The notes under the pieces are model-generated. The model made no database searches. It was not told the origin of the DNA and saw only the letters and a program-made list of their open reading frames with translations. From a virus, in the IMG/VR virus record IMGVR_UViG_3300021081_000015, positions 1 to 29,293 of that record: a DNA stretch of 29,293 bases. The stretch is one strand, 5' to 3'. A program made the position numbers and the translations under genes. The stretch's first letter is position 1. Every line of letters starts with the position of its first letter. Below, piece by piece: positions 1-29,293 of this stretch.

Positions 1-75
1 CGTCCCATTTCTCCGTGGTACCACTGTGGCCGGTTTGTCCGATTAGCACATTTGGGACTTACTGGGGGTGTGCCG

Positions 76-576
76 ATGCCCCGAACGAAAAAGCCTGCCG
101 GCACTGCGGTCGACACACGCAACGGCCGCCGCCTGGAGCTGGCCCAGATCACCGGCGGACGCTTCGACGCACCGGAGGGGCTGTCCGAGGATGCGGTCAC
201 CCTGTGGAGCGCCTACTGGGATGACCCGGTCGCGGCAGTGCAGACCCCGGTCGACCGAGGCGTGCTACTGAGGTGGATCGCCGAGTACGACAGGTACCTG
301 CGCCTCATCGCGCAGGCCGACCGGAGCCCGCTGGTGACCGGCTCGCAAGGCCAGGACGTCGCCAACCCGCTTTACAAGATTGCTGACCGGGCGCTGATGG
401 CGTGTGAGCGGGCCGAGAAGCAGATGGGCATGGGTGCCCTCAACCGCTCGTCGCTGGGTATCACCGTCGGAGCTGCACAGAAGTCCCTGCAGGACATGAA
501 CGCTCGCTATGGGGGGGAAGGCGATCAGGCCGAAACTCAGCGGCCTGATCCACGTGTCATTGACGCAGCGCTTTAA
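76..576 (+). CDS. Phage terminase small subunit (P27-like)
   Basis: 166 aa. It should recognise the packaging site and load concatemeric DNA onto the large subunit. ATG 76 is preferred because a G-rich ribosome site (GGGGG, 64-68) lies just upstream; an in-frame TTG at 52 would bypass it. The N-terminus is basic (MPRTKKPAG). A helical body follows, with the pattern common to P27-family proteins: a central segment ending in NPLYKIADRALMACERAEKQ, then a conserved S/G-rich stretch (NRSSLGI) and an acidic tail. It is the first gene of the late operon and precedes the large subunit, from which it is separated by an HNH gene on the other strand. Its last 20 bp overlap the 3' end of that HNH gene. 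The family call is from overall pattern and position, not from a catalytic motif. Confidence 0.85.
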   Translation: MPRTKKPAGTAVDTRNGRRLELAQITGGRFDAPEGLSEDAVTLWSAYWDDPVAAVQTPVDRGVLLRWIAEYDRYLRLIAQADRSPLVTGSQGQDVANPLYKIADRALMACERAEKQMGMGALNRSSLGITVGAAQKSLQDMNARYGGEGDQAETQRPDPRVIDAAL

Positions 577-1246
577 CCGCGCCGCGCCACTCGTTGGCCC
601 TCTTGGCGTTGCAGGGTTGACAGGATGGCACCAGGTTGCCGGGGACATTGTTTGTGCGGTCGCGGTCCAGGTGGTCCACGACCAACGCATCCGCGCTCTT
701 GGGCCAACTGTTGCTCCACGTGGTGACCATGGCGCACCAGTGGCATGCGTGCGTCCCCGATCCGATCGAATCGAACAGCACCATCCGGTGCTCAAGCACG
801 TGGCCACTGGCCCGCGCAAGAGGGTGCCTGGGCATACGAAGGATGCGGTACGCGCCCTTTGTGAGCCAAGGAATGCCCGCGTTCGGGTCGATGACGACGA
901 GCGGGTCCCCGTGCTGCTTCCAGCGCCGATAGTGCTTGTCGCAGAACCCTCGGACCCGGTATGGCTGGACGCACCCGTCGACATCACAGTCGTCTTTCGC
1001 GCGCCGCTTGCGCCCGCCGGTATCGGCGACTAGCAGCGGATCGCCGTGTAGACGCTTTGCTTGCCAGTGGCGCTGACACAACCCTCCGCCGTAGTGCTGC
1101 CGCCCGCATTTCTTGACGGAGCACTCGCCCCGCTTCGGTCGTGGCGGGGCGTCCAAGTTGCCGTATCGACGAAGCCGCCGATAGTGCGTGTCGCAATAGC
1201 CCTGGGCCGCTCTGGGTCGACCACAGTCGAGGACGGAGCATGGCAT
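557..1246 (-). CDS. HNH endonuclease with three N-terminal CxxxxC…CxxH repeats
   Basis: 229 aa, on the strand opposite the whole late operon. ATG 1246 is chosen over TTG 1258 because a perfect GGAGG (1251-1255 region, minus strand) sits just upstream. The N-terminal half holds three tandem copies of a roughly 28-45 residue unit CxxxxC-x(8-9)-CxxH(Y/W)RR…YG/HGD (starting CSVLDC, CSVKKC, CDVDGC), which look like small zinc fingers. The C-terminal half is an HNH nuclease: EHRM, a CHWC knuckle, VVDHLDRDRTNN (the catalytic H and N region), NLV, and a closing CQPCNAKR knuckle. It cuts DNA and is probably a free-standing homing endonuclease. HNH proteins beside terminases can also assist cos cleavage, but those are normally co-oriented; the inverted orientation here favours a mobile element. 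Its start codon shares the CATG at 1244-1247 with the proposed large terminase start. Confidence 0.85.
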   Translation of the reverse strand: MPCSVLDCGRPRAAQGYCDTHYRRLRRYGNLDAPPRPKRGECSVKKCGRQHYGGGLCQRHWQAKRLHGDPLLVADTGGRKRRAKDDCDVDGCVQPYRVRGFCDKHYRRWKQHGDPLVVIDPNAGIPWLTKGAYRILRMPRHPLARASGHVLEHRMVLFDSIGSGTHACHWCAMVTTWSNSWPKSADALVVDHLDRDRTNNVPGNLVPSCQPCNAKRANEWRGAVKALRQ

Positions 1247-2864
1247 GGTCGCCTCCAACGTAGTGGATCGGAAGAAAGCTTATGATCGGGAGAACCGTAG
1301 TGCAAGGGTAGCAGACCCCGGCTGTCAGAGTTGTGGTTGGACGCCCGTGCTGGGTGAGCTTTGGCCATCGGAAGGCGCGGTGGCCTGCGCGTGGATAGAG
1401 GCTCACTGCATCCTCGGTGAAGGAGACTGGTACGGGCAGCTAATGAAGCTGCGCCTGGACCAGCAGCAGTTCCTCTACCGCTGGTATGAGCACTGCCCCA
1501 AGTGTGGGCAGTGGCGCTACAACGAGGCGCTGCGAGGTGCGGCGACCGGTGACGGCAAGACGCAGTTCATCGCAGCGGTGACGTTGCTGGACTTCGCCGG
1601 CCCGCCGCAGATCGCACCCAAGTCACCGAACATCCCGATTGCCGCCGCGTCGTTCGAGCAGGCGAACCTGCTGTTCTCCGCCGTGGCGATCATGTGTGGC
1701 GGCCGGGACAACGTCGTCAAGGAGTCGCCGCTCAACGGCTTCTTCGAGGTCTACGACACGGAGATCAAGTTTTCCGATGGTCGTCCGGGCCGCATCTTCC
1801 GGGTGGCTGCGGTTGCCGGCACGAACGAGGGCGGCCTGCCGTCGCTGTTCGTCCGCGACGAGCTGCACGAGTGGGGCGAGCCCGGGTCCAACAAGGCCCG
1901 GGTCGCGACGGTCATCGGCAAGTCGACGTTCAAGCGGCGCATCCCGCGCCGCGGCTGCGGTCGGATCATCTCGCTGTCCACAGCCGGCTTCGACGTCGAC
2001 CACTCCTTCCTCGGCCAGCTCTACAGGCTGGGCGTGAAGGCGCAGCGCAACCCGAAGCTGGCACCGCGGTTCCTGTTCGACTGGCGCGAGGCGCCGGAGG
2101 GCCTGGACTTCAAGAAGGCTTCCGACCGACGCATCGCGGTGAAGGCTGCATCTGCTGCGGCCGGTGTGCTGTGGAACGTCGAGGACCGGGTGGCGGAGTG
2201 GGGCAAGCCCGCCTTCCCCTCGCATGAGTGGATTCGCTACTTCGCGAACAAGTGGGTCGACGTCGCCGAAGAGTCCTGGCTCAAGGATCATCCGGGCGCA
2301 TGGTCGGCATGCCAGGGCGAGTGGGAGTCGGCACCAGCGAACCCGTTCGTCGTGGTCATCGACATGGCGCTCAAGCATGACTCGGTTGCAGTCTCAAGGA
2401 TGGAGAAGCTGCCCGACGGCCGGATCGCCATCACGACCCGCATCTGGGAGGCGATGGGCGGTCGTATCGATCACCTGGACGTCTTCAACTACGTCAAGAA
2501 GATTGCGGTCGGCGCGAGCTTCCGGGGTGTGGTCTACGACCCGCGGTTCTTCGAGGTGCCAGCGCGCGACCTCGAGGACAACGGCATCCTGGTCATCCAG
2601 TTCGACCAGTCCCCGCAGCGCATGGCGCCGGCGTGTGGGCTGACGTTCCAGATGATCCTGGACGGCAAGATCGTCCACAACGGTGACGAGCAGCTTTCAG
2701 CGCACGTCAGGGCGGCCGTCAAGCGCGAGCAGGAGCGCGGCTTCACGCTCTCCAAGGGCAAGTCCAAACGGCACATCGATGCCGCGATCACCTTGTGCAT
2801 GGGCGTCTGGACGCTGCACGAACCCGAAGCCACTCCCGTCACACCCATGTTCGCTTTCGCCTGA
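1245..2864 (+). CDS. Phage terminase large subunit
   Basis: 539 aa; the packaging ATPase and headful/cos nuclease. A Walker A-like loop (GAATGDGKTQF) lies near residues 98-108. A Walker B segment (SLFVRDELHEWG, acidic pair D-E) lies near 200-211. The C-terminal RuvC-like nuclease starts at FVVVIDMALKHDSVAV (Asp near 369) and ends with the late acidic position in HIDAAITLCMGVW (near 510). The segment LWPSEGAVACAWIEAHCILGEGDWYG followed by CPKCGQWRY is typical of the actinophage branch. The start is uncertain: ATG 1245 has GGACGGAG upstream, but the first 33 residues do not look conserved in the family, and GTG 1263 or GTG 1347 are in-frame alternatives. The HNH gene inserted just upstream may have replaced the original start region. 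Confidence 0.92.
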   Translation: MVASNVVDRKKAYDRENRSARVADPGCQSCGWTPVLGELWPSEGAVACAWIEAHCILGEGDWYGQLMKLRLDQQQFLYRWYEHCPKCGQWRYNEALRGAATGDGKTQFIAAVTLLDFAGPPQIAPKSPNIPIAAASFEQANLLFSAVAIMCGGRDNVVKESPLNGFFEVYDTEIKFSDGRPGRIFRVAAVAGTNEGGLPSLFVRDELHEWGEPGSNKARVATVIGKSTFKRRIPRRGCGRIISLSTAGFDVDHSFLGQLYRLGVKAQRNPKLAPRFLFDWREAPEGLDFKKASDRRIAVKAASAAAGVLWNVEDRVAEWGKPAFPSHEWIRYFANKWVDVAEESWLKDHPGAWSACQGEWESAPANPFVVVIDMALKHDSVAVSRMEKLPDGRIAITTRIWEAMGGRIDHLDVFNYVKKIAVGASFRGVVYDPRFFEVPARDLEDNGILVIQFDQSPQRMAPACGLTFQMILDGKIVHNGDEQLSAHVRAAVKREQERGFTLSKGKSKRHIDAAITLCMGVWTLHEPEATPVTPMFAFA

Positions 2865-2877
2865 CAGGAGGTTTGCC

Positions 2878-3117
2878 ATGACTGTTCTCAACCTTCCGGT
2901 TGGGTACATCACCGCAGAGGCCCGGCAGGTGAAGTTCGGGCAGGTCGCGCTCGCTCTGGTCGCCTGGGTGCTCGTCGGCCTCGGCCGGTTGACGTATGTC
3001 ATCGCATCCGGGCTGTGGCTGGTGGTGGCGTGGTGTGTCACCGCGGTGAAGGTCGGATGGCGTGAGGCGCGTGCCGATGCTGAGCGGGGGAACGGTGCCG
3101 ACAACCAGCGCACTTGA
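2878..3117 (+). CDS. Small membrane protein between terminase and portal
   Basis: 79 aa, ATG preceded by a perfect AGGAGG (2868-2873). The protein has a short N-terminus, a hydrophobic stretch at about residues 22-57 that can form two short transmembrane helices split by G-R-L-T (35-39), then a charged tail (VGWREARADAERGNG). The 3' end overlaps the portal gene in another frame, which is usual for genuine late-operon genes. I do not recognise a family. It could be a membrane-anchored accessory to packaging or assembly, or a small superinfection or host-takeover protein; nothing in the sequence decides between these. Confidence 0.7.
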   Translation: MTVLNLPVGYITAEARQVKFGQVALALVAWVLVGLGRLTYVIASGLWLVVAWCVTAVKVGWREARADAERGNGADNQRT

Positions 3118-4432
3118 TCGCGTCAACGCCGCCTTCTCCGGCCGCGTAGCGCAGCGCGACAACCAGACCAGCGCCATCTCGATCTACGACTGGGCGCGGC
3201 AGTTCCGCCCGGGCGGCCAGGTCACCTACAACGGCACCCCGTACACGTCGTGGCAGGTTTCCGGCGGCGGTGCGAACTCGGCGCAGTACGACAGCAACTC
3301 GGTCGTGTTCGCCTGCGAATCCAAGCGCATCATGGTGTTCTCCGAGGCGCGGTTCCAGTTCCAGCAGCTGCGCTCCGGCCGCCCAGGCGACCTGTTCGGT
3401 GCCCCGGACCTGTCGGTGCTGGAGACGCCGTGGATAGGCCACACGACCCGCGACCTGCTGGCCCGAGCCGAACTGGATGTCACGGACGCGGGCAACTCGT
3501 ACTGGGTGCGTGACGGTAGGTATCTGCTTCGGCTTGATCCGCAGAACGTCAAAATCATCACCGAGGCTGCGGTTGACCCGGTCAGCGGATTCAGGGTAGG
3601 TGAACGGCTGATCGGCTATGCCTACATGACCGCCCGCGACCAGGTCACCATCTACGACCCGACCGAGATCGCCCATTACAAGCCGATCCCCCACACCGCA
3701 AGCCAGTTCCTGGGCATGTCGTGGCTCAACCCGTGCCTGCCCGACGTCGATGCCGACCGGCAGATGACCGAGCACAAACGGACGGCGCTGCGCAACGGCG
3801 CGAACCTCGGCTACGTCGTCTCCCTCGACGCCTCGATCACCGGTGACCAGTTCAAGGACTTCGTCGCAAAGTTCCGCGAACAGCACGAGGGCCCGGAGCA
3901 GTCCGGCAAAACCCTGTTCCTCGGCGGCGGTGCGGACGTCAAGACGGTTGGACAGTCGTTCGGGGACCTGGCGTTGAAGGCGACCCAGGGCGCCACTGAA
4001 ACGAGGATCGCGGCCTGTGCCGGCGTGCACCCGGTCGTCGTCGGCCTGTCCGAGGGCATGCAGGGCTCGAGCCTCAACGCGGGCAACTATGGCGCCGCGA
4101 AACGCAACTTCGTCGACGGTACGATGCGCCCCCTGTGGGGTGCGTTCGCCTCTGCTTTCGGCTCGCTGGTCAACGTTCCCGCCAGTTCACGGCTCTGGTA
4201 CGACGACCGCGACATCCCGTTTCTGCGCGAGGACGTCACCGACCAGGCCGAGATCCTGGCCAGGAACGCGCAGACGATTCGGGCGCTTGTCGACGCTGGC
4301 TATGACCCCGATGCGGTCATCAACGCAGTCCTGTCCGGCGATGTCGGACGCCTCGTAGGCCAGCACACCGGCTTGTATTCGGTCCAACTTCAAAAGCCCG
4401 GTTCGGGCACATCCACTACGGAGGCATCGTGA
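3077..4432 (+). CDS. HK97-type portal protein
   Basis: About 451 aa. It forms the dodecameric ring at the capsid vertex through which DNA passes. It matches the HK97/PF04860 type in length and in ordered segments: YDSNSVVFACESKRIMVFSEARFQF near the N-terminus, an internal GMSWLNPCLPDVDADRQMTEHKRTALRNGA helix (portal clip/stem region), FVAKFREQHEGPEQSGKTLFL, then the hallmark segment VHPVVVGLSEGMQGSSLNAGNYGAAKRNF. Start choice: ATG 3077 has GTGAGG upstream; GTG 3095 with GCGGGGG just upstream and GTG 3062 or 3071 are possible. It overlaps the end of the small membrane protein gene and ends in a 4-bp GTGA overlap with the protease gene, so translation is probably coupled. Confidence 0.92.
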   Translation: MLSGGTVPTTSALDRVNAAFSGRVAQRDNQTSAISIYDWARQFRPGGQVTYNGTPYTSWQVSGGGANSAQYDSNSVVFACESKRIMVFSEARFQFQQLRSGRPGDLFGAPDLSVLETPWIGHTTRDLLARAELDVTDAGNSYWVRDGRYLLRLDPQNVKIITEAAVDPVSGFRVGERLIGYAYMTARDQVTIYDPTEIAHYKPIPHTASQFLGMSWLNPCLPDVDADRQMTEHKRTALRNGANLGYVVSLDASITGDQFKDFVAKFREQHEGPEQSGKTLFLGGGADVKTVGQSFGDLALKATQGATETRIAACAGVHPVVVGLSEGMQGSSLNAGNYGAAKRNFVDGTMRPLWGAFASAFGSLVNVPASSRLWYDDRDIPFLREDVTDQAEILARNAQTIRALVDAGYDPDAVINAVLSGDVGRLVGQHTGLYSVQLQKPGSGTSTTEAS

Positions 4433-5367
4433 GCGCCGTCATGCTCGACCTGTGTCGCTCGGTGCCGTTCGCGTCGCGTGCGGCCAAAGAGCCCGGCGAC
4501 GGACAGACCCTGGAAGGCCACGCCGCGGTCTTCGGCGAACGAACAATGATCGACTCGTGGGAGGGTTCCTTCTACGAGGTGATCCGTAAGGGCGCCTTCA
4601 AGAAGACCATTCGTGAACGCACGCCGGTCATGCAGTTCGACCACGGCCGGCACCCGCTGATCGGATCCATCCCGATCGGCGCGATCGAGGACCTACGTGA
4701 GGACGACGAGGGCCTGTACGTCCGTGGTCGGCTGTCGGACAACTGGCTCATCGAGCCGGTCCGTGACGCGATCCGCGAGAAGAGCGTGACGGGTATGTCG
4801 TTCCGGTTCTCCGTCGTCCGTGAGGAGTGGCGCGACAACGCGGGCAAGCCCGTCAAGTCTGAGGAGCTCGACACGCTGCTCTGGTCTCCAGGTACGCGCG
4901 GACCGCTGGAGCGGACTCTCATCGAACTGCGGGTGCCCGAGCTCGGTCCCGTCGTGTTCCCCGCCTACGCCGGTACCGATGTCGGTGTCCGCGCCCGCAG
5001 TGTTGCCGGGGATGTCCTCGACGACGCCGATCTGCGCCGAGAGGTGCGCCAGGCGCTGTTCACCGGCAGGTCGACCGATGACGGCATGCCCGACGACCCG
5101 GACCTGCGCCGCGAGGTCGCACGCGCGGTCCTGTTCGGCAACACCCAGACCACGCCGGCCGAACCGCCCACCGGGCGCCCGGCCGACGAACGGCCCGGCA
5201 AGGCCGCCCGCTCCACCGACGCGCCGCCCACCGGGCACCCGTCGCCCGCACCAAAGGACGCGCCGCCCGACGCCGGGCACCCGTCACAGACCGATCAAGC
5301 ACGCCGCCAGCAGTACGTACGGCGCGCCTACGTGACGCGAGAAGGCGTCGGAAGAAGGTTTACGTGA
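4429..5367 (+). CDS. HK97-type prohead maturation protease (family S78)
   Basis: 312 aa. It processes the capsid precursor inside the prohead. GTG 4429 has CGGAGG upstream and overlaps the portal stop. The expected catalytic residues are visible: His in MQFDHGRHPLIGSI (around residues 68-76), Ser in SVTGMSFRFSV (around 119-128), and the conserved ALIELRVPE-type strand (TLIELRVPELGPVVFPAY) near 165-183. The C-terminal 100 residues are unlike the catalytic domain: low complexity and rich in Pro, Asp and Arg, with repeated PPTGRP/PPTGHP units coded by short DNA repeats. The tail may act as scaffold or capsid-interaction segment. The stop overlaps the start of the capsid gene. Confidence 0.9.
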   Translation: MSAVMLDLCRSVPFASRAAKEPGDGQTLEGHAAVFGERTMIDSWEGSFYEVIRKGAFKKTIRERTPVMQFDHGRHPLIGSIPIGAIEDLREDDEGLYVRGRLSDNWLIEPVRDAIREKSVTGMSFRFSVVREEWRDNAGKPVKSEELDTLLWSPGTRGPLERTLIELRVPELGPVVFPAYAGTDVGVRARSVAGDVLDDADLRREVRQALFTGRSTDDGMPDDPDLRREVARAVLFGNTQTTPAEPPTGRPADERPGKAARSTDAPPTGHPSPAPKDAPPDAGHPSQTDQARRQQYVRRAYVTREGVGRRFT

Positions 5368-6794
5368 GCACCAACGACCAGAAGAACACCCGGCTCGTCG
5401 AACTACGCGACCGACTGGGCGACCTGGACTCCCAGATCCTCGGCCTCGCCGAGAAGCAGACCCCCCTCACCGACGATGAGGAGACCCGCTGGGAAGACCT
5501 GACCACCGAGCGCGACACCATCGTCCCCGAGTACGACAAGCTCGAGCAGCGCGCCGCCCGCGTCGCCGAGATCCGCACGAAGACATACCGGGAGATCTCC
5601 GGCCTGCCCGTGGCACGCAAGGCCGTCGACGAGTACTTCGGCGTCGACGTGCGATCCATGGACTGGCGCACCGCCCGAGACGGCGCCCTGCGCATCCTCG
5701 ACGACCGCGAGCAGAACTACTCCCTCTCCGGTCACCAGCAGGACCACATCGACACCAAGGTCCGCAGCGCACGCGAGACCGATCTCGCCCGGCGCATCGT
5801 CGTCACCGAGAACGAGCACTACCGCTCGGCGTTCTACAAGATGATGACCCGCGGCACCCCGTCCGTGCTCACGTCCGAAGAGCACATCGCGATGCTGCGC
5901 TATGAGGAGTACCGCGCCGCGTCGGAGGGCACCACCACCGCCGGCGGATTCGCGATCCCCGTCTTCATCGACCCGTCCGTCATCCTCACCGATCAGGAGA
6001 CCGACAACCCGTTCCTCACCATCGCCCGGCAGGTCAACGTCAACACCAACGCCTGGAAGGGCGTCAGCGCTGCGGGCGTGTCGTGGTCGTTTGACGCGGA
6101 AGGCTCGACGGTATCCGACGACGCCGTCACAATCGCGCAGCCGTCTGTCACCGTCTACACCGCCCGCGGCTTCATCCCGTACTCGATCGAGATCGGGGAG
6201 GACTGGCCCGGCTTCCAGGCCGAGATGGCCCGCCTGCTCGCCGAAGGCTACGACGAGCTGCTCATCAACAAGTTCAGCACCGGCAACGGCACCACCGAAC
6301 CGCGCGGCATCATCACCGCACTGGATGCCAACACCAACGTCGAGGTCGTCTCGACCACGGATGGCGCTTTCGGTTTCGAGGACGTCTACGCGGTCTGGAA
6401 GGCCCTGCCGCAGAAGTACCGCCGCCGGGCTTCCTTCATGATGTCCGTCGACATCAACAACCGCATCCGGCAGTTCGGCGCGTCCAACGTGTACCACGCC
6501 GCCACTGTTTCGCTGCCCGCCGGTGCTGCCGAGGTGCTGTTCAATCGGGCCGTCTACGAGAACCCGTACTTCCCGGACTTCTCAAACACGACTGGGGCCT
6601 CCAACCGCCTAGTCGTGGGCGATTTCAATAACTACGTCGTCGCTCGCCGTAGCGGGATGAATGTTGAGCTTGTGCCTCAGCTCTTCGACGTCACCAACAA
6701 CCGCCCGACCGGCCAGCGTGGCTGGTTCGCCTACGCCCGGATCGGCGGGAACAGCGTCAACGACCTGGCGTTCCGCCTCCTGCAGAACCAGTAA
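5364..6794 (+). CDS. HK97-fold major capsid protein
   Basis: 476 aa, GTG start with GAAGAAGG upstream. The N-terminal 100 or so residues are charged and helical (heptad-like LVELRDRLGDLDSQI, LEQRAARVAEIR), as in the delta/scaffold domain removed by the protease. The coat domain begins near GTTTAGGFAIPVFIDPSVIL (about residue 190) and includes the N-arm, E-loop and the P-domain helix VWKALPQKYRRRASFMMS followed by DINNRIRQFG. The end AYARIGGNSVNDLAFRLLQNQ is a typical strand/helix close for this family. It forms the icosahedral shell. It is immediately followed by a very stable hairpin, which separates it from the downstream genes. Confidence 0.94.
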   Translation: MSTNDQKNTRLVELRDRLGDLDSQILGLAEKQTPLTDDEETRWEDLTTERDTIVPEYDKLEQRAARVAEIRTKTYREISGLPVARKAVDEYFGVDVRSMDWRTARDGALRILDDREQNYSLSGHQQDHIDTKVRSARETDLARRIVVTENEHYRSAFYKMMTRGTPSVLTSEEHIAMLRYEEYRAASEGTTTAGGFAIPVFIDPSVILTDQETDNPFLTIARQVNVNTNAWKGVSAAGVSWSFDAEGSTVSDDAVTIAQPSVTVYTARGFIPYSIEIGEDWPGFQAEMARLLAEGYDELLINKFSTGNGTTEPRGIITALDANTNVEVVSTTDGAFGFEDVYAVWKALPQKYRRRASFMMSVDINNRIRQFGASNVYHAATVSLPAGAAEVLFNRAVYENPYFPDFSNTTGASNRLVVGDFNNYVVARRSGMNVELVPQLFDVTNNRPTGQRGWFAYARIGGNSVNDLAFRLLQNQ

Positions 6795-6826
6795 CACCCG
6801 TCGCCCTCGCCTGATCGTCGAGGGAA

Positions 6827-6861
6827 GGAAGCCCCGGCCCCTCCAGGTGGCCGGGGCTTCC
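6827..6861 (+). terminator. Strong hairpin after the capsid gene
   Basis: GGAAGCCCCGGCC (6827-6839) pairs perfectly with GGCCGGGGCTTCC (6849-6861) around a 9-nt loop. There is no clear U-tract, as is common for terminators in high-GC actinobacteria. It lies 32 bp after the capsid stop and 31 bp before the next start. It probably ends or attenuates transcription, or protects the 3' end of the capsid message so that capsid is made in excess. Confidence 0.75.
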
Positions 6862-6892
6862 GCCTACCTGGAACCTGGATCAAGGAGTTGTT

Positions 6893-7216
6893 TTGTCTCT
6901 CGTCAAGAACCAATGGCTGGCCGCAGTTACTTCAGACCAGACGACAGCGTCCGAAGAGATCACTGGAGCAAGTTCCTACTGCCTGCATGCGGTGTGGACT
7001 GGCGGACCTCTTTCTGGCGGCGTCGTCGATATGCAGGGTTCTGTCGATGGATCCAACTGGACCAGTCTGGTATCCATCAATTTCGCCAGCCCTGCATATC
7101 CCGCCTCAAGATTCGCATGGGCAAACGATCGGCCAGTGAAATACATCCGTGTAGATCTCTCCGGTCTCGCCGGTGGCACCTCGCCCACGATCACTGCAAG
7201 CGTCCTTGCGGTCTGA
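6893..7216 (+). CDS. Small beta-rich virion protein, possibly capsid decoration
   Basis: 107 aa with a TTG start supported by AAGGAG (6882-6887) at the right distance. The sequence alternates short beta-like segments and turns (SSYCLHAVWTGG, VVDMQGSVDGSNWTSLVSI, RPVKYIRVDLSG, PTITASVLAV), the profile of a small jelly-roll or Ig-like sandwich. Position directly after the capsid gene suggests a decoration or head protein. No named family is recognised. Base composition is noticeably less G+C-rich than its neighbours. The C-terminal layout (RY/K-I/F-R-V … T-x-A-x-L-x-V) resembles the 93-aa protein at 9590. Confidence 0.65.
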   Translation: MSLVKNQWLAAVTSDQTTASEEITGASSYCLHAVWTGGPLSGGVVDMQGSVDGSNWTSLVSINFASPAYPASRFAWANDRPVKYIRVDLSGLAGGTSPTITASVLAV

Positions 7217-7228
7217 GAGGAGATCTCC

Positions 7229-7585
7229 ATGACAATTGTCTTCGCCACTTTCTCGACGTGGGTCACGCCCACGGTGATGATCAACAAGGGTGAGGCGTGG
7301 GATGAGAGCGACCCGGTGGTGCGTTCGCACCCGGATTGGTTCTCGCCGACGCCGCCGGAGGTTCGCACGTCTGCCGCCGCGGTGTTCACGCAGGAATCGG
7401 CGAGTCGTGCACGTCCGGTCGAGCAGGCGACTGCGAATCCGGGCGAGGTACGTTCGCGTACCGATGCCGCACTCGACGAGACCGAGCAGCTGCGTCAGCG
7501 GCTCACCGACGCCGGCTTGAAGCCTGACCGACGATGGAGCCTTGAGCGGCTGCGCCAGGAAGCCGCGAAGGTCGCGGGTGCCTAG
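7229..7585 (+). CDS. Hypothetical head-region protein with LEM/SAP-like C-terminus
   Basis: 118 aa, ATG with GAGGAG upstream. The N-terminus (residues 1-40) is a compact segment reading VTPTVMINKGEAWDESDPVVRSHPDWF, a pattern seen in small proteins next to actinophage capsid genes. A variable linker (45-85) follows. The C-terminal 33 residues (LRQRLTDAGLKPDRRWSLERLRQEAAKV) form a helix-extended-loop-helix layout like HeH/LEM or SAP-type DNA-binding mini-domains. A role in the head or neck is inferred only from location. Its last 8 bp overlap the glycosyltransferase gene. Confidence 0.65.
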   Translation: MTIVFATFSTWVTPTVMINKGEAWDESDPVVRSHPDWFSPTPPEVRTSAAAVFTQESASRARPVEQATANPGEVRSRTDAALDETEQLRQRLTDAGLKPDRRWSLERLRQEAAKVAGA

Positions 7586-8972
7586 GCCGGCAGAGGAGTC
7601 CGTCTGCCTGTCGTATGTCCACGACGTTGAGCTGACGCACTCGTTCGACGACTCGAAGATGCATCTGATGCTGTTCGACTTCGCCAACCATGGACGCATC
7701 ATGCGCGGCGGGTATGTACCGATCCGGTGTGCCCGAAGCTCGACCCTCAGTGAGGCACGCAATCTCGCTGTTGAGGGGTTCCTGTCGGGACCCGCAGACT
7801 GGCTGTTCATCGTGGACACCGACATGGGTTTCGCTCCGGACGTGCTGGAGCGGCTGATCGAGGTGGCTGATCCGGTGGAGCGGCCGATTGTCGGCGGGCT
7901 GTGTTTCGCGCAGAAGGAGATTGCCGCCGACGGGTTGTCCGGTTACCGCACTTCGCCGCGGGTGACGATCCTTGATTGGGTCAAGACGCCTGATGGCGAG
8001 AAGTTCGCGGGCCGGACGCACTTCCCGGTCAACACTGTGGTGCGCTGTGCCGGTACTGGTTCGGCATGCATTCTGATCCATCGCAGCGTGTTCGAGAAGA
8101 TCGCTGCCGAGGTCGGGCCAAACTGGTACAGCCGGGTCACCGGATCCGACGGCAAGCTGATCGGCGAGGACGTCTCGTTCTGCCTGCGCGCCGGTGCGGT
8201 CGGTATGCCGGTGCATGTCCATACAGGGGTGAAGACCTCGCATCTGAAGAACGTGTGGCTGCAAGAGGCTGATTTCTGGCAGCAGGCGACCGTGCCGTCC
8301 GCGGCCGAAGAGGTCGATGTCATCGTTCCGGTGCTGAACCGGCCACAGAACGCCGAGCCATTCATGCGCAGCCTGCGGGCGTCGACCGGCCTGGCGACAG
8401 CGCATGCGATGTGCGACATGGGCGACGACGCGACGATCGAAGCATGGCGTGCCGCCGGTGCGCAGGTGCATGTCCGTCACTACGACATCGACCGCCCCGG
8501 TACGTTCGCCGAGAAAATGAACGAGGGCTATCGCCTCACTTCACGGCCGTGGCTGATGGCAGTCGGTGATGACGCCCGGTTCCATTCAGGCTGGCTCGAC
8601 CATGCCCAGCATGTCGGCAACACCTACGGTGCGCACGTGGTCGGCACGAACGACCTCGGCAACCCGCGCGTCATGGCCGGTGAGCACGCCACCCACCTGC
8701 TCATCCGCCGCAGCTACGTGGATGAGATGGGCGCTTCGTGGGACGGCCCGGGCGTCGCATGCCACGAGGGCTACCGGCACTGGTACGTCGACGACGAGGT
8801 GGTTGCCGCCTCGAAGCAGCGCGGCGTATGGCAGATGGCATTGGGCTCGATCGTCGAGCATCTGCATCCGCTGTTCGGCAAGGGCGCCGACGACGACGTG
8901 TACCGGCTGGGCCAGTCCCATTCCGCCGCAGACAGGAAGGTGTTCGAGAAGCGATGCCAGATCAATCTCTGA
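7578..8972 (+). CDS. Two-domain glycosyltransferase (GT-A fold, family 2-like)
   Basis: 464 aa from GTG 7578 (AAGG upstream, overlapping the preceding stop); an earlier in-frame TTG at 7542 lacks support. Domain 1 (about 10-230) has WLFIVDTDMGF with D80-T-D82, the nucleotide-sugar/metal DXD motif, a GGLCF strand, and IGEDVSFC (the acidic ED pair typical of the acceptor site). Domain 2 (about 245-464) restarts the fold with VDVIVPVLNRPQN, then LMAVGDDARFHSGWLDH (GDD near 331) and YVDDEVVAAS. Such proteins transfer sugars from nucleotide donors. No membrane segment is present, so it acts in the cytoplasm, most simply on a virion protein. It is the first of four consecutive modification enzymes broken only by one small gene. 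Confidence 0.85.
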   Translation: MPRPAEESVCLSYVHDVELTHSFDDSKMHLMLFDFANHGRIMRGGYVPIRCARSSTLSEARNLAVEGFLSGPADWLFIVDTDMGFAPDVLERLIEVADPVERPIVGGLCFAQKEIAADGLSGYRTSPRVTILDWVKTPDGEKFAGRTHFPVNTVVRCAGTGSACILIHRSVFEKIAAEVGPNWYSRVTGSDGKLIGEDVSFCLRAGAVGMPVHVHTGVKTSHLKNVWLQEADFWQQATVPSAAEEVDVIVPVLNRPQNAEPFMRSLRASTGLATAHAMCDMGDDATIEAWRAAGAQVHVRHYDIDRPGTFAEKMNEGYRLTSRPWLMAVGDDARFHSGWLDHAQHVGNTYGAHVVGTNDLGNPRVMAGEHATHLLIRRSYVDEMGASWDGPGVACHEGYRHWYVDDEVVAASKQRGVWQMALGSIVEHLHPLFGKGADDDVYRLGQSHSAADRKVFEKRCQINL

Positions 8973-9586
8973 CTGTGACCGCGGCGCCGTTTCCGCATCT
9001 GGTCCTCGACGGCTGGTGGGATGAGCAACTGCTGCGCAGGGTCGTCGACGAGTTCCCCGACCCGCAGACGCCCGGATGGCGCCGCTTCGAGAACTCCAGC
9101 GAGCGCAAGCTCGAGGGCCCGCCGGGCCTGTGGGGTGCGGCAACGCGGGAGCTGTTCGACCTGATCGAGGCACGCATCCCGGAGCTGGAGCAGGCGTTCG
9201 GCATCCGGGGCCTACGCATGGAGACCGTCGGCGGCGGCTTCCACCTGATCCCGCCCGGCGGCTACCTGGCCGTTCACGCGGACTTCAACCGCTCCCCGCG
9301 GACGGGCCACTTCCGGCGGCTGAATCACCTGATCTACTTGAACGACGGCTGGGACGACGAGGGCGGCCACCTGGAACTGTGGGACGCCGACGGTGGTATT
9401 GCCTCGCTGGTGCCGGAGTTCAACCGGACAGTGGTTTTCGAGACCTCCGACCACTCTTGGCACGGACATCCGAAGGCTGCCGACCGGTGGCGCAAGTCGG
9501 TGGCGGCGTACTTCTTCACCGAAGAGCCCCCGCCCGGCTACATGGCCGAGCACTCCACCATCTGGCACTCAAATCAGGGGGCATAA
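8954..9586 (+). CDS. 2-oxoglutarate/Fe(II)-dependent oxygenase (prolyl 4-hydroxylase-like)
   Basis: 210 aa from ATG 8954, overlapping the glycosyltransferase 3' end by 19 bp. The double-stranded beta-helix core shows the iron triad H108-x-D110 (in LAVHADFN) and a distal His in SDHSWHGHP (H170 best spaced), and a 2-oxoglutarate-binding Arg about ten residues later (R180 in DRWRKSVAAYFF). NHLIYLNDGWDDEGGHLELWD is the characteristic strand pair of prolyl-hydroxylase-like enzymes. The expected reaction is hydroxylation of a side chain or small molecule using O2 and 2-oxoglutarate. Next to glycosyltransferases and methyltransferases, an attractive inference is that it makes hydroxylated residues that are then glycosylated. 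Hydroxylation of a sugar is an alternative. Confidence 0.87.
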   Translation: MPDQSLTVTAAPFPHLVLDGWWDEQLLRRVVDEFPDPQTPGWRRFENSSERKLEGPPGLWGAATRELFDLIEARIPELEQAFGIRGLRMETVGGGFHLIPPGGYLAVHADFNRSPRTGHFRRLNHLIYLNDGWDDEGGHLELWDADGGIASLVPEFNRTVVFETSDHSWHGHPKAADRWRKSVAAYFFTEEPPPGYMAEHSTIWHSNQGA

Positions 9587-9589
9587 ACC

Positions 9590-9871
9590 ATGGCCAATCG
9601 TTCTGATCTTCCTGTTGAGGTGGACACCACCCTGGACGGTTCCGGGGTCTACGTCGGCGCATGGATCGACTCGGCCGGTATCTTCCGGGTCCGCTGCGTG
9701 GTTCAGGGCGCTATTGCCGGTGTCGACGAATCCAGCGATCAGACCAATGTCCTGCGTTCGGTGACCCTTGCCGATGGGGACGAGGTGGCGCTCACGACGC
9801 GTTACTTCCGACTCGTCGGCTCAGGTTCTGCATCTGCGACCTTCCGGGCCGCGCTCCGGGTGGTCGGATGA
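9590..9871 (+). CDS. Small beta-rich hypothetical protein
   Basis: 93 aa, ATG with AGGGGG upstream. It reads as alternating beta strands: VYVGAWIDSAGIFRVRCVVQG, VTLADGDEVALTTRYFRLVGSG, SATFRAALRVVG. No catalytic motif or membrane segment is visible. It is embedded between the oxygenase and the methyltransferases, so it may be a modified virion component or an accessory of the modification enzymes. The end pattern is like that of the 107-aa protein after the capsid gene, suggesting related small beta-sandwiches. The stop overlaps the start of the next gene (ATGATGA). Confidence 0.6.
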   Translation: MANRSDLPVEVDTTLDGSGVYVGAWIDSAGIFRVRCVVQGAIAGVDESSDQTNVLRSVTLADGDEVALTTRYFRLVGSGSASATFRAALRVVG

Positions 9872-10461
9872 TGAGCGCCGTCTACGTCGTCGATCAGTTC
9901 AACCTGGCGGACAGTATCGTGGCCACGGGCCGCCAGGATGCCGAGGGTGCGGTGAAGGTCTGGGAGGACCTTGACCGCTATCGGTCTGTCGTTGCGGCCG
10001 ACCAGCCCGAGGTCATTGTCGAGACCGGCACCCATCTGGGCGGCTCGGCTCGCTGGTTCGCGGCCCTGGGTGTCGATGTAGTAAGCATCGACACATTGCA
10101 GCGCAACCTCGATCGGCAGTCACGAGTCCGATGGCTGATCGGCAACTCGATCGACCCGAATGTTGTCGATGAGGTGCGTCAACTGGTTGCCGATCGGCGC
10201 ACCATGGTAGTGCTGGACTCCGACCATTCCGCCGATCACGTCCGGGCGGAGATCGCCGCATACGGGCCGCTGGTCACTGTCGGATGCCACCTGGTGGTGG
10301 AGGACGGGATTGCCCGGTTCATGGATGGTCATAGCGGAGATCCGCTGGTTGCGATCGAGAACGCGCTCATCGACGATCCGGACTGGGTGCGGGATGTCGA
10401 CACCGAGTCCATGCACCCGGTGACGATGTATCCGGCAGGGTGGTGGATCCGTGCACGCTGA
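9868..10461 (+). CDS. CmcI-like SAM-dependent methyltransferase (cephalosporin hydroxylase family)
   Basis: 197 aa from ATG 9868 (or 9871), overlapping the preceding stop. VIVETGTHLGGSARWFAALG (E52-TGTHLGGSA) is the SAM-binding loop of the CmcI/rhamnosyl O-methyltransferase family (PF04989). VVLDSDHSADHV (D117-S-D119-H) is the conserved metal/catalytic segment of that family, and HLVVEDG follows. Despite the family's historical 'cephalosporin hydroxylase' name, members are mostly O-methyltransferases acting on sugars or small molecules. Here it most likely methylates a sugar added by the adjacent glycosyltransferases. Overlap with the next methyltransferase gene (11 bp) indicates a coupled operon. 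Confidence 0.82.
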   Translation: MMSAVYVVDQFNLADSIVATGRQDAEGAVKVWEDLDRYRSVVAADQPEVIVETGTHLGGSARWFAALGVDVVSIDTLQRNLDRQSRVRWLIGNSIDPNVVDEVRQLVADRRTMVVLDSDHSADHVRAEIAAYGPLVTVGCHLVVEDGIARFMDGHSGDPLVAIENALIDDPDWVRDVDTESMHPVTMYPAGWWIRAR

Positions 10462-10954
10462 AGCACATAGTTGGGTGGCTCAGTACCGCTCCGACGAGTC
10501 GGTAACAGTCCTCGACATCGGCGGCCGGAACATCAACGGCACCACGCGGGACCTGTTCCCTCACGCCGACTACACCACCATTGATATCGCGGCCGGCGAG
10601 GGTGTCGACATCGTCGCCGACGCCGGGGGCTGGGTGCCCGACCGTGAATACGACCTCGTCGTGTGCACCGAGGTGTTCGAGCACACGGCGTCCTGGCCGC
10701 AGATCATCGCTACCGCGTTCAAGGCGCTGCGACCCGGCGGCCAGTTCGTCGCCACGATGGCCGGCCCTGGTAGGCCGCCGCATTCGGCAGTTGACGGCGG
10801 CTGGACGCTTCACCCGGGCGAGTACTACGGCAACGTGGCACCAGAGGACCTGCGCCGAACCTTGGAAGAAGCCGGGTTCGTGGTCCTCGCAGTGGATCGG
10901 CGCAGCACCCCGGCAGATGTGCGATGCGCGGCGACGCGACCTGATGGGGGGTGA
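10451..10954 (+). CDS. Class I SAM-dependent methyltransferase
   Basis: 167 aa, GTG start overlapping the CmcI-like gene. Motif I is VTVLDIGGRNINGT (D22-I-G-G), the acidic post-I residue is in YTTIDIAAG, and the motif IV region reads YDLVVCTEVFEHT, followed by ALRPGGQFVATM. This is the layout of methyltransferase type 11 (UbiE/Coq5-like) proteins. The C-terminal part is short (ends near residue 167), so the enzyme is compact. The substrate cannot be read; genomic context suggests a sugar or modified residue on a virion protein. Confidence 0.82.
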   Translation: MHAEAHSWVAQYRSDESVTVLDIGGRNINGTTRDLFPHADYTTIDIAAGEGVDIVADAGGWVPDREYDLVVCTEVFEHTASWPQIIATAFKALRPGGQFVATMAGPGRPPHSAVDGGWTLHPGEYYGNVAPEDLRRTLEEAGFVVLAVDRRSTPADVRCAATRPDGG

Positions 10955-10957
10955 GTC

Positions 10958-11575
10958 GTGGCGACCACCACCTATGCCTCCCGGGATGAGCTGAAGTCGC
11001 GTATGTCGATCACGGTGACGACGTGGGACATGATGATCGACGACGCGCTGGATGCAGTGTCGCGTGATATTGACGGGCACTGCAACCGAAAGTTCTGGGT
11101 CGACGACGCCGTGTCGGCCCGCATCTACTATCCCGACTGTCGGCGCATGACGGAGATTGACGACTTCTCCACGACGATCGGCCTGGTCATCAAGACCGAC
11201 ACCGGCGGTAACGGCACCTATGCCACGACGTGGGCGAGCACCGACTACGAGTTGAGTCCGCTCAATGGAATTGTCGACGGCGAGACGGGTTGGCCCTTTC
11301 GGCGCATCAAGGCTGTCGGCGCCCTCGAGTTCCCGATCTATCTGACCGAGTACCAGCGCGCGCCGCTTCAGGTGACGGCGAAGTGGGGTTGGGCCGCAGT
11401 GCCGAGTCCGGTGAAGCAGGCGTGCCTGATCCTCGGCGAGGCGACGTTCAAAGCCAAGGATGCGGCGTTCGGCGTGGCCGGCTTCGACGGGATCGGTGTC
11501 GTGCGGGTACGTGACAACCCGATGGCCGAACGCAAGTTGCGCAAGTACCGGCACAACGCGGTACTGGTGGCCTGA
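10958..11575 (+). CDS. Head-tail connector (gp6-like adaptor)
   Basis: 205 aa, GTG start with a G-rich site upstream. The N-terminal helical segment (TYASRDELKSRMSITVTTWDMMIDDALDAVSRDIDGHCNRKFW) is characteristic of the gp6/gp15-like neck adaptors that bind under the portal. A beta-rich middle (ARIYYPDC, TIGLVIKTDTGGNGTY, DYELSP, PFRRIKAVG) and a helical end (VKQACLILGEATFKAKDAAFG) complete the actinophage version. It joins the head to the tail after packaging. It resumes the structural gene order after the block of modification enzymes. Confidence 0.78.
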   Translation: MATTTYASRDELKSRMSITVTTWDMMIDDALDAVSRDIDGHCNRKFWVDDAVSARIYYPDCRRMTEIDDFSTTIGLVIKTDTGGNGTYATTWASTDYELSPLNGIVDGETGWPFRRIKAVGALEFPIYLTEYQRAPLQVTAKWGWAAVPSPVKQACLILGEATFKAKDAAFGVAGFDGIGVVRVRDNPMAERKLRKYRHNAVLVA

Positions 11576-11576
11576 C

Positions 11577-11996
11577 ATGACGGCGACAATCACGCAGGTC
11601 CGCAACGGCCTGAAGACGCGCCTGGCGACGATATCCGGCCTGGAAACCTTCGCCCGCACACCCGGCGGCAGCGTCAACCCGCCGCTGGCAGTCGTGTATC
11701 CGGCGCCGGAACGGTTCCTGCACTACGACACGGCGATGGACGGCCTGGCCGACAACGCCACGTTTCTGATCAAGCTGGCGGTTGCTGGCGTCGAAAGCGA
11801 CGAGGCGGAGACGGCGCTGGACGCCTATCTCGCTCACTCGGGCAGCAGCTCCATCCGGGCCGCGGTCGCCGCCGACAGGCGCCTGTCCGGCATCGTCGGC
11901 TATGCCGAGGTCACCGACGTCGTCAACTACGGCACGACCATCATCGGCGGGCAGCCGTATTTCGGCGCTGACCTGCTGGTGTCGGTGGCGCTGTGA
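11577..11996 (+). CDS. Tail terminator-like protein
   Basis: 139 aa, ATG one base after the preceding stop. The order is an N-terminal helix (TQVRNGLKTRLATISGLE), a Pro-rich loop with NPPLAVVYPAPE, a central strand pair (NATFLIKLAVAGV), a helix (DEAETALDAYLA), and a closing YGTTIIGGQPYFGADLLVSVAL strand pair. This order is typical of the tail terminator/neck proteins found between connector and major tail genes in siphophages. It would cap the tail tube and join it to the head. The call rests on fold-like layout and position. Confidence 0.65.
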   Translation: MTATITQVRNGLKTRLATISGLETFARTPGGSVNPPLAVVYPAPERFLHYDTAMDGLADNATFLIKLAVAGVESDEAETALDAYLAHSGSSSIRAAVAADRRLSGIVGYAEVTDVVNYGTTIIGGQPYFGADLLVSVAL

Positions 11997-12007
11997 GGAG
12001 GTAGGTC

Positions 12008-13462
12008 ATGTCTTTCCCGGCCGCGATCGTTCCTGTATCCGTCACCGGCAAGATCGTGAGCGGCTCGGACGGCGTGACACCAGCCGTCGGCACTGTCACG
12101 TTCACGATGCCGGGCCCACTGTATGACACTGCGGATAATGTGCTGCTGTCGGCGGTCACCTATACGGCGACGCTGAACGGCACCGGCAGTTTCACGATCA
12201 GTCTGCCTCCGACGAACTCACCGAACGTCAGCCCGTCGAACTGGGAGTACGACGTCCACATCCTGACCAACCCGCATTCGGAGTACGGCGCGATCCAAGT
12301 CCCGTACAACGGCGGCACGGTCAGCTTCAACTCGGCGTACACGCCGGGTCTGGCCGCGGTCGGCGGGAACACTTTCGTCCCGGCTTCGGGTGGGACGATG
12401 ACCGGTGATCTGATCCTGTCCGGTGCGGGCACGGATCTGTCTGTGGGTGGTACGTCGACACTGACGGGCAACGTAACCGTCGGCGGGCTGCTGAACGGCA
12501 CATTCTCGGGCGTCTCGGCGAACTTCTTGGAGCTGGTCGCGACGATGCTGTCCGGCGGCGTTATATCCGGCGGCAAGTTCACGATCAACGCCGATCCGAC
12601 GAAGCTGAACATCTCGGCGATGATCGGCTACATCGTCGACTACGACTCGTCGGTGCCGATCAGCTCCGTGAACCCGTCGCTGACCAGGATCAGCCTGGCG
12701 GCGCAGACCGGCTTGTCGCTGACCGGGCCGGGTAGCCAGACCACCACGTGGTGGATGGTCAACAGTGTCGGGGCGATCGTGCAGCAGGCCGCTCGGCCTA
12801 CTCCGGAGCAGCGGCGGCAGAACATCGTTCTCGGCGCGACCGCGCAGTTCAGCGGTGTCATCTTCATCGCGCAAACCTTCCCAGAGAGTCCTTCCCACCC
12901 CAACCAGCAGTATGCCGACCTGGCCGACTCGCTCGGCCCGTTCATGGTCAACGGCAGCATGATCACCGTATCGGCCAACGGCGCCAACCTGACGCTCAAC
13001 ACATCGGGCGGCAGGCTGTTCGCCAGGTCGTTCGCGCAGGCGGCGAACTACCGCAACCCTCACCAGGCCGCGTTGGCCGCGCAGACTCCGGTGTCGTGCC
13101 GGCGGGCATCCGCTACGGCAGTGCTGCCCACCTTGCAGACCGTCCTCGATGTCGCCAACTACGACCTGAACGGCGCGGGCGTGGTCGCAGCGATTCCGGG
13201 CGGCACCAACGTCGCCAGCAACTTCGGCGTGTACGCCTTCGCTACGACTACGACCACTGACCAGATGGCGATCCAGTACGGGCAGGCGGCCTACTCGTCG
13301 CTGGCCAACGCGACCGCCGCGCTCGGCGCGGGCAGCCACATCACCAACCCGCTGTTTGTCGACGGCGCGCTGATCGCCTATATCTCGGTCATCAGGACTG
13401 CCACGAACCTTTCCGACCCGTCACAGTGCGTGATCACTCCCGTGGCGAAGTTCTCCATCTGA
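12008..13462 (+). CDS. Fibre-like structural protein with GGTMTGDL motif
   Basis: 484 aa, ATG with GAGGAGG upstream. Residues 1-110 are beta-rich (VSVTGKIVSGSDG, GTVTFTMPGP, TATLNGTGSFTISLPP), resembling the N-terminal attachment domains of actinophage fibres. Residues around 120-170 have the tail-fibre hallmark PASGGTMTGDLILSGAGTDLSVGGTSTLTGNVTVGGLLNG, short repeats expected to form a trimeric beta-helix. The remainder is a long Ser/Thr/Ala-rich globular part. It would decorate the particle and contact the host or environment. Its location between the tail terminator and major tail genes, directly before a glycosyltransferase gene, is unusual for a tip fibre and fits a head or neck fibre that may be glycosylated. 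Confidence 0.72.
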   Translation: MSFPAAIVPVSVTGKIVSGSDGVTPAVGTVTFTMPGPLYDTADNVLLSAVTYTATLNGTGSFTISLPPTNSPNVSPSNWEYDVHILTNPHSEYGAIQVPYNGGTVSFNSAYTPGLAAVGGNTFVPASGGTMTGDLILSGAGTDLSVGGTSTLTGNVTVGGLLNGTFSGVSANFLELVATMLSGGVISGGKFTINADPTKLNISAMIGYIVDYDSSVPISSVNPSLTRISLAAQTGLSLTGPGSQTTTWWMVNSVGAIVQQAARPTPEQRRQNIVLGATAQFSGVIFIAQTFPESPSHPNQQYADLADSLGPFMVNGSMITVSANGANLTLNTSGGRLFARSFAQAANYRNPHQAALAAQTPVSCRRASATAVLPTLQTVLDVANYDLNGAGVVAAIPGGTNVASNFGVYAFATTTTTDQMAIQYGQAAYSSLANATAALGAGSHITNPLFVDGALIAYISVIRTATNLSDPSQCVITPVAKFSI

Positions 13463-13471
13463 CGAGGGGTG

Positions 13472-14500
13472 ATGCCCGTGAAGTTCCTGATCGTTCATCC
13501 CGGGCCGCAATTCAGCGTTCACGATGTGTACGTAGGTTGGGTTGAGGCGCTGCGCGAACTCGGTCAGCAGGTCGCGGAGTACAACCTCGCTGATCGGCTC
13601 AACTTCTACGGCTCGGCCCTGGTCGAGGACTCGCCCGGCCTGTTCCGTAAGTCGCTCACCAACAGCCAGGTCGTAGAGCTGGCAGTCAACGGCCTCTACT
13701 CGGCGATGTACAAGATGCAGCCCGATGTACTGCTGGTCATCTCCGGGTTTTTCGTCCCACCGGAGCTGCTAGAGCTGGCACGGCAGCGCGGGACTGCGGT
13801 CGTCATCGTGCACACCGAAAGCCCGTACGAGGACAAACGGCAGCTTGAGATCGCCCCATACGCGAACCTGAACCTGCTCAACGACCCGGTCAACATCGCC
13901 GCCTACCAGCAGTACGGCCCGGCCGTGTACATGCCGCACGCCTACCGGCCGGTGGTGCACCACCCGGGCACCGCGGCGCCCGAGATGGCGTGCGACCTCG
14001 GGTTCGTCGGCACCGGCTACGCCTCGCGTATCGAGTTCTTCGAGGCGATGCAGCTCGATGGGCTGCAGGTGCTGCTCGGCGGGAACTGGCAGCAGCTGGC
14101 CGAGGACTCCCCGCTGCGGGCGCATGTGCCGCACGACATTGTGCACTGTCTCGACAACGCGGAGACCGCCGACGTCTACCGCTCGGCCAAGGTGGGCATC
14201 AACTTCTACCGCCGCGAAGCCCAGCATGTCGACCTGGTCGACGGGTGGGCGATGGGTCCGCGTGAGGTGGAGATGGCCGCCTGCGGCCTGTTCTTCCTGC
14301 GCGACCCGCGCGGTGAGGGCGACGGCGTCCTGCCGATGCTGCCCACGTTCGACTCGCCGCAAGAGGCGGGGGAGCTACTGCGCTGGCATCTGGCGCACGA
14401 CGACCAGCGCCAGGCGCTGGCAGATAAGGCCCGTGAGGCGATCGCCGATCGGACGTTCAACCACTATGCCGCGGCGCTGCTGCGGCTGATCATCACCTAG
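13472..14500 (+). CDS. CgeB-like glycosyltransferase (GT-B fold)
   Basis: 342 aa from ATG 13472 (GACGAGG upstream; GTG 13469 is adjacent). The N-terminal Rossmann half begins FLIVHPGPQFSVHDVYVGWVEALRELG and contains QPDVLLVISGFFVP and AVVIVHTESPYED. The C-terminal half has CDLGFVGTGYASRIEFFEAM, a NAETADVYRSAKVGINFYR segment, and GPREVEMAACGLFFLRDPRGEG (near residue 262 onwards), the nucleotide-sugar-binding hallmark of the CgeB/Glyco_trans_1_2 group (PF13524). It transfers a sugar in the cytoplasm. It sits immediately after the fibre-like gene and before the major tail gene, making those proteins the best substrate candidates. Confidence 0.83.
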   Translation: MPVKFLIVHPGPQFSVHDVYVGWVEALRELGQQVAEYNLADRLNFYGSALVEDSPGLFRKSLTNSQVVELAVNGLYSAMYKMQPDVLLVISGFFVPPELLELARQRGTAVVIVHTESPYEDKRQLEIAPYANLNLLNDPVNIAAYQQYGPAVYMPHAYRPVVHHPGTAAPEMACDLGFVGTGYASRIEFFEAMQLDGLQVLLGGNWQQLAEDSPLRAHVPHDIVHCLDNAETADVYRSAKVGINFYRREAQHVDLVDGWAMGPREVEMAACGLFFLRDPRGEGDGVLPMLPTFDSPQEAGELLRWHLAHDDQRQALADKAREAIADRTFNHYAAALLRLIIT

Positions 14501-14509
14501 GGGTGCAAG

Positions 14510-14911
14510 ATGGCTCGCATCAGCGGACGTAACGGCCGCGTCTACATGGGCATCGCGTCGTCGGCCGCACTGGCCGAGCCGCTGCCATTCGTCGCCACGT
14601 ACAACATCAATTTCGCTACCAGCAAGATCGACGTCACCGCGATGGGCGACGCCAACAAGGTGTACCTGTCCGGCCTGCGCGACGCGACCGGTTCATTCAA
14701 CGGCTTCTACGACGATTCGACCGCCCAGACTTACACGGCGGCCGTCGATGGCGCGCCCCGCAAGTTCTACCTCTACCCGAACCTTGATCTCCCGACACAG
14801 TACTTCTTCGGCCAGATCCTTGCCGACCTGACCATCGACGCCGGTGTCGATGGCGCGACCACGATGGCGGCAAGCTGGGCGGCGTACTCGCCGATCACCA
14901 AGCAGGGCTGA
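14510..14911 (+). CDS. Major tail tube protein
   Basis: 133 aa, ATG start. The sequence matches the small actinophage major tail protein layout: SGRNGRVYMGIASSA, then the strand NINFATSKIDVTAMGDANKVYLSGL, the loop GSFNGFYDDSTAQTYTAA and the closing strands PRKFYLYPNLD and TYFFGQILADLTIDAGVDGATTMAASW. It polymerises in hexameric rings around the tape measure protein. There is no Ig-like C-terminal extension, so the tail surface should be smooth. It is followed at 4 bp by the gp10-like gene. Confidence 0.85.
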   Translation: MARISGRNGRVYMGIASSAALAEPLPFVATYNINFATSKIDVTAMGDANKVYLSGLRDATGSFNGFYDDSTAQTYTAAVDGAPRKFYLYPNLDLPTQYFFGQILADLTIDAGVDGATTMAASWAAYSPITKQG

Positions 14912-14914
14912 GCC

Positions 14915-15412
14915 GTGGGCATCCGGGTCGACGTCTCGGGCAGCCGCGACCTGGCCCGGTTCGCCCACGCCTTGCACCAGGCAGGCAAGACGGACCTCTC
15001 CGCCGAGCTGAACCGCGGCCTACGCGCCGCGGGCAAGGACGTCATCACCGAGGTCCGCCGGCACACCGACGACTACATGCCTGCCGGGTATGAGAAGACT
15101 TTCACTGGGTCGCTGAAACTTGAGACTCAGGTCCAGCTCATCAAGAACAACCGCGTCAGCGTGGTCGGGTTCGGCCTCGGCCGGTCCCGGCGCCGCGACG
15201 CGGTCCGCCTCGACGAGGGCGAGCTGCGTCACCCGGTGTACGGCCGTCGCCGTCGGCTCAAGTCGGGGCGCAACAAAGCCAATCCATGGGCGGTGCAGCG
15301 CATCAGGCCGGGCTGGTTCTCCGAGCCCGCGATGCGTGCGCTGCCGCAGGTCCGCAGACAAATCGACGCCGCAGTTGGTCGCGTCGCCGCCAAGATAGGG
15401 AGAGCAGGGTAA
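14915..15412 (+). CDS. HK97 gp10-like head-tail joining/tail completion protein
   Basis: 165 aa, GTG start. The protein starts with a short strand (IRVDVSGSRDLARFAHAL) and helices (ELNRGLRAAGKDVITEVRRH), then has a basic centre with LRHPVYGRRRRL, then WFSEPAMRALPQVRRQIDAAVGRVAAKI. The RHPVYG … GWFSEPA pair is a recurring feature of gp10-like proteins. It probably belongs to the neck or tail-completion complex. Finding it after rather than before the major tail gene is a modest rearrangement of the usual order. The TAATG junction couples it to the chaperone gene. Confidence 0.65.
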   Translation: MGIRVDVSGSRDLARFAHALHQAGKTDLSAELNRGLRAAGKDVITEVRRHTDDYMPAGYEKTFTGSLKLETQVQLIKNNRVSVVGFGLGRSRRRDAVRLDEGELRHPVYGRRRRLKSGRNKANPWAVQRIRPGWFSEPAMRALPQVRRQIDAAVGRVAAKIGRAG

Positions 15413-15786
15413 TGCTCAAGCCGTCACAGATCCGCCTGTCCGACGCCGATCGCGAGGAGTACGGCGGCCCGGAGTGGCTCGACCTCGACCCGACCGCGTT
15501 CACCGCCCGGCGCGTGAGTGTCCTGAGCGCGTGGGAGCGGGAGTGCGGGGTCAAGGTCATCGACCTCGTCACCGGCGAGCTTGACGTCCGGGCGATGGAG
15601 ACGCTGCGGGTGATGGCCTGGTACGCGCGCAAGCTCGCGGGCCTGGACACGGCGTGGTCGACGTTCGACCCGCACATCCTGGAGGCGCAGATGCGCCACC
15701 CGGAGCTGCCGGAGGCCGCTGATGTGGACCCCCCAGCGCAGTCCTCGCCCGAGTCCTCGACGGACGAGGTATCGACGACTGGCTGA
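15412..15786 (+). CDS. Tail assembly chaperone, short form (gpG-like)
   Basis: 124 aa, ATG 15412 overlapping the previous stop by one base. It is acidic and helical (LSAWERECGVKVIDLVTGEL, ALETLRVMAWYARKLAG-type helix) and ends in a low-complexity tail (PPAQSSPESSTDEVSTTG). It is the last gene before the tape measure apart from an opposite-strand insertion, the canonical place for lambda G/GT-type chaperones, which load the tape measure during tail assembly. The tail contains the slippery CCCCCCA at 15729-15735, where a fraction of ribosomes should shift to the -1 frame. Confidence 0.8.
   Translation: MLKPSQIRLSDADREEYGGPEWLDLDPTAFTARRVSVLSAWERECGVKVIDLVTGELDVRAMETLRVMAWYARKLAGLDTAWSTFDPHILEAQMRHPELPEAADVDPPAQSSPESSTDEVSTTG
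15729..15735 (+). other. -1 programmed frameshift heptamer CCCCCCA
   Basis: In the 0 frame the codons are C|CCC|CCA (15730-15735), the X XXY YYZ arrangement needed for simultaneous -1 slippage of two tRNAs to CCC and CCC. It is the only such site within the overlap of the two chaperone frames that I could find, and is about 50 nt upstream of the 0-frame stop. Confidence 0.72.
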
Positions 15787-15908
15787 GGGTGATGACGCCC
15801 TGGTTTTGGGAGACGTTTCAACTCCCCGCCCGCGAGGTCGAGGAGCTGACGCTCCGTCAGGCCGAGGCGTACCTCCACCGGTGGGAGATCCGGCAGCGCA
15901 AGAGCTAG
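15732..15908 (+). CDS. Tail assembly chaperone, T-like extension in the -1 frame
   Basis: This -1 frame is open from 15723 and reads on past the 0-frame stop at 15784-15786 to TAG 15906-15908. After the shift the fusion continues SAVLARVLDGRGIDDWLRVMTPWFW, then ETFQLPAREVEELTLRQAEAYLHRWEIRQRKS. The VDWL…F…L…VEELTLRQAEAYL style is that of actinophage second-frame chaperone domains. The full fusion would run from 15412 to 15908 (about 165 aa). Independent initiation at ATG 15792 is possible, but the conserved-looking residues begin upstream of it, which favours frameshifting. The stop shares CTAG with the stop of the opposite-strand gene. Confidence 0.75.
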   Translation, partial: PSAVLARVLDGRGIDDWLRVMTPWFWETFQLPAREVEELTLRQAEAYLHRWEIRQRKS

Positions 15909-16408
15909 CGGCCGTACTTCAGGCATCTGCCACCCAGCACCAGCCCGGACGCGCGTAGGTCTTCGAGTACCAGATCACCATTGGGCGCGGTGCCGTTGTG
16001 CCTGGCCAGGAGGTTCTCCATCGGACCGATCTGATTGTCGATGTCCTTGGACATGTGCTCGGGGGCCACGTCACGGATCGTCTTCAGGTCGCCGACGGTC
16101 TTCTCGACTCGCGCCCAGTCCACGGTAGATCCATCGGGGTGCTTGACGACGGCCAAGATGTCGTCGGTTACGTCGGACAGGGCCGGGATGAGTAGGGCGC
16201 AGGTGCCCGCCTCGTCCATGGCCACCCTCGTCGCTGCGGGTTGCGGATCGCTCGCCACGCGCCATCCCAGCATCACGGCCACACCGACCGCGCCGAGCAG
16301 CGCGAAGCTGATCGCCAGGCCGAGCAGGACGGGCCAGATCCTCCGTCGCCGTACCGGACCGCGCTGCCCTGATGGTGGTGCCCCGCCGTGCTCGTATCCA
16401 TCGCTCAT
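15905..16408 (-). CDS. Single-pass membrane protein inserted in the tail operon (moron candidate)
   Basis: 167 aa, ATG 16408 (in-frame GTG 16417 is an alternative; no strong ribosome site for either). The short N-terminus is followed by RRRR (20-23) and one hydrophobic helix (WPVLLGLAISFALLGAVGVAVML, about 25-47), the arrangement of a type II anchor or uncleaved signal with a soluble outer domain of about 115 residues. Two cysteines (GTCALL and GGRCLKYGR, 3 from the end) could form a disulfide outside the cell. It lies antiparallel between the chaperone and tape measure genes and so needs its own promoter. Such insertions are usually expressed in lysogens and often encode superinfection exclusion or surface proteins. 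No family is recognised. Confidence 0.75.
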   Translation of the reverse strand: MSDGYEHGGAPPSGQRGPVRRRRIWPVLLGLAISFALLGAVGVAVMLGWRVASDPQPAATRVAMDEAGTCALLIPALSDVTDDILAVVKHPDGSTVDWARVEKTVGDLKTIRDVAPEHMSKDIDNQIGPMENLLARHNGTAPNGDLVLEDLRASGLVLGGRCLKYGR

Positions 16409-16475
16409 TTGCCGCACGGTACATCCCGCCACCACATGATCACGGTCCGCTGACCGGGGGAGGCGGGGTAGCCGC

Positions 16476-18422
16476 ATGGCCAATGAGGTCAGGCTTGACA
16501 TCGCCGTAACAGGCGAGCAGCAGGCCAAGGCAAAGCTCAAGCAGGTCGAAGACGCGGCGGTCAAGGCTGGCGACGGCATCGAGGGCATGGGCGAGGATGC
16601 CGATGTCGCCGCGAAGAAGTCCGACGGGCTCGGCGAATCCCTTGGGGATGCCACCAAAGAGGCGGGCTACCTTGAGCGTCAGATCGCCTCGACGACCGAC
16701 CGCCTCAAGGATCTGATCAAGCAGCTCGACGCTACCGGTGACACGTCGCTGGTCAAAGACATTCGTAAGGGCAAGCGCGAAGTCCGCCAACTCGAAGGAT
16801 TCGCCAAGGAGCTGCTCGCGCCCGTAGCCACGGGTGCTGCCGAGGCGGGCACCTGGGTCGGCACCATAATCGGCAAGTCGCTGCTTGACGGACTGAAGGT
16901 GGCCGCCGCCGCAGCGTCTGAGGTAGTCATCCCGCTCCTCGCCGGCATCGCTATCGCTGCCACTCCGCTCATCGGCGCTTCGGTGGCGGCTGGCGTACTC
17001 GGCGGCGTCGGTGCCGGCGGGATCATCGGCGGAATCATGGCTGCGTCCCAGGATCCCCGGGTGGTCGACGCGGCCGGCGGAGTGGCCGAGCGGGTCAAGG
17101 ATGCGTTCGCCGGTGCGGCAGAGCCTTTCATCGCTCCGATGCTCAAGTCGCTGTCGATCCTGCAGACGGCCGGGACGAACACCGCAAGGAGTCTTGCTGG
17201 ACCATTCGCCTCGCTGGCACCGCTGCTGACACCGCTGGCCAACGGCCTGGCGGGCTTGGTCTCCAATGCGATGCCCGGCCTGACGAAGGCGTTCGAGGCG
17301 GCCAAGCCAGTCCTCCGGGTGGTCGCGGACGAACTGCCGCACATCGGCGAGGCGCTCAGCTCGTTCTTTTCCGCCACGTCCGAGGGCGGCGACGGCGCAG
17401 CCATAGCCATGGCGCAGATCCTGAACGTTGTCCAGGACGTGATCGTCTTCGTCGGCAACCTGCTCGGCGATCTCGGGCAGGCCTATGAATGGTCGGTCCG
17501 TACCGGTGTCGCAGTGTCTGGCGTATTTGAGGACATTTTCGGCTGGATGCCGCTCATCGGCGATATCTTCGCAAGCTCGAATGATCACTTCGAGGACCTG
17601 ATCGCCAGCCTGAACGCAGGCAAGAACCCGATCGGCGACTTCTCCGGCGGCATGACCGACATCGGGGACTCGACCGAGACGGCCGCAGCAAAGGTCGAAA
17701 CCCTGAAGTCCGCCATCGATGAGCTTTTCGGCAAGACGATGAGCCTGGACGAGGCGAACCTGCACTACAAGGAAGGGCTGCTCTCCCTACAGGAGGAGCT
17801 GACCAGCGGCACGCGCACCCTGAACGAGAACACAGAGGCGGGCCAGGACAACGTCGAGGCCATCCTGCAGCAGATAGGCAAGATAGAAACTCTTCGTAAG
17901 GCCAACGCTGACGGGGCGATGGGCCTCGAAGGTGCCAACAAGGTGTACGACGCACACCTCGAGCAGCTGCGTAAGAACCTGCTGAGTCTCGGCTACAACG
18001 CCGCCGCGGTCCAGGTGCTGATCGACAAGTACAAGAACATCCCGAAGAACGTCACCACTCAGCTGTCTGTCTCCTATACCGGAGGCTTCTCCACCGGCGG
18101 TAATGCAGCATTCAGTCAGCGTGCCTCCGGCGGTCCGGTCAAGCCCGGCCAGCCGTACCTCGTCGGCGAGCAGGGTCCCGAGTTGGTGACCTTCGGCGAG
18201 AACGGCACGGTCCACACCGCATCGGACACCGCGGCCATGATGTCGGGCGCTTCCGGCGGCTCGATGGGCGGCGCGGCGGCCGGCGGCGGCGGTACGCAGG
18301 TCACGATCGGGCTTGCGCCCGGCGGCGACCAGGCACTCCTGTCGATGCTCGTCGGCATGCTGCAGATCTACGTCCAGGGCCACGGCGGCAACGTCCAGGA
18401 TGCACTCGGATGGGACAGGTGA
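16476..18422 (+). CDS. Tail tape measure protein
   Basis: 648 aa, ATG with GGGGAGG upstream. It has an N-terminal coiled-coil region (GEQQAKAKLKQVEDAAVKAGDGIEGM), hydrophobic Gly/Ala-rich segments at about 140-195 (VVIPLLAGIAIAATPLIGASVAAG, VGAGGIIGGIMAAS), long helical sections, and the common end pattern FSTGG…FSQRASGGPVKPGQPYLVGEQGPELVTF (about 540-590) before a Gly-rich tail. It sets tail length and enters the cell envelope at injection. At about 1.5 angstroms per helical residue the tail would be near 100 nm. This identifies the particle as a siphovirus. Confidence 0.93.
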   Translation: MANEVRLDIAVTGEQQAKAKLKQVEDAAVKAGDGIEGMGEDADVAAKKSDGLGESLGDATKEAGYLERQIASTTDRLKDLIKQLDATGDTSLVKDIRKGKREVRQLEGFAKELLAPVATGAAEAGTWVGTIIGKSLLDGLKVAAAAASEVVIPLLAGIAIAATPLIGASVAAGVLGGVGAGGIIGGIMAASQDPRVVDAAGGVAERVKDAFAGAAEPFIAPMLKSLSILQTAGTNTARSLAGPFASLAPLLTPLANGLAGLVSNAMPGLTKAFEAAKPVLRVVADELPHIGEALSSFFSATSEGGDGAAIAMAQILNVVQDVIVFVGNLLGDLGQAYEWSVRTGVAVSGVFEDIFGWMPLIGDIFASSNDHFEDLIASLNAGKNPIGDFSGGMTDIGDSTETAAAKVETLKSAIDELFGKTMSLDEANLHYKEGLLSLQEELTSGTRTLNENTEAGQDNVEAILQQIGKIETLRKANADGAMGLEGANKVYDAHLEQLRKNLLSLGYNAAAVQVLIDKYKNIPKNVTTQLSVSYTGGFSTGGNAAFSQRASGGPVKPGQPYLVGEQGPELVTFGENGTVHTASDTAAMMSGASGGSMGGAAAGGGGTQVTIGLAPGGDQALLSMLVGMLQIYVQGHGGNVQDALGWDR

Positions 18423-18426
18423 GCTC

Positions 18427-20625
18427 ATGGCCTGGCCTACGACACCCCTCGACGTCAAAGTAGAACTCGCGCTCGGCGCGGACCTGTCCGCCGCTCCCGC
18501 GACGTGGACGTGGACGGACATCACCGCCTACACCCGCATCGACGAGGGTGGTGTCCGTATCACCCGCGGCCGTACGGGCTCCGCTCAGACTGCGGCCCCG
18601 ATGCAGATCGTCGCCAAACTCGACAACACGGACGGCCGTTTCGCCCGCCACAACCCTCTCGGCGCCTACTACGGACTCCTGCGCAAGAACACCCCGATGC
18701 GGGTGTCCGTCAACCCGGGCACTGGGTACGTGTCCCGCGGGATCGCCTATGTCCCGGCGTGGGCTCCGGAGTGGGATCCGTCCGAGCAGGACCAGTGGGT
18801 GACGGTCACGGCGTACGGTCTGCTGCGCCGGATCCGGCAGGGCAACGCGCCCGTCCGGTCGACGCTGCGCCGCTCGATCGCTGCCGCCGGGCCGGTGGCC
18901 TACTGGCCGTGCGAGGACGGCGGCGACGCCATCGCCGCAGCGTCGGCACTGTCGAACGCGGACCCGCTAACGGTGACCGGCACGGTCACGTTCGAGGCAG
19001 TCGACGATTTTATCTTCACCGGCGGCGGGCGCGCCCAGTACGGGACGCTGTCCCTGCCGGACCTGTCCGGTGGCGGCAAGTTGTCGGCGTCGCTGCCCGC
19101 GTCGGCTACGGCGGCGATGGCGTCGCAGTGGTCGGTGCAGTGCGGAGCAGTGACCAACCCGCTGCTGACCTCGGGTGACATCGTCCTGCTGGACTGGACG
19201 ACCCCGGGCGGGACGTACGTTCGCTGGCAGCTGGTCATGACGACCGGCCTCGTCACGCAGGTGGTCGCCACCTCGGCCGCAGGCGTGGCGACTGTCGTGT
19301 GCAGCGACGGCGGGGTGACAACCACTTTCGTCGGCCACTGGGTCAGTGCGACGCAGAACGGCGGCAACATCGACGTCATCGTCCACACTGCCCACACCAC
19401 CACCTGCTCCGGCAGCGTCGCCGGGACCCTCACTGGGCCGAAGGACATCACCGCCAACAGCACGGGTGTTACCTCAAGCGGGCAGTTCCCGGTCGGGCAC
19501 ATCACGATGTTCGCCGACGCGACGCCACCGTTCGAATGGCGCACCTTCGGCAACGACGCGTACGGCGTCAGTGTCGGCGGGGCCGTCAACGGCTACGACG
19601 GCGAGGCGACCCACATCAGGCTCGCCCGGTGCGCCGAAGAGGACGGCGTGCCGATGCTGGCCATCACTGCGCCGTCAGCGGATTTCGTCCGCCGCATGAG
19701 CTACCAGCCGCCCGCCTCCGCGATCGCGCTCTACACCGAGTGCGAGCAGACCGAGCTCGGCATCCTGTACGAGGCGTTGACCGGCGAGTTGGGCTACATC
19801 ACCCGCGAGCAGCGGTACAACGCCACCGCGGCGCTCAGCCTCAACTACGCGGCGGGGCACGTCGCGCCACCGTGGCGGCCTTACGACGGCGACCGCAACA
19901 CCCGCAACGACATCACTGTGACCGGCGCCGGCGGCACCTCGGCCCGCAGCGTCGATATGGACAGCACCGACCCGGCTACCGGTGTCGGAACGTACGCCAC
20001 GACGTACCCGGTCAACACGTACCGGGACGGCTACCTGGCCGATATCGCCACGTGGCTGAGGCGCCTCGGCACCAACGACGAACTGCAGTGGCCGGACATC
20101 AACCTGGACCTGGCCCGATCCACGGACCTGATCGCCGCATGGCTGGCACTGGACCTGGGCGAGCGCATCCACGTAGATGGCCATCCGTCGCCGCTGACGA
20201 CCGGCACGATCCGGCTACTCCTGGAGGGCTACAGCGAGCAGATCAGCAGTTTCACGTGGCAGCTCACGCTGAATCTGCTGTCCGCTGAGCCGTGGACCGT
20301 CGCGGAGCTCGACAGCGACACGCTCGGCAAACTCGACTCCGGCTCATCGACGCTCACCAGCAACATCACCTCCACGGCTACATCGGTGTCGGTGACGACG
20401 TCGGTCGCAGGCGACCTGTGGACGACCGACGCGAACGAGCTCGACGCTGGCGTCAGGGGCCCGCTGTACATCACGATCGGTGGCCTGATCTACCGGTGCA
20501 CCAACATCACCGGCGCGGCATCGCCTCAAACATTCACGATCGTCCGGCTCGGCGCGGGTGCAGACAAGGCGCACTCCGCTGGCGACGAGGTCCACACCTA
20601 CCGACCTGCCGTTCTGGCGCTGTGA
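18427..20625 (+). CDS. Large minor tail protein (distal tail/tip)
   Basis: 732 aa from ATG 18427. An N-terminal segment (LDVKVELALGADLSAAPATWTWTDITAYTR, then VRITRGRTGSAQTAAPMQIVAKLDNTDGRF) is the typical start of actinophage distal tail/tip proteins. A segment around residues 155-330 (PVAYWPCEDGG … FTGGGRAQYGTLSLPDLSGG … WVSATQNGGNIDVIVHTAH) has the look of a concanavalin/LamG-like carbohydrate-binding domain. The last third (LYTECEQTELGILYEALTGELGYITREQRYNATAAL) resembles baseplate hub-type folds, ending in a small beta domain. It would build the tail tip and may bind host surface glycans. It starts 4 bp after the tape measure stop. Confidence 0.82.
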   Translation: MAWPTTPLDVKVELALGADLSAAPATWTWTDITAYTRIDEGGVRITRGRTGSAQTAAPMQIVAKLDNTDGRFARHNPLGAYYGLLRKNTPMRVSVNPGTGYVSRGIAYVPAWAPEWDPSEQDQWVTVTAYGLLRRIRQGNAPVRSTLRRSIAAAGPVAYWPCEDGGDAIAAASALSNADPLTVTGTVTFEAVDDFIFTGGGRAQYGTLSLPDLSGGGKLSASLPASATAAMASQWSVQCGAVTNPLLTSGDIVLLDWTTPGGTYVRWQLVMTTGLVTQVVATSAAGVATVVCSDGGVTTTFVGHWVSATQNGGNIDVIVHTAHTTTCSGSVAGTLTGPKDITANSTGVTSSGQFPVGHITMFADATPPFEWRTFGNDAYGVSVGGAVNGYDGEATHIRLARCAEEDGVPMLAITAPSADFVRRMSYQPPASAIALYTECEQTELGILYEALTGELGYITREQRYNATAALSLNYAAGHVAPPWRPYDGDRNTRNDITVTGAGGTSARSVDMDSTDPATGVGTYATTYPVNTYRDGYLADIATWLRRLGTNDELQWPDINLDLARSTDLIAAWLALDLGERIHVDGHPSPLTTGTIRLLLEGYSEQISSFTWQLTLNLLSAEPWTVAELDSDTLGKLDSGSSTLTSNITSTATSVSVTTSVAGDLWTTDANELDAGVRGPLYITIGGLIYRCTNITGAASPQTFTIVRLGAGADKAHSAGDEVHTYRPAVLAL

Positions 20626-20634
20626 GGAGAGCCA

Positions 20635-21177
20635 ATGACGACATACGCCTCCGGGCAGACACTCACCGCGGCCATGCTTACCGCTCTGGCCACGTTCGCG
20701 GAGCCGCTCCAGATCATCAAGGCGGCGACCGGCGCGACCCGCACCTCCACCACGGCGTCCACTGCGGACAGCGAGTTGACGCTCACCTTCCCCGCGAACC
20801 GCACCTACGAGTACGAACTGGAGTTGCTGCTCCTGTCCGCAGCCAACGCCGCCGGGGATTTTCGCGGCCGAATCGCGTGGACCAACTCGGCCACCGTCCA
20901 CCTCGTCGTCGCGGGCCTGGCCGACACGCTCGCGTTGGGTGCGATGGCTGACTACCAGGGCACTGCCGCGAATGCCGGTGTGGCTGACACGACGACCCCG
21001 ACGGGTGAGATGGTGCTCGGCTGCTCGACGACGGCGACGGCCGGCTACATGCGCGGCCGGATCATCACGGGTGCCAGCCCGGTCGTCGCGACGCTGGAGT
21101 GGGCGCAGTTCGTGTCCAACGCCAGCGCGACCAGCGTCCTGGCTGGCTCGTCGTGGACCGCGAGGAGGACGGCCTGA
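20635..21177 (+). CDS. Minor tail/tip protein
   Basis: 180 aa, ATG with GAGGAG upstream. It opens with TYASGQTLTAAMLTALATF, a common N-terminal attachment pattern of actinophage tip or fibre proteins, followed by a beta-sandwich-like body (ELTLTFPANRTYEYELELLLLSAANAAGDFRGRIAWTN … GRIITGASPVVATLEWAQFVSNASATSVLAGSSWTARRTA). It is placed between the large tip protein and the lysis genes, where receptor-binding or tip-decoration proteins usually lie. No catalytic residues are seen. The TGATG junction couples it to the endolysin candidate. Confidence 0.65.
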   Translation: MTTYASGQTLTAAMLTALATFAEPLQIIKAATGATRTSTTASTADSELTLTFPANRTYEYELELLLLSAANAAGDFRGRIAWTNSATVHLVVAGLADTLALGAMADYQGTAANAGVADTTTPTGEMVLGCSTTATAGYMRGRIITGASPVVATLEWAQFVSNASATSVLAGSSWTARRTA

Positions 21178-22019
21178 TGTCCGGCGTGACGATCACCGAT
21201 GAGATCTACTGGCAGCGCGAGGTCGTCACCCCCGACCTGGCGTGGCTGGGCGACGAGCTGTGCAGGCGTACGGGCCAGCCTGCGACTGCCGCAGGCGACA
21301 AGGGCAACGAGGCGCACCGCCGTGGCTCCCACAGGAGCCAGGACTGGATCCTGCACTCGGTCTACTGCACCAACCGGACGTACACCGTCCAGTCCGGACT
21401 GGCGGCGGCGCAGCTGCTCCACATCGCCGGTTTCGACTTCACGCCGGGCAACGCCACCGCCATGATCGCGCAGTGCAAGCGGCTGATGGCGGCGATGAGG
21501 GCGGGGCAGCTCGAAGAGGTCCGCGAGCTGTACGGCAACGTCGATGGGGACCAGGTCGTCGACGGCTGGAACAACCTGGAGAACCGGGCTGCCAGCTCGG
21601 ACAGCTCGCACCTGTGGCACTGGCACCTCGGCCTGGACCGGCGCCATCTGACCGACCGCTCCCTGATGGAGCGCATCGTAGCTATCGCACTGGGAGATGA
21701 CATGGAGCAGAAAGACCTCCTCGCCCAGAAGACCGCGGTGAGCGGCCGGACGGTGGGCCACGTGCTCGCCGACGTGTCCAATCTGCGCGACTGGCTGTAC
21801 GGCCTGCCCGGCGCTACTGCCGGGAACCCGCCGCCGACCGGCTCGCGCGCTGACCTGCTGGTGGCCGCTGCTCAGCGTCCGGCGGTGCAGCCCGCTCCGG
21901 TGGACGCCGCCGCTGTCGCCACGGCTCTCGCCCCGTTCCTGGCTCCGCTGCTGGAGGCTGCCGCTGAGGCTGCTGTCCGCCGGGTGCTGGGTGCCGTGGA
22001 CGGAGCGACCCCGTCATGA
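21177..22019 (+). CDS. Endolysin candidate (possible Zn-peptidase), upstream of holin
   Basis: 280 aa from ATG 21177 with GAGGAGG upstream. The first 160 residues form a conserved-looking domain: DEIYWQREVVTPDLAWLGDELCRR, NEAHRRGSHRSQDWILHSVYC, LLHIAGFDFTPG, WNNLENRAASSDSSHLWHWHLGLDRR. The histidines and aspartate in GSHRSQ, GFDFTPG and SSHLWHWHLGLD could bind zinc as in D,D-peptidases of the M15 type, but spacing is not classical. A linker (GNPPPTGSR) and an Ala-rich helical C-terminus (AAAVATALAPFLAPLLEAAAEAAVRRVLG) follow and could mediate oligomerisation or wall targeting. Placement at the end of the tail module and 4-bp overlap with a holin-like gene support a lytic enzyme. A tail-associated hydrolase is the alternative. 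Confidence 0.5.
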   Translation: MSGVTITDEIYWQREVVTPDLAWLGDELCRRTGQPATAAGDKGNEAHRRGSHRSQDWILHSVYCTNRTYTVQSGLAAAQLLHIAGFDFTPGNATAMIAQCKRLMAAMRAGQLEEVRELYGNVDGDQVVDGWNNLENRAASSDSSHLWHWHLGLDRRHLTDRSLMERIVAIALGDDMEQKDLLAQKTAVSGRTVGHVLADVSNLRDWLYGLPGATAGNPPPTGSRADLLVAAAQRPAVQPAPVDAAAVATALAPFLAPLLEAAAEAAVRRVLGAVDGATPS

Positions 22020-22441
22020 CCGCACCCGAGATCCCGAAGGTCAGCTGGTCGCAGGTGACCCTGGCCGCGATCGTGGTCCCGTCCATCGCCCTGCTGGTGT
22101 ATGGGCTGGTCAAGTCGGGCGAGTCCCTGGCTGCGATCGTGGCCGGGGTGACCGTGCTGCTCGCGGCCGTGGGCTACCAGGCGTCGCAGGCGTCGAGGGC
22201 CTCCACACAGATCCAGTCGGCGCGCGAGGAGATCGCGGAGGTCAAGACCCTCGCGAACGGCAACCTCAGCCGCGCCGACGCTGAGCGGGCCAAGGTGCAG
22301 GGCGAGGCGATCGAGCGACTGGCGGCGCTGCACGAGAAGCAAACCACCGACATGCGGGCCCAGTATCAGCAGATGCTCGCGCTCGCGGTGCAGCTGCCGC
22401 CGGGGACTGCGATGCCGCAGCTGACGCTGGGCCCGGAGTAG
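22016..22441 (+). CDS. Holin-like two-helix membrane protein
   Basis: 141 aa, ATG overlapping the preceding stop by 4 bp. Two transmembrane helices (VTLAAIVVPSIALLVYGLV, about 12-31, and SLAAIVAGVTVLLAAVGYQA, about 37-57) are separated by a short charged turn (KSGE). A long charged coiled-coil tail follows (STQIQSAREEIAEVKTLANGNLSRADAERAKVQGEAIERLAALHEKQ) and ends in a short Pro-rich segment. A small two-helix protein after a wall-hydrolase candidate at the end of the late operon is best read as a holin. The long coiled-coil tail is larger than in minimal holins. Confidence 0.65.
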   Translation: MTAPEIPKVSWSQVTLAAIVVPSIALLVYGLVKSGESLAAIVAGVTVLLAAVGYQASQASRASTQIQSAREEIAEVKTLANGNLSRADAERAKVQGEAIERLAALHEKQTTDMRAQYQQMLALAVQLPPGTAMPQLTLGPE

Positions 22442-22508
22442 ACGCCCGGCTCGGTCAGCCTCGTGGGCGACGGGGCGGAGTAGACCCGCGGTATCCTGGG
22501 TGCACCTG

Positions 22509-22524
22509 GGCGTCTTCGGACGCC
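22509..22524 (+). terminator. TTCG tetraloop hairpin
   Basis: GGCGTC-TTCG-GACGCC is a perfect 6-bp stem with the extra-stable UUCG loop, 68 nt after the holin stop. It may be a first terminator of the late operon or part of an untranslated RNA structure. Confidence 0.5.
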
Positions 22525-22599
22525 GACCCGTACGGCACCGCCACTATCCGTCCGCTCGCATATGGTGGCGAGCACCCGAGCAGGCGTCGCGGCCGAGTC

Positions 22600-22614
22600 G
22601 TGTACATTGTGCAC
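22600..22614. promoter_or_regulatory. Imperfect inverted repeat GTGTACA-T-TGTGCAC
   Basis: Two 7-bp arms match at 6 of 7 positions around one base. The size fits a dimeric repressor site, but no adjacent promoter is clear, so function is unassigned. Confidence 0.3.
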
Positions 22615-22683
22615 AGCGCGGGGATCACGCCAGGTTTGCTGCCAGACCCTTCCGGCCGTGAGGCTGGTTGAGGCTCCCCGGCA

Positions 22684-22699
22684 TGTTGCACGTGAAACG
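22684..22699. promoter_or_regulatory. parS: parS-like ParB-binding site
   Basis: TGTTGCACGTGAAACG matches the bacterial parS consensus TGTTTCACGTGAAACA at 14 of 16 positions and the Streptomyces 14-mer GTTTCACGTGAAAC at 13 of 14. It lies just before the late terminator, in non-coding DNA. If functional, host or phage ParB would load here and help partition an extrachromosomal or prophage copy. No parA/parB gene is in the window. Confidence 0.5.
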
Positions 22700-22725
22700 G
22701 CCCGCTCTCTTCGGAGGGCGGGCCG
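22698..22725 (+). terminator. Late-operon terminator
   Basis: CGGCCCGCTCTC pairs with GAGGGCGGGCCG around TTCG; all 12 pairs form in plus-strand RNA (one G-U). AAA lies before and CTTTC after the stem. On the minus strand the G-U becomes an A-C mismatch, so it favours the rightward transcript. It ends 17 bp before the stop of the convergent gene. Confidence 0.8.
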
Positions 22726-22729
22726 CTTT

Positions 22730-22746
22730 CGTGCGTCCGGGGTCAG
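22730..22746. repeat. 17-bp direct repeat, copy 1
   Basis: CGTGCGTCCGGGGTCAG occurs here and at 24736-24752 in the same orientation. Each copy directly follows a related hairpin and contains the TGA stop (as TCA) of a leftward gene. Confidence 0.8.
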
Positions 22747-23201
22747 GCGGTCGGGTCCCGGCGCAGCTCCCACCACCGGTGCCCCTGATCGGACATCCCC
22801 GCGTGGCCTGTCCGACGCCAGCCGTCCGCCTCATGCAGCGCGATCGGCGCGGCGAACAGGTAGGTGATCTGCGGCAGCACGCTGGGCGCGACGACCGTGC
22901 GGTGCCGGTGCTCGTACGCCAGGGCGTACAGGCCCAGGTCACGGCCCGCGCCGCGCCGCTCGTAGTTGAGGCGGCACTTCAGGGTCAGCACCCCGCTGAT
23001 CTCCTGCACGATCGACCCGGCCCACGCGGCCGGTATGCCGTCGACGAGCACCATCGACAGCGTGGCTCCGAGGTAGTCGGCGGGCTCGTGCTCGGCGTCG
23101 GCCCACATCTGCTCGACCAGGCCGTCGTCGGCGAGGATCCCGCTGACCAGCTGGTCCCAGCGCGGGCGGCCGGGGGTCAGGGTCAGGATCTCGATGTCCA
23201 T
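22743..23201 (-). CDS. Hypothetical protein, last gene of the leftward operon
   Basis: 152 aa from ATG 23201, preceded on the minus strand by GAGAGGAC. The N-terminus reads MDIEILTLTPGRPRWDQLVSGILADDGLVEQMWADAEHEP, then LGATLSMVLVDGIPAAWAGSIVQ, then CRLNYERRGAGRDLGLYALAYEHRHRTVVAP and ending HAGMSDQGHRWWELRRDP. The mixture of a helix-rich start, a beta hairpin with VDGIPAAW and a late ER-RG-GRDLGLY…H segment faintly recalls GNAT acetyltransferases (acetyl-CoA loop plus helix), but no convincing Q/RxxGxG/A motif is present. Function is unassigned. It is probably cotranscribed with the 99-aa gene from the operator-promoter at 23609-23661. Confidence 0.7.
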   Translation of the reverse strand: MDIEILTLTPGRPRWDQLVSGILADDGLVEQMWADAEHEPADYLGATLSMVLVDGIPAAWAGSIVQEISGVLTLKCRLNYERRGAGRDLGLYALAYEHRHRTVVAPSVLPQITYLFAAPIALHEADGWRRTGHAGMSDQGHRWWELRRDPTA

Positions 23202-23231
23202 GCCATGTCCTCTCGGTAGGGTGAGGGAGGT

Positions 23232-23266
23232 CCGGCCCCGAGGTGCTTCTCTCATCTCGGGGCCGG
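23232..23266 (-). terminator. Intergenic hairpin
   Basis: CCGGCCCCGAG (23232-23242) pairs perfectly with CTCGGGGCCGG (23256-23266) across a 13-nt loop, between two leftward genes. It could reduce transcription into the distal gene or stabilise the upstream message. Confidence 0.6.
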
Positions 23267-23270
23267 GCTG

Positions 23271-23570
23271 CTACTCCGCGTCCGGTCCGAGGACCAGGCG
23301 GGGGTTCTCGTTGAACCGGTCGATCCAGGCCGCGGCCCGCTCCTCCTCGCTGCCCTCGCCGTCCATCGCGGTGGCCATCTCCAGGGTGATCCCGGAGGTG
23401 ATCAGCGGTGCGGCCTCGTCGGGGGTGAACCCGGCGTTGGCCCACTTGGCCGCCTCCGGCGCTTCGATCTCCATCTCCATCCACTGGAGAGCGGACTTGC
23501 CGTCGTTGAGCTGGGTGGCCAGCGCCTGGTAGGCCGCTTTGTAGATCGAGAGCTTGCGCAGCTTGTCCAT
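23271..23570 (-). CDS. Small acidic hypothetical protein, first gene after promoter P1
   Basis: 99 aa from ATG 23570 with GAGGGAG upstream on the minus strand; the predicted transcript starts about 43 nt earlier. The sequence is acidic and helical (KLSIYKAAYQALATQLNDGKSALQWMEMEIEAPEAAKWANAGFTPDEAAPLI … EEERAAAWIDRFNENPRLVLGPDAE). AKWANAGFTPDEAAPLITSGITLEMA is a small motif recurrent in actinobacterial mobile-element proteins of unknown role. No enzyme motif is seen. Being first behind a strong regulated promoter, it may be a highly expressed regulatory or anti-host protein. Confidence 0.7.
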   Translation of the reverse strand: MDKLRKLSIYKAAYQALATQLNDGKSALQWMEMEIEAPEAAKWANAGFTPDEAAPLITSGITLEMATAMDGEGSEEERAAAWIDRFNENPRLVLGPDAE

Positions 23571-23608
23571 GTCGGACTCCCTCTGTGTAGTTTTCAATGT
23601 CCCCCGCG

Positions 23609-23661
23609 CTTGTATAGCAACTATATATGACTGACACCAGGATGTCTAGTCGCTATACAAG
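23609..23661 (-). promoter_or_regulatory. Leftward promoter P1 within a 15-bp inverted-repeat operator
   Basis: Arms CTTGTATAGCAACTA (23609-23623) and TAGTCGCTATACAAG (23647-23661) are inverted repeats matching at 14 of 15 positions, 23 bp apart. On the minus strand they enclose -35 TAGACA (23643-23648), a 17-bp spacer and -10 TATAGT (23620-23625). A protein bound to both arms would cover both promoter boxes, so repression is expected. A nearly identical copy lies at 24626-24678. Confidence 0.82.
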
Positions 23662-23670
23662 AGGAGGGTG

Positions 23671-24108
23671 TCAGCTGTCCGACACGCTCGGCTTCAGCCA
23701 GCTGTAGACGACTGCCCGAGTCACCCCCACCTGCTTGGCGATCAGCTGGAACAGCTCCTCGCTGCGCCCGAACGCCCCGACACGCTGCGCCGCGTACGAC
23801 TGGGCGGCCTCGCGAACCTGGGTCTCGTAGTTCTTCACCACGTTGCGCTCCACGCCCAGCGCCCGGCCGCGCGCGTCCCAGTCGTTGATCATGTCGATGA
23901 CCCGCAGGCCCGTGCAGCCGGTCAGCTGCGCGATCTGGGTGTGCAGGTATTCGCCCCGCGTCACCGCGTCGGTGACCTCGGTGCTGGCCCGCTCGGACAG
24001 GCGCGACACCTCGTGCCGGTCGGTGCCCTGTCCGGCGGCCAGGTAGTCGCGCATGGACCGGACGGCCCGGTCGAGCAGTGGTGCGCGCTGAGCCTCTGTG
24101 AGCGTCAT
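23671..24108 (-). CDS. Helix-turn-helix DNA-binding protein (possible regulator of P1/P2)
   Basis: 145 aa, ATG with GAGAGGAC upstream on the minus strand. It is entirely helical. The C-terminal segment ELFQLIAKQVGVTRAVVYSWLKPS (about 118-141) is a clear helix-turn-helix with the usual A…GV…VY.W spacing. A second possible one, YLHTQIAQLTGCTGLRVIDMINDWDARG, is near residues 54-81. It is in the P2 operon and ends only 10 bp from the P1 operator, so it is the best candidate in the window for binding the duplicated operators, though this is inference. No ligand domain is seen. Confidence 0.75.
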   Translation of the reverse strand: MTLTEAQRAPLLDRAVRSMRDYLAAGQGTDRHEVSRLSERASTEVTDAVTRGEYLHTQIAQLTGCTGLRVIDMINDWDARGRALGVERNVVKNYETQVREAAQSYAAQRVGAFGRSEELFQLIAKQVGVTRAVVYSWLKPSVSDS

Positions 24109-24136
24109 GGTGGTGTCCTCTCGGGTGGTTGCTGGA

Positions 24137-24595
24137 TCAGGAGTCGCGGCGGCCGAAGCGGCGGGGGGTGGGCTGGATCGCCAGGCCGGCGGCGGACATG
24201 GCCTCGCGTGCCCGGCGCAGCTCTCCGCGCACCCGCTCGGCCTGACGGCTGTTGTCCTCCTCGTCGAGCTGAGAGGCCATGTCGGCGGCCTCCGAGTACC
24301 AGCCGCGGATGTCGGCCTCGGACATCTCGGCCTGCGCCGGGGCGTTGAGGGTGTCGACCATGCCGCCGACCGGGAAGCGCGCCTCGTAGTGCACGCCGCC
24401 CGTGGTGGAGTCGATGACCTGGTACATCGGGCGGCCGTCGATGGTCGCGATGTTCATGCTGTAGCGCTGGGTCACGGTGACCTCCTGGGTCTGCTGGGTG
24501 GCTGCGGCGATGAGGGCTTTGCGGCATGCGCGTCGGGCGGCGGGGGTCTGCGCGTGGTCGCACTGGCCCTTGTGGTTGATCCGCTTGGCGATCAT
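24137..24595 (-). CDS. Hypothetical protein, first gene after promoter P2
   Basis: 152 aa from ATG 24595 with GAGGGAG upstream; a TTG at 24637 is rejected because it lies inside the -10 box. The N-terminus MIAKRINHKGQCDHAQTPAARRACRKALIAAA contains C-D-H … C that could bind a metal. A beta section (QRYSMNIATIDGRPMYQVIDSTTGGVHYEARFPV) follows, and a helical C-terminus (SEADIRGWYSEAADMASQLDEEDNSRQAERVRGELRRAREAM). No family is recognised. It is followed after 28 bp by the helix-turn-helix gene in the same operon. Confidence 0.7.
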   Translation of the reverse strand: MIAKRINHKGQCDHAQTPAARRACRKALIAAATQQTQEVTVTQRYSMNIATIDGRPMYQVIDSTTGGVHYEARFPVGGMVDTLNAPAQAEMSEADIRGWYSEAADMASQLDEEDNSRQAERVRGELRRAREAMSAAGLAIQPTPRRFGRRDS

Positions 24596-24625
24596 GTCCG
24601 GCTCCCTCGTTCGCTCGCTCGCTTG

Positions 24626-24678
24626 CTTGTATAGCAACTATATATGGCTGGTGGCAGGATGTCTAGTCGCTATACATG
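24626..24678 (-). promoter_or_regulatory. Leftward promoter P2 within an inverted-repeat operator
   Basis: Arms CTTGTATAGCAACTA (24626-24640, identical to P1) and TAGTCGCTATACATG (24664-24678) form an inverted repeat. On the minus strand -35 TAGACA (24660-24665), a 17-bp spacer and -10 TATAGT (24637-24642) are exactly as in P1, while much of the spacer differs. Conservation of boxes and arms but not spacer points to function. Confidence 0.82.
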
Positions 24679-24703
24679 TTTGTACTGTCGCCTGCACGAC
24701 AAA

Positions 24704-24733
24704 GCGCCCCGCCCTCCGAGGAGAGCGGGGCGC
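24704..24733 (-). terminator. Terminator of the ftsK operon
   Basis: On the minus strand GCGCCCCGCTCTC pairs with GAGGGCGGGGCGC around CTCG (one G-U) and is followed by TTTGTCG. In plus-strand RNA the G-U becomes a C-A mismatch, so it is oriented for leftward transcripts. It lies 15 bp after the translocase stop and is an inverted relative of the late terminator. Confidence 0.78.
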
Positions 24734-24735
24734 GT

Positions 24736-24752
24736 CGTGCGTCCGGGGTCAG
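24736..24752. repeat. 17-bp direct repeat, copy 2
   Basis: Identical to 22730-22746 (CGTGCGTCCGGGGTCAG). It includes the stop of the translocase gene. The two copies bracket the P1/P2 region of about 2 kb. Confidence 0.8.
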
Positions 24753-26470
24753 CGGCGAGAGCCTGCCCACTCGGCCAGATCCCGGCGGGCGTAAAGGTCA
24801 GCCGGGCCGCGCCTTCCGCGCGCTTTCGGCACGGTCCCGATACGCCGCTGTAGCCGCTTCTTCGACGCCTCATACGACCACGGCAGTACGCCGGCGTCTA
24901 CCGCGTCCCGCAAGGTCATCATGTCCCCGTCCACAGGGACATTGCTGCTCAAGCCCCCATCAGGGTCAACTCCTGATGTTGCGAGGGCGCGCGCCTGCAC
25001 AGCCGTCAGGTAACACACCTGCACCTCTACGGCCTGCCCGCCAATGACGACCTGCCACCGGCCAAGCGTGCGAGACGTGCGCGGCATAGCAGCCTCAGGC
25101 ACCAGCATTTTCCACGCGTTGTTGGTGTACCGCGCCAGGCACCTGATGCCGAAATTCTCGCGCGCTTCCGGTCCTCCGATAGCGCGCGCCGTCAGCATCT
25201 GCGCGATCGCGACGACATTCACCTTCGCAGAGCGGCCCATGAACAACAGGTCGGCCAGCGCGGACACGGCCGGCGACTTCTTCGGGTCGCTCTTGTCGCG
25301 GGTCTCGGCCCAGTAGTTGGCGAGCTGCCCGATGGTGGCATTCAGCTCCTCGCAGATCACCAGCGTGCGTGCTCCGGGGTCCCAGTCGTCGGCCTCATGC
25401 ATGGCCAGGGTGTTGCGCTCGTCGGCGAGCGCGGCCAGGCGGACGAGGGCGTCGTGCATCTGCGCAGGCTGCGTGCAGTAGTCCACGCCATCCAGGCCTA
25501 GTGCCCACCGGTGCGAGCCCTTCCGGTCGAGGATGACGACCCGGCCGGCGCGGGCCAGCACCTGCACCGCGAGCAGCTGGGCCAGCACCGACTTGCCCGC
25601 ACCGGAGCCGGCCGACACCGCGATGTGCGGCGAGTCGTCCCGCAGGCTGAGGGTGGACGGCTTGTTGCCAGCGCCCTGCCCGATGTAGAACTCCCACTCG
25701 GCCAGCTTCGGGAAGTGCTCGACCGCCCGGTCGTAGCCGACAGTGGCCGGTGGGCGCTTGCGAACAGTCCACCGGGCCACCACCTTCGGCCCGACCTGGT
25801 ACCAGGACTCGACCAGGTCCGACACCGGGATCTTGCTGCCGATGATGGAGGAGACGAGCTGCCGTTGCTCCTTGGTCAGGTACGGCGAGGCTACGGCCAG
25901 CTCGATCCGCGGCCCCAGCTGCTCGCCCGGCCGACGGAACACGCTCAGCCGCGACGTGGCCGGGCGTGCCTGGCGCTGCAGCGCCCACAGCCCGCGCTGG
26001 GCATGCTCGGGCAGCCAGCGCACCACCGGCTCCACCTGGGCGCCGTACCACGCACGCACGGCCTCCTCTGCCGGTGACAGTGGCTTGGCCAGGCGTGGAG
26101 TCAGTGATCCCAGGGACGTGTCGACGTGCAGGCGTACTGCCGTCGTCAGCCCCAGCGCCGGGCCGATCGCGGCGAGAGTCGGGGCGATGTACTCGGCGTG
26201 GAAGCGCCGTTGCGTGAACCGCTGACGTGCCCGCCAGCCGACCGCGACGACGGCCGACCCGGCGACGGCGGCGGTATGGCCTGGGTAGGTGGCGGTGACC
26301 AGCGCGGCGATGGGGATGCCGAGCCGGTACGCCTGGCGCTTCCAGCCGGGCCAGCGGCCCTCGCCGGGATTGAGGTACGGGTAGCCGGCGCGGCCGTCGA
26401 GTGGGCGACCGGCGAGGAGGCGGTAGCGATACGGGGTCCGGTCTGCTTTGCCATGATGGGCGTACTCCAT
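24749..26470 (-). CDS. FtsK/TraB-like DNA translocase
   Basis: 573 aa from ATG 26470, although no good ribosome site is seen. A hydrophobic segment at about 50-78 (LGIPIAALVTATYPGHTAAVAGSAVVAVGW) anchors it in the membrane. The RecA-like motor has Walker A HIAVSAGSGAGKSVLAQ (about 285-300), VVILDRKGSHRWAL, Walker B TLVICEELNAT (about 370) and an FtsK-type MGRSAKVNVVAIAQMLTARAIGG segment. The last 70 residues (LRDAVDAGVLPWSYEASKKRLQRR … DLYARRDLAEWAG) look like a winged-helix DNA-binding domain. In actinomycete mobile elements (pSAM2 TraSA, TraB) such proteins move double-stranded DNA between cells. In a phage it could instead serve DNA segregation or partition. Nudix and DUF2637-like genes upstream support the mobile-element type. 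Confidence 0.85.
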   Translation of the reverse strand: MEYAHHGKADRTPYRYRLLAGRPLDGRAGYPYLNPGEGRWPGWKRQAYRLGIPIAALVTATYPGHTAAVAGSAVVAVGWRARQRFTQRRFHAEYIAPTLAAIGPALGLTTAVRLHVDTSLGSLTPRLAKPLSPAEEAVRAWYGAQVEPVVRWLPEHAQRGLWALQRQARPATSRLSVFRRPGEQLGPRIELAVASPYLTKEQRQLVSSIIGSKIPVSDLVESWYQVGPKVVARWTVRKRPPATVGYDRAVEHFPKLAEWEFYIGQGAGNKPSTLSLRDDSPHIAVSAGSGAGKSVLAQLLAVQVLARAGRVVILDRKGSHRWALGLDGVDYCTQPAQMHDALVRLAALADERNTLAMHEADDWDPGARTLVICEELNATIGQLANYWAETRDKSDPKKSPAVSALADLLFMGRSAKVNVVAIAQMLTARAIGGPEARENFGIRCLARYTNNAWKMLVPEAAMPRTSRTLGRWQVVIGGQAVEVQVCYLTAVQARALATSGVDPDGGLSSNVPVDGDMMTLRDAVDAGVLPWSYEASKKRLQRRIGTVPKARGRRGPADLYARRDLAEWAGSRR

Positions 26471-26483
26471 TTCTGGTGGAGGA

Positions 26484-26523
26484 GCAGGGCGCGCCCGGGG
26501 TTCCAAGCCGGGGCGCGCCCTGC
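26484..26523 (-). terminator. GCAGGGCGCGCCC hairpin, copy A
   Basis: Perfect 13-bp arms (26484-26496 and 26511-26523) around 14 nt, between the Nudix and translocase genes. The arms share 12 bp with the hairpin at 27146-27186. It is a likely attenuator or mRNA end. Confidence 0.65.
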
Positions 26524-26533
26524 GCGGGGCGGG

Positions 26534-27121
26534 TCAGGCGAGGTTGACTGTGGCGCCGGGTCCGATGGCGACGCCCGACATGCTCACGCTGCCGCCGGTC
26601 ACGGTCACGCCGTTGCGTGCGCCCTGCGGCGAGGCCGTGAGCATCCGCCAGGCCAGCAGCGCCACCTGCGGCACCTCGGCGCGGCAGGCGAGGTTGCGCA
26701 GCTGCGGGATGCGCACCCACTCGGCCCGCGAAACCCCGTCATCGCCGCGGGTGGCCGGCCGCTGGGTGGAGTCCCCGACCGCCAGGAACAGCATGTCGAG
26801 GTGATCATGCTCCGGCTCGCCCTTGTGCGGCTTCGCCGGCGCCGGGATCTCGTAGGTGAGCCACGGCGTAGGCAGCTGCACCATGCCGGGCAGGTCGAGG
26901 GCGGGCTGGTTGGCGATCGTCGCAGTGCAGCCGGTCTCCTCGTCCAGCTCGCGCAGCGCGGCCTCGTGCGGAGCCTCGTCCTCATCGACGTGCCCGCCGG
27001 GAAACATCAGCGCGGCGGAGGCCCTGTGGTGGATCAGCAGCACCATGCATTCCTGCGGGTCGACGACGACCACGGATGCGGTCATGTGCCGGCTGGAGCT
27101 GGTGACGGTCGAGTGCGTCAT
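26534..27121 (-). CDS. Nudix hydrolase (Pif-like candidate)
   Basis: 195 aa from ATG 27121 with AGGAGG upstream on the minus strand. A perfect Nudix box runs from G43 to G64 (G-x5-E49-x7-R57-E58-L59-x-E61-E62-x-G64), preceded by LMFPGGH. Nudix enzymes hydrolyse nucleoside diphosphates linked to another moiety. After the Nudix fold, the C-terminal 25 residues form a short Gly/Val-rich beta tail (GVTVTGGSVSMSGVAIGPGATVNLA). In pSAM2 a Nudix protein, Pif, gives immunity against incoming transfer; location directly upstream of an FtsK/TraB-like gene makes a similar role plausible but unproved. Nucleotide-pool cleansing is the alternative. Confidence 0.9.
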   Translation of the reverse strand: MTHSTVTSSSRHMTASVVVVDPQECMVLLIHHRASAALMFPGGHVDEDEAPHEAALRELDEETGCTATIANQPALDLPGMVQLPTPWLTYEIPAPAKPHKGEPEHDHLDMLFLAVGDSTQRPATRGDDGVSRAEWVRIPQLRNLACRAEVPQVALLAWRMLTASPQGARNGVTVTGGSVSMSGVAIGPGATVNLA

Positions 27122-27145
27122 GATGGGTGTCCTCCTGTGGGGGAT

Positions 27146-27186
27146 GCAGGGCGCGCCGCGATGTCGAGTCGGTGGGCGCGCCCTGC
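27146..27186 (-). terminator. GCAGGGCGCGCC hairpin, copy B
   Basis: Perfect 12-bp arms (27146-27157 and 27175-27186) around 17 nt, between the 76-aa gene and the Nudix gene. Same arm sequence as copy A although the loops differ. Confidence 0.65.
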
Positions 27187-27192
27187 GCTGGG

Positions 27193-27423
27193 CTACTTCT
27201 TCTTCGGCACCTGGCACGGGGTGCCGTGCGGGTTGCGTGCGCCGCAGTCGGGGCAGCGCGGTGTGGTGTCGGCCATGTCGGTCTCTCTGGTCAGCAGGTC
27301 GTCGGCGTTGCCGAGCGCGTCGCGTTCGTCGTCGCGCTCGGCGTCGGCGACGGTGTACCCGTCCTGGTCGTCGTCGCGGCTGATAGGCACGTCGGTGTGC
27401 CAGTGGCTGTATCCCTCGCCCAT
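27193..27423 (-). CDS. Small protein with C-terminal zinc ribbon
   Basis: 76 aa, ATG with GGGAAGGG upstream on the minus strand. Residues 1-48 are very acidic and probably disordered (DVPISRDDDQDGYTVADAERDDERDALGNADD). The C-terminal 27 residues hold CPDCGARNPHGTPC, a half zinc ribbon (CxxC plus a later C), and a basic end (VPKKK). An internal ATG at 27276 with a purine-rich leader could give only the 27-aa zinc module. It is probably a nucleic-acid- or protein-binding accessory of the transfer region; no family is named. Confidence 0.6.
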   Translation of the reverse strand: MGEGYSHWHTDVPISRDDDQDGYTVADAERDDERDALGNADDLLTRETDMADTTPRCPDCGARNPHGTPCQVPKKK

Positions 27424-27438
27424 GTCAGTTCCCTTCCC

Positions 27439-27621
27439 TCAGGCCCGGCCGGTGCCGCCGCAGATGGCATGCCGCACGCTCGTACTGCCCGACCCGCCAC
27501 AGGTGGGGCAGACGTCGTTCCGGCTCCTGCGGTCGTCGTGAATCCGGCCTCCGCCGCCGCAGTGACCGCACCGCGCCCTTTCCACACCTGTTCCGCTGCA
27601 ACTTCCGCAGGTCTTCGCCAT
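27439..27621 (-). CDS. DnaJ-type zinc-finger mini-protein
   Basis: 60 aa, ATG with GAGAGGAC upstream on the minus strand. It contains CGSCSGTG, CGHCGGGG, CPTCGGSG and a degenerate AICGGTG, i.e. the CxxCxGxG units of the DnaJ central zinc domain, three intact and the last lacking its first Cys. There is no J domain, so it cannot stimulate Hsp70 by itself. Free-standing versions are common in actinobacterial plasmids and phages, where they may act as metal-bound adaptor or chaperone modules. It belongs to the run of small leftward genes. Confidence 0.75.
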   Translation of the reverse strand: MAKTCGSCSGTGVERARCGHCGGGGRIHDDRRSRNDVCPTCGGSGSTSVRHAICGGTGRA

Positions 27622-27703
27622 GTCAGTCCTCTCTCTCGCTGCCTGTGGGTCCTGGCAGCCACCGCACGGGCCGAGGTGATGAGCCCAGCCCGCACGGAGG
27701 TCG

Positions 27704-28393
27704 TCAGAGCGCGTCGGCCATCTCGGGCTGCTCGACGCCGTTCAGCGCGGGCGCATCTGTCGCCATGCCGTCGTCAGGGCGGGGCATGTACCGCTGCGCG
27801 GTCCGCTCCGAGACACCGATCCGCGCGGCGACGAACGCGGGCGAGGCGTCCGGCTTACGGCTCAGGATCTTGGCGACAAGATCAGGCGTGGTCGGCTTCA
27901 CGATCGGCCGAGGCGCGACCGCCTTCTTCGGCCGGGGCGTGGGTGGCTCCACCGTCTCCGGCGCGCCATCGTCTTCCCAGCTCATGTCATCTGCGGCTGT
28001 CGTCACCGTGTCGTCGGCGGGCACCTTCCCCCGCTTGCCGGTGGCGAGCACCTCGATCACGAGCAGCAGCGCCACAGCGGGCCACGCGGAGATGACCCGC
28101 GAGATCAGGTCCGGCAGCGCGGCAAGGACGTTCGCGACGACACTGGCGGCCACGCCGAGCACGAACGCGATCCAGGCCCAGGTCCGCACCCGATGCCCGG
28201 CCTGCCGGTCCTCGCGCATCACGAGCGTCGCCACGACGAGCATCCCGTCGACGCTGACCGGCAGCAGGGCTGCGACAGTGGAGTGCTGCCCATGGGTGAC
28301 GGCGAGGTCGCGCATGTGGGTGTAGGACGCGTACGCGGCGATACCGGCGACCGCGCCGATGGCGGCGTGCTTGGCGGTGAGGGCGATTCTCAT
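27704..28393 (-). CDS. DUF2637-like four-helix membrane protein with C-terminal HTH
   Basis: 229 aa from ATG 28393 with AAGGAG upstream on the minus strand. Four hydrophobic helices are at about 8-24 (AAIGAVAGIAAYASYTHM), 40-60 (VAALLPVSVDGMLVVATLVM), 72-95 (WAWIAFVLGVAASVVANVLAAL) and 100-117 (ISAWPAVALLLVIEVLA). The loop HGQHSTVAALLPVSVDGMLV is the DUF2637 hallmark, a family recurrent beside FtsK/TraB genes in actinomycete integrative elements. A Pro-rich linker leads to KPTTPDLVAKILSRKPDASPAFVAARIGVSERTAQRYM (about 175-210), a helix-turn-helix. It may be a membrane-tethered DNA-binding or DNA-spread component. Confidence 0.8.
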   Translation of the reverse strand: MRIALTAKHAAIGAVAGIAAYASYTHMRDLAVTHGQHSTVAALLPVSVDGMLVVATLVMREDRQAGHRVRTWAWIAFVLGVAASVVANVLAALPDLISRVISAWPAVALLLVIEVLATGKRGKVPADDTVTTAADDMSWEDDGAPETVEPPTPRPKKAVAPRPIVKPTTPDLVAKILSRKPDASPAFVAARIGVSERTAQRYMPRPDDGMATDAPALNGVEQPEMADAL

Positions 28394-28436
28394 GTCGGCT
28401 CCTTGGGTAGTCGGGGGTGGACGGAAACCGGCGTGG

Positions 28437-28679
28437 TCACAGCTCGCCTCCGAACGTAGCCACGTCCACGTCGCGCAGGGCACGGGCCAGGCGCTGTATC
28501 GCGGCGAACTGGCGGTCGGCCGCGGCTCCCCACTGCTGGTGCGTCTTGCCCATCAGGCTGCCGCCGGGGGCGTTGTAGGCGATACCGGCGGCGTACATCG
28601 AGTTGGACAGGCGGCCCGCCATTGCGGTGATGGCCTGAGCGAGCTGGTAGTGACGCCTGCTGGCGACGGTGCGGGTCAT
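28437..28679 (-). CDS. Small hypothetical helical protein
   Basis: 80 aa, ATG with AGGAG upstream in a leader shared with neighbouring genes. The sequence is helical and slightly amphipathic (YQLAQAITAMAGRLSNSMYAAGIAYNAPGGSLMGKTHQQWGAAADRQFAAIQRLARALRDVDVATFGGEL). No family or motif is recognised. It lies upstream of the DUF2637-like gene, with which it is probably cotranscribed. Confidence 0.6.
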   Translation of the reverse strand: MTRTVASRRHYQLAQAITAMAGRLSNSMYAAGIAYNAPGGSLMGKTHQQWGAAADRQFAAIQRLARALRDVDVATFGGEL

Positions 28680-28707
28680 GGTCGGCTCCTGCCGTAGTCG
28701 GGGTGGG

Positions 28708-28905
28708 TCAGTCGAGGTGGTGGAGGTTGCGGACGGCTCGCTGCGTCGCTGGCAATACCTGCCGGACGACAGCCACGCCCTCGTCGTGGCCGTCGAATGC
28801 CCTGTTCAGGCGCTCGCACGCCTCCTCGGCTCGTGCCAGATCGCGGAAGGACCCGTGCAGCGTCGTCTCGCTGCAGCAGGCGACGACGATCACGTACTGG
28901 GACAT
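28708..28905 (-). CDS. Small hypothetical protein
   Basis: 65 aa, ATG with AGAGGAAG upstream in the same type of leader as the 80-aa gene. It begins with a strand (MSQYVIVVACCSETTLHGSF), continues with a helix (DLARAEEACERLNRAFDG) and a second strand (EGVAVVRQVLPA), a ferredoxin-like alternation. The CC pair may be incidental. Function is unknown. Confidence 0.6.
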   Translation of the reverse strand: MSQYVIVVACCSETTLHGSFRDLARAEEACERLNRAFDGHDEGVAVVRQVLPATQRAVRNLHHLD

Positions 28906-28944
28906 GGCTTCCTCTGCCGTAGTCGGGATGGGGCGGAGTGCGCG

Positions 28945-28963
28945 CCCGGGTCTCGAACCCGGG
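28945..28963. other. T-arm-like hairpin
   Basis: CCCGGGT and ACCCGGG form a 7-bp stem over a 5-nt loop. On the minus strand it reads CCCGGGTTCGAGACCCGGG, which looks like a tRNA T-arm, but a complementary 5' acceptor strand is missing. Intergenic hairpin, tRNA relic or attachment-site remnant. Confidence 0.4.
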
Positions 28964-28987
28964 TGACTGCCAGTCGCGACCGGTGGA

Positions 28988-29161
28988 TCAGTACAGGCCG
29001 TACATCCCGGCGAGGGAGACGGTCCGGTGCTCGCCCGTCAAGACGTTGCGGACGAGGTAGCGGTCGCCCTTGACGGCCCGCTGCACCCGCCAGGCGCGGC
29101 CCGCGATGTTGTCGATGGCGCAGTGACGGCCGAGGTTGTTGTAGAGGTCGGTGGTGAACAT
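28988..29161 (-). CDS. Small basic beta-rich hypothetical protein
   Basis: 57 aa, ATG 29161 with a perfect AAGGAG six bases upstream on the minus strand. It reads MFTTDLYNNLGRHCAIDN, then IAGRAWRVQRAVKGDRYLVRN, then VLTGEHRTVSLAGMYGLY. The middle (WRVQRAVKGDRYLVRNVLTGEHRTVSL) has the strand-turn-strand rhythm of an SH3-like or KOW-like mini-barrel. No family is recognised. The strong ribosome site and leader shared with other small genes support it as real. Confidence 0.65.
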   Translation of the reverse strand: MFTTDLYNNLGRHCAIDNIAGRAWRVQRAVKGDRYLVRNVLTGEHRTVSLAGMYGLY

Positions 29162-29202
29162 GTCGTTCTCCTTCGGTAGGGCTGAGCGGGGGCGGTGGGT
29201 GA

Positions 29203-29222
29203 GCCGGGCCCGTGGGCCCGGC
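29203..29222 (-). terminator. GC-rich intergenic hairpin
   Basis: GCCGGGCCC (29203-29211) and GGGCCCGGC (29214-29222) are perfect 9-bp arms almost abutting, so the apical pairs must open. It lies between two leftward small genes. Confidence 0.5.
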
Positions 29223-29230
29223 GGCTGGTG

Positions 29231-29293
29231 TCAGCAGATGTAGTTGGCCTCGATGACCTCGATCGCGGCCTGGAAGCCGGGGCACTCCTCGTC
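29231..29293 (-). CDS. 3' end of a leftward gene (cut by window edge)
   Basis: Only the last 20 codons are inside the window, reading DEECPGFQAAIEVIEANYIC before TGA. The frame is open to the edge and is followed by the hairpin seen after other genes here. Too short to assign a function. Confidence 0.5.
   Translation of the reverse strand, partial: DEECPGFQAAIEVIEANYIC

Follow-up and report, generated by a model that had tools for sequence, protein, structure and literature searches.

The window, i.e., the whole 29,293-nt stretch of DNA analysed here (positions 1 to 29,293 of the IMG/VR virus record IMGVR_UViG_3300021081_000015), comes from an actinomycete phage and carries five enzyme genes located between its head genes and its tail genes. 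Their structural neighbours encode the portal, protease, major head protein, connector, head-tail adaptor, tail terminator, fibre and major tail protein. The features considered below are:

5364..6794, + strand: major capsid protein, phrog_10 type (PHROG major head protein, 1e-36)
6893..7216, + strand: 107-aa small protein, decoration-like by position only, between capsid and connector
7229..7585, + strand: head-tail connector (phrog_9538, 5e-6)
7578..8972, + strand: tandem GT-A (GT2-like) glycosyltransferase (GT) with two domains (Pfam/PHROG, alignment, AF2, Foldseek)
8975..9586, + strand: 2-oxoglutarate/Fe(II) oxygenase (2OG), 203 aa (PF13640, PDB profile matches, fold matches)
9590..9871, + strand: 93-aa small protein
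9871..10461, + strand: CmcI, a CmcI/rhamnosyl O-methyltransferase-like enzyme (PF04989, 1e-27)
10451..10954, + strand: MT2, a class I SAM methyltransferase (PF13489, 3e-13)
10958..11575, + strand: head-tail adaptor, where the head-side module ends (phrog_442, 1e-14)
11577..11996, + strand: tail terminator (phrog_17840, 9e-18)
12008..13462, + strand: fibre-like protein, an insertion between terminator and CgeB (phrog_16641, 1e-46)
13469..14500, + strand: CgeB-like glycosyltransferase, the tail-side module (PF13524, 9e-14)
14510..14911, + strand: major tail protein (PHROG major tail protein, 9e-7)

All five enzymes named in the original prediction are confirmed by Pfam matches (PF00535, PF13640, PF04989, PF13489 and PF13524), and their placement among structural genes, with tight packing, holds as well: the GT and connector genes overlap by 8 nt, the oxygenase gene starts 2 nt past the GT stop, the 93-aa gene overlaps CmcI by 1 nt, and CmcI overlaps MT2 by 11 nt. 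They do not form one block, however, but fall into a head-side group (GT, 2OG, CmcI and MT2) and a separate tail-side CgeB gene by the major tail protein. Neither the 107-aa nor the 93-aa protein matches a Pfam or PHROG family. In the near relative L009 the 93-aa gene and CmcI are missing together, with 2OG followed directly by MT2, and the fibre-like gene is missing too. A DNA-level search among phage isolates returned no near relatives of this phage.

The tandem GT is made of domain 1 (about residues 1-240), with D80-x-D82 and E197-D198, and domain 2 (about residues 241-464), with a GDD at 330-332 that is conserved in the alignment. Pfam reports a GT2 match (PF00535, 1.8e-5), and both halves also match PHROG glycosyltransferases. 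The Foldseek matches of its AF2 model (pLDDT 86) are two-domain GT-A enzymes at a TM of about 0.3, and the resemblance lies mainly in the two-GT-A architecture. Chondroitin polymerase is the top match, and collagen hydroxylysine galactosyltransferase, LH3 and Mimivirus R699 are also among the best. Against phage isolates the tandem GT gave only partial matches of about 27%, and neither it nor CmcI found a match in a PDB sequence search.

Regarding the other transferases, CmcI scores 97.7 bits against RMNT_CmcI (PF04989), well above the Pfam gathering score of 23.2, and reaches 1e-19 and 70.9 bits against the NCBIfam rhamnosyl O-methyltransferase equivalog NF045824, below its 400-bit cut-off; by these family matches it is a probable sugar O-methyltransferase. 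MT2 belongs to Methyltransf_23. CgeB matches Glyco_trans_1_2 at 52.1 bits, against a gathering score of 25. Among phage isolates, no match was found for CmcI or CgeB.

The oxygenase falls into 2OG-FeII_Oxy_3 (PF13640, 3e-15). The original prediction of an intact H-x-D…H…R set is borne out, with H101-x-D103, H163 and R173-x-S175 all invariant in nine aligned sequences, and the HxD...H and RxS motifs are as in OGFOD1 (PMC4396695). Its double-stranded beta-helix fold, from an AF2 model of moderate quality (pLDDT 74), lies nearest to prolyl hydroxylases (Foldseek 4j25, 5.8e-7, TM about 0.6), with P. putida P4H and PHD as top fold matches. The PDB profile matches comprise OGFOD1, PHD and P4H enzymes, and below E 1e-5 all are protein prolyl hydroxylases except two, PasI and PolD; these two, PasI with octosyl acid phosphate bound, also occur among the fold matches, and neither is a protein hydroxylase. 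Among viral proteins, the best fold match (TM 0.75) is to a protein of 616 aa that carries the name GDP-mannose 4,6-dehydratase. The substrate of this oxygenase may thus be a protein or a sugar, given a prolyl-hydroxylase-like fold on one side and this dehydratase-named viral match on the other. The marine relatives of this oxygenase are found in sugar gene clusters of a host-glycan-like kind, together with genes for GDP-mannose dehydratase, epimerase and cytidylyltransferase, and collagen-like repeat genes lie near five of these relatives.

Sets of oxygenases and GTs, such as TET/GT clusters, are known in phage DNA hypermodification, and this precedent raises the reading that the enzymes act on nucleobases. 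It is highly improbable and is rejected on enzyme family grounds: the oxygenase matches PF13640 and prolyl hydroxylases, neither Pfam (at E 0.1) nor the PDB matches reveal a TET/JBP or AlkB family, the module holds no DNA C5-methyltransferase, and its methyltransferases are of sugar or small-molecule types.

Many independent contigs carry the module genes in one and the same order, and for this reason the arrangement goes beyond chance. The combination GT-GT-2OG-MT2 is found in three genomic settings, namely beside two unrelated capsid genes, one of them in a second, unrelated lineage where the set lies divergently beside a phrog_777 capsid gene (E 1e-122), and in an operon of the cultured Streptomyces phages Zuko and KimJongPhill. 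GT domain 1 follows the capsid/connector genes in 18/18 capsid-family contigs with enough sequence, and well-flanked oxygenase loci have an adjacent GT in 26/26 cases and MT2 in 23/26. That the oxygenase, the GTs and a methyltransferase constitute a conserved set is therefore supported, and its recurrence beside capsid genes of unrelated phages makes it look like a real pathway. Moreover, relatives carry in the same slot a GDP-mannose 4,6-dehydratase (1e-110), an NDP-sugar C-methyltransferase, epimerases and a TylF O-methyltransferase; with such NDP-sugar dehydratases and sugar methyltransferases added, a glycan pathway is well supported. The search for the five-gene set in other phages, suggested with the original prediction, recovers GT-GT-2OG-MT2; CgeB is a separate gene linked to the tail. 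The major tail protein gene lies downstream of CgeB in 25/25 distinct loci, 13 of which were found without CgeB as query, and on this gene order the major tail protein is the likeliest acceptor for CgeB. The fibre as a CgeB substrate was set aside, as in L009 CgeB adjoins the tail protein without a fibre.

These enzymes could instead alter a host surface glycan, for receptor masking or superinfection exclusion, and merely be carried in the late operon. A host-surface target is possible in view of the Zuko-type cassettes, which lie outside the structural region, and of the sugar clusters of the marine oxygenase relatives, and both observations count against a virion target. We nevertheless consider it quite unlikely, because the head-side set occupies a fixed slot between capsid connector and adaptor, with CgeB by the tail tube gene, in many phages, and is capsid-adjacent in the second lineage too, and because no polyprenyl-phosphate GT is among the families matched. 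Judged by this gene linkage, virion proteins are the likeliest target of the glycan pathway.

The place of the oxygenase in such a pathway is best seen in gene content. GTs occur without the oxygenase in 29/38 loci and also in whole 50-54 kb records, and the 2OG trait changes at least 8 times on the GT tree. Across the 38 loci, MT2 is present in 9/9 with 2OG versus 8/29 without (Fisher 1.5e-4, with rows that are not independent), so that MT2 is the methyltransferase travelling with the oxygenase, and GT domain 2 is present in 9/9 loci with CmcI. In phylogenetically independent pairs, 2OG and MT2 never vary in opposite directions, the supported pairs being too few for significance; one 55 kb phage, with 2OG and both GT domains and without MT2, is an exception to the nesting.

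The original prediction had the oxygenase create the hydroxyl acceptor, i.e., hydroxylate virion Pro/Lys residues that then receive a sugar and a methyl cap, as in collagen hydroxylysine glycosylation. The predominance of protein prolyl hydroxylases among its sequence and fold matches, which also counts against a late tailoring role, agrees with this order, as do the collagen-type enzymes matched by the tandem GT model, the adjacency of GT and oxygenase, and the collagen-like genes near the marine relatives. However, the GTs often do without the oxygenase, no capsid residue significantly tracks its presence (lowest nominal P 0.005 over thousands of column tests), the tandem-GT matches are remote and headed by chondroitin polymerase, and particles of the chlorovirus PBCV-1 contain no detected hydroxyproline, yet the virus encodes a prolyl 4-hydroxylase (PMC7019647). 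An obligatory acceptor-making step is accordingly not upheld, and we regard this order as rather unlikely. A broader possibility, conceivable if on the doubtful side, is that the enzyme is a phage protein hydroxylase placing hydroxy-Pro/Lys on capsid or decoration proteins, with methylated glycans then added to some of them in a collagen-like manner.

The enzyme families, their active-site motifs (all intact), the conserved gene order, the linkage to capsid and tail genes and the nested gene content are observed; from them we infer that the enzyme set probably puts custom, methylated sugars on the phage's own particles. Our preferred reading, with a probability of roughly one half, is phage-encoded virion glycosylation in two modules with the oxygenase as optional late tailoring. 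In the head module, the tandem GT would attach two sugars to a head protein, the first through domain 1 and the second through domain 2; the likeliest acceptors are the major capsid protein and a small decoration protein, possibly the 107-aa protein. MT2 and CmcI would then O-methylate the sugars. The oxygenase would oxidise or hydroxylate the glycan or a glycoprotein residue as an optional late step, since the GTs often occur without 2OG and 2OG is nested within MT2 presence. In the tail module, CgeB would glycosylate the tail tube protein encoded beside it. Thus, of the predicted hydroxylation-glycosylation-methylation pathway, a glycan pathway of several steps, linked to virion genes, is supported, and the oxygenase-first order is not.

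Among phages, virion glycosylation has up to now been demonstrated in a few mycobacteriophages, where it affects antibody recognition. Should the module act on virions, a whole lineage of actinomycete phages, most of them uncultured, would have glycosylation as a fixed trait. Phages would then modify the glycan by methylation, with custom sugars and through an oxygen-dependent step, and the set would be one that passes between unrelated types of capsid. The cultured carriers of the set, Zuko, KimJongPhill and a prophage of Amycolatopsis pretoriensis DSM 44654, make this directly testable. We found no literature description of the enzyme set as one unit, and what appears to be new is the oxygenase module, with its linkage to the capsid.

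Capsid decoration by a glycosyltransferase plus a methyltransferase is already known, and methyltransferases alongside virion GTs have precedents: an O-methyltransferase adjoins three virion GTs in cluster O mycobacteriophages such as Corndog (PMC11600133), Che8 gp108 is a GT2-TylF fusion, and PBCV-1 A064R is a GT-GT-methyltransferase (PMC7019647). In Che8 and Corndog, phage GTs are reported to modify the capsid and tail tube (PMC12363180, PMC11600133). Che8, Corndog and Myrna, all with virion glycosylation, resemble this phage in encoding GTs, in cluster O and Che8 together with a methyltransferase, but the Che8 genes lie at the right end of the genome and not within the structural operon. 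The GT domains and CgeB show no significant similarity to Che8 gp108-110 (blastp, hhalign), and the oxygenase family was found in no mycobacteriophage record. With P. putida P4H, PHD2 and OGFOD1/Tpa1 the oxygenase shares the fold, the HxD...H triad and the RxS motif (PMC4396695), at only 14-21% identity to bacterial and eukaryotic prolyl hydroxylases. In PBCV-1, two GT domains and a sugar O-methyltransferase build a virus-encoded capsid glycan, comparable to this set, although it is an N-glycan of a eukaryotic virus whose hydroxylase is not known to serve it. The gp109-106 region of Zuko and KimJongPhill, annotated only as hypothetical/GT/MT, differs in gene order, lies outside the structural region and has GTs only remotely alike, yet in Zuko it joins 2OG (38% identity), GT, MT2 (about 42%) and GT in one overlapping operon, as in the set described here.

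A late operon fills the left two thirds of this linear IMG/VR virus record (29.3 kb, GC 67%) and carries the genes for terminase, portal, protease, capsid, connector, adaptor, terminator, fibre, major tail protein, tape measure, and a tail protein. The five enzymes that the original prediction placed among them are present, each being matched by Pfam.

7578-8972: tandem GT-A glycosyltransferase (GT), domains 1 and 2
8975-9586: 2-oxoglutarate/Fe(II) oxygenase (2OG)
9590-9871: gene for a 93-aa protein
9871-10461: CmcI-like methyltransferase (CmcI)
10451-10954: class I methyltransferase (MT2)
13469-14500: CgeB-like glycosyltransferase (CgeB)

The residue set of the oxygenase is intact as predicted, and its H-x-D, H, and R-x-S elements are invariant across nine aligned sequences; OGFOD1 is described as having the same R-x-S motif (PMC4396695). 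The tandem GT gave a confident structure model (pLDDT 86); its first domain contains a D-x-D and an E-D pair, its second a conserved GDD.

Among named bacterial genomes, the closest relative occurs in Amycolatopsis pretoriensis DSM 44654, as a prophage whose capsid protein is 80% identical. Since related loci also sit in Spongiactinospora, Streptomyces, Nonomuraea, and Acrocarpospora, an actinomycete host is very probable. Three further genes lie on the opposite strand.

557-1258 (-): HNH-endonuclease-like gene separating the genes of the small and large terminase subunits (PF13392, 3e-5, slightly under the cut-off), likely a homing-type insertion
24749-26506 (-): HerA/FtsK-like ATPase (DUF87)
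27704-28483 (-): DUF2637 protein

The last two are kinds of protein typically carried by conjugative plasmids and integrative elements of actinomycetes, and the right arm may be plasmid-like.

To survey gene order, the window genes were compared by tblastn with loci retrieved through oxygenase, CmcI, CgeB, and GT queries; the material consists of metagenomic contigs, some of them fragments, and the counts depend on the reach of degenerate peptide patterns and E 1e-4 cut-offs. The relatives share a fixed order: capsid, connector, GT domains 1 and 2, a variable slot (2OG, CmcI, MT2, and others), adaptor, terminator, CgeB, and major tail protein. In the near relative L009, mostly 70-82% identical, the oxygenase is directly followed by MT2 and the terminator by CgeB; thus the 93-aa gene and CmcI, as one piece, and the fibre are insertable. 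Sugar genes fill the slot elsewhere (in locus L051, the stretch before CgeB), namely those for GDP-mannose 4,6-dehydratase (1e-110), NDP-sugar C-methyltransferase, epimerases, and a TylF-type O-methyltransferase, and the economical reading of such a gene set is a glycan pathway.

Between GT and adaptor, loci L013, L037, L039, L051, and L055 also carry large proteins of repetitive or lectin-like character (Laminin_G_3 in L055), possible head fibres and acceptors of the glycan. Downstream of the intact CmcI gene, L015 carries another, truncated copy of the C-terminal part (4128-4277), a probable partial duplication. In L052 (8136-10252) a tandem GT 57% identical to that of the window precedes an extra copy of domain 1 (45%), a duplication inside the module.

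Regarding the oxygenase, the comparison took in 26 loci of the actinophage group that have 2.5 kb of sequence to either side, near-identical copies removed. A GT of the window type or of that found in Zuko, a cultured Streptomyces phage, lies within 3.5 kb in 26/26, and MT2 in 23/26, L091 being a 24th with MT2 at 5.2 kb. The original prediction called for a search for the five-gene set in other phages; what recurs is GT-GT-2OG-MT2, in three contexts, with CmcI insertable and CgeB apparently a separate tail-side module. The first context is the window's own lineage. The second is a group of phages whose capsid protein is unrelated (phrog_777, 1e-122); several are 57-58 kb long, and in this group the set adjoins the capsid gene divergently. 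The third, 2OG-GT-MT-GT, occupies the right end of Zuko and is found in about eight IMG/VR contigs. The Amycolatopsis prophage, L094, and L106 combine a Zuko-type oxygenase with window-type GTs and MT2, so the oxygenase has been swapped within the set.

Among 38 structural-lineage loci judged complete, gene content is nearly nested, GT domain 1 being followed by domain 2, then MT2, then the oxygenase. Domain 1 stands alone in ten loci, domain 2 is present in 9/9 loci with CmcI, and MT2 in 9/9 with the oxygenase vs 8/29 without it (Fisher 1.5e-4, a guide only, as the rows are related). The exceptions are L046, L047, and L093, which have MT2 with no GT domain 2 detected, and one 55 kb phage whose record has the oxygenase and no MT2; there the second GT domain has a gene of its own adjoining the oxygenase, and the first lies 11 kb off. 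On the GT tree, the nine loci with the oxygenase imply at least eight changes of this trait, so a single inheritance event does not account for the pattern; on supported independent pairs, too few in number, the association of the oxygenase with MT2 was not significant. Since, these exceptions apart, its gene occurs only where the others are present, the oxygenase is most simply a late, optional step. The proposal that it makes an obligatory hydroxyl acceptor is counted against by this nesting and by whole records of 50-54 kb that carry these GTs and no oxygenase of this family.

When the capsid protein was the sole query, GT domain 1 followed the connector in 18/18 contigs with enough sequence, i.e., at least about 1 kb past the capsid gene; five others stop at, or just past, that gene. 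The oxygenase is present in two of the 18, L155 (the Amycolatopsis prophage) and L176 (the same contig as L015). In 25 distinct loci (two duplicates taken out; 13 found without a CgeB query) the major tail protein gene is preceded by CgeB, in 22 of them within 90 nt. No CgeB of the window type was found in the Amycolatopsis genome, whose phage carries a different tail module. With GT domain 1 tracking capsid and connector, and CgeB the major tail protein, the genes thus appear to form one module on the head side and another on the tail side.

As for the substrate of the oxygenase, we lean slightly toward a sugar rather than a protein. A PDB profile search returned OGFOD1 (1e-8), HIF prolyl hydroxylases, and prolyl 4-hydroxylases, and Foldseek with a moderate model returned the P. 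putida P4H, PHDs, Tpa1/OGFOD1, and also PasI (solved with octosyl acid phosphate) and PolD, these two not being protein hydroxylases. Among viral models, the oxygenase is best matched by a giant virus protein of 616 aa that bears the name GDP-mannose 4,6-dehydratase (TM 0.75, 24% identity), which we read as a putative fusion of that enzyme with this oxygenase domain, as its length allows. Marine relatives sit among GT, GDP-mannose dehydratase, and cytidylyltransferase genes, and in a capsid comparison no residue told oxygenase-bearing phages apart. Near five remote marine relatives (L116, L118, L125, L134, and L149) are genes encoding long collagen-like G-X-Y repeats, candidate hydroxylated phage fibres.

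2OG oxygenases without a known role occur in many cyanophages (PMC9602691). PBCV-1 encodes a prolyl 4-hydroxylase, yet no hydroxyproline was found in its particles, and its A064R, a GT-GT-methyltransferase, serves the capsid glycan (PMC7019647). In cluster O phages an O-methyltransferase adjoins three GTs (PMC11600133), and the same inference from GT and methyltransferase was drawn for a Rhodococcus phage (PMC13313380). In the open-licence literature we found no description of GT-GT-2OG-MT2 as a unit, or of the set being linked to capsid genes in unrelated lineages. Virion glycosylation is phage-encoded in Che8, Corndog, and Myrna (PMC12363180), and Che8 gp108 (L180:8172-9347), annotated as a glycosyltransferase, joins a GT2 and a TylF/Methyltransf_24 domain in a single fusion protein. 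If virion proteins are the modified targets, as gene families and order suggest, the window system would work like that of Che8; however, the Che8 GTs are not recognisably related to those of the window, and the window system is not a member of the Che8 family by descent.
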